The notes under the pieces: generated by a model
Told to the model about the DNA's origin: nothing
What the model saw: the letters and a program-made list of their open reading frames with translations, nothing else
Databases searched by the model: none
Shown here: one piece after another, positions 1 to 64,000 of the stretch
How positions within the stretch are numbered: position 1 is the first letter of the stretch
Layout of the letters: every line of letters starts with the position of its first letter
DNA from: Bimastos eiseni
Taxonomy: Eukaryota; Annelida; Clitellata; Crassiclitellata; Lumbricidae
Direction: 5' to 3'
Length of the DNA: 64,000 nt
NCBI GenBank assembly: GCA_959347315.1
Contig: OY365815.1
Location: forward strand, 21,168,298 to 21,232,297
Program-made: the position numbers and the translations under genes

Positions 1-1194
1 ATGGACGATGTATGGACGGACGGACGGACGGGCTTGCGAATAGAGACGAAATATAGGCAGAGAGAAATGCACACAGACGCACAGACAATCATGCCAACGT
101 ATATGTGTGCATACAATCATGTGTGTGGCATATATTCATATATTATTACATAAGCTACAAATTATGTATTTGCAAATACAAAGGTAGGCATACAAAGGTA
201 ATCATACAAAAGTAAGCATTTTATATATGTATATTTATATGTAATTATGCGCGTGTGCATGTAGTATGTACACGTAAAATTATGATAAGCATATATATAT
301 ATAAAATATATATTATATATGTAATATATATATATATACATTATATATAATATATATATGCATATATTGCTTTTTAGAGTCTATAGAGTTTCCTCAAATG
401 CGCTTACATTAAAGTCCATAAGCATACATTGCATACATGTGAATACATACACGTGTGTATCGTATTGTATAAAGCGTATCGTATAAAGCAATCACTGCAT
501 AGATGTATACATGGGCGCATAGAGAAAACAACGATTCGTTGATTCGTTCAAGGACGGAGGTTGAATTGATGGCCATGGAGACATGTCAGACACTGTTCAC
601 ACGACTAAGGCTACAGAGGACGGGATGACAACACCCCAGTCCCACCACTACCTCCACCCCACACAAGAACACAAGAGGGCAGATCGGGTCTTCGCACCCA
701 TCGTCAGCAGACGAAGGGTCAGTATGAGGGGACTGGACTTCGAGATGCTACCAAGGGCGGATTGGACAAATAACGGTTTACATGCACCATCTCAAAGAGC
801 GCAAAAAGGAAGTGGAGATAGTGAAAGAGGAAGTGTAACAGGAAGTGGAAGAGGAAGTGGAAGATAAAGTGTAACTGTAAGATGAAGTGCAAGAGGAGGT
901 GGAATGTGGGGACACAGTGGAGTAAGATGCATTGACTGCATAAGATAACGGGAGTATAGACAGAAGCTGCGTGCTGTAGGCACCAATGGCCAGTGTAATA
1001 AACGATATGAAACTTGACTGACAATTAATTATCAAGTAAAAAATATCGTGACGATGTATAAATTTATGTTCGCTCTCAAAATTTAGATGATGCACCATCA
1101 TTCAACATCCGGTGTCGCCATCTCCTCAGATCTGAACGACAATGATATCCTCGCCTCAGTGATGAGAACTTGAACGAAGGAATCGAACCCGTCT
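1..1194. other. AT-rich intergenic DNA, no gene seen
   Basis: A short GGAC-type repeat lies near positions 12-30 and a TA-rich microsatellite near 289-360. Open frames around 583-1100 are short, overlap on both strands and show no recognisable domain. The Ser/Leu-rich minus-strand frames come from a GGAAGT-type purine-rich tract at 808-900. I see no gene. Confidence 0.6.
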
Positions 1195-2338
1195 CCCCCA
1201 TACAACCTATGGCTCCCCACAATTCAACCTTTGGCTCCCCACCATTCAACCTTTGGCTGGCCTCCCCCATTCAACCATTGGCTCCTCACCATTCAACCTT
1301 TGGCTCCCCACCATTCAACCTTTGGCTCCCCACCATTCAACCTTTGGCTCCCCACCATTCAACCTTTGGCTGGCCTCCCCCATTCAACCTTTGGCTGGCC
1401 TCCCCCATTCAACCATTGGCTCCTCACCATTCAACCTTTGGCTCCCCACCATTCAATTTTTGGCTCCCCACCATTCAACCTTTTGCTTCCCCCCCCCCAT
1501 TCAACCTTTGGCTGGCCTCCCCATTCAACCTTTGGCTGGCCTCCCCCATTCAACCTTTGGCTGGCCTCTCCCATTCAACCATTGGCTCCTCACCATTCAA
1601 CCTTTGGCTCCCCACCATTCAACCTTTGGCTCCCCACCATTCAACCTTTTGCTCCCCCCCCACCATTCAACCTTTGGCTGGCCTCCCCCATTCAACCTTT
1701 GGCTCCCCACCATTCAACCTTTGGCTGGCCTCCCCCATTCAACCTTTGGCTCCCCACCATTCAACCTTTGGCTCCCCCCCACCATTCAACCTTTGACTGG
1801 CCTCCCCCATTCAACCTTTGGCTCCCCACCATTCAACCTTTGGCTGGCCTCCCCCATTCAACCTTTGGCTCCCCACCATTCAACCTTTGGCTCCCCACCA
1901 TTCAACCTTTGGCTGGCCTCCCCCATTCAACCTTTGGCTCCCCACCATTCAACCTTTGGCTGGCCTCCCCCATTCAACCTTTGGCTCCCCACCATTCAAC
2001 CTTTGGCTCCCCACCATTCAACCTTTGGCTGGCCTCCCCCATTCAACCTTTGGCTCCCCACCATTCAACCTTTGGCTGGCCTCCCCCATTCAACCTTTGG
2101 CTCCCCACCATTCAACCTTTGGCTGGCCTCCCCCATTCAACCTTTGGCTCCCCACCATTCAACCTTTTGCTCCCCCCACCATTCAACCTTTGGCTGGCCT
2201 CCCCCATTCAACCTTTGGCTGGCCTCCCCCATTCAAACTTTGGCTGGCCTCCCCCGTTCAACCTTTGGCTGGCCTCCCCCATTCAACCTTTGGCTGGCCT
2301 CCCCCATTCAAACTTTGGCTGGCCTCCCCCGTTCAACC
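1195..2338. repeat. 1.15-kb minisatellite of two interspersed units (22 and 25 bp)
   Basis: The tract is built of two related units sharing the core ATTCAACCTTTGG. One is about 22 bp (core preceded by CTCCCCACC) and the other about 25 bp (core preceded by CTGGCCTCCCCC). They alternate irregularly in roughly 45-50 copies. Neither unit contains a stop in any plus-strand frame and 22 is not a multiple of 3, so all three plus frames stay open for hundreds of codons and read PFNLWL / STFGS / IQPLA-type repeats. I regard these frames as a by-product of the repeat, not as proteins. No start context, splice signal or conserved domain is attached. Confidence 0.95.
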
Positions 2339-2502
2339 TGTGTATATCTGAGCATTTTGTACAAAACTTCTCAAATGTGTTGTAGTACAAGAGGTTGCGC
2401 ATATAAATACGTATGATTGTATATTGTACAACAGAAGCTTAGACAAAATAATATCTTCTCTAAGACTGAGAAATTGACATCATTAGTAAATTGGAGCTAA
2501 CT

Positions 2503-2936
2503 AGGGTTACACGAGTACTCGCGAGATCCCGACTCTTAAAATTACTCGAGTAATTTTTTTACTACTCGAGCACCCGTTTAATTCCACTTCCGGTCGTTTA
2601 ATTCTACTTCCGGTCAGAAATTTCAATTTCCGGTTCCAGGTTTCCAAATTATGGTGAGTTAACTCATTATAAATTGGCAATTCCAGACTTGCAGGCAAGT
2701 CGCAGCCAATACCAGGTCCAAGTTATACTTTTATAGTTTCCTTACTTAGTATTACTGACTGGCAGTCTGGCAGACGTAGTGACTATCCATGATCTATTGC
2801 AGTCTGATAGAAGTCATGCAGCTTGTATTATTATTAAGCAGCTTGAATTAAGCACTTCCGGTATTAACGGGCACTCGAGTAGCCGTTAAGCTACGCCACC
2901 GGGTACTCCACTCAAAGAATAGCGACAGCCCCAGTG
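2503..2936. mobile_element. Probable decayed hAT-type MITE
   Basis: The left end starts TAGGGTTACACGAGTACTCG. The right end runs through CACTCGAGTAGCCG and GGGTACTCC to GCGACAGCCCCA. CTCGAGTA-type motifs recur in both orientations inside. The flanking octamers (gagctaac on the left, gtgccaac on the right) match at 6 of 8 positions, which fits an aged 8-bp hAT target duplication. There is no transposase reading frame. Family and exact ends are uncertain. Confidence 0.45.
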
Positions 2937-2939
2937 CCA

Positions 2940-5900
2940 ACAATGGAAAATAATAATGATGGATTCTTCTGAAACAAATGTTCAATATACGAAGACCTCA
3001 CCCCCCCTCTTTTTAAGGTCGACCATGAATTTAAGGAGCACAACCGCAGAAATAGTATGACCAATGACAGAACGTAAAGGCTCGCCTAGTATTTGCATTG
3101 ATTCAACACTGTATACTTAGACTAATCTTTCGTTCGATATGTGCCTAAGTGTTCGACGGGCATGCACACAAAAGTCTGCCCTTTGTGTTGCGTGCAAAAC
3201 TGCAGACACTTACGGGTCATCCTTGAGAGCACCGTAATCGCATAGAACCAATGCAATTTTTCCTAATGATAAATCTGTCAATAATGTATATAGAGTATTA
3301 TCCGTGTTTTCGATAGGCGCTACATACATGTATGCATGAAATGACACAGACAAGCATTAGAATTGATTTTTCCATAGAATCTGATAATTCACGTGTTTTT
3401 CTCAGCTGTCCTAATATTTATTGTTCCAGCATTGATCAAACCGGTAGGCCTATCATTCTCTTTTGTAGCTGCCAGTCTGAAAAGCCACGAATTGACACAG
3501 GTCATGTCGGGTGGACCGCTTCTCTGCATGGTCTTCCAGTCGTAGCCTACATCGAATCATGGTCACCCACCCATTTAACCACCGAGTCAAAGGTCATTGA
3601 ACATGCGACCACACAGAACTCTTCCGGTCACCAGAGTCATGAATAATTCGCTAACGACATATCGATCGATCTAGAAGCTTGCACGCAGACAGATCGATGA
3701 ATGGGAGATACATGTCACGAAGTCTAAAACTAATGAAAAATACTTGTTCACTCTTCGCTGACTTCTTCCATAGATCTCTTGCTCGCTCGTTCACTTACTG
3801 GACCCCTCAATGGTAGGCCCTACGCCTACGCTCCTTTAAAAGCGACTGTAGGCCTACTTTAAACCCGGATCTACCATGCCAAATCATCAAAGTATGGCAG
3901 ATGATTTTCGATTACAATGCATTATTATACCAATTCGGAATCTCCTATTGTGTGTAGCACAGGAGACATTTCTAGACTATTGAAGACGCATTTATTTCAG
4001 AACTGTTAAGTAGTTTCGGTAAGCACCCTCGTGAGGCTCTTGTAGGACGTTATATAAATGTTCGTAAACATGCACACATTGTGGTCAAGATCTATATAAA
4101 TGATCAAATCGCATGTTTAGACCATATCCTATGATGTCCCAGCAATGTTACCTTTTGAAGTGTCTGCATTTGACCATTGCATCGCCTAACAGCAGATTAT
4201 AGTGTAATAACAGTGTCCCACAGCGTCATGCTCTATAGTCCGAATCAGTTCCTGGTCCAAGTCATTTGGTGGAAATGGATGCGAATAAACGATTTTCATT
4301 CTATTAGACTCATTTATCAGATTCAGAAGAATCTATCACATACGGTCATTGGTTCCGTGATGTCATTTATGTCAGGACTGAAATCCACTGTTTCCAATAG
4401 CTTATTAGGTCCACTCCTCCGTAGCCATTCTTCTGAACTCAGAGGCTTTGTGGATATTGACTGCACATGGCTCTGTCTAATTGCAATTTTGTTAAGCAGC
4501 GACCATCGACCTTGAACATTACAATAAGACGGCGCTAAAGAAGTGGTTGTTAGTAAAACGCAGAAACAAGACGTTTTAGCGAATAGCAACATTCGTAAGG
4601 AAACTGTTTGAGATCCAAGCGGAAAGCCACACATTCATGAGAGACAACCACAAAGAATTTCTTAATATGCTCGAAATAGAATTGTCTGTACAGGTATCTG
4701 TGAGCATGTGTTGTCCTGCATGCCATGTGTCATTATACAGAAATTAAAATATTAAAATGAATTCATTCTTATGCTGGTTTAAATGACTAGTGCAGACTGT
4801 TTGCTTTTTATTGACAACCTGTATACGTGTAACTGTTTGCTCGATGTTTCGGCAAAAATTGTTTGAACATCAAATATTTTGTAGTAGGCTACTTCAATAA
4901 GTTAATTTCTTACAAGCTGATTAGTAAGTAACCACCTGTTTCTACAATCTGTTAAATTGGTCGTATGTAAGACAAGAAGTTATAATACAGATTGTTGTAT
5001 GCTGATACTCTACTTCTGTGCCACCGCAAGACCACCATTGTGAAACATGGTCGTGAGCCAACTTAACAGTTTGTAGAAACATCACCGACTACCACCGTGT
5101 CACCATCAGCATGCTGTATCCTCGGCTAAACGGCCTAGACCTCCCTGGGTTTTGACCTGGTATATATACCGCAACGAAACGAGAAGTTTGGCTATAGCAG
5201 ACTTGATTTGGTATAGCGCTAGTGAATTAGCTATCTACCTTAGACTACCTGACAGTGGTCGCAGAGAAATTTTCTACGATTTTCATTACACTATAGCCTT
5301 ACTATGCCCAGCTTCGCCTGGGATATCTGTTCTCAGCACTTTGCCGTACACGAGTCAGAAACTTATAAATCCCGCATTTTCTAATGAATGGTCAACCTGG
5401 CTTTGCCCAAGTATATGAATTAAGCGACCTTCTTTCGAATAGGCTACGCCTCTTGAATGACGTCCGCGTAATACTAGGCCTAACTAAACGCGACCGTTTC
5501 ATTGCTGACCGTAACTTCTCCCAGTGACACCTTGGTGTAATAACTAACGAGCATGAGTTTCATATTAAATTAGCACGGGCAAATGGCCGCCGATTGTTAT
5601 ACGCAATGTCGTGAATGTGGGCAATAAATTAGTTAAAATGTCCAAATATCAGAAACTAATATATATATTATGTGGTACAGGGGTGTCAATCCCCTCTGAG
5701 GGATGGAGGCAAGCCCCATAGTTAAAAGTGACATGAAGGCAAGATATTTGCCCCCTCAAGACTAAAAAATATCCCCCTACCTGAAATTTGAGGCATTTGC
5801 TTCTGGCCGCCCCTGATGTGGTGAATATGATTACGTTGACCTACAGGCCTAAATTCACACGCGAACGATTGTAAAAGAGTTCATATTGCCAGAACATTCC

Positions 5901-7030
5901 GTCCACGAGCTCTTATTGTTACGGACAAACACACACAGACTAACTTTTGCGCTTCTGTATAGGCAATGCTAATTTTGTCTTTGCTCAACCTTAGTTGCAT
6001 TAATGCAGGAATCGACACGAACTATAGTCGACCTTCATCAAATATACGTATAGTCTCGCTTTAGCTTTGAGTCAATATTTGAACGTTATCCCAGACCTGC
6101 TTACATGTTCCACTTATTTCATGTGCACAATTCACTGTCCTTGTTCTGTTTCCGCTCTGAAACGGTCGCTGGAAGGGGACAGGAAGGACGCGGAGGGATC
6201 GAGGTTTATGGGAAAATGGGAGGAAGGGTGAGAACTGCGGCAATGGTCGGCGGATTTGCTCGGCACCAAGTGTTTATGATCGAAACGAGGATCAATACTC
6301 GGCTCAGCGCGGGAAGCTGGTCACACGACCTTCCAATGAGCTGGAAGTTTCTATTAGCCAACCCAAATTCCCATCACAAAACTAGCCTTCCGGCCCATGG
6401 CAGGAACAGGCCGCCCATGTACGTGTCCCCGACCGTTCGCCTTCCCCGCGAGGCTGTCCTTAGTAGACGAAAGGATACCTCGGGTCTAATACTACTATGA
6501 TACGGCGACGAAATATCTCTTCTAGAGATCTCCCCAAAGAAGAAAGTCCCAGAAGGACAAACAAACGGATACACGCATGCGCAGACTCGAGGACAGACGC
6601 GGTGCTTTTAAACAAAACGGTGCTATATAAATTAAATGCCCGTGTACAGCACAGCACATGCTGGCAATGGCTGCTGGCAATGGCCTGTGCAACAGATTAC
6701 ACTATACATTACAGCGCACAGGCTTTCTTTTCATAAAGACGGGAGACCCGCAAGAACGTGAGAGAATGTAATGTAAATCCTCGAAAATGTCTCAGCGCCC
6801 ACAAAAGCCACGTCAGGGAGACCAGCTTAATCACCGGCGCTGAAGAACGGAGGCGCAAAAGACGCGCATATGCCACATGGGACAAACACAGACAGCCTGT
6901 AGCGGGTACAATCTGAAAACCAAATACACGGCCAAACATACAAAACAGCATCCACCAACAGAACGTGTCACACGTAGAATTGTAGAGATATATAGTCAGA
7001 TAGCGAATGCGATACAAAGGTCTAACGCGC
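2940..7030. other. Intergenic region, no gene seen
   Basis: No open frame here shows a recognisable domain, a codon pattern unlike chance, or exons that join in frame. The region includes one copy of a dispersed repeat at 5681-5820, reported separately. The frames at 3332-3646, 4177-4515 and 6105-6500 look like chance openings. Confidence 0.5.
5681..5820 (+). repeat. Dispersed repeat, copy 1 (partner at 40317-40462)
   Basis: The segment runs from GGGGTGTCAATCCC to GAGGCATTTGCTTCTGG. The same order of motifs occurs at 40317-40462 in GFM2 intron 7: GGGGCATCAATCCC, GAAGGCAAGATA, CTCAAAAAATAT, GGAGGCATTTGCCTCTGG. The two copies are clearly homologous but diverged. I see no coding capacity and cannot name the family. 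Confidence 0.7.
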
Positions 7031-7036
7031 AACTGG

Positions 7037-7071
7037 CAGACGGACGGACGGACGGACGGACGGACGGACGG
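7037..7071 (+). repeat. (GACG)n microsatellite
   Basis: About eight consecutive GACG units. A shorter version of the same motif lies at positions 12-30. Confidence 0.9.
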
Positions 7072-7406
7072 TGTGTTTCAGGCGACGGGCGGTGGAGACA
7101 CGGGGAGGGGGGTGGATGGCGAGAGCGTCTGAGGCTGCAGTGAGGTCGGCGGCGCAGCTGAAGGCGCGTCATTTGAAATTATTTACGACGGAGGAGAGGC
7201 ACTCTGTCCGGTCGGTTATGTCTCTCTCGAGGGATGACAACGCAGGCCACCAAGAAGCCCCTCGTTCGTCCTTCGGTCTGACCGACCGACCGACCTACAG
7301 TATTGACAGTCGGAGCCGTCTGAATGTCACAGCTGTCCTTACACCGATACCTATTAGATTGCTGCTGTGGCCTTGTTTCCTACAACATCGGTTTCTTCAT
7401 TGTTGA

Positions 7407-7640
7407 ATAGTGTGCTCCTGCTGGTGCTGCAGATTCTTCTTCTCCGTCTTTCTTCTCCTCCTCCTCTTCTTCTTCTTCCTCTTCTTCCTTCTCCTCCTCC
7501 TCTTCTTCTTCGTTCTCCTCCTCTTCTTCTTTTTCTTCTACTTCTTCCTCTTCTTTTTCTTCCTCCTCCTCCTGCTCCTCCTCTTCTTTTTTTCTCTTCT
7601 TTTTGTCATCTTCTTCTCGTTTTTTCTGTTACCTTTGCGA
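7407..7640 (+). repeat. Polypyrimidine CTT/CTC-rich tract
   Basis: The strand is almost purely C and T, with TTC, TCC and CTC triplets predominating. The Leu/Phe-rich frames it opens are low-complexity artefacts. Confidence 0.9.
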
Positions 7641-7789
7641 GCTCCTCTTCCGCTTTCTCATTCTGCCCCTCTCTCCCTTTTCTTTGTCACCTGTTTATGT
7701 TTAGTTCTCTTGTCTTCCTCTTCTACTGGTGCTCCTGCTGATGTGTTGCTGAACTGGTGCTTGCTGCAGTTTCTCTGTCGCCACTAACT

Positions 7790-10190
7790 CATCTCCTTTA
7801 ACCGCGAACTATATATATGTCTGTGCAATCTGTCCAAACGTTTCCCAATGATACCACTACAGGCAGCTACTCTGTCAGAATGCCAACAAAGAGGGCACAT
7901 AAGACCCAAATAATACTGAACCGATATGTCTATTGTCCAGGGATGCTAACAAGAAGGAGACGACATGCGCTATAGGTCTATTAGTCTACTGCAATCGCGT
8001 GTCTTTTCACTGGTCACCCAAACACTGACTAAGTCTCCGAGCCTAAGATAGATGGAAAACAACAAAACAGGTCTTGCAATTCCAGCAATATATATATATA
8101 TATATATATAGACCTAATAGGCCTATCGATAAGGCCTCACGTTTCTCGGATTCATTTGGGCAGATTTAAATTTCCCCAAGCTTCAGATGAGTGTTTGAAG
8201 TGGAATTATCACTATTAGTGAAGTAAGCTTAGCTTATGTATAATCGCCAAGATACATGATAGTTCAATATATAGTTTTGCGTATACAGTTGAGTTGGTCT
8301 ACTTTTTTAAATTCCATTTATTTTTTCAATTTATAGCCAAAGCACAAGGAAATGACAACGCTACAATCTTCAAGCATGAACAATCTGGTTACACAGAGGA
8401 ACCTGGAAGGGTCATAGACCCCGCTAACCAGGGTATACCCTGTGTAGAATTTATAAACTAGCGATGGGCTACGGATATTGCTAACATTCACAAAGCAATG
8501 CAAATAGACGGAAATCTTATCTAATGCCTCAACTATAAGGGCTCATTGCAACATCCACTGAGCTTAGTTGCGGTAATCAAAATGAAAAAGTTGTTGTCGA
8601 TAATAAAGACGTTCACGTTGTGTGCTCTTGAGCCTCCTGATAAACTTCGAGAAGAGCCAAACTCATCCAATGTTCCAGTAGGCCTATATATATACCTTCG
8701 GGGGCTTAGTTGAGAATTTCCTAGACAATGGCCCTGCTTAGTGTACACTCTGAGGTATCCTTGGAAACTGGGACGTGCAGCACTGTGTTTGCGTGTGTTG
8801 ACTTTTTAACGACTATTAAGTGAAACTGTTCATCATATTTTGAAACATGTTAATCGACTGTCGCTCATGTATATTTATTAAGTACTTTAGGTGACCCTAG
8901 CTAGCGGGATCTAGATCCCTTCAGGGCCCCCAAATGTTACCGATGTCTCTGGGAATCTTGCTGCTGTAAAAATCTGGTTTGTTTCAATAAAGTTGATTGA
9001 TTGATTAATTGATTGATTGATTTAACGACACCGTTCCATATCGAAGATGATGTGGTTTCGCACTTCTCCTTTCTCTGGCATTGTCAAAGTCCAAATTGTG
9101 TTTGCGACAATAACCTTCGCAGATAGACCTATATATTCCAGCATGTACACATGGTCATGTTGGACAATTGGAAACTGACATTTAAGTGATGGCCTACCAC
9201 GCAATCGTAATCTCAAGCTCTAAACGTTTAAGGCGCCACTAGAATGCCAAGCGTAGGGCATCAGTTTATTCACGCGAGAGCGCTGAATTCAGAAAAAAAA
9301 ATATATACACATTAGGCCTATATATATATATACGAAATTACGAATACATACGTCACTAGTATTCGCCAACGATCGTCGGACATTTGCAAGTAAACGAGGT
9401 GCGAACGAACAAACACACTGGAACTATACGATATAACTATATACTCGGTCAGCATCGTTTATATTCACTATGACATGATAGAATGAGATTTTAAAGGTTC
9501 CTTGCTAGAATGAGCATACTGGGATTCCTCTCAGAGAACTCTCCCGGTGCCGGTCGAATGGTGGGGGGCTGATGATTGTCTTTTGAGAACAGTCGTCCGG
9601 AGGAAGTTCCATCAACCCATGCCCCACGCAACATCATTCCAACGGTCAATAGGCGCAGATGTAATCTTCGTCCCAGGTCACGTGACTATTCCATGCAAGC
9701 GTTACAAGGATGATCGCAAGTTCCATAAAAACGCGTATACCATAGCACAAAACAATTATTATTGAACGCTATAGGAAATGTACTCCTGACTGGCAAATCC
9801 AATGATCTCTACTGGGATTGCGGTGCGTCAAGCCGAACGTTTGGTCGATGATGAACGAAATCATCATCATCGTCGTCGTCATCATCATCATCATCACATG
9901 GGATCAGGAATTATTATGAGTTTCATGCGGTCCCGTATTGGATTATGGCCCTACATTGACTCTCTGTGTGCATGCTGACAAAGTGCATACAAGAGCACAT
10001 CTGGCGTACTTGGTAATAATAGGGGCCTAAACGTATGCGTCTTCTGCGACCATGCATAATCATATCAACAACAAGCGACATTGGCATTTTAAAATTAATT
10101 GTATCGAGTTGGTGTGATTATTCAACCTTGCATTGTGTCTAGATGGACTACACTTAGTACTGTTGTGGTCCCTTCGTACCTACGGACCGA
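7790..10190. other. Intergenic region, no gene seen
   Basis: It contains a (TA)n run at 8089-8110 and an (ATC)n run at about 9862-9897. No frame shows a known domain or joins into a plausible exon chain. Confidence 0.5.
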
Positions 10191-10199
10191 AAGAGGCTC

Positions 10200-10266
10200 T
10201 GCACGGTCCCAGTGGTTAGCGCGCTGGACTGTTAACCAATGGACCTAGGTTCAACCACTGCCAGAG
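10200..10266 (+). repeat. tRNA-Asn-like sequence, probably a SINE head
   Basis: AGTGGTTAGCGCGCTGGA resembles a tRNA A-box and D-arm. CTGTTAA resembles an Asn (GTT) anticodon loop. GGTTCAACC resembles a B-box. The acceptor arms do not pair well (GCACGGT against CCAGAG), so this is more likely a tRNA-derived SINE head or tRNA pseudogene than a functional tRNA. Confidence 0.5.
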
Positions 10267-10822
10267 AAGAAATACATTCGAGACTATCGATAGGCAACTC
10301 AGTTATAATGTTTACGCAAATCTGTCCGTGAGTAGTTCAAACTGCGATGGAGAGGACTGCATGACCTTAATTCATACGCCGACACCACTGTACAATTTTT
10401 TGCAACACCTGCAATGAATCTCAAGATATCCTAACTGATGGTAATGGTATGGCTATAAAAGGTTTGTCTGCAGATGGGTGATGCCAGTGGAGCTACAGGG
10501 AAGAGGTCCCCGCTGTGCGTTACGCGTACACACGTAGATGTCGACGAACGAATCTCCGTTAAATTTTGAAAAAAAGAGTCCGTTCTCAATGATGCGCCCA
10601 ACGTTCGCGCTCACCGTCATCAATCACTCCTCAGCCAGGACGCCATGTGGTACACATATAAGACCCATATTCCTATATGGACTCTGTGAAAAGCAGCCCT
10701 TATGGGTCTCATATAATGACCACGAAGATGGTAACGGGATGGTTCAGGTGATCATCGTGAAAAAATGTATAGCCAATTGGACGACATTTCCGTAGAATTT
10801 CAATCGAGGCTTGTATACAAAC

Positions 10823-12788
10823 CCGAGCGGCCATGGAAGTCTGTGGCTTTTCCAGGAGATCCCACGTCTTCTGTTTCCAACCGGAGCACCATCCCTCGCC
10901 AAAGACTTCTTCCTCTTCCACCATTAGACTCTCCGCTTCCTTGCGCATCTCTTCGAAGACGAGCTCTCTGTTCTGGTGATAGGTGTGCTGGCAGCACGAT
11001 TCCAGGTAGAGTTCGTCCAGTCCCCAGTACTCGAGATCCTCGCTGAAGGACATCACACACATCTATCGACCAAAGAGAAACAGTCATCTATGATCTAGTG
11101 TCTGTAAGGATGGTTAGTTCTCTGCCCGAAGGCAGGTACATTGGCTTTACGATACCAGAGATAAGGTGAGTGAGGTGAATTCCTCACAGACAGTCATGGA
11201 TGAGCAACTTGTCCAAGGTCGGCATACGCAATGATTTGAGGTGGGTTCGAACCTACGACAGCGCGTGGCTGCAAGACGCTGAACATACCGCTACGCCACC
11301 GCGTCAAAACAACGAGAGGAGGATATGCAGCACTGTGTCTCTGTATGTATATATATATACATACATACAGCAGTTTGAAACATAAAACATCAAAGTGATC
11401 GTGGAGTTAGGCAATGCACATTACTACAGATACAGATCAACTCCAAGAGCAATGTCGCCCATCAAAAATCCCCTTGAATGACCTTCCTGTTCACACCTTT
11501 TTGAAAGTTCCCCTTCCTAATTCCTTTGCCATCTACCCTACTTCTCCAGAGGAAATACTAGCACTTGCAAGATCTCTCAAATCTACTCATAGTACCGGTG
11601 TCGATGAATTAGATCCTACTCTAATTCAACCTATCATGGAACTTATAGTTCATCCATTGGCGTCGATTATTCACTGCTCCTTTGACAATGGCGAATTTCC
11701 CAATCAACTAAAAATTGCCAAAGTTGTCCCTATTCATAAACAGGGCCAGAAAGATGAACCTAAAAATTACAGACCGATTTCTATATTAACTTTTTTCTTA
11801 AAAGTATTTGTAAAAACAATGTATGCTTGTGCGTTATATTGGGTTGGAGCTAATCAATAAAATTGTTGGTTATGGTTATGGTTAAGTATATCATAGCATG
11901 GTAAGCAAATTTCTCTAGCGTCATCATGTCAGTCATTTTTCACAGTAGTACGTAGGCCTAGTTATAGACCTAAATTATCACCGTGTCGAATAATGTCCGT
12001 GTTATAAATGGAGTAGGCATAAACAATTGCCTTCATTTTTACGGTTATTCACACAAATGTATTTGCGTTTATTATAGTTTTTTGAGTAAGTTTTCGGATT
12101 CGGTCGTTAGTTTTAAAAATGGGGAGCCACTAAACGCCTCGGATGAGTAGACATATATCTCGGAGGATATATATATGTATATTATATATATATATTATAT
12201 TATATATTATATAAATATCGAAGAGGGGCTATAGAAATCTGCGATTTACATTTTACAATTTATTCACAGGGCGTCTTTGGCATTGTGTCGGCTAATGGTC
12301 GTGTTATAATTGTAAATTGTAAGTTATTATATTCAATGGTATCAACGTTCTACCTCATCAACCAGATGTAGCTTTCCTGTGCGATAGAAATTTATGATCG
12401 AAACGAATGACTTTGGATGTCGATCGAAGAAGAATTCGATTGTCTCCTCGTCGTCCTGATAGCTGTAATCATCGCACAGTTCGAGGATGTCGTCGTGCGA
12501 GCGACAGAGACTGAGGCGGCCAAGCCGGGAGCGCGGAATCCGGTCCAGCGTCTTCCAGGGCACCACGTGTCTCTCCCCACCGACGTTGACCACAGCGTAG
12601 ATGGACAAGGACCTTCGAAGCAGCAGCAGTTCCGGGTCGATCGGGAACCCGTCTGGACGTTGCGGGAAGACCTGCGCTCCAGCCTCACTGGTGGGTTGGA
12701 GGCGCCTCGAGTCTCCGGGTAAAGACGACGATGGCTGGCTGGTGTCAAGGTCACTCCTACAGGCGTCGTCGATTCTCTCAGACGACAT
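10823..12788 (-). CDS. Voltage-gated potassium channel, Kv2/Shab-like, N-terminal exons only
   Basis: Two minus-strand exons join in phase 0. Exon 1 runs 12788 to 12354 (145 codons, donor GAG|gtagaa) and exon 2 runs 11062 to 10823 (80 codons, acceptor gatag|ATG, donor CGG|gtttgt). The protein has a variable N-terminus (residues 1-65) and then a BTB/T1 tetramerisation domain. Recognisable motifs are [66 protein letters not shown] and [13 protein letters not shown]. In Kv2 channels the last motif immediately precedes S1. The family is known to form delayed-rectifier K+ channels, with T1 controlling subunit assembly. The S1-S6 exons are not found between 10822 and 1, so they should lie beyond the left edge. 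A silent Kv2-modifying subunit remains possible, because the pore is not visible. Confidence 0.88.
11235..11305 (-). repeat. tRNA-derived SINE head (minus strand)
   Basis: Read on the minus strand, GGTGGCGTAGCGGTA resembles an A-box region, CTTGCAG an anticodon loop, and GGTTCGAACCC is a good B-box. It lies just outside the second Kv2-like exon. Arm pairing is poor, so I call a tRNA-derived repeat rather than a tRNA gene. Confidence 0.5.
11414..11860 (+). mobile_element. LINE reverse-transcriptase fragment (CR1/Jockey type)
   Basis: One open frame contains the N-terminal part of a non-LTR reverse transcriptase: [13 protein letters not shown], then [26 protein letters not shown]. These correspond to the start of the RT fingers and palm in CR1/Jockey-superfamily elements. 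The frame stops at 11860, well short of the catalytic YADD-type motif. It runs into an AATAAA sequence and TTATGGTTATGGTTA repeats, so RT sequence appears joined directly to a 3' tail by an internal deletion. It lies in the intron between the two Kv2-like exons, on the opposite strand. The fragment cannot encode an active enzyme. Confidence 0.8.
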
Positions 12789-13079
12789 TTTGTGCAGTTT
12801 ACGCTGGATTCATATAACGCCAGACGAGTGAACATACAGATGACAGAGCACTGAAGGATCTGAAAACGTTGCCATCCTTTATGGAGGATGTATGTGTGTA
12901 AGGCGTATGTCGCCTTTAATTTTAGTATAGCGGAAGTGAAAGAAACGTCTTGAGAAATGCGAGTAAAATTCCAAAAAGGCACCGCTGCCGTCAATGATTC
13001 TCCACTCGGTGTTTGCCTTTTTTCAGCGCAGAAACGAACCGGACATAATTGCCAATCTGTTCAGCAAACGATGCGCACA

Positions 13080-13170
13080 GATACAGCTTCCTCCTCTTCT
13101 TCCTCCTCCTCCTTCTCCTCCGCCCTCTGCTTTTTGCTGCTGCCGCTGTTGTTGTTGTCATCATCGTGCT
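13080..13170 (+). repeat. TCC/GCTGTT-rich low-complexity tract
   Basis: A TCC-rich run is followed by GCTGCTGCCGCTGTTGTTGTTG. It opens Ser/Pro/Leu frames on both strands that look like artefacts. It lies just upstream of the Kv2-like start codon on the minus strand and could be part of its 5' UTR or promoter. Confidence 0.6.
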
Positions 13171-13539
13171 GTAGAAGACGCGGCTTATCAGGTTCACGCA
13201 TCATAGCTTCGAGGCAATCTCGGATGAACCCGTCCTCGCAAGATGTTCAATGCCTCTGGCTTATCGTTAAGCCTGCCGACACTATCATCTCTCGCATAAT
13301 AATTATGTATTGGTCTGTTAGTATATACACAGACGGAGATTCAAGCTCTGTAGGCCCTCATACATGCAATGCACATGCATGTAAATGTTGGCCTTAAGTT
13401 GTTCAAGTAAACCTGTTTCGCTTGTCGATCTATATAATCATCAGTCGGAAGATGGTTAAGCGTAGTCGCTGGCACACAGCAGCCGGACTCGTACGGCTGT
13501 CGCCTTGGGCTTCTGCGTCCATCGGGCGTCCCGAACTGA

Positions 13540-13670
13540 GGCCACAGCAGCAGCAGCAGCAGAGAATGCAAAGTCCACATCGTCGGAAGCAGCATAAGAA
13601 GCCCCGACAGCTGGCAAAGGAGAACCACAGATGCCCGAGGCTGCAACAGCAGCAGCAGCAGCAACAGTGA
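13540..13670 (+). repeat. Two short CAG/CAA repeats
   Basis: CAG runs lie at about 13541-13562 and 13641-13668. On the minus strand they read as Ala- or Leu-rich low complexity, upstream of the Kv2-like gene. I see no supported protein. Confidence 0.7.
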
Positions 13671-14125
13671 GCCGCTGGACGAGATTCAGCACACGGTAGG
13701 CCTTTACCTACATAATGATGTCGTGTAATGCAGGATGTCGTTCATGTAGCCCTATATAATTATAGGCTCTGTCTCCTTATTCCACAGTAGCCTAACTTAT
13801 TTATCACCCTCGGCTCTTTTGCTTATTTGCTTGTTCTCTTAACATAAACTGATAATTTTTATCATACAGGCCTAAAGGCTTATTATGCTAGTATGCGATC
13901 TGAATTTGTCTTTTTAATTTCTAAGGCGCTGCGATCGTAAAGCAAAATCGATTGAACATAGAACCAGCGCATGCTATAGCTCTGTAGGGCTATGTATCGC
14001 ATGAGACCGGAATTAAAATACATTATTTATCAGATTTAAGCCTAAGCAATTCGAAAGGGATGTGGCCTTAAGGCTTTATTCGCTCAAGTTTAAGCCCAGC
14101 GATCCATGACTTGACACAGCTGCCC

Positions 14126-15175
14126 TGGGGTCACTGCATAATTACGTAACGCTGAAAATGGCTGTTTTTGACCCACCCACCCTGTAACGCATCATAACGT
14201 TTCCATAGACCCACCCACCCAACCTCTAAGGGTTACGTATTTATTTTGAATAAAACTCAGTGTAGTTTTACCTGGGTCTATATATAGTCCCAGATCTCCA
14301 AATTTAGCATCCATCAATGTTATACGCAATAATATTTTTATTTAATATCACCCACCCACCCAATGACCCCTATGTTTGAACCTCGATTTCACCGCCGTGT
14401 GTAGGCTACGAGGCTAAACACTAGTTCAGTGTAAATTTATATGCTAGGCCTACTAGCCTTATAGCCCAGCTCCGCATGGGACTGAATTTCGAACACGGCG
14501 GGTGTACCCCGATTGTGTCTCTCGTAACTAACGCAGGCGCATCATGCCATCACCAAACATCTGTAGAAAGCGGGTCCGCCATTTCGCGCGGCAGCTCCGT
14601 TCATTTTTGGTGCTCCTAACTAGTAGACCTACCCTATTTGCATGTTAGTCGTCGTCAGTTGTTTAACTAATACGCCTTCCGATGATGCGATTGGAAATGG
14701 CGGTTGTTTTAATGTGGAATCTAAGATTGTTCAGATTTCGGAAATTAAATGTAGATGATTTGTCGTGTCATTTGCTTTGACTTGATTTAGCTTGAATTTG
14801 ATTTGCCTTGGACTTGAAGCCATCGGCAATCGTAACATTGGTGCATAACAAACGGACATGATTTGCATATTGAATTTCGTCCTGCTTTCGTATGACTTAA
14901 ATTAAACCTGTCTGAAAATATTCACGTGAGCTGAGAAATTGGGAGAACGTTTTATAGACATTTCATATCGCCAGAGCGTTCCGTTCGCGAGCCCTGACGA
15001 CTCGAAGAAAAACGTAATCTTTGGTTTATAGTTTAGACTGGAGTATTTTTAATTAATAACTAATTAGTTTAAAAATAAAAGGCGTTACGTAACGTTCAAC
15101 TAAAACACCCATGTAGCGGCATAGTAACGTCTTGTAGCACCGCACCCACCCACCCTCGAGCTTTACGTAATTATG
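14126..15175. mobile_element. Non-autonomous element with inverted ends (CATAATTACGTAA type)
   Basis: The left end carries TGCATAATTACGTAACGCT followed by CCCACCCACCC. The right end carries CCCACCCACCC followed by AGCTTTACGTAATTATGCAA, which is the left end in inverted orientation. An extra CCCACCCACCC block near 14350 suggests nesting. A related sequence (GGGGTCATTGCATGATTATGTAAC) lies at about 36077 in GFM2 intron 3. There is no transposase frame. The superfamily is not identified and no target duplication is evident. Confidence 0.5.
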
Positions 15176-15179
15176 CAAC

Positions 15180-16255
15180 GGCCTATCATTCATTCAGTGC
15201 TATTTAGCCTACAGTGGATCGAACACAAAATGCGATAATTGTGTATTAAACCACCTAAAACATCTATAATTGCAAACCGGCATGTAATTGAGTTCGCATA
15301 CGGTTTCAAGCATCCTTTCTGAAACGATTAGTAGTGACCTTGAGGAAATCTTTCATTCAGAGCAATAACTATTGTTTCACGATCAGATTTCGATTTACGG
15401 ACTTCCCACTCATAGGCGTACTCTAATAGTTGCTAGCATTGGCATAAATTAACTGATTGAAAGGCCGATCCCCCGGATAATTGCCCCCCCCCCATAAATG
15501 TATAAATGCATTTATTTACGTTCGCATGTATACATGTATGTATGGCATTGTATGAACGGCCGGGTATATATGTATGTGCGCACGTGTGCATGCATGTATA
15601 TATGAATGCATATAAATACAGACGTACGTACGCACGTACATAAAGGCCCATAAATACATGCTTGTATGCATATATATAGTTTGGGCGAGCTCATGGTCGG
15701 GGAGGGGATTGTTTTAGTTGGGAGGGGCAATTGTCCCTTCCACAAATTAACGAAACTAAACAACTCAATCTCAAACCAATCAAGATATGCAATTGTCTGT
15801 TGAGCAGATAACGATGTCCCAAACTATTTTTTTTCAATCTAAAACATATCGTCACATATTCGACATACAGGGGATATAGCATTTTACGACATCGTCAGAG
15901 AGAAATCTGCAATGATCTCTGCAACGAATCTCCTACCTATAGAGATCTCAGTAGTTGAACATTTCTTCATTAGCAGTTACAAAATTACTTCAATCAATTG
16001 ATTTCGCTATAGAAAGCACATATTATGCCGCATTTATTAGCAATTTATAGCGCAACCAATTCACTCAATAGACTCATCATTATTAACTAAGATGGAATCT
16101 TATAATTATGGCAATTGAAAAAATCATTCAGCGAAAATCCTTTCGACACATACTGTCTGTATTGTCCTTCTAAAGTGCGAGTTTGCCAGAAACGCATTTT
16201 TTCTAGATGCAGTGAATTTTAACAACAGGCATTTGCCTTACTCAGTGTTGGTGAT
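15180..16255. other. Intergenic region, no gene seen
   Basis: The region includes a poly-C run at about 15484 and TATG/GCATG-rich sequence at 15520-15680. No frame has a recognisable domain. Confidence 0.5.
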
Positions 16256-16259
16256 ACCC

Positions 16260-17215
16260 TAAAAACTTTCTATTTGTATCATTTTTTTTCTCCGGTGCGG
16301 CATTTTTTTATGACTTCCCAGTAGCTGCTTTTATGCAAATGTTCTGTGACATAAGATGCACAAGTATGGTATTACTATGGTACGAGCTCCTTTTATGGCT
16401 TACCAGACGATTCTCCTGCACAAGTGCTCTATGACAAAAATTACACTTTAATGGCTATTCTTCAGTTTGCCTTCTTGTAATTGGTTGTTCAGGATATTCT
16501 TTTGTGCAAACACCTGGTAACATAAACTGCACTTGTATGGTTTTCTCCAGTGTGGGTTCTAAAATAGTTGATTAGAATATCTAGTAGAAGATGATGATTT
16601 GTTTCTCCTGTGTGAGATCGAGTATGCAACTTCAGCTGACCGTTTTGTGCAAATGCCATAGGACACAAATTACAAATGTATGGTTTTTTTCCAGTGTGAA
16701 ATTCTGGCATGCCTTATAAGAAAACTTTTTGTGCAAATGCCTTGTTACAAAACCTGCACTTGTATGGCTTTACTCAAGTGTGGATTCTTGTATGGGAATC
16801 AAGAACACTCTTACGTGCAAAAGTACCGTCACAAAAATTGCACTTGTGTGGCTTTTCTCCAGTATGTGTTTTTGTATGATAATCAAGAACATTCCTACAT
16901 GCAAACGTACGGTCACATAAAGTGCACATGTGTGGTTTATCTCCAGTATGTGTTCTTGAATGCCGTTGCATACTAGTCTTCAAAGAAAATCCTTTGTGAC
17001 ATAAATTGCACTTATATGGTTTTTCTCCAGTGTGGGTTCTTGTATGTCTTATGAAATCACTCTTGAATGCAAATCCTTCATGACACAAATTGCACTTATA
17101 TGGTTTTTCTCCAGTGTGTGTTCTTGTATGTTTTTCAGAAGACTCTCATGTGAAAAGATTTATTACATAAGTTACACATTAATGGTTTTTCTCCAATGTG
17201 AGTTATTTCTTGGAT
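16260..17215 (-). pseudogene. Decayed C2H2 zinc-finger gene
   Basis: The minus strand contains an array of C2H2 fingers with TGEKP linkers. Examples are HTRTHTGEKPYKCNLCHKGF, HTGDKPHMCTLCDRTFACR and HTGEKPHKCNFCDGTFARK. The best stretch (17088-16774) keeps about four fingers open. The array is broken on both sides. There is an in-frame stop in the linker after HTRIHT, another after AQKVFL, a degenerate linker in the HTGETNHH region, a stop inside a finger near 16320 (HRTFA then stop), and a frame change near 17140 after NKSFHMRVF. No upstream effector domain or start was found. A live multi-exon gene is unlikely, because the breaks fall inside fingers. Confidence 0.75.
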
Positions 17216-17219
17216 ATTG

Positions 17220-18215
17220 AGTACTGATCTCATTGTGAACGTATTCTTTCAAAAATCACATGTCCTCAGCTCTGTCTTGCTTGCATTTGAGACCCTGAAC
17301 ATAGAACTTCAACATTTCTGCATACATAGGGCTACAATTTACAATGTCTACCAAACTCTGAAAAGTATACAGCGCATCATTCAATTAATAGGATAGAAAG
17401 TTTATCGTTTACAATACTAATTAAACACTTTTAGCCTGAATTGCTGGTCCTACTGATAATTCTCCAAAATTAAGCATTTTTATATCATGCAAGCCAATAA
17501 GATATTTCAAAAATGATCTAGAATATCAAGCGTATATTTGCACAGGCAGCCTATGTTGTGAGCCTAAAAGCAGAAACATTTTGATATGAATTTATTGACG
17601 GAACTCCGACACAATCAACATATTCTGTTTATGTAAAAGCTTGAAAATACAAACAATTATACGCTTGCAGGCAAACGTGTACTTTAGCGTGCTTTATTAT
17701 TGACTGTTTAAAAAAACCTGAAAGTAAGGTCTGCCCAATGTTTTTTTTACTCTTTTTTTGTTTTTTCAAGGCACACTTAATGAAATTCTGCAGGGTGGCA
17801 CTTTGTCACCCGTAAGCAAATTTAAGCATTCAAGATGGCGGCCAATATGGTTTAAAAATCATATATCGGCCATATCTTCGCATATAGAACAACAGGATAA
17901 TCATTTTTGGTGTCTAAAACTATGTTTTCAGGGAATAATAATAACGGATTATCATGGTGCTACAGTATATTACCTTTCTGCTTTAACATAATGCTGAGCA
18001 ATGGCATTATCATTGTCAAAATACACATATTTTTAATATCTGTTTCAGGTGATGTGAACTGCAATCTGTGTAATGTCATAGAATGTCGTGCTCAGAGAAT
18101 CCGAACAACTATTGAGTGTAGCAAACAGCGAAAAGGTATTTATAGAGTACGTCAAAACCATGTAGTATGTCAACACTCTGTAAAATATTATTTTAAAAGA
18201 ATAACAAACATGCTT
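17220..18215. other. Intergenic region, no gene seen
   Basis: AT-rich sequence with poly-T runs. No recognisable domain in any frame. Confidence 0.5.
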
Positions 18216-18220
18216 TCTGC

Positions 18221-18520
18221 TTCCATTTAAGTATCATTCTTTCATCAATCCAGCTCCCATCTAAGCATGATTTTTATCATCGATCCAGAAACCATTTAAG
18301 CATCACTCATCATTCTTTTGTCAATCCAGCTTCCATTTACCGGTAATCATTATTTTTTTCATCGATCCAGCTTCCATATAAGTATCCTTTTTCCATATAT
18401 TCGGCTTGCATTTAAACATCATTTTTTTTATCGATAGAGCTTCCATTTAAGCATCATTTGTTTCATCTATCCAGCTCCCATTTAAGCATAACTTTTTCAT
18501 TGATGAATTTAAGGATCATA
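18221..18520 (+). repeat. Degenerate tandem repeat, unit about 35-45 bp
   Basis: At least seven imperfect copies of a unit containing ATCCAGCTTCCATTTAAGCATCA followed by a T-rich segment and TCATCGATCC. Unit length varies and copies are diverged. Confidence 0.85.
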
Positions 18521-18807
18521 CCTTTAATCAGTTCAGTTTATACTTACACAGCCTACATCTAAATGATTGAAAACATATTTTGCAGAGTGTTGACGTACTC
18601 CCATAATACCCAGCGAAAAGACGGAATAAACATTGAACTGGATCAACTGCTTGATACTAATGAAAATGCAAGAGGACCTTCAACATACACTTCAAATACA
18701 CACATCGAACACTACTTGAGGACACACAAAGTCAGTGAAGAATTAACACATAATGCATCAGAGCCTAAGAGAGTATGCCACAGTGTTGGTCTGCATAATT
18801 TAAATTA

Positions 18808-18990
18808 TTTGGACTCACAAGTTTGTAATGAGGATATTTTGTGGGTGCCAAAATTAAACCTTATTAGCTTGGTTCAGACAAATTTGTATCCATCAAAATA
18901 AAAAAAGTATTAATTTTAATCCTCATTTTGGCGCCCCCTCAAAATGGCGCCCGGGATACATGTCCCCTCTGCCCCCAAGCTACGCCTCTG
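18808..18990 (+). repeat. Dispersed repeat, copy 1 (partner at 54785-54955)
   Basis: The copies share, in order, TTTGTAATGAGGATATTTTG, GCCAAAATTAAA, ATCAA-ATAAAAAAA, TCCTCATTTTGGCGCCCC and TACGCCTCT. The terminal parts CAAAATGGCGCC and GGCGCCAAAAT suggest inverted-repeat character. No coding capacity. Confidence 0.75.
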
Positions 18991-18999
18991 TAAAGATAA

Positions 19000-21120
19000 T
19001 AAAATATGCTATTTGTTATTGATCAAAATTATGTTGAGTAAATTACGCTAAAATAGGTCTACACATTTACCAGTTTATGCTTAGATTAGATTAATAACGA
19101 TGCAGATATCGACGACAATGACATGATTTTTCTTTCCAATAGTTTTTATTATGATTTAAATTTTTGAAGCTTGGTGTTCACACTGAAAGTTTTCGGATGA
19201 ACCTTTGTCATTAACTGGGGTTTCACTTACCACAATTTGGGAACCGCTGTTTGGGAAACACTAATATCGAACAGTATGCGTAATGAAATTATTGCGATGA
19301 GATAAACTAACATTTAAAAACAGCGAAATAAAGCATACTAAATTCCCAAATACGAAACATAACGTAGACAAGGGTTGTAAAGTAAAGAAGAGATCAGCTT
19401 TGTCTAATCTAATCAACCAGATTATTCAAATACGGCCCAACGTTAAAAGAACATGGAACAGGTAGAAGCAAAAACATTGATGCACATGAACGCGCTATTA
19501 TTAATTTTAAATTGTACGAAGCTCCACCATCCATCGAAAATTCGAAATAAAAGAAGGGCGCTTGTTATTTTCGAAGTGAAACCAAAGTGGGAAACCAAAT
19601 TCGATCGTTATGCTTGAAAGAAATTTATTAATATTTATCTGCAGACTGCTGCTGCTGCTATAATTCATTCTGAGAATTTCATTTGCTGTTTTTTTCCATT
19701 CACCTTTAGGGTCTAAAGGCTTTTGGTCTCTTTTTATTCCTTTTATGCAATTTTATAAAATTACAGAGGATGTTATAATATGCACGTTAACAAGGAAATT
19801 GAAATTTTCGACTCCAAATGAGGCAATTCTTTTGTGACATCCACACCAGCAAGTTACAGCGCCTCCATTATACCAGTCCCAGATTATACTAAACTAATTT
19901 CACAAACCCAGTATGGCTTGTTTAGAGCTAACCGGTAGTAGTATGGATTGAACCGAGGTGCATAATTTATATATGGAAAACGAAACAAATTCTTCCTATG
20001 ACCTGCTGTCAAAGAATATCCCAACAATCTGAAATCAATTATTTCCTATGGTTAACAAGAAATAATCTAAGCCTAAGGGAACCACAAATAATAGGCCTGA
20101 GACCTATACAGACAACAACGAGAACAGCAGCAACGACAAGAATTGGAAGAATTTTTCCAATAAACTTTTTTTCAACTGCCAGATGACGCTAGGCGTTTGC
20201 GAAAATATCATCGTAATGTGCGTCAAATACGGCTATTGAAAGCAGTCAATATGAAATGATGAAAATAATATTTTAGTGAATTGTTTTACTGTATTTAATA
20301 AGGTTCGTGACTTATTTGCATTGTTTGAATGTTATTCTTAAAAATTGCTTGTCAGTATAATTACAGTTGAATGAATCTGTAAATAATTTGGATATTTTAG
20401 ACTGCCGCTTTGCTGATTTATATAGAGCCTCCTTATACAGAGGAGATGGTGTGGCAAACATTTATCGTGATCGTTAATTCCATACTTCCAAAACGCCACT
20501 CGATAGCCAGGCGTGGGCACCAGCTAATTGACATCAAGTCTTAATGGTTGTAATGTAATCAAGCGATTATATAACGCCGCTAGAATCAGCAGCGCTTTCC
20601 ACGGGCGTCTGTGCTTGGGCAGGGGTACAAGAACTATGTAGAAGTAATAGAGATCTTAATAAACTATTTGAAAATAATGTAGATTTTATAATGCTTGATA
20701 CTGATGGAATATTCAAGGAAATGGATTCAGATTCATATTCGTTTTGATATATATATTAGAGTAAGAAATAGGATAAGTATCAAGAGAAACTACCAGTTGC
20801 CGTCGTCCGTGTAATAGACAATGTCTGCACCACAGACAATGCTCGGATCTCTAGCAAAGTCTTGTAGGCATAATTATTATCATTAGTGTGTGGCGGCAAT
20901 ATGCTGTTTTTTGAAGGTGAACAGAAACGGATGCATGAGAAGTTTGAAGCATGATGAACCACATGAAGGTTTTAGTCCATCATTTAAATATTTAGTGACA
21001 GTCAGGTTATGAAGTTGGATGTCGGTTGACAAAGTATTGGCATATATTTTCTCTTGAGAGTCTATTTGTTGTTTGATATGACCGATATTATGCTTAATTT
21101 CTTTTTGTAACTATTTTGTT
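19000..21120. other. Intergenic region upstream of the TTLL gene
   Basis: No gene recognised. A 5' untranslated exon of the downstream gene probably lies here, because its start codon directly follows a good splice acceptor at 21124. I could not place that exon. Confidence 0.45.
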
Positions 21121-21124
21121 TTAG

Positions 21125-24100
21125 ATGCGTGGCATGAACCAGCGTTGGTATTTGTGTGCAAGGCGCTGGTTCTCTTGCTGCAATGTTTACATCCTGGCTC
21201 TGCTGCTCATGGTTCTCTGCTTGTTCCTGCTTGTCATCAATATCTATGAACTGCGTCTGATGCAAGTCGACCATGCAGCCCTTCACAGTATGCCTCTTGC
21301 CAGAGCAGCAGCTTATGATAAAAACTCCCAGAGACTTCCTATTGTTTGGGTTCATGGCAAAATGGTGAGCTTAATCTTTGACTTCATTGATATCACTTCT
21401 GTTGTGATCCTATGTATGACCCAAGGAATAAAAATGAGTAACACGTAGAATATTATAGAATATGAATATTATGCATAGATTTTAACAACACATTGTTTGT
21501 TTTATAATTACACCAAAAGTTATTTTGTAACAAAGTTAGGAATGATTATGTGTCCACACTTTGGAAATTTTTAATTCGAGAAAGCCTCATCGAAAGTTTA
21601 TCAACTCGCTTGGATGATGTAAAATGAAAAAGACCACAGCAGCCTTGCACAGAATTGTATGAAACTTGGCAGAGTATGAAAATCTGCCTATGCCAATATC
21701 TTCTGAAAAGATTATATATTTGTTCAATCCAAGCATATGTATGCATTCAATATTTGTAATAATATCTGGAAGCAATAGTCATTGATGTGGCCAGATGAGA
21801 AATTATGCCGTTTTAAATTACATTCACAGTTGCTAATATTCAGAAAATAAATGTGGCCTATCAAAGTAATTAGGCAATTGCTACAAGGCTATACAGTGCA
21901 AGTGTCTTCTCAGGAGACAGCATAATAATGTCTTTCAGCTCTGTAGTCATACTAAGACATAATGTCTTAGATGAGGTTACTATACGTCTAAGGCATTATG
22001 TAAATCATACAGTTTTCTGTTAATCTGCTATCCATTGTCACATGGTCAGGGTGATTTTGTTTCCCAACCACAGGTTTAAATTAGGGCTGCACTGAATATT
22101 CGCTTCGTATTTGCTTCGGTGCCGAATAGTGGACCAAATAGCTATTCGGTATTCAGCCGAATGGTAGAGGTCGGACCGAATATGAATAGTGGTCATGTGA
22201 CATCTGTTTCTGCACAAGCAGAGGCTGCTATTATCGAGTGGACTGAAGTAACTCTATACTGTCTGGACCACGATATCGCTGTGTCAGCTGTTTCATTTCC
22301 AAGCGTAGTTGTCCCATTCCTAGTGAGCAGCTTTACACAGACTGGCAGAAGGGAGCAAAAATTGCATGTAGTTAACTTTTTTCTTTTAGTTTATGTACTG
22401 AACTGAAACTTTTGTTCACATGTGAAATTTGTCGATAGACCTCTTGTACACTATTCCTATTCGTATTCGGTTGAATAGTTGATCCAATTATTTGTATTAG
22501 GCTGAATAGCCCTAGTTTAAATTGTCTGAACGGAGCACTTGTAATTAAGAAATGTTGTATGTTTTTTAGTTTTAAATGTGTGCAACATTCCACATAAGAG
22601 GAAATGCGAGTGCTTGTTGCCTTTGACGTTTTTCAGTTGGAGGTTGGTTACATGGAGCACGTCTTTAATGTTTTTGAAAGAATTGGGTTCGCAACAGGAG
22701 ATTCATCCTCAGATTGGGATGTACTCTGGTCACATGACTATCCATTCAAGACTTTGGGTCCATATCTTGGCAACTTAAAACCACATCAAAGGGTATGTTC
22801 AGAATTGCAGGTACATTTTGTTCTTGACCTTGTGTCATGTTTGCAAAGTTTTTTGCTGCAATACAGCACACAGTCATCTAACGGGTGTTGAGGTTTAATG
22901 TTCTATTTTGGAAGCAGCCAGTATTTGATGCCTTTATAAACATACAAATGTATATGTTATAAACAAACTACATACCAGTATATATGACTGTTTTTATATT
23001 GCCTCATTCCAAAGGTGAAAATTGCACTTATGAACATCGTTGAAACTGAGCAATTGTGTGTGAAGGACTTGCATTTTAAGAAGTCCCTACCCAGTGACTG
23101 CCTCAGAGGAGGAATTGGATCCATACTTCATATGTTCTAAACATCTAATACTCTAATATGCTCTAATATGCAATTCAGATTCAGATAAATTGTGTTGTAG
23201 GTGAATCACTTTCCTGGGTCAGGTTCACTGACGAATAAAGTGCAGCTAGTGATGAATGATTTCCGGTTTATTCCTAAGGCATTCCAGATGCCTCGTCAGA
23301 AGCAGACTTTCTTGCAGTATGTAAGCATCACATTATGAACAGTGTATTGTTCATTAAATATAACAACAACTAAAATTTTGATCTCAATAAGTAATGCAAG
23401 TTAATTCAAATCAATAGGGAAAAAGAACCCTAAGTTGATTATAAGTCTGGTAGTTGGAGTCACCCTACTATGAGGAAGCAATTGCAGCAGCTGGTATAAA
23501 GTTAGAACATTAATAAGCAATTCTTAACTAGTTAACTATGTGATTAACAAAAATAAATTTTAGATAAGTACACACATAACCTGTTACAGTAGTGATTGTG
23601 TGATTAAATATTCACACTTTTTTTAATGTAAAGGGACTTCACAGGGTATGTGACTTTGGGTTTACTATTCCATCATAATATCATTTTGTTTGTGTTTAAT
23701 TTCTCACCAATATTCAGTCTAACACATACGCCTCACTGCAAAAGAGTTAAGCCCAAATGGAAATATCGATATTTCGTCAGAGGGAAAAGGAGTTTCATCA
23801 GACATTTACTAATTTATTTCCTATTATTTTATTCTTTTTATAAAATTCCACTCAACAATTGAAATTTAAGTTAGCTGTTAGACATTGAGCTTTTGATTAA
23901 CTTTCTTATATGTGACACCACAGACCGTTTTCAGTCTTATGTCAAAAATTTCATGTTTGGTCTATATATTTCATTGGAAAGAGGATACTGTCAGCTTCAA
24001 AATTACACCAGAATTAATGCTGTAGCATGTTCCTAGCCAAAGTAAATTTATGAAAAGTACTTTCTGATTAGTACCATTTAGTACCATTAAATCTTGCAAA

Positions 24101-27100
24101 ACCAAATAAATACTTTTATACAATCACGAAAGTCATATTACATGATAAAAATTTTAAAAATCCACCAGTTACACACAGTCGTAAAGTTATTTCCTAACTG
24201 CTGTGTGTGAAAATCACATTTTATTTTGAATTATATTTTGGTGTTTTATTCAATAACTCATATTGCGACATACAACTGATTTCGGTCTGTGACACCACAT
24301 ATCTAATAGACCTAGTCTTATACGGAATTATTAACATTAATACCTAGGACATTTTAGAACTAGTTGATTTGTGTTTCCCAGGACATGAAATTGTTGGCTG
24401 TCAGTTTTCCTATTTATTCCTGAAGCATTCCAGATGCCAAGTCTTCTTACATTTTAGATAGACTGCTTATATGGATAGATGCAGATTTAATGTGTGTTAT
24501 GGATGTAGATGCAAATAATGGTTGTGTGAGCACATGAGTGAATAGTTGGATTGATATTTGAGGAGGTATGAACAATTTGGTTATTTTAGGTAAAGAAACA
24601 CCCACATAAACTGTGGGTTCAGAAAAACAACAACCATCGTGGCATTAAAATTCTCTCAGTCGAAGGTCTGTGTATGATTACGCCATTGTATTTTGGTATG
24701 AAAGTTTCTAGTTATCAGAAATATGGAAAAATTGGTAGAACCGACAGGTGAGGCGCATTACAGGCAGATGATTTTATATGCTGCTAGCTTGTCCCAGTTG
24801 TGTTTCTTGCGTGAATGCTAATATACACAAATATGTGCCACTATGTGGCTGTACACTTGATTTCAGAAGGATTGCTCAAGGATGTATTTACAGTAGTCAA
24901 GATGTGTCATGCTCATGCAATGAATAGTATCTATCACTGAGGAAGAAGCGGGACAGTGTTTTTTAGGATGTAGTACATTGTCTGGTTAACCTTTGACCTT
25001 GACATTAGAATAAGTGTAAAGATAAGACTTAGAAGCAGATTTTTTTTGATAGATGCTTTTTAGGTGAAGTGCCGTTGTAACTTATTTCTGATGAGTCTAC
25101 TACGGTAATTGTGCTGATGTTTTCCTAAGTAGCTGTTATTGATTTTTTTATATTGAATTTTGCAGAACTCGACCTGGACACTGCTAATTCGTTTATTCAG
25201 GAATATGTTGCTGATGCCTTTCTTATTGATCAAAGGTTTGACCTTCTGTTCATAAGAGTTTCCTGTATTAATTTGGTAGCATCTGAACATGAGAATTATT
25301 ATATTAAATTATTTTGAATATTACATTAATATAGATTATTTTAGCGCTTATATATTATCTTAACACTTTGACAATGAGCATATGCTAAAAGTGACTGGGA
25401 AGCCAATACAACTTGTCATTAAACGCCCTCTTCAAAGAATAATATGTGAAATTAGCCCATAGGTTCAACATGTTTAAGTTCCACATGTTTGAGCAGCTAC
25501 AGTATGAATTTATCTCATTCCCAAAATGGGTCCAATTATGTGTTGATTGGTCTTAATCTTTTAACGACCAGCTTGTACTAAAATGTAGGGGAAAACATGC
25601 AGCTGGCCGTTAAAGAGTTAAAGGTCTTTAACGTTTTTGTGAATTGTGTGCATGGTTCAACAGTGGAGCTACTTTCATATAAACCGCGTGAATTCAAACT
25701 GCCCGTGCAACTCTTAGTGGTCAATTTGTTTGCCACTTTTGGCTTTATGATGAACTAGTCTTGCATAATCATTCAGTCCAAAGTATATTTTCCGATACCT
25801 GTTTAGTGGCTCTGTAAATAATGTCTTGGGCGTCAATCAACTGAATTTCTGTGATGTTTATTTTTCAGGAGATTTGACTTAGGATTGTATGTAACACTGA
25901 CTTCTGTTGATCCTCTGAGAGTTTACATCTATGAAGGTGATTGGTTGATTAGGTGGGTGTAAAGAATTTCAGTGCCTGGAAATTCTACGACCTGTATGTT
26001 TGGAAGGATTTGCTTGTACAAGTCTTTTGCTAAGATTAAATGCATTGACCCCATGTGATCTAATTTTTATGGAGCATCAGTACCAAAGCAGGTTCATACT
26101 ATTATCATGTCTGCATTTCTGTAGTGCCACTATGAAATGAGTAAGTACCAGTGGCACTAAGCCATTGTGAGTGATGATCATGCACAAGATCCACGTGCAG
26201 CTAAAGCAATGCTTGAACTTGTGCTCTCTGCATTACAGTGAGCCCAGAACCAATCAATCACCACATCATTTGTAGTGCAATATGATCTAGGACATTTTAG
26301 AACTAGTTGATTTGTGTTTCCCAAGATATGAAAATGTTGACCCTCAGTCCGTTTTTACGACCATCAGTCCATATCTATTTGACCGTCAGTCCGACCGTCA
26401 GTCCATTCTGTTGCAAAGATATTTGAAGCGGTCATATATGTCCCATACAGTTCCAATGGCAAGGCATAAAACCACCAATGCTACTTTCAAAGTTTCTGTT
26501 TTTGATTCACTTTGCAGACCAGCAAAACTGAGGGCTGAGGCAGGAACCGGTCCACGGAACACGGATTGGGAAGCGCTGATCTAGGACATTTATTTTAATA
26601 TATGATTTGTAGCACAATGCTATCTAGTGATTTTGGTTACCTTTTTGTAATACAGTGTAATCTGGAAAACCTATTGATTTGTAACATAAAGTAAGAATAC
26701 TCTTTATGCATTTATAGCACAATATTATCTGCTCTTATTTACATTGCACTTGTAATGGAAGTACTTACTACAAATGTTTGGTACAGTTATATGAAAGTGG
26801 TTTGTAGCATTACTGTATTTTAGTATTTTATTGTATTTTAGTATTTTATTGAGTAATTAGTGGAGCCCTTGATTGTGTTTTTGATTGATTAATTTAAGTG
26901 AATATTTCTTGATACAGGTTTTGTTCTAAAGACTACCATCCCTTTGATCGTAATGATGTTGAGAAATATGTTATCACTGATGATTACACTCCACTATGGG
27001 AGGTAGGACATAGTCCTCCAGTCAAAATTTTGATTTAAATGACTCTTAAAGGACTGGTTTAAAAAACTGGTTATTAGGGTGCAGAACTGTCTGTAATCTC

Positions 27101-30100
27101 TTAAGGTTTCCTTATCTTGATATTGTTTTCAGCTGATAGCCATCTTCTTTGATTCTAGATTAGTGTTTTAGGTCAGAAACAATGACAATATTGGGGCCGG
27201 GGTTGAGCTGGGAGTGCTTCTGAGTAGGCAAACTTGAAGGGGTGCTATATATAATTACTGTAATAATAATCATAATAATAATTGCAGATGGTGTTGTTAG
27301 TTATTTTGTGGTTAATCAATGTCATCATATTCTGTTGTAGATTGCATCATTGGCTAAGTTCTACAAGGAGTCTGACGCAACACGAAAGTCTGCTCTATTC
27401 AGTTACCTAAGAGGACTTGGTAGTGCTTAAAAATTTATCTTTTATATGTTCACTGACTGTTCAAGTTTCTATTTTAAATTTGTCTCTCTTTGAGCAATTC
27501 ACAAAATATCTGAAAAAATTTTTTTTTTATTTTTTGCAAAATATTGTTGATTGTACAGAGTGGTTAAGTTTTTCTAAAACCCATCAGAGAACATTCAACC
27601 CTGTGGGCTATAATAAGGAAGTCTCAAAAGACTGGAAGAGTCTAGTTGGAAGACCAAGGGTCACTTTTTGGTTCAGGGCATTGGTAAAAATTACTTGGAA
27701 CAATTGTGAACTGAACACTGAACAGCGTCTAGAAGAGGTATGCTTAAGCTTGAAAGATGTAGCATCACAGTAAGGACATTGCTTTTTTCGCAGTGAGGTG
27801 CACATGGAGAGTTCGAGAGAGATATTTCAGTTGTTTGTTTGTACATTATGAACTTTCACTATCCAGAAGATTACATGGATAGGTTCAGTTTTGTTCTGTG
27901 AACACAGTTAACCTTTCAAGCCAAAAACGTTGGTACAATGTTTTTGTGACTGATGTTAAATATCGTAATGTTGTGTCGCATCTTTGATGCTTAAGGAAAA
28001 GATCCAGATGTCTTAAGCCACAACATCAGGGCTGCAATACGTGAAGTATTCTATTCAAAGGAAAATAACATGACATGGAAAACAGCACATTTCTCACACC
28101 GGTTAGTTTTTACAGATCAATGTACATTATATTATTGTAAAAGATTTTGACACTTCATTCCTGGATAAATAATGTCATTATACAGTGTTTTAAATGTAAT
28201 TGTTTTTTATTCATTGGTGCTTATAGAAGAAGAAATGAATTTTGGTCATTTATATGCATGGAGGGCAACACTGAATCTGTTCTGTGTTTGTCTTTTACTT
28301 AAGTTGTTTCAAATATTTTTTATAGTTTATCACATGGTTGTCTTGTTATAAACATTTTGTATCAAAAAAGCACTTTTTGCATGTAATATATTTGACTTAA
28401 TAATTTTCAGTAATTTCTTTGAAATGGTGAGATTCGACTTTCTTATGGACCAAGAATTGAAGGTTTATCTTATGGAGGTATGTACAAAGCATAACACTTT
28501 TATAATGTATTGATTTTTCATAGTTTCATTATTTTATTTGTTTGTGCATTGTAAATATAACCTTCAGTTGTGTCTTGAAGGTCTATAAATAACCAGATAC
28601 TTGCAGACATACTTCCATTCTGACATACATTACACATTTGTATAGCACCTCTACACTTTTGGTGACAACTCGTGGAGGAGCGTTTGCTAAAGGTGACTGA
28701 GAAATCATTGCAGCTTGTCGTTAAAGTGTTAAAAATGAAACTCAGAGGTGTGGCCAATGTAGTAACACAGAGTTCACAGTCCTGTAAAACTTTTATGCTG
28801 CATTAAAAAGCACAGAATGGCTGTTAAAAATGTCACCTTGCCCAGGAGGACTAGGAGATCAATGTCTGGTAGTGAGGAAACCAAGCAGCAGAACTGCATA
28901 AAGCTGATGTTTTATGATGAGGGCACTTTTGCATAGTGCTATTGCATTCAATCGTTAAGTTCTGTGTTGAATATTCTGTGCTTAATTTTTTTCAGGTGAA
29001 TATGTCACCTAACCTGTCATCGGAACATTTTGCTGGAAATAGACTGCTGTACGAGCAAGTTGTTTTCAGTCTTTTGCATCTTGTTGGCATCGCCTCGGCT
29101 GATCGGAGGGACAAATCAATCTTGGGGTCGGTTAATTAATGCTTTTGATTTTAAGAATTAGAAAATGCTAAGTTTACTGGTGCTGCAATTTATTTGCATT
29201 ACTGTTTTTGCTCTACTAATAATTGTTCACTGTGCTAATTGGATTCTGCAAGGCAGAAAACTTATTTGCTTATATTGAAACTGATCTGTTATATTGATTT
29301 ATTATTCTTAAGGTACTGAAGAATAGTTGGAGTACTTTCTTGAGCAGTTTTCATTTGTGTTATTTTCTAAATCTGCTGTTTAGAACACGAGGTTTTGTTC
29401 ATTTTAGGGGAGATGTCGATGCAATTGAAATGCAGGTTTCAAGTAGAGATGTACGGGTTCATGCCGACAACTGTACAGCCGATGTTTGTGTCAGCTGTCA
29501 AACTCTGGTGGGTCAATATAAAATATCATGGTGACCTAGTAAACCTTCAGAAGACAATTTTGACTTACTTCTGTATGTATGTATGTTTACGTATACTGGT
29601 TTGTATCTATGCTTGTCCTTTTGTTTACATTGCATTTACAGTGCCCAGTAAGTCTGAATTTGTGGCACAAGTCTGAGGTGATGCTCAAACCCATGCTCTC
29701 TGTGTTACACGCAAGCTCTCTAACCAGTTGGCTATATAAGATCTTGCTATTGGTTGCCTACTATCAGCAGGGTTTAATGCCTAAACATCTCTATGACCTG
29801 ATGTGTAAGCCACTGTCTGCTCCTTTCTCTCATCATCTTTCATGCTGCTGATCGACTTATCTTCAAGATTTGTACTTCAGTCACGAACTTCTTAATTCCT
29901 GCACTGGGCTTTTGTTGTAGTGGGTCCCTCACTATGGAATGACCTCTCCCATAGTAGGATTCTTGTGGGTATTTCGCCTGAATCTCTTTGTTGCTTAAAG
30001 ACTTTCCTGTATGTGCCTGTCACTCTGAGAGTGCCTCTGAATAGCCTTGCGAGAATTGCTTTACATATGTCCATATAATAACAATGTGAAAATATGGCTG

Positions 30101-31152
30101 ACAACAAGGACATTGATGGTGTAATGATAACGATAAAGTTAAGTGCTTAAGCAGAAGAGGTAAACAGTAGATTTGCATATTTTAGGCTTGCCGTCTTTGT
30201 GCTATGTGCATGAACAAGGATATGGAATCAATTGTAACAAGTGCCTATCTGGAGCACATGAACCGGCATACCTGGAGGAGGGTTATTCCAAAACCCCCTG
30301 AAGTCAGTAATTACTTTGTTGAGAATTTTATTGTTTTCCTAATTCATTTTTTATTTTCATGCACAAAGGCTTAGGAGTAGAAAGTAATAAAGATTCAAAC
30401 AAAGTATTTAAACTTATAATGTACATGTCATTGGATTAGAAATAGATTTTATGTATGTATTCAAAAATAATACTGATAAACATTTATAAGTGATCAAAGG
30501 AGGGATGTTTAAGTGCGATTGTCTCATTAACTGATTGATAACATGTTTGCCCTTCCTAGATGCGATAATTTCAATACTGAGGCCCGTAATGAAATTGTTA
30601 ATTTGTTGTATGCCATGTTGTAAGGTAATACGTGCATGTCTGTAAAAACCAACCTCAGTTTTTTCGTCACTCTCTCTGCTTGCTTTTTTGAAGTTTTGAC
30701 TTTTGCTTTTTCTCACTTGGAAAAATGGTGTGAGCTGACTGTCAATCTTTTGTGCTTGCTGATCTTAAACTTTGGAACTCTACCAGTTTTTTGTTCCATA
30801 ATTTGTCAATGCTCACGCTGTTCAGGTCTAAGCTTAACACATGTGTGTTTCTGCTTGCTAATCCTCTGCAGCCTGCCTTCTGGTCCTCTGGCCTATTGCA
30901 TTTTAAATGAAACTCTGACCGAAAATGTTTGTGTCTGTGTTTATTCCTTTAAAGTTATTGTTCTTTGATTTTTTTAATTTTTGTGTGGTGTTAAAGTCCT
31001 CTTGTTAGATTTCACTGCCTTGGAACAACTCTGTGCTGAAGCAAAAATGGACAGCAGCATTTAAACAGCTGGATGACCTTAAGATTTGCATAGATTGTTG
31101 TTCTCTTGTTTGCTGTAAAGTGATGAGATGCTATGAAAATTATTCCTTGTAG
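21125..31152 (+). CDS. Tubulin-tyrosine-ligase-like protein with signal anchor (TTLL15-like), complete
   Basis: Fourteen exons join into one 524-codon frame: 21125-21364, 22637-22792, 23201-23320, 24590-24665, 25166-25235, 25869-25952, 26918-27002, 27341-27419, 27996-28101, 28411-28477, 28996-29126, 29408-29507, 30186-30302, 31009-31152. Residues 21-41 (VYILALLLMVLCLFLLVINIY) form a signal anchor after a basic N-terminus, which predicts a type II ER/Golgi membrane protein. The TTL ATP-grasp domain follows, with WSHDYPF, the ATP-site segment LWVQKNNNHRGIKI, FIQEYVADAFLIDQRRFDLG, and the hallmark EVNMSPNL across the exon 10/11 junction. TTLL enzymes ligate amino acids to proteins, usually tubulin. 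The membrane anchor argues for the TTLL15 branch, whose substrate I do not know. Donor choice for exon 11 (LG|gtcggt) is set by phase. A Cys-rich C-terminal tail follows the catalytic domain. Confidence 0.9.
22082..22514. mobile_element. hAT-type MITE with exact 8-bp target duplication
   Basis: A 433-bp element in TTLL intron 1. The left end is TAGGGCTGCACTGAATATTCG. The right end reads GGCTGAATAGCCCTA, giving a 7-bp inverted terminus TAGGGCT. It is flanked by gtttaaat at 22074-22081 and at 22515-22522, a perfect 8-bp duplication typical of hAT. The interior is rich in ATTCGG/CCGAAT inverted motifs. There is no transposase; the short frame at 22119-22406 is incidental. Confidence 0.85.
24344..24383 (+). 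repeat. 37-bp direct repeat, copy 1 (copy 2 at 26287-26323)
   Basis: CTAGGACATTTTAGAACTAG followed by TTGATTTGTGTTTCCCA occurs in intron 3 and again, almost unchanged, in intron 6 of the TTLL gene. The sequence after each copy diverges. Confidence 0.8.
24405..24436 (+). pseudogene. Relic of a duplicated TTLL exon 3 fragment
   Basis: TTTATTCCTGAAGCATTCCA and the following GATGCC match the real exon 3 segment at about 23269-23294 at 24 of 26 positions. The surroundings are diverged and carry no splice signals, so this looks like a dead partial duplicate in intron 3. Confidence 0.6.
29690..30040 (+). mobile_element. LINE 3' relic (CR1/Jockey-type RT C-terminus)
   Basis: The plus strand shows, across frame changes and stops, YKILLLVAYYQQGLMPKHLYDLM and then VVGPSLWNDLSHSR ending in CLKTFLYVP. 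These match the typical end of CR1/Jockey ORF2 (a K.L.LVYK.L.G.AP.YL segment, then AGP.LWN.LP and FK..LKT.LF). It is highly decayed and lies in TTLL intron 12. Confidence 0.7.
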
Positions 31153-33470
31153 AATTTTTCAGTAAAAGGCCATACCTTGAGCTTAAATTGCTGATAGCAT
31201 TCTATCTGAAGCGACTGTTTGCTTTGTAGACTCAAGTCACTGCTAGAAGCTGGGATCCTGCGTCTGATGTTCAGTTTGGAAGATTTAGCCTCTTGAATCA
31301 AATAACGGTTCTCTGGTTTAACGTTAAGTGCATTGAAGACTCAACCTGGTGTTCATAGTTGGCTAAATCTTGACTGTATTTGGCATTTTGTGAGCTGGTT
31401 ACATAGGCTGTGGCAGAATTTGGTTATGGTGATGGTTAGTTATGTTGGTAGTGCTTGAAAGTGGTTTGGCAACATGGTTATGGCTTTTCATACATCTAGT
31501 TTATTGAGAAGTAGTGCTGATATCTTTTTTTACAATATTCAAAACATTCCAGGAATCAAATATTGGAATGACAATTATGATATTCCCACCTTTCTGTTTG
31601 TCTGTCTATGTGCGTGACTTTAGGCTATTCTAAGTTGCTTATCAGTTCTTTATTTTTTCAGATTGATTTTGTATGGTTAAATAGTATGTTTTGTATACTC
31701 AGAATCTGTTATTTATTTTGTGATGTTCCTGCCAAAATATTTGAATGTAATTAGCTGTTTTCATGATGCAATAACAGTTCAATTTTTTCAAACACAATTT
31801 AGTGTGTGATCATATCATTGGTGACTAGCCTGTCATTCAAGAGTAGGTTACACTACTACGTAGGCTGCTTTCGAGAATTATATTGAGCGTGTCACCAAAT
31901 CTGCAGTTTATAAAAGCTGTGACTGTTTTGTGGAACTCGATTTTGACTGCTCATGTGAACTTCATTCAACCAGTCCATCAATTAATGAGTTCCAAAAGAC
32001 GTAATTGTTTTGTGAAAACTCGGAGTTGCGTCTGAAGGATAGGTATAGGAATCTCTGCATTTTCTTAAATTATGATTGAATTGTTGAGATGGTGCATAAG
32101 ATATCGTGTAAGTTCTCATAATATGTATAATTAACTTTATGTACAAAGTGTTCATACAGAGCTGAATAAGTTAACGTGCCAACTATTATATTACTTTTCA
32201 AATGATTGAGTTTTTAAAATGGTTTTTCATAATGCAATTATCAACATTCCAAGATTATGTCTGTTGTCTTTGAAAGGTATTAGCTTATTTAATTTTTCAG
32301 ATATAAGTTTATGATATCTTACCGATGACTTGATAACTGATATATTGCTGTTAAAATTATATGAATCGAGAGATTTGATCTGCTTTTTTAGCTGTATTTT
32401 TAATTGAACTTTCATTCAGAATGTTTCCATAAACAATAAATTATGTACAAAGTGTGTATTTTCATTCTTCGGAAGTTGTTTCAATTGGTATGTGGAAAAC
32501 TTAAGATACAGTAAAGTAGGTCTACCAAGTTGGTGTTTACAGCTCTATATTTTGTCCATGCCTGTCGTCGTTTCGTAAGGATGTCTGATGAAGATAGTTT
32601 CGTTACCTCATATTTATTGAATGGAAATGGTGTGATGAGTGAAGCCCTTATAAGAACTGTTGATGACCTCATTCCGGCTTCAATCATTGAAAAGGGGAAA
32701 CAACCTTAAATGTAAACATGTTATTTGGGATGAACATGAGGAAGATTATTAAACATACATAAATATAATACATTCAAAATATTTGAATTGTCTGTATGGT
32801 CATTAAAACCTCTCACACTTAATTTTCAAGTATTCACAGAAATTGTTTGAAAGTCTGTGAATCTATTGATTATAACATTTTATCTTGAATGTTAATAATG
32901 TTCTTCAGATTTCTTTGCCTTCTGTTTTGCTATTTACCTGGATATTGCATCCAACCACCATTGTCCCTTTAGGGGCTTTTGAATAAAAATAAGAAGCTGT
33001 AATCACTACACTGGTGATAATGTAATGAACAGGCTTAAGACCTCTTCATTCTCCAAGTGGAGATAGGAGTTGATGAAGAGCATGCTTGGGGTTGTGCATT
33101 AATGGAGATAAGGAGTTTGGCATCTGCTAGGTTAGCTAGTTCAGAGACTCATGGGAAAGATTTTTCTAGGTAACCTAGGCACTTGGTTCTTCTTGGAAGT
33201 TTTTCCAGGCATTTTTTTTATCAGAGGCTTGGATTTGGACACCACCAGGATAACTGGCAATAATAGTGACCTTCGTTATGTTATAAATGGAAGACAAGAA
33301 AAACCATGGGTCTGATAGCATACAAGAGAAGGCAGTTGAAGGGATGGGTGATTGGGGTCAAAGTGCAAAATGATTTGGCCAACCCAAAATGTTGTTATGC
33401 ATACTTCAATAACCCCTTGCGCCATGATGGAAAATAAACATCTGTAGAAAAACATGATTCACATGGTATA
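31153..33470. other. Intergenic region between TTLL and GFM2
   Basis: This is probably 3' UTR of the TTLL gene, with an AATAAA at 32435-32440, followed by AT-rich sequence with no recognisable coding domain. Confidence 0.5.
32435..32440 (+). terminator. Possible polyadenylation signal for the TTLL gene
   Basis: AATAAA about 1.28 kb downstream of the stop codon. Other A-rich hexamers occur, so its use is not established. Confidence 0.25.
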
Positions 33471-33477
33471 CATGCAA

Positions 33478-33600
33478 GCTTTCTCTGTTGCCAGTCCAAA
33501 GCTCTGAAATTCATTACCTCACGCCGTTCGGGCCGCTGAGTCTGTAGCTTCTTTTCGATCTCGGCTTAAAACTTTTTAATTTGGATTTGACCCCGATTTC
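33478..33600 (+). mobile_element. LINE 3' relic just upstream of GFM2
   Basis: Translated in one frame this reads AFSVASPKL, stop, NSLPHAVRAAESVASFRSRL, KTF, stop. This matches the C-terminal signature of CR1/Jockey reverse transcriptases (AFSVAGPKLWNSLP...R...S...FK..LKT.LF), with the Trp codon mutated to TGA. Its end is about 215 bp before the GFM2 start codon. Confidence 0.75.
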
Positions 33601-33814
33601 GGATTTGTTTTGGTGCACCGTCGGTTGATGTCCTGTGAATTGTTATGGCGGCGCTTTAGAAGTTTTTTAGTCCTAGTCATGCTGTTTTGTATACATCTAT
33701 GGTACTCAATATTGGACTTATTATCGTCTACTCTTCGTGATAAAAAAATGGTGCTAAATTATGTATAAAATGATAAATGTATTAAACTCGTAGGCAGTAG
33801 GTTAGTGAGCGAAG

Positions 33815-36800
33815 ATGGTTTATTTGGCAAAGCGTGTGAAGTTTCTGCAATCGATTTCATGCGGCCTCTCCGTTATTGCATACAGACCGGTGTGCCTCTG
33901 CGGTGTGTTGCCCAGATGGACGACGCGTGGCTCATCTATCAACCTAGGTCGTTCTTACGCAAAAAATGCGAGCAGCAGTAAGATAGTTAGCAACATGGAA
34001 GACATAAAGAAAATTCGAAATATTGGTATTATGGCGCATATCGATGCAGGAAAAACCACAACGACGGAGAGAATGCTTTATTATTCGGGATTTTCCAAAC
34101 ATTTAGGCAAGTACCAGTGTTATGACAAACTTCCTTTTGCTACATCCAAAGCTGAGTGGCTTGACATATAATTTGTTAACTTTATTATCGTTTGTTTCTT
34201 GGGTACTGGTCCGGATTTAAAAAACGAAAAAACACGGTGTAAGAATTTCAGGTCACACTAGGACTAGGGTGACAACATTTCTCTTCTGCCATTCCGGGAC
34301 ACTATAGTTTCTCCTGAGATCAACCCGAATCATCGCTCCTTCTAGTAATTTCTCGCGGACCGGTCGAAAATTTTGGACCATTGGCTGAAGAACACTGCTT
34401 TAATCAATCAATCAAAGAGACCTAATCTAATGCGTTTTCAAGCCATCTACTCAGAAGTGCTCCAAGTCCAACTTTGGCCAAATAAGACAGATTTCAGAGT
34501 GGACTAAAAATGGGTAGAGAGGTAGAGAGTTCTTAGGCAAGAGTCGAAAATCCAATGGGAGGCTATTCAAAGCAGTCAGACCCACAACCATAAAATGTAT
34601 TAGCAGTAAAATGTTTTGACCGGCACCATATCCTTCATGTGACTTATGCTGTATTTGTGATAATAAACGTATTGCAAGGTAAATCTGAGGCAGGATCAAT
34701 TTGAGTTTTGAAGATTATTTGATTCTTGGCAGAATTTATAAAATTTAGAATTAAATTGAAGTTATAAAAATTTAGGAAATGTTAACAGTGGCGACACTGT
34801 GACGGATTATATGATCCAGGAGCGTGAAAGGGGAATAACGATAATGTCGGCTGCAATAACATTCAACTGGAAGCAACACAGGATCAATCTCATTGACACT
34901 CCAGGTATAGAAAGCTTCATTGTATGTTTTAGAGCACTTGTGTAGTGCCCTTTATATGTAACATACAAGGGTGCTTTTATAAATGACTTTAATGTAAAGT
35001 ACCTTGCAAAGATGGTACTTTCCATGCTACAAATATTACTGCTGTTCAGCACTGCCAGTTAACACAATCCGTGTTTGAATGTTTGGGGTGCCTGCTCCCC
35101 ATGCTGTTTGAGGATGAGTAGCATTTACATTTGATGGAAGCATTTGCAAGACATGGTCAATGGTCATGATCACCAACTAGTTGTCGGATTGTCAGTGCCT
35201 GGGTTTAAGGGGCAACAGGACAGAGGATATGCTATGGTCACCAGGTTGGTTGTAGACACCATGGAGGGCAGTTGATGTAACTCTTAGAACCATAGCATTT
35301 TGTAGCTCCATTGTGGTTTTCCTGAGCACAGATGGTATATAATAAGTCTGATAGTCAGCACTGTAAAAATAGAGAAGCCTAATAGTCAATTGGTCATCCT
35401 TTGACATTGGTGTCTAGATTTCATCCATGACCAAAGAAATGTACAAATCAGATGTAAGAAATTATGTCTGAAATTAGATGCCTGAATTCAAAGGAATTAT
35501 AGAGCATTCTTCATGAATTCTTCATGAGCTTTCATTGCACAAGGAATTGAATCTAAGATAAAACTGATGAATGGTGTGGGGGTACTTGAATCAGAGGCAA
35601 GGGAGTAGGACTGTCAAGGGTGGAGGCTAAGTGACCAATGGATTCATGAAATAGAAAGTTTTGAGTTGCTGTTGGAGGGCTAGATTGTTGAGGCACAGAT
35701 GCACAATGAAGGTCAAATGCAAGGTAATGTAATTGATAAATGCCAATGTAATAGTTAATAATGTACGGTAAAATTAAGAATAATTGTGCTTCTAACTAAA
35801 ATTTTAAAATAATAAAAAAATTTTGATTTCCTGTGATAGGAGAAGTTTAAAGTATATTTCTCAGTAACAGATAAATAGTGACAAATGAAGCATTGTGTTT
35901 GCATAGGTCATGTGGACTTTACCCTTGAAGTCGAGAGATGTCTGCGAGTTTTGGACGGAGCAGTTACGGTTTTAGATGCTTCAGCTGGTAAGTTTAAGCC
36001 AATTCCTATTTAGTTTAAGCCAATTCCTACTTTAGTTTAAGCCAATTCCTACTTTACTGAGTTAATCTTAATAGGTTTGGGGTCATTGCATGATTATGTA
36101 ACACTCATGGGTCCTAGAAACATTACGTGGATGGGTTAGCTGAATGTTGCATAACGCTTATTGATTTAAAACTAAATATGTGCAATAGTATATAAAGTAA
36201 CACTAAATTTAGTGTTTAATACACACAGTGTTCAAGCTTATGATACAAAATATTAGCCAATGCTGATTGAAACCTGAGGATAAGTTAAGAATGCAATTTA
36301 CATGAAAGTTATATTGCATCTTCTGAAGAATAATCAGGGTCACTCAAGAACGATATTTACTATTGAGAAAAATGAGATATATTTGCGCCATTATGCAAAA
36401 AAGAGGTACTAATCAGAGCAAATTCATGTTGATATTGCTTATAGGCTATTGTAGAATAGTGACTGTTTTAAGTGTTTTGTTTCTTCAATGTTTGGATCAT
36501 GTTCTGCATTGCATAATTCTGACCTTTTGCATGATTCTAAGGGTAAAGTTTGCTAAGGACAACAGTTTTGAGAAGCCTTGTGATTGAGTGTTTTGCTTAT
36601 ATTAACTAACTTTAATTGACACTAGTGCTCATACATTATAAGGACTATCAATAGAGTTCCTGCATTGATTAATATAAGGTTAACGTTACAATTTTCTTTG
36701 TTGCAAAACAATTATGAATTATATACTTGACAGGTGTTGAGGCACAAACTCTGACTGTTTGGAGGCAGGCTGATCGATATGGTGTGCCACGCATTATATT

Positions 36801-39800
36801 CCTCAACAAAATGGACAAGACTGGTGCCGACTTCTATGGATCACTTGACTCAGTCCGGGATAAATTAATGACAAATCCTCTTCCGCTTCAGATTCCGATT
36901 GGAAGGGAGAAGCAGTTTTCTGGTGTTGTTGACCTTTTGGACATGAATGTGTTCACTTGGGATGAAAACGATCCAGACGGTTCAACATTTAATGTCCAAC
37001 CTCTAGACAAATCACGATCTCCACATGTCTTTGAAGAGGCAATGAATTCGCGGGCTATGCTACTTGAATCTCTTGCAAGTCTTGATGATTCTATCGGCGA
37101 GAAGTATGTAGAAGATGTGGATTGCAGACAGCTGTCTAGGAATGACTTGATCGATGCTGTTCGACGTTTGACATTATCAGGCAAGGTGGTCCCAGTGCTC
37201 TGCGGGAGTGCTTTACGAAATCGAGGCATTCAGCCACTCCTGGATGCTGTTATTTTATTTTTGCCTTCTCCCACTGAGCGTGAGCACCATTTTATTGACT
37301 ATTACTCAGGTGAGCTTAGTGCGCTTGCCTTCAAAATACTTCACGATAAACAAAAGGGTCCAATGACTTTCCTGCGCCTCTATTCAGGATCGCTGGAGTC
37401 AGGAGGATCGCTGTATAATGTCAACCGTGGGTGTGCAGAAAAATTGGGAAAGCTCTTCCAGGTGAATGCAGATGAACATCGAGAAGTTCATAAAGTCACC
37501 TCAGGCAATATTGTGGCAGTGACTGGTTTGAAACAGGTAGATGCATTTTGTGGTAAATTTAAATTTCGATTTTGATGTGTTTAGAAATCTTTGAATGATT
37601 GATAAAAATCTAACTCATGTGAAAATTAGTATTTGATATGATGGGGTTTGATGTTCCACATTGTGGTGTGGCATATCTTTATAAGCATGGAACTGAAAAG
37701 TAAGGTCGTGGGTCTGAGAAGTACGGTGTAAGCTGGTTTTCATTGATGTTGAGATGAATACAGAAATTTTTATTGTCTCTAGTACTGATACTCGAGACTT
37801 CATAAAAATGTGTGGATATTTTAGACAATCACTGGTGATACTTTGGTGGCCAGTCACCGAGTGGCAAATGCTGCTCGTGATGCTTACTTGCGAAAGATGG
37901 GGAGCAATGGAGAGGATGGTGTAGATTCACCTGTGCTGGCTGGAATGACCATTCCGGATCCAGTATTTTTCTGCTCTATTGAACCGCCATCCATGGCTTT
38001 CCAGAAGAGTCTCGATCAAGCCCTTGAGTGTCTGCTGCGAGAGGATCCCAGCCTTCGCATCCGAGTGGATCCTGACACTGGCCAGACGATCATTGGTGGC
38101 ATGGGTGAACTGCACTTGGAGATCATCAAAGATCGAATTCTTAAAGTAAGATTTGGAGTTTTGACAGTCAGTAAAATGTGAAACCATTAGTTACTTTGTA
38201 TGTTTCGAATCTTTAAGCTAAAGCATTGTAGAGATAGCAATTGCAATCTTCCATGTAACTAGAAATATTTTCAGCTAAATACATTGTAATCAGTTTCGCA
38301 AGGCGCCTGAAAATTCAAGCTCTGAACATTATGGTCTTGTTTAAAAAATTGGGAAACTGCACTTTCTGCTTTTAAATTGTTTTGTTTAAATTTGATACTA
38401 TTCTGAAACCATGTGTTTATTTGGTTACACAGGAGTATGGAGTTGATGCCAGCTTTGGTCCATTGCAAATTGCCTATCGTGAATCTGTAATGACTTCTGG
38501 CCGGACAACCGTAACAATTGAAAAAACAATCGGAAATACGAGACACTCTGTTACTCTTTGCCTTTCCATTCACTCTAACACATCCAATGTCGTTGAAGGA
38601 AAGCATTCAGGTCATGAGAAATTCATTGTTGTTCCAGACGATGGCTCAGATTTGAATGAAAAATCTCTCAAACGTGACCATGTTAAAGCTCTAGAAAGTG
38701 GAATTACATCTGGTTTGTCCAGAGGTGAGTCCTCAGTTAAGAAAAGATGCTGTGATTTTATTGTGGCTGTGATATATAAGTCCTGAATTTAGCTTCTTAA
38801 AACTGGTAAAAGTATTCTATGACATTAGATTCTGTGAACCATACTGCTACTATTACAAAGTGCTGCTTTCACTATGTGCTCCCTGTCATTGCATAAGCCA
38901 CTTAGAGTGGGGATTAACCATTTTTATTGTAATTGGACACTTACATGATGCCACTCAAAGAGCAAACAGATTGACGGAACTCGTATGCTAACCCCTATGC
39001 TGTTAATTGTCATTTAGAACTAGACTAGTAAACATTGTACAGTGAACCGGAAGAGTCAACAGCATGTTGACGCAACCGGCAAGTTTCAGTTGGCAGTTGA
39101 TAATATGCTCAGTCTTGAGTATTTAGTCTACCTGCCAAACTGCTAATATGTTTAAACACTAAGAGTAGACTTCAGTGAAGCTATTAATAGGGCTGTCAAA
39201 CATCTGTTAAAATCCCAACCGGTTAACCGCCGTCCATGTGAGCGGTTAACCGGATAACCGTTGGTTTACTAATTTATTAGGGATTTTCTAGGGGGGAAGT
39301 AAAATATACAGGCCCGGCTACAGCAACTTTGCCGCAAACTGACTTAGTACTACTATAAATTATGCGTAGTTAGATGGCCAAGTAGCGCAGTTTATCAATG
39401 TGTGCTGTGCTAGACGGTCTTCGGGTGGGTCGTTGGCTCGTACTATAAATTAGAAATATATAGGTGGCCCAGTAGTATCAATGTGTGCTAGACGGTCTTC
39501 AGCTCGGTCGTTCGCCCGTCGCCCGATGATGTATCATGCAGATTTCGGGTGGTCTAAAAAGTTTAACTCCCTGAAATAAAGTATCCCCTTGAGTAACAAC
39601 AAGAAATAACATATTCTGAAACAAGAAGGATAAAGATTTAGAGGGTAGATAATTTCAACGGCTAGCGGCAGGTGAATTTCACCAACCGGTTACTAATCAA
39701 CGGTCGGTTAATCGGATAACCGGTTAACCGTTGACAGCCCTAGCTATTAATCATAATTACAATAGAAAATAAACGTCTTAAGAGCCTCTTGGATGCTCTA

Positions 39801-40550
39801 ATGCTACAGAATCTGCATTTCTGCCAAAACACTTTGTAAACATATATAGAAGTAATGCATGACTTTCTGATCTCATTTATCATCATTCTTCAATGGATTT
39901 TGAGACAGTGTATAATTGTGAAGATGTTGATATAATCTGTTACTTGCGAAATTGTAAACGATTTCTTTGTGACCTGATGGAGTGATTGCTTGATTGATTA
40001 ACTTGACTGATTAACTTGACTGATTACATTCTTGTGATAAGAAGAATGCAATTAGGCATGATTGAATTATTAATTAGTTCAGTCATTATGTGTGTCTGAT
40101 TTCTATTTTTCTTTGTGCTTTAGGTCCTCTGCTTGGATTTCCTATTGTTGATGTCTATGTGCTGTTGCACGACTTTCGAGTCGGAGGTGGAACGTCAGTA
40201 CCAATGATTAGTGCCTGTACTGCTCAGTGTCTGTTCCAAGCTGCAATGAAGGCAACACCTATTTTACTTGAACCTGTTATGGCACTTGAGGCAAGTGTTG
40301 GCATTCATTTATTATGACCCAGGGGCATCAATCCCTCCTTGAGTGATGAAGGCAAACGTCTGGTCCCAAGTGTCAGGAAGGCAAGATAATAGCCGCTAAG
40401 GCTCAAAAAATATTCTCCCTTCCTAAAATTGGAGGCATTTGCCTCTGGACCCCCATATCTTGATGCTCCTGCTATTACCATTGTTAATGTGCTCGTTTAT
40501 AGTATTATTATGTAATTCTGTTTTTCAAAGTTTTCTCTACAAGGAGTGTT

Positions 40551-40616
<66 letters not shown>

Positions 40617-41140
40617 CGTGCGTGCGTGCGTGTGTGCGTGTGTGTGTCAGATATATATGCATGGTTTTGGTCTGCCAATGTTTATTATGATGGTGTCTTT
40701 CCTGATACTACATATACAATTAGGATGACTTATTTGAGACGTGTTAAGTGATTTATTACATGCATCTCTCAAGTCGTGTGAAACATTGGCCTTGTTATAT
40801 GAAGGTGCTATCTAATAACATCAATACTCATAACTTCCAAAACAAAAGACTCCAACATAAATATTTTTATCTGTTGAAATAGATCTACACAGATGAACAT
40901 CGACTCGGGACTGTACTCTCTGACCTTTCTCAGCGACGTAGCCACATCCTAGATATCCAGGCCAAGGACAGAATCCGAATTGTAGCCGCACGTACTCCGC
41001 TAGCGGAACTTCGCAGCTATGCATCCATTCTTCGACGCATCACTTCTGGCCTGGCATCATTTTCAATGGAACTCAATCATTATGAACAGATGAATGATGC
41101 TAGCCAAAAGAAGGCCATTCAGAGTATCACAGGCTTCTAA
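33815..41140 (+). CDS. GFM2: Ribosome-releasing factor 2, mitochondrial (EF-G2mt), complete
   Basis: Eight exons join into 780 codons: 33815-34106, 34776-34904, 35907-35987, 36734-37536, 37825-38145, 38433-38724, 40124-40290, 40883-41140. The vertebrate protein is about the same length. The first 65 residues are basic, Ser-rich and nearly free of acidic residues, consistent with a mitochondrial presequence. GTPase motifs are AHIDAGKTT (from residue 74), [14 protein letters not shown] (across the exon 2/3 junction) and NKMD. Domain II ([20 protein letters not shown]) and later EF-G domains ([44 protein letters not shown]) follow. The family splits mitochondrial ribosomes after termination together with the mitochondrial recycling factor and does not serve elongation. 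Introns 1 and 7 appear to use GC donors (see findings). The ATG at 33815 has a good context (gaagATGG). Confidence 0.96.
36001..36058 (+). repeat. Three tandem copies of a 22-bp unit beside the GFM2 exon 3 donor
   Basis: The unit AGTTTAAGCCAATTCCTACTTT is repeated about three times. It begins 3 bp after the exon 3 donor (gtaAGTTTAAGCC), so the first copy overlaps the splice signal. Confidence 0.85.
39188..39742. mobile_element. hAT-type MITE with exact 8-bp target duplication
   Basis: A 555-bp element in GFM2 intron 6. It has perfect 12-bp terminal inverted repeats, TAGGGCTGTCAA and TTGACAGCCCTA. It is flanked by gctattaa at 39180-39187 and at 39743-39750. Subterminal AACCGGTTAACCG motifs occur at both ends. 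The middle holds an imperfect duplication of a segment around TCAATGTGTGCTAGACGGTCTTC. There is no transposase. Confidence 0.92.
40317..40462 (+). repeat. Dispersed repeat, copy 2 (partner at 5681-5820)
   Basis: It begins about 27 bp inside GFM2 intron 7. It shares GGGGCATCAATCCC, GAAGGCAAGATA and GAGGCATTTGCCTCTGG with the first copy. Confidence 0.7.
40552..40648 (+). repeat. (GT)n / (GCGT)n microsatellite
   Basis: About 60 bp of pure GT dinucleotides and then GCGT/GTGC variants, in GFM2 intron 7. Confidence 0.97.
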
Positions 41141-43548
41141 GAACTTATCTGGGTCTAGTTGCAGTGGGGCAGCATGCATCCAAATACATTCTTTAACTTT
41201 TACCACTCCAAATTTGAACTTAAACTCGTTATTGTTGGCTGCTCACAGTGGTCTTAGGAGTGGTATGAGTTAAGAACGAGTTGCTTTTCGTGCAAATCGT
41301 TGAAGTGTGGAATGTCTTCTATTTTCTATATCAAGTGACCATAAAGATGAAATGCTGCTATTCAAAATGATGATTGTGACTCGGTTCTAAGTGGGAAATA
41401 TTCTGTGCCATTTAATTTAATTATATGCCTCTTGTATAAAAATATGACAAGAAAATCGGACGTTGCATAGGATTGCCATGTCCGTTGTTACAGAATGCAA
41501 TGCATGACAAAATACTGATTTTGTGAAGATGTAAATTGATTTAAAAGATAATCACTACATATAAAAATCCCAAAATGCTATAGTGTAGGCCCTATGCGAA
41601 AAATATCTACTGCAATTATGCAAAATGTTTAGGAGCCCAATCAAAGTGATTTTTGCATAGACTACGACATTTATTAAGTGTAGCTGATCTTTATGTTGAA
41701 ACATGATTAATATTCTTTGGCATTACTGTCTTACTTCGAAATCGAAAAACTTAACACTTCCAAAGCACCACTCAAAAGCCAGATGCAGAGCACCTGCTTA
41801 TTCACAAGCACTCGTCGAGTCAGATACATATTATGTAGAAAAAAAAAATCGTATTTTCAGACCCTTCCCTCTGTTGCACGGTTGTACCTTGTACATTAAG
41901 TACGTGACAAATAAAACGCCTGTATGATAATCATATAATCATAGAGTTATAAAAAAAGCATGACGTGGTCGTAATAATTAGACAGTTAAACTTGCGTGCA
42001 GCGTACATACGAATTTTTCGATATTTGCGTACGCACATAGTTTTCAAGATCCTCCCCCGCAATACGCACTCGTACGCAAAATCACTGAAATCGAAAACCC
42101 TCGCTGGCGCTGCGTACGTGATATATAAGGTGAGGACAAGAATGATGATGCTTAGTAACAAATGAAGGTGTGTTGTTAAGCATTGGAGACTACTATAGCC
42201 TACTCACTTTGTTTAAGGCTTATTGAACACGAAGGAAGGGTGGGAATACGAGGGGCGGTGGAAAGTAACATCGTAAGAGATATGGAATACAGGCAGAGTA
42301 CGTAGGGGGCCTACGCATCAAAATGAAATCGGAAGCAACGAAACCAAGGCAGAGGACAGAAGAATAATAGATTAGTTGATCGTTTTCCCACGTCGTCAAT
42401 ATCCTTTCTGTGTAGAAGCTCTTTCTTTGGTTCTAGTGACCCAACTGTGTGACGCGATAACATCGTAGGCCTTGTTTTCACGATTTATTGACGGAATAAA
42501 AAGCCCTAAAAGGCTACGGTAACGTTCTTGCGTCAAAGAAGCACTTATCATTCTAAGCTAAAGGCATCTGCCGTCTTAATGCAGGCCTAGATCTCACTGA
42601 ACATGCAATCAGATCGATTGTTCAAAAGGAGATATGAGCAAGCTAAAAACAACATGCAGGAGCGTATACAATGACGCCTTTCAGAAGTATTGATGTCAGA
42701 AGAGCGAGCATTGTGCAACCTTTTGAAACTGTTGGTTGTTCCGCTACGGCTAGAAGCCGCCGGTGTTTTTAAAGGCGTCTCTTTGAACGATTCGGACATC
42801 CTCTCCAGTGTTGAGAAGACTCTTCATCGAAATCTTGACATGGTTAGCTACAGTTTCATGTTGACAAATGATATATTTCTCTGGTCAAATTCTCAAGGTC
42901 ACATAACAGTGGAATTGGATTGCGTCGATCTGTTTGTTGACCGAAGACCTATGCAATTAGGCCTACTCTCTCTTTCTCATTGTAGGCTGCTACTTTCTGC
43001 ATATGGTAATCTGAAGTCGTCTTGATGAAGATATAGCTATATGATGGTGTGCCTCGTGGGCTGGCTCGTGCAATCATGTTATAGAAATTATAATTGCTAA
43101 ATGTAGGCCTAAAGGTGGGCTGGCTCGTGCAATCGTGTTATAGAAATTATAATTGCTAAATGTAGGCCTAAAGGTAGATCTCCGAGCTACTCTGTGATGA
43201 ACACTTTTATTACTCTTTACGCAGTGCCTATTCAGAGTAACAGTGCCAGGATGAAATGGCCAGAGACTTTCATTCTTGTAATTTTTTTTTAAATTCTAGG
43301 TGTAGCTGTAGATAATTACGCACTACGCTGCAACAGAACTAAATCCGTTTAATTGGTTGTTTAATTTGCGTTGACCGAAATTTCAGCGCCTCAGTTACAG
43401 GCATATATACTAAGCCTATAGACCATAATTCAATCGGCATAGGCCTATATTAGATCGCCGAGAGCATGCATACGAATTGAGTGATGTGTTCTTAAAGACA
43501 ATTTTGGCATCGACTTAACTATAGTTTGATATAGGAAGAGCGATCAGA
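41141..43548. other. GFM2 3' flank and intergenic region
   Basis: The first part is probably GFM2 3' UTR, with AATAAA at 41909-41914. A 111-codon frame at 42690-43025 is open, but I recognise no domain in it. It could be a chance frame or an exon of an unknown gene. Confidence 0.4.
43058..43175 (+). repeat. Near-perfect 59-bp tandem duplication
   Basis: Two adjacent 59-bp copies beginning GGGCTGGCTCGTGCAATC and ending GTAGGCCTAAAGGT differ at a single base (A or G at unit position 19). This is a recent duplication, about 370 bp upstream of the first channel gene. Confidence 0.95.
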
Positions 43549-46500
43549 ATGGAGAAGATTAACGCGAGACGCTGCACTGCTAACTATCGCTATCGAATGC
43601 CAAAGTACTTTCCTTACATGGCAAGCGATGACTTCGCCACTCCTGGCTTATTGTGGGATGGACTGAAGGAACATACCACCATTCACGGCTTACCCAACTA
43701 CTATAAGTCACAAGGTAAGACCTATTTCAACCGTAGGCAATTGTATATTCAATTTAATTCCTTTCATTTTAATGAGAAGACCTATCTAGCACAACCGCAA
43801 CTTAGTTTACAATCACATAATATAGACCTAGCTTACGTGAGAAGCATTTCATTAAACGACAATAATGAGATGGACCGACGACAAGTTTCAAGCCGTATAA
43901 TTAGGCCTATGTCAAGGTCCAATAAAAGTTACACATCTTTAAATAAAAAGCAAACATAGGGAAGGTGTCCCGTTAGTTCAGCTGACCAAATTAGCAGACA
44001 AATTGAAGCGTTGTTCATTTACGATGGAGTTGATTCAAACGTTAATGATTGTATAGCGCATTGATTTTTGGCAGCGATTTACCTTGAGGCGACGATCGAT
44101 TGCTATTTGTTAATTATTAGAACGCGCTATAGGAGTCGTTAGATGAGATTGGATTAATTCAACAATGGCTATGCCTATAAGCAAGGGAACACCATTTCAG
44201 GTTTTTCAGAGGGAATCGAATTGAAATTTCAAAGTGAAGTCAAACTTGGCCACTTTTTAAATTTTGTATTTAGTGTAAGCTTACAGTGCAAAATTGCAAG
44301 ACAAAAATGCATGCACGTTTTCACTTAATATAAATTAGGTTCTGATGACTTTATTTAGGCTTGCGCTTGAAAGAAATGTAAAAAAATCTATGCAAACTTT
44401 AGTTTTGTCAATAGCGTAGGTATTATATATATATATATATATATATATAGGCCTATGTCTATATATATATATATATATAGGGTATAGCATATAGGCCATA
44501 GTAATTCTAATATTATAGCGATTTGTCAAGAAATATCGCCTTTGTTTCGATTAGAGGACCAAAAATATGCACTAAAATCCCTAATCCATCTGTCCCGTGT
44601 ATTTGTACAAGCTTATTTCTGTAGGCATAGGCCTACTCAACGCTTGATTTGCAGTTAATTCCTCGATCAGCTGTTGACCTTTCCACCACGATGAGGTACC
44701 GTAGGCTACAGATACCTGTAGGCTACATTGGAAGGGCAATGCGTGGGAAGCACAGTTGAACGTCGATTATAGTATTATAGATTGGGGCTGACCATGCTTT
44801 CCATCAGATTCAAAACCCTCTCCCCCCCCAAATAACTCCCTATCCAAACAGCTTATAATATAGATGCGTAAGTTTCAAGTCTTAAGGTAAACCACGTAAT
44901 TTTCTTTGAACATGAAATGATAGTAAAATGTTGTTCTGTTGTTCTGTCGGTTCCCAGTGTTAAGAACGTTTACTTAATGTTCTGTCAGGTTTAATGAAAA
45001 GAGGATTTTGGGTCGTAGCAATGTTGCTGATGACTGCTGGACTTTGCTACAACTTTAAAGGTCTGACGACGAATTACTTGAGCTACCCAGTCACCGTTGC
45101 AATCACTTTAGTCCAGCAGCAGCAACTCGTCTTTCCATCCGTAACCATCTGCAACTTGAATCCCGTTCGAAAGTCGGCGCTGGATGCTGCGATTAAGAAA
45201 GGAGAGAGTGGGATCGATGACAAGCAATCGAATCCGATTGTGAGTTTGAAGAAACGAAGGAAAAGGCAAATCACAGGTGAGCATCTCTATTGAGTTTCTC
45301 AGATAACACTGTACAATTGTACGTGAATCTGAAACGTATGCAATATTCATGTATGGATGCATATATATGTATGTATTATGTATGCATAAAGTATGTATGT
45401 ATTATGTATGTATTTATATGTAATAATGTTACTATTATATGTGTAGCGTCGTATGGCTAACACGGGACTATGATTTAGTTCGTGATGTTGCCTGATTACG
45501 TGTTGCGGATGGTATTGCCTTGGTAGTCGTGTCATTACTGTAACGTTGTTATGATTTGGCATCGGTTCAACCTGGCCGAGCGCGATAGAAGCGACCAATA
45601 GAAGGAAGACATGCGGTGGTAAAATAAGCTCTTTATTCGTCGTTATACATCAAGATAACCATCAGAATCTCTCTACTAGGTCTATTCATTCCTCCACTAA
45701 TTCAAGCTTCGGTTATATTGAAACTCCAAAGTTTCTTTTCTTCTCACATATCCATTGATGCCATATAAGTAAGCCAGTAATGTATGCATGTGTGTTTGCA
45801 TGTAGACCTACAAGGCTTATGCATGTAGGCCTATGTCTTTCTGTACATGGACCCTTGTAAAGCAACTTTTGAGAACCTCACAGAGACGACGACCACGGGC
45901 GCCATCTAGTAACCTTTCGTAATCATAACCAGACATCAATGAGAAAGATGAGCAATTTATATACATATACAGGCCTACTACATTTTTCCTATACGGCTAA
46001 TTTTGTTCAGAAAATGTATGTCTTCTTAATATTTCGGTGTCATACTATGATGAGGTCTTTCTGTTCTCTAGGTTCTTGTGGCTCGTGGCTGTGTTTCCAA
46101 GGATTCAGCTACTGCGCCTACTCGACCGCTTTGACTGCGATGGATGCGTGGAATGCGTGTAAGAATGTCGTTTCCTCCGCAGAGATTCTCAGCGTAGGCA
46201 ACACCGTCGAGTTCATCTATGTGCAGAAACTCATCAAGTAAATATCCGCAGAAAGCGACTTATAAATATTGATTTTTTTCATTGCATATTAGCGACATGA
46301 GTTGGAGCTAAACATTTAGACTTATATGGGATCATATATAGCAATTGGGATTTGCGTCTAGGGGTCAGAGTAACAGGAATTTGCTTTGGGTGCTCGATTA
46401 ATCTCTTCGATGTAATGTTATTGATCAGGGCCGTACCGAAGGGGGCCAGCGGGGTCTAGGCCCAGGGCGCAAATGTGGAAAGGGCGCACATTTCAGGAAG

Positions 46501-49500
46501 GAGTAACTTATTATTCCATAAAATGCACTATTTTCAAAATGTGGGGCGCCAAATTGGTGCTATGCACAGCTAGGGCGCAATTAGCTAGGCACAGGGCGCA
46601 ATTATAGCTCGGTACGGTCCTGGTAATGATGTAATCGAACATTTGAATAGCGCCGTTTAAATTCACAAGCGTCTTAACTGTGTCTGTGCTAAAGCCAGAT
46701 AACATTATTTTATCGACTGGCGATATATTGCGCCGTTGGTCATTTTAAGTGAGAGCGGCGTTAAATAGATGGCCCACTCTGTGTTATCCGTTGTTTCTTT
46801 TATACTTGCAGCAATACCTTTAAGGGCGACTGCTGGCTTGGGGCATATACGTTATCGACGTCTCCTACTAATAAGACCTTTACCTATGTCGATGGAACGT
46901 CGACCAGTACTGCGCAGGCGTGGTGGAGCCCCGAAGAACCAAACGGATCCGGACGTTGCATACGGATAGACTATGTAGCCGGTGACAAACTAAGAGACAC
47001 GAACTGCAGCGTTCCTTGTAATTTCATTTGCAAACAATTAAGCACAGGTAAAGTGGAACGCGGACGATTTCACCGATCTAACCTGCTATAGTCTTACCGA
47101 AATGATTATAACTTAATTGATGTTTGTCTGCATTGCGCTTAATCTGTATTGGAGAAATTAGACCTCCCGCTTGAATCGCGACGTTTATATATTGCCTCAA
47201 CATTTGCAGACATAGTATCATCAGAGTGCGTTTACATCGAAACCTTTGCATTGAATGATGCAGTATCAACGTGTGATATCTTTATGTTTCTAGACAGTTC
47301 TTGCCTATCAACTTCTCAGAAGCCCACGACAAAGACAACATTGCACCATGCAACATCAACGTTGCCCAATCGCGTAACGACGGCAACAACAACACGAACA
47401 ACCACAAAAATGTTAACATCAACAACCAAAAAAATGTTACCATCGACAACCACAGAAATGTTACCAACAACAACCACAGAAATGTTGACATCAACTACCA
47501 CAGAAATTTTGACCTCGACAACCACAGAAATGTTACCATCTACAACCACAGAAATGTTACCATCCACAACCACAGAAATATTACCATCAACAACCACAGA
47601 AATGTTACCATCCACAACCACAGAAATGTTACCATCTACAACCACAGAAATGCAACCATCAAAATCACATGACGTAACCACGTCCAGTAGGCCTACAGCT
47701 CCTTTTATTTCCTCATCAACGCTTGCGATTCGAACGAAGGCCCCAACGATCGGTTGTTGTTGCCAATGTTGCTTAAACGTCGATGGTGAAGAAATGTGCA
47801 ACAGATGCAGCAACGATACGTTAGAAAGTTCAGCCATTTGCTCTGCCAGGAAACCTCCACGAGCCCCATCTACTTCGCGTCCCTCGCCCACTCCCATTCC
47901 TTTCTCCACCAATCAGCCACCGGTCATGGGTGCCGCGTTCAAGGCTCCACCATCGATGAATGGAAGCAGTTTTCCAGAAAGAACCGCTAAGACGGACACC
48001 TTCCTCGCCGGCGAGTTGTTCGTGGAGAAAATGGCAACGCTGACGATGAAAGAGAAAATTGATCTGGGATACTCACTGCAAGATATGATTCTAGATTGCA
48101 AGTATGCCAACACGGAATGTCTCGAGAGGTAATCATATTAATTAACCAATATGTACATAATATAATAATTACAATAAGTCTTAATCCCAATTGCAAACCT
48201 CGTATTTCTTTTACTTCCAAAGAGACCCACGTATAGCAATCCAGTGATGAAATGAACTGTAAGACTAGAAGCCTTAGAGCCTTAGAGGCTATAGAAACAT
48301 CCATCTCTCATTGCTAAGGTCAATACGGAGGTGCACTTAGCTACAGGTAGTGTTAATTTAGTCTTTAGATCAATGTATGCAGGGGTTGAATTGATGGGGG
48401 TGTTTTCTACGTTGGGGACAGAAGTACTGATCATTGCTCCGTAATATTCAACACCTCAGCCTGTTAAACGCGATTCAATATCGCCGGTTGAGAACAAACA
48501 GCTGACAGCGATCCAGCAGTGAAGCAAGAATCGCTGAGAGATCGTTCCAAGTTCTTCCGATTTAGAGGCCAATAACTATTATTCTCGTCGTTATATGTTT
48601 GACTTGCGAGTGACGCTCTATAAATTCGGAGATTTCGATTACGATTACCATGGTGCTTGGTTTTGCGTTTTACTAGCTTGTGCAGCAAACACTGTGACTC
48701 AGTTTGAACATTTATTATTTTGTTGGTTTGAGTACTCAGTTCTACAGAAGATTATATTGTGCAAGATGTGTATAATGTTCAGTGACTTCGAATCGTTCTA
48801 CAATCCTCTTCACGGTAACTGCTACGTCTTCAACTCTGGTTGGAATACATCCAGCACACTTCGAATGGCAACGAGGAGTGGTCAAAGCACCGGTAAGACC
48901 CACGGTGACAATTATGAGCACGATACAATTATGAGCACGATTCAATTATGAGCACGATTCAATTATGAACAGGGTTCAATTATGAGCATGGTTCAATTAT
49001 GAATATGGTTGAATTATGAACATAGTTCAATCATGAACATGGTTCGATTATGAACATGGTTCAATTGCGAGCATGGTTCACCTTCATGTATGTGGCAGAT
49101 CAACCAGTGAGACTAATCGTCGCGACAATGAATCACATCTACCGCTTCACTATTGTTGCAACCAGCTATAAATTTACCCACCCATGTTATCTATATAACG
49201 CACCATCAGGATAACTATCCAGAGACGCTTTCGATCTGCCGAGAAGGAGAGCCTTGAGGAGTCTATAGAAAAAACTAGACCGGTCGTGCGAGAGAGAACG
49301 TTGGTCTGAGGGAAGGCTATTCCAAACACTGCGGATCACAAATGTTGCATCACATTCAACAACAAATGTTATTTGGAAGGATTATAAATATATCTTTCTC
49401 TGCCACTATTTTGAAATTACCGCAATTTCAAACATATTTTTAGGTAAAACTAAGGTATTATCCTCAAATGAAGTGACTGCCTAATATGTCGCAATATATC

Positions 49501-50921
49501 AAGTCACTGAGGTTTTTTTACTTTGTCGTGGCTGGGAGCGGAGCAGGTTTTTGAAGAGGCGCTATTTAAATGCTCATAATGAATGAATGAATTGGAGGAG
49601 AGCTGGAATTGGTACGAATGAATGAGCGAATAGGCACTGCCTGACTGATTGGTTGGTTTATTTGAGAAACCTTTCATTATAATAATAATATGCTTATAGG
49701 ATTGAAGATAATGGTAAACATAGGCCAGAGAGACTACATTCCGAACATTGGAGATTCGTCTGGCCTTCGAGTTGTCGTCCATCCGCAGCGTCGAATGTCC
49801 TTTCCAGAGGATGACGGTATCACCGTCAGTCCCGGATACTTCTCGTCCATTGCCATCAAGAAGGTCGTTCAAGAACTCCTCTCGCATAATCGTAGACTAT
49901 ACACTTCTCGGTTCAATAGATAATGAATAGGTTTACAGATTTAGGTTTCTGTGATTTGCAAGGAAACATTCAAGAAACTTTGGATTTTCGATCAAATTGG
50001 ACCCCAAGCCGATGGAAGCCAAGTCTCGCATCATGTAACTTACTGCAGTGTGTCAGTTTGTCAAATAAATGAAAATACATACATAGACGTTTACAGAATG
50101 AACTGTCCAAAAAGAAAGAAGGTAGTTAGGTTGTCATTATTGTCGTATAACAGAAGGTTTGCGGTGATAGGACACAGCATAGGTAGGCTCTGTACAACCG
50201 AACGAACGCACGTAGGCCTATATAAGCTATTATATATGTTTCTATGTATAATTGTATATGCATGTATATATATTATTCTCTAAATTATGTATAAGGACAA
50301 TTGTTGGTAGACTATATTATTTGCTATAAGTAGGCCTAAGCTTCGAACTTTCTCAAGGCCACGCCGTATCGCCAGCCTAGGCCGATTTAGGTCTACTATC
50401 AGCAAGAAACAAAATACTGCGGTCAGTTTTGGTGCCAGGTCAGAATATGGTATGGGTTCAGGTAGACGATGATGTGTGTTTCAACTTCTTGAAACTGGTT
50501 TGAGATATTTTGTTATCTGTATGATTTCAGAGTCTTGTAAATCTTCAGCCTCAACCCTACGGAAACTGTACCACGAAGAGTCAGACGGATGTTGAGATTA
50601 ATTTCTACGCAGCTACACTTCCAGTGGGTTACAGCCGACAGGTAACATTCACAAAATCTTCTCAATTATTATGCGATAAATAAATCTATAGGTTCTTCTT
50701 CTGCTGCAGCAGTATCCGTGCATAGGACCAATAACCCCGCTCAGGTTAATAATGGATTGCAGACACTTATTTCTATTTCTCATACTTTAATTGGTCCTTT
50801 TGTTTGCACGCGCCCTCGTGGTGGTGGTGGTGGTGTTGTTGTTGTTGGTGGTGGCGTTGGGGATGATGATGATGTTGATAATGACGACGACGACGAAGAA
50901 GAAGAAGAGATGATGATAATG

Positions 50922-50977
<56 letters not shown>

Positions 50978-53734
50978 TACTATTATAATAATAATTCTAA
51001 CAATAATGGTAGACTGCATTATGTATTAAATGTGCGTATAATAATAATTATGTCATTGCCACTCATATGCGAAATAAAAGGCCTGCGAGAAGACTTGCTA
51101 TCAAAAGCATGTCATGGAGGCGTGCCTGTGCATGGACCCTTATCTGCCGAGTGGAGACGTCGACGAGAGATCCTCCGTTCCAGTTTGTTCCAGCAGGAAC
51201 ATCACACAAGGTATCGTCACTCTTCGAGTTTAAACGACGGGCACTGAAAGAATGCATGCTGGATTTTTCTGCATTAGTCTTGCTTCAATTGGCTGATTCG
51301 CTGACAGTCTTGACCCTTTGTGAATGATAGTGGCGCACTAAAAATGAGGTATTGTGTTGTAGTGTAGACCTATCACTCTGAAGACAGAAGAGGTGAATTT
51401 AGGTGCGGCTGATGTGCTGCCGGTATGAATGTGGCGGATGAACTTGGCGTAGAAGACGTTGAAATTTTGATGTACTCAATAACGAAAAGATGCAGAGCGA
51501 AGAGTCCTGCCGCTGGTGAAACCTGAGAAGGGTTTTTTAATAACTAGTCCAATTGGCACCGTCAGATCCAGACTGATACTAGACCAATGTGCTGGTAAAT
51601 AGGTAGCCAAGTGAGCACGTGACCAAACACGGTAATATTCTAAAATATTATCAACAAAGGTGAAAAAATCGCGTCGACGGAGTTGAAGGAGTATTTTCGC
51701 CAACCGCTTTAGTCTCTGCTGAAGTTTTTGCAGGTTGATAAAATTTGTTCGTCGTTTCTTTAGATGACTGCAGATACACAATCACAAAGAAATTTGCAAG
51801 TAGCGATCTAAGCTGCAACTGCCCGGATTCTTGCAGGTAGTCTATTCTTGATTATGCGGTTAAACTAATGTAAATGTACGCAGTGTCGATGCCATTTTTA
51901 TGCTGAATAGATCGTACGACCTCGACCCTGCACATTTTTAGCAAATTAATCGGATGAAATCCTTATCCAATAATGATTGAATTGGTTACACGTCTCTGCA
52001 AAGGTCTGCTCCCCGAATTCAGGATTATTCTAACCATAATTGCAAATCACCTACTAGCCTATAGCCCTATCATCTTCAAGCTCAGTCGACGCCACTTGAG
52101 GCTATAGTCTCACTTCCTCAATAGCTCTTGCCCCAATACACCTAGTCATCCACCTTCCAATTCTCGACCTAGGCAACAGCTACTCTGCCTCATCTGACCC
52201 TTTGGAAATCGGTCTGCTACATTGCAATCTGTTTTTTATAGAGTGACGTCCTACACGCATCATACGTCGTTGCGAGCTTGGCCATCCGAGAAAAGTCGGG
52301 TAGGAGCAGAGTTTTAACCCAAGACCTACTTGCTTTTAAAACTATATATATATATTTATATAGCCCTATTATAATATATTATACATATTATACTCAAGCG
52401 AAGGCAAGATAAAATTGCAAGAGATCATATTCGATGTAAATTAATAATTATTGTCTATTAAAGTGCATTTTGTCAATAATAAATTATAAGTGGTTTAACA
52501 GTAGATATTTATCATTTATCGTATTACAATGGTTCAATAGAACAATGATTTTCAATTGTTGTCTATAAACGATTTGATAAGATCAAAATTTATCAGTCAT
52601 GGCAATGAAATGGTTTGATTTTAGTGTTTCGGTTTAATTTGTTTGCTTCCTACAGAAGGCAACTCTTGACCGTCTTTCACGTAAACTCGGTCCTGGGTTC
52701 AATAGGTCAGACGATAAACTGATTTCTGATAACCTAGTAGAATTCGAACTCTACTTCGAAGAGCTCAGCTATAAACTGTTCGAAGAAAGACCCGGATATC
52801 CGGTGAGAAAATTCCTCTATTTAATGTTCTATGCAGTTATAGAATATTCATTTGGCGCGGCAATAATTAAATCAGATTTCGTGTGCAGAGGAGAAGGGGC
52901 AGGCCCTACATATTTTTGTGTTTGTTTTCAACCGTCTTGACATCCTACACTTTATTTTATAGCGTATTACGAATCACATTGATAACGTTAAATATGTTGT
53001 GACAGTATATTTCGTTTATTATACCTTCCATCTGACTGAACTCTAGAGCTGCTCGCTCTCTGACAGGACCCGTCCCAAGCCCTTGAAAAGGAGGAGGTGT
53101 ATTGAACTGATACCATATTGCCATCTGATTGTCGCTCAAGCAGAAGACCGGAGTCGTTGCAGCATAGCATCAGGATTGAAACAGACTATGAAGCGGACTA
53201 TAAAATGTATGCAAGATGTCACCCACGCTATAGATCGCACTCGGACAGTGAGTGTCAGTCCCAGTCAGAGTAAAGGAGGAGGGCGACGCCAACGATCCCT
53301 GTTATCACACAGTGTCATTAAGCTGAAACTACTACTAATGCCGTGTAATCATATTAATTAACATATCGTTCGTACAGGCACAGTCGATATTTGAGAAAGA
53401 CTATATACAGCTCAACTGCAACTGATTTCGCATTGTGAACGAATCTGGAACATGGCTAATCCTGGCATAATTTTCTCCAGAGTAACACACACGTTTGATA
53501 ATTCAGTGTAGGCTACAAAGTATAAGCTGGATAAATAAATAATCATTTCTATTAACTGAATTTTCTCGTGGTGTTTCTTTACTGCAGACTATCAGTTATG
53601 TGTCGGACTTGGGAGGAATTCTCGGCCTGTGGTTCGGCTTCGCAATGTTCTCGTTCTTCGAATTCTTTGAGTTCTTCGCTGACATCATGATGCTTGCAGC
53701 GAGGAAAGTGCTGACTCGGAAGAACCAAAAATGA
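43549..53734 (+). CDS. DEG/ENaC-family channel with inserted C-type lectin domain and mucin-like stalk, complete
   Basis: Thirteen exons join without a break into 876 codons: 43549-43714, 44989-45276, 46072-46237, 46812-47047, 47294-48128, 48783-48892, 49700-49863, 50531-50641, 51081-51210, 51764-51836, 52242-52299, 52656-52802, 53588-53734. An in-frame stop at 43522-43524 supports the start. The gating motif HG sits in TTIHGLPNYY, followed by TM1 (about 62-81) and FPSVTICNLNPVR (104-116). A furin-like KKRRKR lies at 143-148, then a CTLD (about 153-285; CWLGAY, WWSPEEPNGSG, FICK), a Thr-rich stalk with TTTEMLPS repeats (about 324-407) and an eight-Cys block starting CCCQCC (440-445). The channel palm resumes at GYSLQDMILDC and runs through CYVFNSG, VVVHPQRRMSFPEDDGI, PYGNCT, ACEKTC, CNCPDSC and LVEFELYFEELSY to TM2, with GFA (845-847) at the filter. 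Such channels form cation-conducting trimers. Lectin gating or anchoring is my inference. Exon 9 has a weak acceptor, and the small exons 10-11 are set by phase and homology. Confidence 0.92.
44429..44481 (+). repeat. Two (AT)n runs separated by TAGGCCTATGTC
   Basis: AT dinucleotide runs in intron 1 of the first channel gene. Confidence 0.9.
46426..46622. mobile_element. Short inverted-repeat element (hAT-like MITE)
   Basis: A 197-bp element in intron 3 of the first channel gene. It has inverted termini CAGGGCCGTACCGA and TCGGTACGGTCCTG, and the flanking octamers ttattgat and gtaatgat match at 6 of 8 positions. The interior repeats AGGGCGCAA/GGGCGC motifs. No coding capacity. Confidence 0.75.
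47409..47656 (+). repeat. Coding 24-bp tandem repeat (TTTEMLPS units)
   Basis: About ten copies of a 24-bp unit in exon 5 of the first channel gene encode T-T-T-E-M/I-L-P/T-S. The unit preserves frame, so copy-number change would lengthen or shorten the predicted O-glycosylated stalk by 8 residues at a time. Confidence 0.93.
48908..49080 (+). repeat. 17-bp minisatellite in intron 6 of the first channel gene
   Basis: About ten copies of an AATTATGAGCACGATTC / AATTATGAACATGGTTC unit, starting 16 bp after the exon 6 donor. A fragment of the same array recurs outside the gene at about 54499-54560. Confidence 0.9.
50818..50996 (+). repeat. Compound triplet microsatellite (GGT, GAT, GAC, GAA, AAT)
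   Basis: Consecutive GGTGGT, GATGAT, GACGAC, GAAGAA and AATAAT tracts in intron 8 of the first channel gene. The Ile- and Ser-rich frames it opens are artefacts. Confidence 0.95.
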
Positions 53735-54498
53735 ACCTGTTTCAGATTTATTAAAGATAAACATTTCTGTTACTATCTTTGAATAAGAATATATATGTGC
53801 ATATATTAAATAGACCGATGGTATATATATATATTATCTTCAAACGCCAGCTAGCAATTCTAACTTTTACAGGTGACTTTAAAGAGAAAGTGTAAATTAA
53901 TCTAAGTTTTGCAACTGCTTTACATCTAATGCATTGTTTCAACTCGCGTAAGAGGGTAATTACATATTTTTTGCTCAGATAAATGCATAATCTTTTTTTA
54001 CCGCGCGTTTTGTAAACGCTGCAGAACTTTACGATAGGGCTGTAGAAGCGAAATGGTGACTTTTCTGTGATCAGATATTGAAATATTTTGACTAGAACTT
54101 TGATTATAATTTTATTGACTGATTCTCTTTTTCATCTATGATACTTTGAAAACGTTGAGTCTTTCGAGACATAATCATACGAGTTGATTAACATCTAGAT
54201 CTGGTTCACAGTTACGATTAACTGTTTGATAACGAATCTAACCAACAGACAAGGATGTTGGAGCACGAAGTCAAGCGAAACATATGCTAGGGACAAGGTC
54301 CTCCACTTAATTGGACCATAGAGGCAGAAAGGTCAAGAGAAATGCTTGCGAGATCTGGAAACTGTCGTCTATGAGTGACCTGAAGTATGTGACGACGTAA
54401 GCACCAGGTTCGATATCTACTGCGCCCCCCAAAAACGCCCGAATCCGCCATTAGATCTACTCTTATTTCCAAAACGGTGCCGGGTATCCAAACCATAA

Positions 54499-54560
54499 GA
54501 ATATGGTTGAATTATGAACATAGTTCAATCATGAACATGGTTCGATTATGAACATGGTTG
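54499..54560 (+). repeat. Second copy of the 17-bp minisatellite
   Basis: GAATATGGTTGAATTATGAA and the following about 40 bp match 49008-49060 in intron 6 of the first channel gene essentially base for base. The copy lies about 760 bp beyond the stop codon of that gene. Confidence 0.85.
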
Positions 54561-54784
54561 AAATATTGAAACCAAAATTTATGCCACTTTTAGTAGGCCT
54601 ACATAAAGAGTAATATTACACTTGAGCTGAAACCAACCTATAATGATTTTATAAGAAAACAACGTCTGACTAAGGCTATCATTAGGGCCTATATAGGCCT
54701 ATGTCATTTTGTCATGCGTATCATGATGCCCCTTATGGACCCTTAGTGATCACTGATTAGCGTCGCCAAAATTATATTTGACAA

Positions 54785-54955
54785 CCTGTTTGTAATGAGG
54801 ATATTTTGAGGCGCCAAAATTAAATCTTACTAAGTTCGGATAAATTGGCTTGCATCAAGATAAAAAAAATGATAAGTTTTATTCCTCATTTTGGCGCCCC
54901 TTCTATATTTGCTCCTGGGGACAAGTCCCAGTTGTATCCCATAGGTACGCCTCTA
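54785..54955 (+). repeat. Dispersed repeat, copy 2 (partner at 18808-18990)
   Basis: Shares TTTGTAATGAGGATATTTTG, GCCAAAATTAAA, TCCTCATTTTGGCGCCCC and TACGCCTCT with the first copy in the same order. Confidence 0.75.
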
Positions 54956-55675
54956 GATTGCAGTGTGTTTTGGTAATGGTTGCCATATATAGGATACGTT
55001 GAAGTTAGGCTCAGTGTAAGCATTACTCATTAAAAGTTAGTTACGTTCACAGTTCATGGAGCATTTCTTACGAAACACCATGTAGGAAAAAGGAAATTTA
55101 CCACTCTGTGTTAACTATATAGAAAGTGCTTTATAAACAGACCTAGCTAATGACATTGGCGAGAGAAAAATCTATAATGTTGATTGAACAGAGTCTGGTA
55201 TCTGACAGCGGTGTTGTACATGCGTTACACGTTAAGTCCTGTCAATTTCAACGATAATTCGATTATCTATCACTACAAACGGTCTACGGGGGGCCTACTT
55301 GCGGCTAAGTGTACCTGATAAGTATCAGACGAAGCAAACAATGAAGCCCCATGGGAACACAAAGTGCTTCTTGTATCCTAAGCATACAACTGACCCAACC
55401 GGAAATACCGCTTGGAAATGCACGACGCTTCGAAGTAAACCCTAAAGACTTAATTGTCACACTCGACATCCATTAACTTTAAATGGCAACGCGCATGCGC
55501 ACATAGGCCTATTTAGAACGCACGCATATACCTAATAATAATTATATTATTATTATTATTAATTATAATATTATATATTATAATAATTATAATATACACC
55601 AAGATTCAACGCCGTAGCGTTCAGAGGCACGTTCAAACAGCCCACCGGGATTGTCAATTAAAGAGAATTGTCAGT

Positions 55676-55780
55676 CAGCATAATAATAATAGCAATAATA
55701 ATAATAATAATAATAATAATATTAATAATAATAATAATAATAACAATAATAATAATAATAATAACAACAACAACAACTAC
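55676..55780 (+). repeat. (AAT)n / (AAC)n microsatellite
   Basis: A long run of AAT triplets with occasional interruptions, ending in AACAACAAC. Adjacent TA-rich palindromic sequence lies at 55540-55595. Confidence 0.95.
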
Positions 55781-55799
55781 ACCGATTTATAAGTCGCCG

Positions 55800-56145
55800 T
55801 AAACGCGATCCTAACCACTACAAGAGCGCCATACAACCTATAACGATAGTCAGCAGACAGAGGTAAGCCTTAGAAAACAGAAACACTTTCAATTTAGTTT
55901 TGAATGGGTCTATTGAGTCGGCCGATCTAACGTACGGTAGGTGGAAGACCGTTCCAACACCGCGGACCAGCGGCCGAGAAGGCATGGTCTCCGAAACGCG
56001 CCCCAATCCTCCGCACACGGAAATCGGTCTTCACAGATGATCTGAGTCGCAGACCGGACGCGAAGAAGTGTGTCCCGAAGCAGAAACCGCGCAAATACCT
56101 GGGAGCTAATCCATGTAGCGATCTGTAGACGAGCAAGGTCTATAC
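55800..56145 (-). mobile_element. LINE 3' fragment (CR1/Jockey-type RT C-terminus), frameshifted
   Basis: The minus strand reads VYRSLHGLAPRYLRGF, then RIGARFGDHAFSAAGPRCWNGLP, and in a neighbouring frame VRSADSIDPFKTKLKVFLFSKAY. This is the standard end of a CR1/Jockey-superfamily ORF2. A single frame shift near 55930-55940 separates the two parts. It is the best preserved LINE piece in the window but lacks everything upstream of the RT C-terminus. Confidence 0.85.
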
Positions 56146-56227
56146 ACGCAAACATACGTAAGCACATAGGACTACACATATATGCAAGCAAACAGACTTT
56201 CCTATAGATATTCTCCATGCCTACATC

Positions 56228-56229
<2 letters not shown>

Positions 56230-56297
<68 letters not shown>
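56230..56297 (+). repeat. (AT)n microsatellite
   Basis: About 34 AT dinucleotides, directly upstream (minus-strand sense) of the LINE fragment. Confidence 0.97.
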
Positions 56298-56299
<2 letters not shown>

Positions 56300-57472
56300 A
56301 ATAACATACACGCCGAGGGACATTGACAGACCAGCAAAGAAAGGTGGAGGCGCTCTAATTAACCATTGATCTATTTAACCGGATGCATTCTGCTTTGACG
56401 GACCAACATAGGCGCAGGCCTACTGTGGGACAAATAGACAGACATACACAGCAATAGAAAGATAATAGGCAGAGAGGCACAGCGACAGACAGACAGACAG
56501 AGTATGAAATGCCCTTGAAAGTCATTGATTAGTTTTCTGTTTACATATTGAACGCACAGAAAAATTACAACACATGAGAACTAAATTGGACGACGCTCGA
56601 TTGAACAGCGGAACCAAATTTCCTGATCATTTAGTAAAGTTTTGTTGAAGGAACGCTTACAGTAGCTGATGAAAAGAACGAAAGCTTTTAACGGAATTCA
56701 GAATCAATTTCCTCGAGGGGTGTAAGAAATTACTTCAAATAGCCGAAGTGGATAAGCAACTGAGGCGTGCGTGGAAAGATGTTAAATACCCGTCTGAACA
56801 GACTGTTGTGTGATGCTCATGTACACCGTTTAGATAGGCTTACCGTTAGTATCATGCTTCACAGTTGTTGATTTAAAATTCTGTTAGAAACTAAATTAGA
56901 CAAACTATTAACCGCCTCTGAGTAAGTTGTACCCCACTGTGAGAGACACTTTATAAGACCATAAATAGAACAGAGGTTTGTAGAAATGGAATTTGTTTCT
57001 AAAATAATAATAGACCACAATGATCACGTAGAAGCTCAATTATTGTTCATGTATGTGCGACGAATGCTTTGTGCATACGACAACGACTTCCTCTTAGTCC
57101 TGTTCTATTTAAAGGAATCACGCTCGAGTTAACATTCTCTGTCGAACTGTGGTCTAAATATAAGCACATCATTCTATAAGTCATCTTTTAAACATCAGAA
57201 TGTGCGCTGGGATAGGCCTATATATATATACTGTATTTATTTTGCGACCCCAATTAATAGAGGACTTGGTTGATGACAGACTTCTCATGGGTCGCTTTTT
57301 ATCGAAGTAGGCCTACTTATCGTACTTACCCTAATCGTTGAAGTAATCGTAATTGTACTTACCATAGGCCTGCTTATAAGGTGCAACTCAAAAGCTAAGT
57401 GTCTGGCGCCAGCGTCTATACTTTGGATTGTGTCTAAAAGTGCGTCCGTAAATGGTATGATTATGTTTTGCC

Positions 57473-60400
57473 ATGCTGGCTGACACAAATTTTCAGCAAA
57501 TCAGAAGTGGTTCAGCTTCCAATCAAATCGAAAAAATTCAAAGATATGATTTGCAAGAAAATGGAGGAAAAGAAACCAGAGGAAGGATGGAAGTGGATGA
57601 TTTCGGAATGGGAAAGGATAGGCGAGCAAATGGAAACGGAAACATCGCGAAACTTAGTAGAAGTGAAGACAGCCCAAGTGTAGGAACGAAATCGTACGTA
57701 GTCATGAAAGGAGGAATGAACTCAGACGGGAAAGGCCGCGTTCGCAGAGGAATCAAAGGTTACGGGTATTGCTACCAAACACCTTCGCGTTTTAAATATG
57801 TCGATGACAACATCACGCCAAGCGTCCTGTTGGATGGTCTCGTCGAGAAGACGACGGTTCATGGATTGCCAAACTACTATCAGGCACGAGGTGGGTAAAT
57901 AGCATCAATCGGTCTAGGATAGAAAAGAAAAGATCGTTTCCCTCCTAATAAATCTATATCTACTATATGTTACACCGAAATTTGCCAGCTATTCAGTTAT
58001 ACAATTAATGGTATTGCCGCAGTCTGGCTTGACAGAAATTATATTCTCTGGTCATTATCGGTATCGACGCCTAATGTATAGAATGATGGGATATCATAAA
58101 CATTTTTTGCAAAGCCAAATGACATCTTATTATAACAGTGACCCCTTATGTCTTTAAAGATAATAATTGTATTTAAATTCAATTTTTTCTATCGATTTCC
58201 GCTTCTTCTCAAATCGATTTATTCGAGTCCAGCAGATTATTTGGACGGATGATATGAAAGTTAATTGCCGTTTCCTTGTGTTGCTGTCATATTTATTTGG
58301 ATGGCGATTATTGTGGACAGTGATTATCTTGTTATTCTTCTATTTTATTTCTATCTTTATTAAGTATTTACCCAGCTTTTTTAATGTAGGCCTATATGTT
58401 GTTCGTTCAAGCAATTTATCGGTACCAACAGTCTTTCAATAACATTTTAAAACAATACTTATGCAATCGCCAAACAGGTTTTTAGTTTCTAATATCTCCT
58501 CTGTTGGCTCAAGGATTTATGCATGCAAATATACATACATTTATATATGTATAGATATTAACATATATATACATATATATGTAAATAAACAAAGAAATCT
58601 GCATAATCATAAGCTCATAGCATATTGCTGCTGCAATAGCATTAAGGCATGCCAAGAAGTCTCATTTGCTTGGAAATATTCCAGGCCCAGTAAAGAAGTG
58701 TTTCTGGATCGCAGCGATGTTGCTGATGACAGCTGGACTTTGCTACAACTTAAAAGGTCTGACGGTGAACTACCTGAGCCATCCAGTCACCGTTACCATC
58801 AGTTTAGTCCAGCAGCGTCAACTCGTATTTCCATCCGTAACCATCTGCAATTTGAATCCAGTTCGAGCATCGATTCTGGAAAGAATGTCTGTTGAGAGGC
58901 AGAAATCAGTTCAATTGAGGCGAAAGAAAAGGAGTTCAACGCCAGGCAACATTAAATTATGAATACAATAGCATTGTTAATTACTTTAATGATGTCGTCA
59001 ACAGTTTTATATGATTGTGACAAAGAATAGCAATGATGATTGATATATGATGACGGTACACGAATTATGACCACAATTAGCATAGCAACAGCCACAACGA
59101 CGACGATGATGATGGCAAGCTGAAGTGGTGGCAACAATGATGATGATAAGGTAACAAAGATGATGATGAGACAAGGACAAGGAAAATGGGAGAGATAGCA
59201 GATGAAGGGGCGAGGACAAAGGTGATTGTAAAGATAATTAATGAAGGGGTGAAGACATTTCTGTTGGTGACAAAATATATAACAAATAAAGGGCGAGGAA
59301 AAGGATCGTGACACATGATTTAATGCATAATTCAATGAAACTTGATATAGCGCCTCTTTAAGGAATCTACTTAGAGGCGCTCTTTATGCTGGCCTACATA
59401 ATCTTAAGGGGTAGAGCGAAGACTGTCGTACCGATTCGCGGACTTGGGGAAGGGGTCGACGAGCAGTTCCTCACTGGTGCAATAGAAAAATGCTACAATT
59501 AAAATGATCACGACGGTGATGGTTGATGACGAATATCGCTTATGTCGGCAGGTGAATGTCCAGGCGGTTGGCAGCTGAATAACAGTTCCTGTTACTGGGC
59601 AACAGCGCCAGGAGTTATGACGAATTGTGGTTCGGCCTTGGTCAACTGTCTTGCATTCGCTCGTGGGTCACTTGTCAGCATCTCCGATCAGCAGGAAAAC
59701 GACTTTGTCATGAATCTCATGTGCGCAGGTGTTTTACTTCATGACTCAGACAATGATGACGACAGTTATGTTGATCACGAGGACAATGACGCTGATACAA
59801 ATTGCGATGTTGATCAACTGCAGACTATGATGGTGATCGTGCCGTAGATGGTGATCATAATCGTAATCTCTAAGCTTCTAAGACGCCACTCAGAAGTCAA
59901 GCGCAGGTATCAGCGTATTCATTGAGAGAAGATCCTTTTTGCAAGGCATTGGCTATATGACATGCTTGACTATAGGAGATTTAAATAGAAGGATGACACG
60001 TACTGTCATGTGTATAACTAATTCGATTACTCACCAAGCCATTCTACACCGTTTCACACGTATGAGTGAATTCCACGAATTTAGTCCAAAGGAAGAACAT
60101 AAATTCTAAACACGCTTCTCAGAGATGTGATAACTTTAGGCATACTGAAATATCCTAAGACAATTTTAAATCATAAGCCATATTTTTAATTGAATGCTTC
60201 CATAGGGCAGCGTTTGAAGTGTTGGCAAACCTGGATTTCTATTCCATTTAGTGGGAATTTTACTCTGAACGACTACTGGATCGGACTTTACAAGACGTCG
60301 ACTGAAAACGTAACAACAACGCACTGGTACGATGCTAACACGTCGCCATTCCGTAACTTCTACCCTGGAGAACCAGATGGAAGTGGTTATTGCGTTCGTA

Positions 60401-63200
60401 TGGCCTTTGGAGGCCAGTGGAAAGACACAAGCGACACTTCTCCCAATGGATACGTCTGCAAAATGCCGGCTGGTACGTTCGACTTGTCACAGAATGAACT
60501 TCTTGCCAGACTTGACGGCCTTAATGCCATTGATTCTATTTGATGATGTGATATAAGTACGGGGTCTTCATGAAATATCTGGCTAAATTTTTCTCTCGAT
60601 TAGTATAAAATTCACCGTAGTCTTTCTAAGCACGCAAGTTCTCACTTGAACTAATCAATTTTTTCAAGCGATAAGGCACCATCATTGTCTTCCGAACTAA
60701 GGCTTAGCATAAAATGTACCTACAGAATATACACACATCTCACACTTTGTTTGCATTACAAATTTCTCTGAACATATACGCACCGCGTGTTCTATAATTT
60801 TCAACTTATCTAAACGTGCCCATATTCCATTTTATGTGAAAGCTTGATGCACTATACGCCCTATGCGTGTCCCCAATGCACACCCAATCACCCATCATCA
60901 CCTGCCTCAGGCTATTCTATCTATCACCACAGGGGCTTATCACTCAAACACTGAAGTGTCATCTCTTCAAGAACTCATACCCTGACTCATTCTATCCTCC
61001 GTCTTCCAAATCTTGCCATAAACGACATCCGCCATGACAGCCACTCTGCCCTCTTTGACCCATATGTAAAACGGACTCTTGACCTTCCCTGCACTGCCCT
61101 GTTGGGAAACCCTATTGATTAGACGAAGCGTTCTTCAATATGCAGGTGCCGTGCGCTTGGCTTTCGATATATATATATATATATGACGCTACAGAAGTTT
61201 CAAGATTACTATTACGATTGCGACTACGGAAAAGGTTGTCATTAACAGAATTTTACTCCTGTGCGTTTCATTTGTCTATTGTTACACAGTCTTCACAACA
61301 GCCAGACCTGTGACAACCGCAGCGTCCACATCAACAAAAACGAAGAAGACAGTAGGCCTAACGACAACAAAAACTGTTACTAAAGCAACACAAACTACAA
61401 CACGAACCACTCGTCTGTCCACAGTCCCAACAACGACAGTCAAGCATGCAGATTCAACCAGCAAGATCAAGCCAACAACAGCAGCAGCAATAAGTCCTAG
61501 TTTCGATCCTCTACTTGTTAGCAGTAGGCCTAACACCATCCAAACCCACCAAGAAACCACAGTCAGTGATCAGTCTACTGCGTCTACTCCGATGGTTGCG
61601 CAAGAAGAAACTACTATTGTTCGAATAGTTGAGCCAGCAACGACTTTCAGTCTTTGGACAGTCGACCAAACTACAAGCACAACAGGTTATCAAGTTACAA
61701 CCACCATTATTCCGACAATCGACAAGGCTACAACATCTCTCCTTCCCCAAACTGATGAAACAACTATGGAAGGTCCAACAAGCGATCAAGCTACAACTTC
61801 TATTGTGCCTTCAGCTATCACTGCAATCATTACTACAATCGATGAGCGGACTTCTTATTCGAAAGAACTATCAACCGACATTTCGACTGACATTTCGACC
61901 GACATATCGCCAACCGTAGAACCAACAACCTCTGCGCCTGAGATACGCGTTGGTTCTGAATCCACAGAGAATCAACAGAACGACAGAACGATCGATCAAC
62001 AAACGACAGTTAACGACGTCGAGTTCTTTTCGTCATCAACGGCGGAGACGGAGACGGAGACGGAGACGTTCTCCAAGTCTAATACGAATTCTCTCTCGAT
62101 CATCGGTTGCTGTTGTCAGTGTTGCTTCACTGTAGATGGTCAAGAAACCTGCAGCTCATGCGAGAACGATACGATAGAGGAGTTGACACGATGTGCTTCC
62201 CTTGCACCTCCCTCAGCCACATCCGATCCCTCGACCATGACCTCCTCCACTCCAGATGACGTGACCATTGATCCTCCCACTGTCACTGATCCTCCTTTCA
62301 CCGCTCCTCTACCATTAAACGGAAGCAGTTTTCCAGAAAGAACTGTCCTTGATTCTCGCTTCCTTCAAGGAGAACAGTTCCTGGAGATGATGGCAGGCTT
62401 CTCGGATAAAGAAAAGTTGGAATTGGGATATTCCTTGGAAAGCATGATGCTGGAATGTCATTATGACGATGATAAGTGTTCAGCGAGGTATGAGTTCTAT
62501 AACAATAGTTGCTAGCTATTCAGGTAACGACGACGACGTTGACAAAACATTGATGATCAGACAATAATATGGTCATTAGTTGATAATGGTGATTAGATGG
62601 TAATGTTGATGGCGATAATAATTATGTTTTTGTTCCAATCCAGAATATTTATTGTCCTGTGATTAACAAAACTTTTACCCTTAGTGAAATAATAACAGTT
62701 TTTGGCCTAATAATAGCAATAGGTAATTAATAAAATAATAACAGTCTCACATATAAGCTTACTTGTTCTGTCTTAAGCCAGTTCCGCTGCTATGTACACA
62801 TTAGAAAGATACTGCTTTGGATGCATTGACATGGCCAGGACGCATCATGGGGTGAAGGACTCATCATGGGGTGAAGGACTCATTATGGGGTGAAGGACTC
62901 ATCATGGGGTGAAGGACTCATCATGGGGTGAAGGACTCATCATGGGGTGAAGGACTCATCATGGGATGAAGGACTCATCATGGGGTGAAGGACTCATCAT
63001 GGGGTGAAGGACTCATCATGAGGTGAAGGACTCATCATGGGGTGAATGTTCGTGATGCATCCACTTTATTATAACATTCTATCAATTTAGTGACTTTGAG
63101 ATGTTCTATAATCCACTTCACGGAAACTGTTATGTATTCAACTCTGGCTGGAATCGATCGGAGACATTGCAAATAGCAGAACACAGCGGAAGAGAATCAG
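57473..63200 (+). CDS. Second DEG/ENaC-CTLD channel, first six exons, cut by the window edge
   Basis: Exons 57473-57890, 58685-58945, 59552-59728, 60206-60472, 61290-62487 and 63091-63200 join in frame (810 codons plus one base). The cytoplasmic N-terminus is longer than in the neighbour, and a later Met start is possible. Features in order: TTVHGLPNYY; TM1 (WIAAMLLMTAGLCYN); FPSVTICNLNPVR; polybasic RRKKR (218-222); a CTLD (about 228-374) with CPGGWQLNNSSCYW, ARGSLVSISDQQEN, YWIGLY, YPGEPDGSGYC and QWKD; a 399-residue Thr/Ser-rich exon ending in the eight-Cys block (CCCQCC at 648-653) and NGSSFPERT; then GYSLESMMLEC and SDFEMFYNPLHGNCYVFNSGWN. Exon 6 has the same 110-nt length as in the first gene. 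The rest of the palm and TM2 must lie beyond 64000. The exon 2 donor is either GC (CCAG|gcaaca) or a weak GT 12 bases earlier; both keep frame. Confidence 0.88.
60880..61095 (+). repeat. Unidentified repeat with residual coding look
   Basis: One frame reads DIRHDSHSALFDPYVKRTL before a stop at about 61120. A diverged similar stretch (TTCCAA..., CAGCTACTCTGCCTCATCTGACCC) lies at about 52060-52205 in intron 10 of the first channel gene. It is probably a shared transposon relic that I cannot identify. Confidence 0.35.
62833..63047 (+). repeat. 19-bp minisatellite, about 11 copies, just before exon 6
   Basis: The unit GGGGTGAAGGACTCATCAT is repeated almost perfectly, with single-base variants (ATTATG, GGGATG, GAGGTG). 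It ends about 43 bp before exon 6 of the second channel gene, so it occupies the region where the branch point and polypyrimidine tract would normally lie. Confidence 0.95.
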
Positions 63201-64000
63201 GTGAGAAAGTCCATAGAATCAAGTGTACGATGATAATTATTACAATGCAAAATAGGGGCCTATTTATGAGTAGTACTAGTAGGTCTATACTATAGTTGCC
63301 GCCTTTATATATAGCGTCTCACTGGATGTGACTGGGAGATCGAAATCATGCTACCTAAACTGAGATTCAACTGTGGTATGCAATGTGATATAATCGAGCA
63401 TTTATATAGCGCACCTTCAAGATATCTATTCAGAGGTGCTCTCTGCGCTGGCCTAAATGATGCTAAAGTCGTAGTAAAAGAGTAAAACGCATCTGTTAGC
63501 AAAACTATATGTCTTGAGAGACATGGGCGTAAACTCAGATGACACTGAGGCACGTGTTCCCCATTAATTGAGCAGAGTGGCATTACCCCAGACAATTCAG
63601 AAATGAATTTCTTTAATTAGTCACTGGACTAATTAGTAAAATCAAAATATGCTTCACAAAGACACACAATTAAAGAGCTGAAATACCATAAGAAATTCCC
63701 AAAGACTACACATATTTATTTGAGTCTTTAATAAGTTCAAGCCTTCAAGACTTCAATAAGAAGCAAATTTACATGTAAACAACGCGCACTCATATCATAT
63801 GTCTTACTGTATTGTGAGTCTTTTGTGACACTGTTGATGTCAGCTCCACCTTTTAGCACGATTGTAGTCAACTATTATAAGTGCACGGAGGGAAGAAAGT
63901 ACAAATTGAGCAATTATGGGTGTATCTAATTACAAACGGACTACGTTAAGCGACATTCGCTAATTCTAAACCGTTTAAAACATTTCCTAGAGGTAACCCA
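63201..64000. other. Intron 6 of the second channel gene (partial)
   Basis: No exon is recognisable. The next expected exon would encode a segment like GLKIMVNIGQRDYIPN of the first gene, and it is not present before the window ends. Confidence 0.6.

What the first reader, a model, noticed from the sequence alone, without database searches (positions are those of the whole stretch)
43549..53734. A DEG/ENaC ion channel with a C-type lectin domain and mucin-like stalk built into its extracellular loop
Thirteen exons join in one 876-codon frame with all the channel landmarks (HG gating motif, TM1, FPSVTICN, palm cysteines, CxCPxxC, TM2). Between TM1 and the palm, where acid-sensing channels have their finger helices, lie a CTLD, a Thr-rich repeat stalk and a Cys-rich block. 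Known DEG/ENaC proteins sense protons, peptides or force. I know of no described family member in which a lectin fold replaces the finger. A channel gated by, or tethered to, glycans on microbes, matrix or gametes is a plausible inference.
Basis: partly seen in the sequence, partly recalled or inferred. Interest (0 to 1): 0.92.

Follow-up and report, generated by a model that had tools for sequence, protein, structure and literature searches.

The report
Annelid ion channels with lectin heads
A genome that is probably an annelid's carries a row of six genes, one whole and part of a second in this window, each encoding a predicted ENaC-type ion channel with a predicted lectin-fold domain set into its outer loop, where recognition of something outside the cell would likely control the channel.

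Summary
It is the first of six tandem genes (C10:21211846-21297905; gene 1 and part of gene 2 lie in the window) with the same order: TM1, polybasic site, two-exon CTLD, Thr-rich stalk, Cys block, palm, TM2. At least three genes of a second cluster on C7 carry CTLD exons, and two public tubeworm predictions show the combination. A cousin on C1 has the slot without a CTLD.

Corrections: the genome looks annelid, not echinoderm. The CTLD does not replace the finger; by alignment it sits where ENaC has its protease-sensitive GRIP segment. None of the six CTLDs keeps a full calcium/sugar site, so glycan binding is not supported.

Best reading: a DEG/ENaC subfamily, probably cleaved at the polybasic site, in which capture or tethering by the CTLD modulates gating. 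Architecture near certain; function untested. Seven of my ten paper searches paired a lectin or CTLD term with channel terms; none listed a description.

The parts
43549..43714 (+). gene 1 exon 1: N-terminus, HG gating motif (43684-43689)
44989..45276 (+). gene 1 exon 2: TM1, FPSVTICN, start of finger, polybasic KKRRKR
45249..45266 (+). codons of KKRRKR, a furin-type polybasic run, three residues and a split codon before the CTLD exons
46072..46237 (+). gene 1 exon 3: first half of the CTLD (phase 1 in, 2 out)
46812..47047 (+). gene 1 exon 4: second half of the CTLD (phase 2 in, 1 out); EPN kept, LRD where WND would stand
47294..48128 (+). gene 1 exon 5: Thr-rich stalk, Cys block, second part of finger
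47397..47669 (+). 24-base tandem repeat, 11.4 copies, coding for the TTTEMLPS stalk
47755..47844 (+). CCCQCC...CNRC...C Cys block; a like block is in all six array genes, in P0001 and in the C1 gene
48783..48892 (+). gene 1 exon 6: GNCYVFNSGW signature
49700..49863 (+). gene 1 exon 7 (palm)
50531..50641 (+). gene 1 exon 8
51081..51210 (+). gene 1 exon 9
51764..51836 (+). gene 1 exon 10: CNCPDSC
52242..52299 (+). gene 1 exon 11, 58 bases
52656..52802 (+). gene 1 exon 12
53588..53734 (+). gene 1 exon 13: TM2 and stop; filter Gly-Phe-Ala at 53636-53644
57473..57890 (+). gene 2 exon 1 (start codon not certain)
58685..58945 (+). gene 2 exon 2: TM1, FPSVTICN, RRKKR; GC donor assumed
59552..59720 (+). 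gene 2 exon 3: CTLD first half
60252..60472 (+). gene 2 exon 4: CTLD second half (EPD, WKD)
61302..62487 (+). gene 2 exon 5: Thr-rich stalk, CCCQCC block, finger (5' end not certain)
63091..63200 (+). gene 2 exon 6; exons 7-13 lie beyond the window (C10:21232482-21236375)

Best explanation
This is the first of six tandem genes that encode predicted ENaC-type ion channels with a predicted C-type-lectin-fold domain between a polybasic run and a Thr-rich stalk in the outer loop, and the channel would likely be cut at that run and gated or tuned when the lectin-fold head binds something outside the cell. Shown: gene 1's structure and domain order, their repetition in five tandem neighbours, in sampled genes of a second cluster and in two tubeworm predictions, and an insertion point by alignment in the ENaC GRIP slot, as a phase 1-1 pair of exons. 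Inferred: three subunits assemble like ENaC; a furin-type protease cuts after KKRRKR on the way to the surface, leaving the CTLD as the free N-terminal end of the second fragment, on a probably O-glycosylated stalk held by the Cys block; binding to a neighbouring cell, microbe, matrix or gamete surface moves the helix 1/helix 2 segment of the finger, the part through which ENaC answers proteases and FaNaC answers peptides. The head varies more between copies than the channel (33% against 52-62% mean identity), which fits several ligands read by one kind of channel.
For: one frame, both Pfam domains; six genes, no internal stop codon, splice sites fitting gene 1's phases in each; Lectin_C over cut-off in genes 2-5, so 5 of 6 with gene 1; CTLD mean pairwise identity 33%, exon 2 62%, exons 6-13 52%, 15 pairs each; codon-model omega about 0.33 for CTLD, 0.20 for exons 6-13: below 1; polybasic run, stalk of 24-44% Thr, Cys block in 6 of 6; best solved relatives are ENaC alpha, beta, gamma; polybasic run shared with P0001, P0003, P0004 and absent from P0002, P0005-7: 4 of 8 rows, gene 1 counted; PMC6197857, passages: GRIP lies between helices 1 and 2, first furin site N-terminal to the P1 segment; 106 (PMC11026163, passages: that corner of the channel holds the FMRFamide pocket and other gating inputs); 88, 90, 94, 95, 113, 116, 121.
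Against: No RNA or protein data. No ligand known. 0 of 6 CTLDs keep a complete calcium site. Gene 6's CTLD does not reach the Lectin_C cut-off, even scanned alone. A long flexible stalk could uncouple the head from the gate. A polybasic run is not proof of cleavage: PMC8791634 (passages) notes one in human delta-ENaC that is not cut, and 4 of 8 rows lack it. The filter reads GxA in 6 of 6 where seven relatives have GxS, so even ordinary conduction is not certain. Pairwise dS could not be computed in 11 of 15 CTLD pairs and 10 of 15 pairs of exons 6-13, so omega is rough. CTLD-less cousins exist in the same clade.
Confidence: 0.42

Rival explanations
1. The CTLD is an anchor, not a sensor: it ties the channel to matrix, mucus or cuticle so that movement pulls the finger, as proposed for touch channels of the degenerin branch.
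For: Long Thr-rich stalk, in gene 1 with a 24-base tandem repeat; ECM tether model for degenerins in PMC10148893 (passages).
Against: A tether would not need heads that are only 20-45% identical between neighbours; in the one C7 gene read further (L039) no Thr-rich stretch was seen among ORFs of 45 aa or more.
Confidence: 0.25
2. The CTLD takes the place of the ENaC inhibitory tract: it holds the channel shut and is shed by a second cut, so activation is by protease and the head is a removable plug.
For: Same slot, by alignment, and same kind of first cleavage site as ENaC GRIP.
Against: By eye no second polybasic run follows the CTLD in gene 1. Gene 6 and the C7 gene have two polybasic runs, but both lie before the CTLD.
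Confidence: 0.15
3. The CTLD is a passive or structural passenger, needed for folding, sorting or partner choice, without a ligand of its own.
For: Calcium site incomplete in 6 of 6; CTLD-less cousins exist (P0001; C1 gene).
Against: CTLD exons are kept in all six array genes and in three sampled C7 genes, with omega below 1 in the array.
Confidence: 0.15
4. The model fuses two genes: exons 3-5 belong to a separate lectin gene inside the channel gene, or the assembly is wrong.
For: No transcript seen here.
Against: Six tandem copies in the same order, sampled genes of a second cluster, Lamellibrachia and Ridgeia predictions; exon 5 holds stalk, Cys block and finger in one open exon.
Confidence: 0.02

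Closest known systems
ENaC alpha/beta/gamma subunits (SCNN1A/B/G), with the GRIP domain
   Same: Best solved matches by sequence (with the insert left out: 6wth_A 2.2e-55, 9blr_B, 9blr_C); insert at the GRIP slot by alignment, with a polybasic run near its start.
   Different: CTLD, Thr stalk and Cys block (about 408 unaligned residues in gene 1 against 124 in gamma); filter GxA; heterotrimers and amiloride block not tested.
FMRFamide-gated channels FaNaC (annelid, mollusc)
   Same: DEG/ENaC fold; ligand taken in by the finger region (PMC11026163, passages).
   Different: Peptide pocket inside the finger; lower sequence match.
CTLD-less relatives: P0001 (unnamed source, 751 aa) and the C1 gene of the same genome
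   Same: TM1, polybasic run, CCC.CC block, finger, palm; P0001 filter is GxS, the C1 filter was not read.
   Different: No CTLD; in the C1 gene a single phase-1 intron stands where the CTLD exons lie.
Predicted proteins of Ridgeia piscesae (P0008, 1103 aa) and Lamellibrachia satsuma (P0011, 732 aa)
   Same: Polybasic run, then CTLD (three in Ridgeia), then (Lamellibrachia) Thr stalk, CC.CC block, GSRFPERT, finger, palm; both carry PF00059 and PF00858.
   Different: Automatic names only; P0011 ends in the palm; P0008 looks like parts of two neighbouring genes; Ridgeia filter is GCS.
C. elegans degenerins; snail protein P0023 with an LDLa domain plus ASC
   Same: Extra extracellular module in the loop of a DEG/ENaC protein (P0023: PF00057 plus PF00858).
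   Different: Different modules; the degenerin comparison is recalled, not tested.
Polycystin-1 and sea urchin REJ proteins (recalled)
   Same: CTLD on a channel-linked membrane protein.
   Different: Only ASC and Lectin_C reach their cut-off in gene 1; different channel family.

Membership tests
DEG/ENaC (Pfam ASC) | ASC profile over its curated cut-off | tested here: met
   6 of 6 array genes, 225.7-282.4 bits against 23.6
DEG/ENaC (Pfam ASC) | HG motif before TM1 and [FY]P[SA][VI]T[IV]CN after it | tested here: met
   6 of 6 for both; the two membrane segments are placed by alignment only, no membrane predictor was run
DEG/ENaC (Pfam ASC) | palm cysteine pattern | tested here: met
   invariant cysteines in A1 and in exons 6-13 of the array; gene 3 exon 9 lost in a stretch with 200 N; gene 5 has C.CV..C for C.CP..C
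DEG/ENaC (Pfam ASC) | typical but not defining: G/S-x-S selectivity filter | tested here: not met
   GxA in 6 of 6 array genes; GxS in 7 of 7 of P0001-P0007
DEG/ENaC (Pfam ASC) | trimer, Na+ current, amiloride block | not testable with these tools
   needs expression
ENaC-type protease-activated subunit | polybasic site between finger helices 1 and 2 | tested here: met
   run present in 6 of 6 array genes, slot by alignment; helix borders rest on recall and on the low-confidence P0001 model
ENaC-type protease-activated subunit | second, distal site and cleavage that activates | tested here: inconclusive
   by eye no distal polybasic run in gene 1; cleavage not testable
CTLD superfamily (fold) | Lectin_C profile over cut-off | tested here: met
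   5 of 6; gene 6 fails but is 38-45% identical to the CTLDs of genes 3, 4 and 5
Ca2+-dependent sugar-binding C-type lectin | complete EPN/QPD plus WND calcium site (motifs recalled) | tested here: not met
   read from the alignment: EPN/LRD, EPD/WKD, EPS/WST, EPS/WLV, QPS/WIV, QPS/WSV for genes 1-6: 0 of 6 complete
Polycystin-1/REJ | REJ, GPS, PLAT domains (recalled) | tested here: not met
   only ASC and Lectin_C over cut-off in gene 1

The most novel reading that the evidence does not exclude
A recognition-channel repertoire: annelids carry tandem clusters of ENaC-type channels whose protease-trimmed lectin-fold heads each read a different surface cue (microbe, gamete or mate, symbiont, self), turning contact directly into ion flow without a second messenger, and with a filter (GxA) that may pass K+ as well as Na+.
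Probability: 0.2. Interest if true: 0.92.

Novelty: new variant of a known kind. Interest (0 to 1): 0.74.

Why it matters
DEG/ENaC channels are known to answer protons, peptides, proteases and force. A subfamily with a recognition fold built into the slot where ENaC is switched by proteases, present in this genome and in two tubeworm species and multiplied here into clusters with divergent heads, would add a new kind of input and gives a natural set of variants (six heads, a CTLD-less cousin in the same genome) with which to test how the finger controls the gate. It also bears on the abstract of PMC8791634, which says that pairs of polybasic tracts in ENaC evolved with the move to land: a single run stands at the like place in gene 1 and in an orthonectid and an acorn-worm protein.

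Tried and rejected
A first 12-exon model had frame errors. Two-gene fusion or mis-assembly: made very unlikely by the repeated order. 'Lectin replaces finger': rejected on alignment. Echinoderm or hemichordate origin: rejected on erythrocruorin linkers (that the family is annelid-specific is recalled; the 14 controls, none of which rang, are said only to be well-known genomes and may be prokaryotes). An exon-5 pattern search with five Cys codons was swamped by TGC repeats (11101 forward and 10523 reverse against 8341 and 7403 in the control). Model of P0001 by AlphaFold2 was weak (mean pLDDT 52.6); used only to show helices on both sides of a disordered insert; fold search gave ASIC, FaNaC and ENaC at the top. 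Gene 6 CTLD alone in Pfam: only UL45 C-type-lectin-like, 17.5 bits, below its cut-off of 27. One clade of all CTLD bearers: not rejected, AU p 0.055; the best tree nests the CTLD-less pair among them with weak support, so one gain with loss, or two gains, remain open. Seven asked for a lectin or CTLD term, or its Pfam number, with channel terms; I saw their listings (20 of 50 papers in 32, 12 of 37 in 101, all hits in the others: 1, 1, 3, 0, 5). None showed a CTLD in a DEG/ENaC protein; papers outside that library were not seen.

Full report
OBSERVATION. A first attempt with 12 exons broke the frame; with exon 6 starting at 48783 and a 58-base exon 11 at 52242-52299 it gives 876 codons in 13 exons, all 12 introns GT..AG, no internal stop. 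Pfam finds ASC at 2.3e-81 in two stretches and Lectin_C at 1.4e-9, residues 173-282. Solved relatives of the channel part are ENaC subunits first, then ASICs and FaNaC; those of the CTLD are CD209/SIGN-type receptors, best 8.4e-8.

A ROW OF SIX. With 220 kb of neighbouring sequence (22 pieces) tblastn of gene 1's exons and some paralogues' exons placed six genes head to tail on the + strand, C10:21211846-21297905, with no hit at E 0.05 in 103 kb before or 94 kb after. All six give spliced frames without internal stop. Exons 6, 7, 8, 10, 11 and 12 measure 110, 164, 111, 73, 58 and 147 bases in 6 of 6; exon 9 measures 130 in 5 of 6, gene 3's being lost in a stretch with 200 N. Splice sites were sought with gene 1's phases imposed and its lengths as a guide, so equal phases and lengths are partly built in; in gene 2 exon 9, gene 3 exon 2 and gene 5 exon 2 I took a site that scored slightly lower than another. 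What the guide did not supply is that such sites exist in each gene and that tblastn finds the exons in the same order; exon 11 was found by its own scan, and in gene 4 two candidates tied. Not firm: exon 2 ends of genes 2 (GC donor assumed), 4, 5, 6; exon 5 starts; start codons. CTLD exons with phases 1-2-1, a symmetrical module, fit in 6 of 6. In 6 of 6 a polybasic run stands near the end of exon 2, a Thr-rich stalk (158-279 residues, 24-44% Thr) follows the CTLD, then a CCCxCC block. Lectin_C passes its cut-off in genes 1-5; gene 6 does not, even alone, yet is 38-45% identical to genes 3, 4 and 5 in that stretch.

ELSEWHERE IN THE GENOME. The genome is 660 Mb in 118 contigs. An exon-6 signature (GNC[YF]xFNSGW as DNA, one mismatch) has 15 places and 0 in the reversed control: 7 in the C10 row (one an extra partial exon in gene 5), 6 on C7:36.907-36.965 Mb on the - strand, one on C1, one on C6 (not followed up). 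Lectin_C hits (74 places, a lower bound) include three in the same C7 stretch and four in the C10 row. L039 from C7 shows exon 1, a TM1 exon with two polybasic runs, both CTLD exons, Cys block, finger, exons 6 and 7 (the donor of its second CTLD exon is weak); L032 shows a CTLD exon and the finger exon; L041 both CTLD exons. So at least three C7 genes carry the CTLD; the rest of C7 was not read. The C1 gene (L040) has exon 1, the TM1 exon ending near RRRKKRST, then one phase-1 intron without any CTLD match, then the Cys block, finger, exons 6 and 7. This is the empty slot in the same genome. Of the eight loci given, two (L032, and L036, which is gene 4) show channel exons beside the CTLD; the other six do not within about 1.5 kb. 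The PF00858 list (93 scored of 1037 candidates) does not contain the C10 row, so it cannot be used to count other fusions.

WHICH ANIMAL. Erythrocruorin linker domain PF16915 has 11 matches, best 1.1e-33. I recall this family as annelid-specific; on that basis the genome is an annelid's. The 14 control genomes had none, but they may be prokaryotes and say little. A mitochondrial check (COX1) did not complete.

OTHER SPECIES. Three protein searches gave 2, 5 and 19 proteins; the first scored only the 7983 candidates sharing most words. Two of the proteins carry both domains: Ridgeia piscesae P0008 (polybasic RKRKKR, three CTLDs, palm) and Lamellibrachia satsuma P0011 (KRKRKKR, CTLD, Thr stalk, CCRCC, GSRFPERT, finger, palm; cut short). 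P0001 from an unnamed source has the run, stalk and Cys block but no CTLD. Intoshia (P0003) and Saccoglossus (P0004) have the run and repeats, no CTLD; three Diadema proteins and one Aplysia protein have neither run nor CTLD. A tree of 22 sequences (476 columns) puts the six genes together (100/100) and with P0001, Lamellibrachia and Ridgeia (93.9/95). A tree of 16 (218 columns) with the C7 and C1 genes keeps that clade (95.7/89) and nests the CTLD-less pair inside it with weak support; one clade of all CTLD bearers is not rejected (AU p 0.055).

WHERE THE HEAD SITS. Gene 1 aligns to ENaC up to a few residues past FPSVTICN.NP and again from VEKMATLTMKEKI on; between these lie about 408 residues here and 124 in gamma. 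PMC6197857 (passages) places GRIP between helices 1 and 2 with the first furin site at the start of the P1 segment. The weak model of P0001 has helices at 132-140 and 324-341 on either side of a disordered stretch, and the second aligns with gene 1's FLAGELFVEKMATL. So the CTLD is in the GRIP slot as far as alignment can tell; the finger is not replaced.

WHAT VARIES. Mean pairwise identity (15 pairs) is 33% for the CTLD, 62% for exon 2 and 52% for exons 6-13. Codon-model omega is 0.33-0.34, 0.38-0.39 and 0.19-0.20; pairwise dS could not be computed in 11 of 15 CTLD, 10 of 15 exon 6-13 and 1 of 15 exon 2 pairs, so these are rough, but they favour constraint. The CTLD is not faster than exon 2 by omega, only by identity. 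The loop that in true C-type lectins reads EPN or QPD and WND (recalled) reads EPN/LRD, EPD/WKD, EPS/WST, EPS/WLV, QPS/WIV, QPS/WSV in genes 1-6, and QPN, EPD, NPD for the first triplet in three C7 genes. None of the six is complete. The third filter residue is Ala in 6 of 6 where P0001-P0007 have Ser, 7 of 7. In PMC8536179 (table passage) PK/PNa of alpha-ENaC S589A is 0.567 in mouse but 0.056 in rat, beta S531A 0.010 and gamma S543A not permeable, so a looser filter is possible, not implied.

MECHANISM. Shown: architecture and its repetition. Inferred: trimer, cleavage after KKRRKR, stalk glycosylation, ligand or contact moving the finger. I commit to modulation of gating by what the head binds (0.42), over anchor (0.25), plug (0.15) and passive part (0.15).

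NOVELTY. Seven of ten paper searches paired a lectin or CTLD term, or its Pfam number, with channel terms; their listings showed no report of a CTLD in a DEG/ENaC protein. Term look-ups in the main text found no word beginning with lectin in PMC9822975, PMC10507113 and PMC10148893, and no 'sodium channel' in PMC10140915, PMC10192322 and PMC8878817; figures and supplements were not seen. The combination exists as automatic annotation of two tubeworm proteins. It is a new variant of a known kind.

Noticed in passing
window 57473-64000 and C10:21232298-21297905: Second to sixth tandem copies of the CTLD channel gene; gene 2 starts in the window and was not in the finding.
   Followed up: yes
G000 C7:36907463-36964948: Second cluster of the same kind of gene on another contig; three genes sampled.
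   Followed up: partly
gene 1 53636-53644 and genes 2-6: Selectivity filter GxA in all six array genes, against GxS in seven relatives.
   Followed up: partly
window 45249-45266: Furin-type polybasic run at the start of the ENaC GRIP slot, shared with orthonectid and acorn-worm proteins, outside vertebrates.
   Followed up: partly
C10:21275069-21275098: Extra partial exon-6 copy inside gene 5, a possible alternative or decayed exon.
   Followed up: no
window 48909-49080 and 54499-54559: The same 17-base minisatellite (CAATTATGAACATGGTT) in an intron of gene 1 and again behind it.
   Followed up: no
window 1193-2339: Long 22/47-base minisatellite, about 49 copies of the short unit, open in several frames.
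   Followed up: no
window 12342-12809 (-): Open frame with a BTB_2 (T1-type) domain, 2.1e-17, as in voltage-gated K+ channels or KCTD proteins.
   Followed up: no
window 36718-37575 (+): Open frame of an elongation-factor-G-like gene (GTP_EFTU 1.6e-16, EF-G_D2 5.6e-13); further likely exons from 33809 to 38606 were seen only as open frames.
   Followed up: no
window 16774-17145 (-): C2H2 zinc-finger open frame with about four fingers.
   Followed up: no
P0023 (Candidula unifasciata): A snail protein with LDLa plus ASC: another extracellular module in a DEG/ENaC protein.
   Followed up: no
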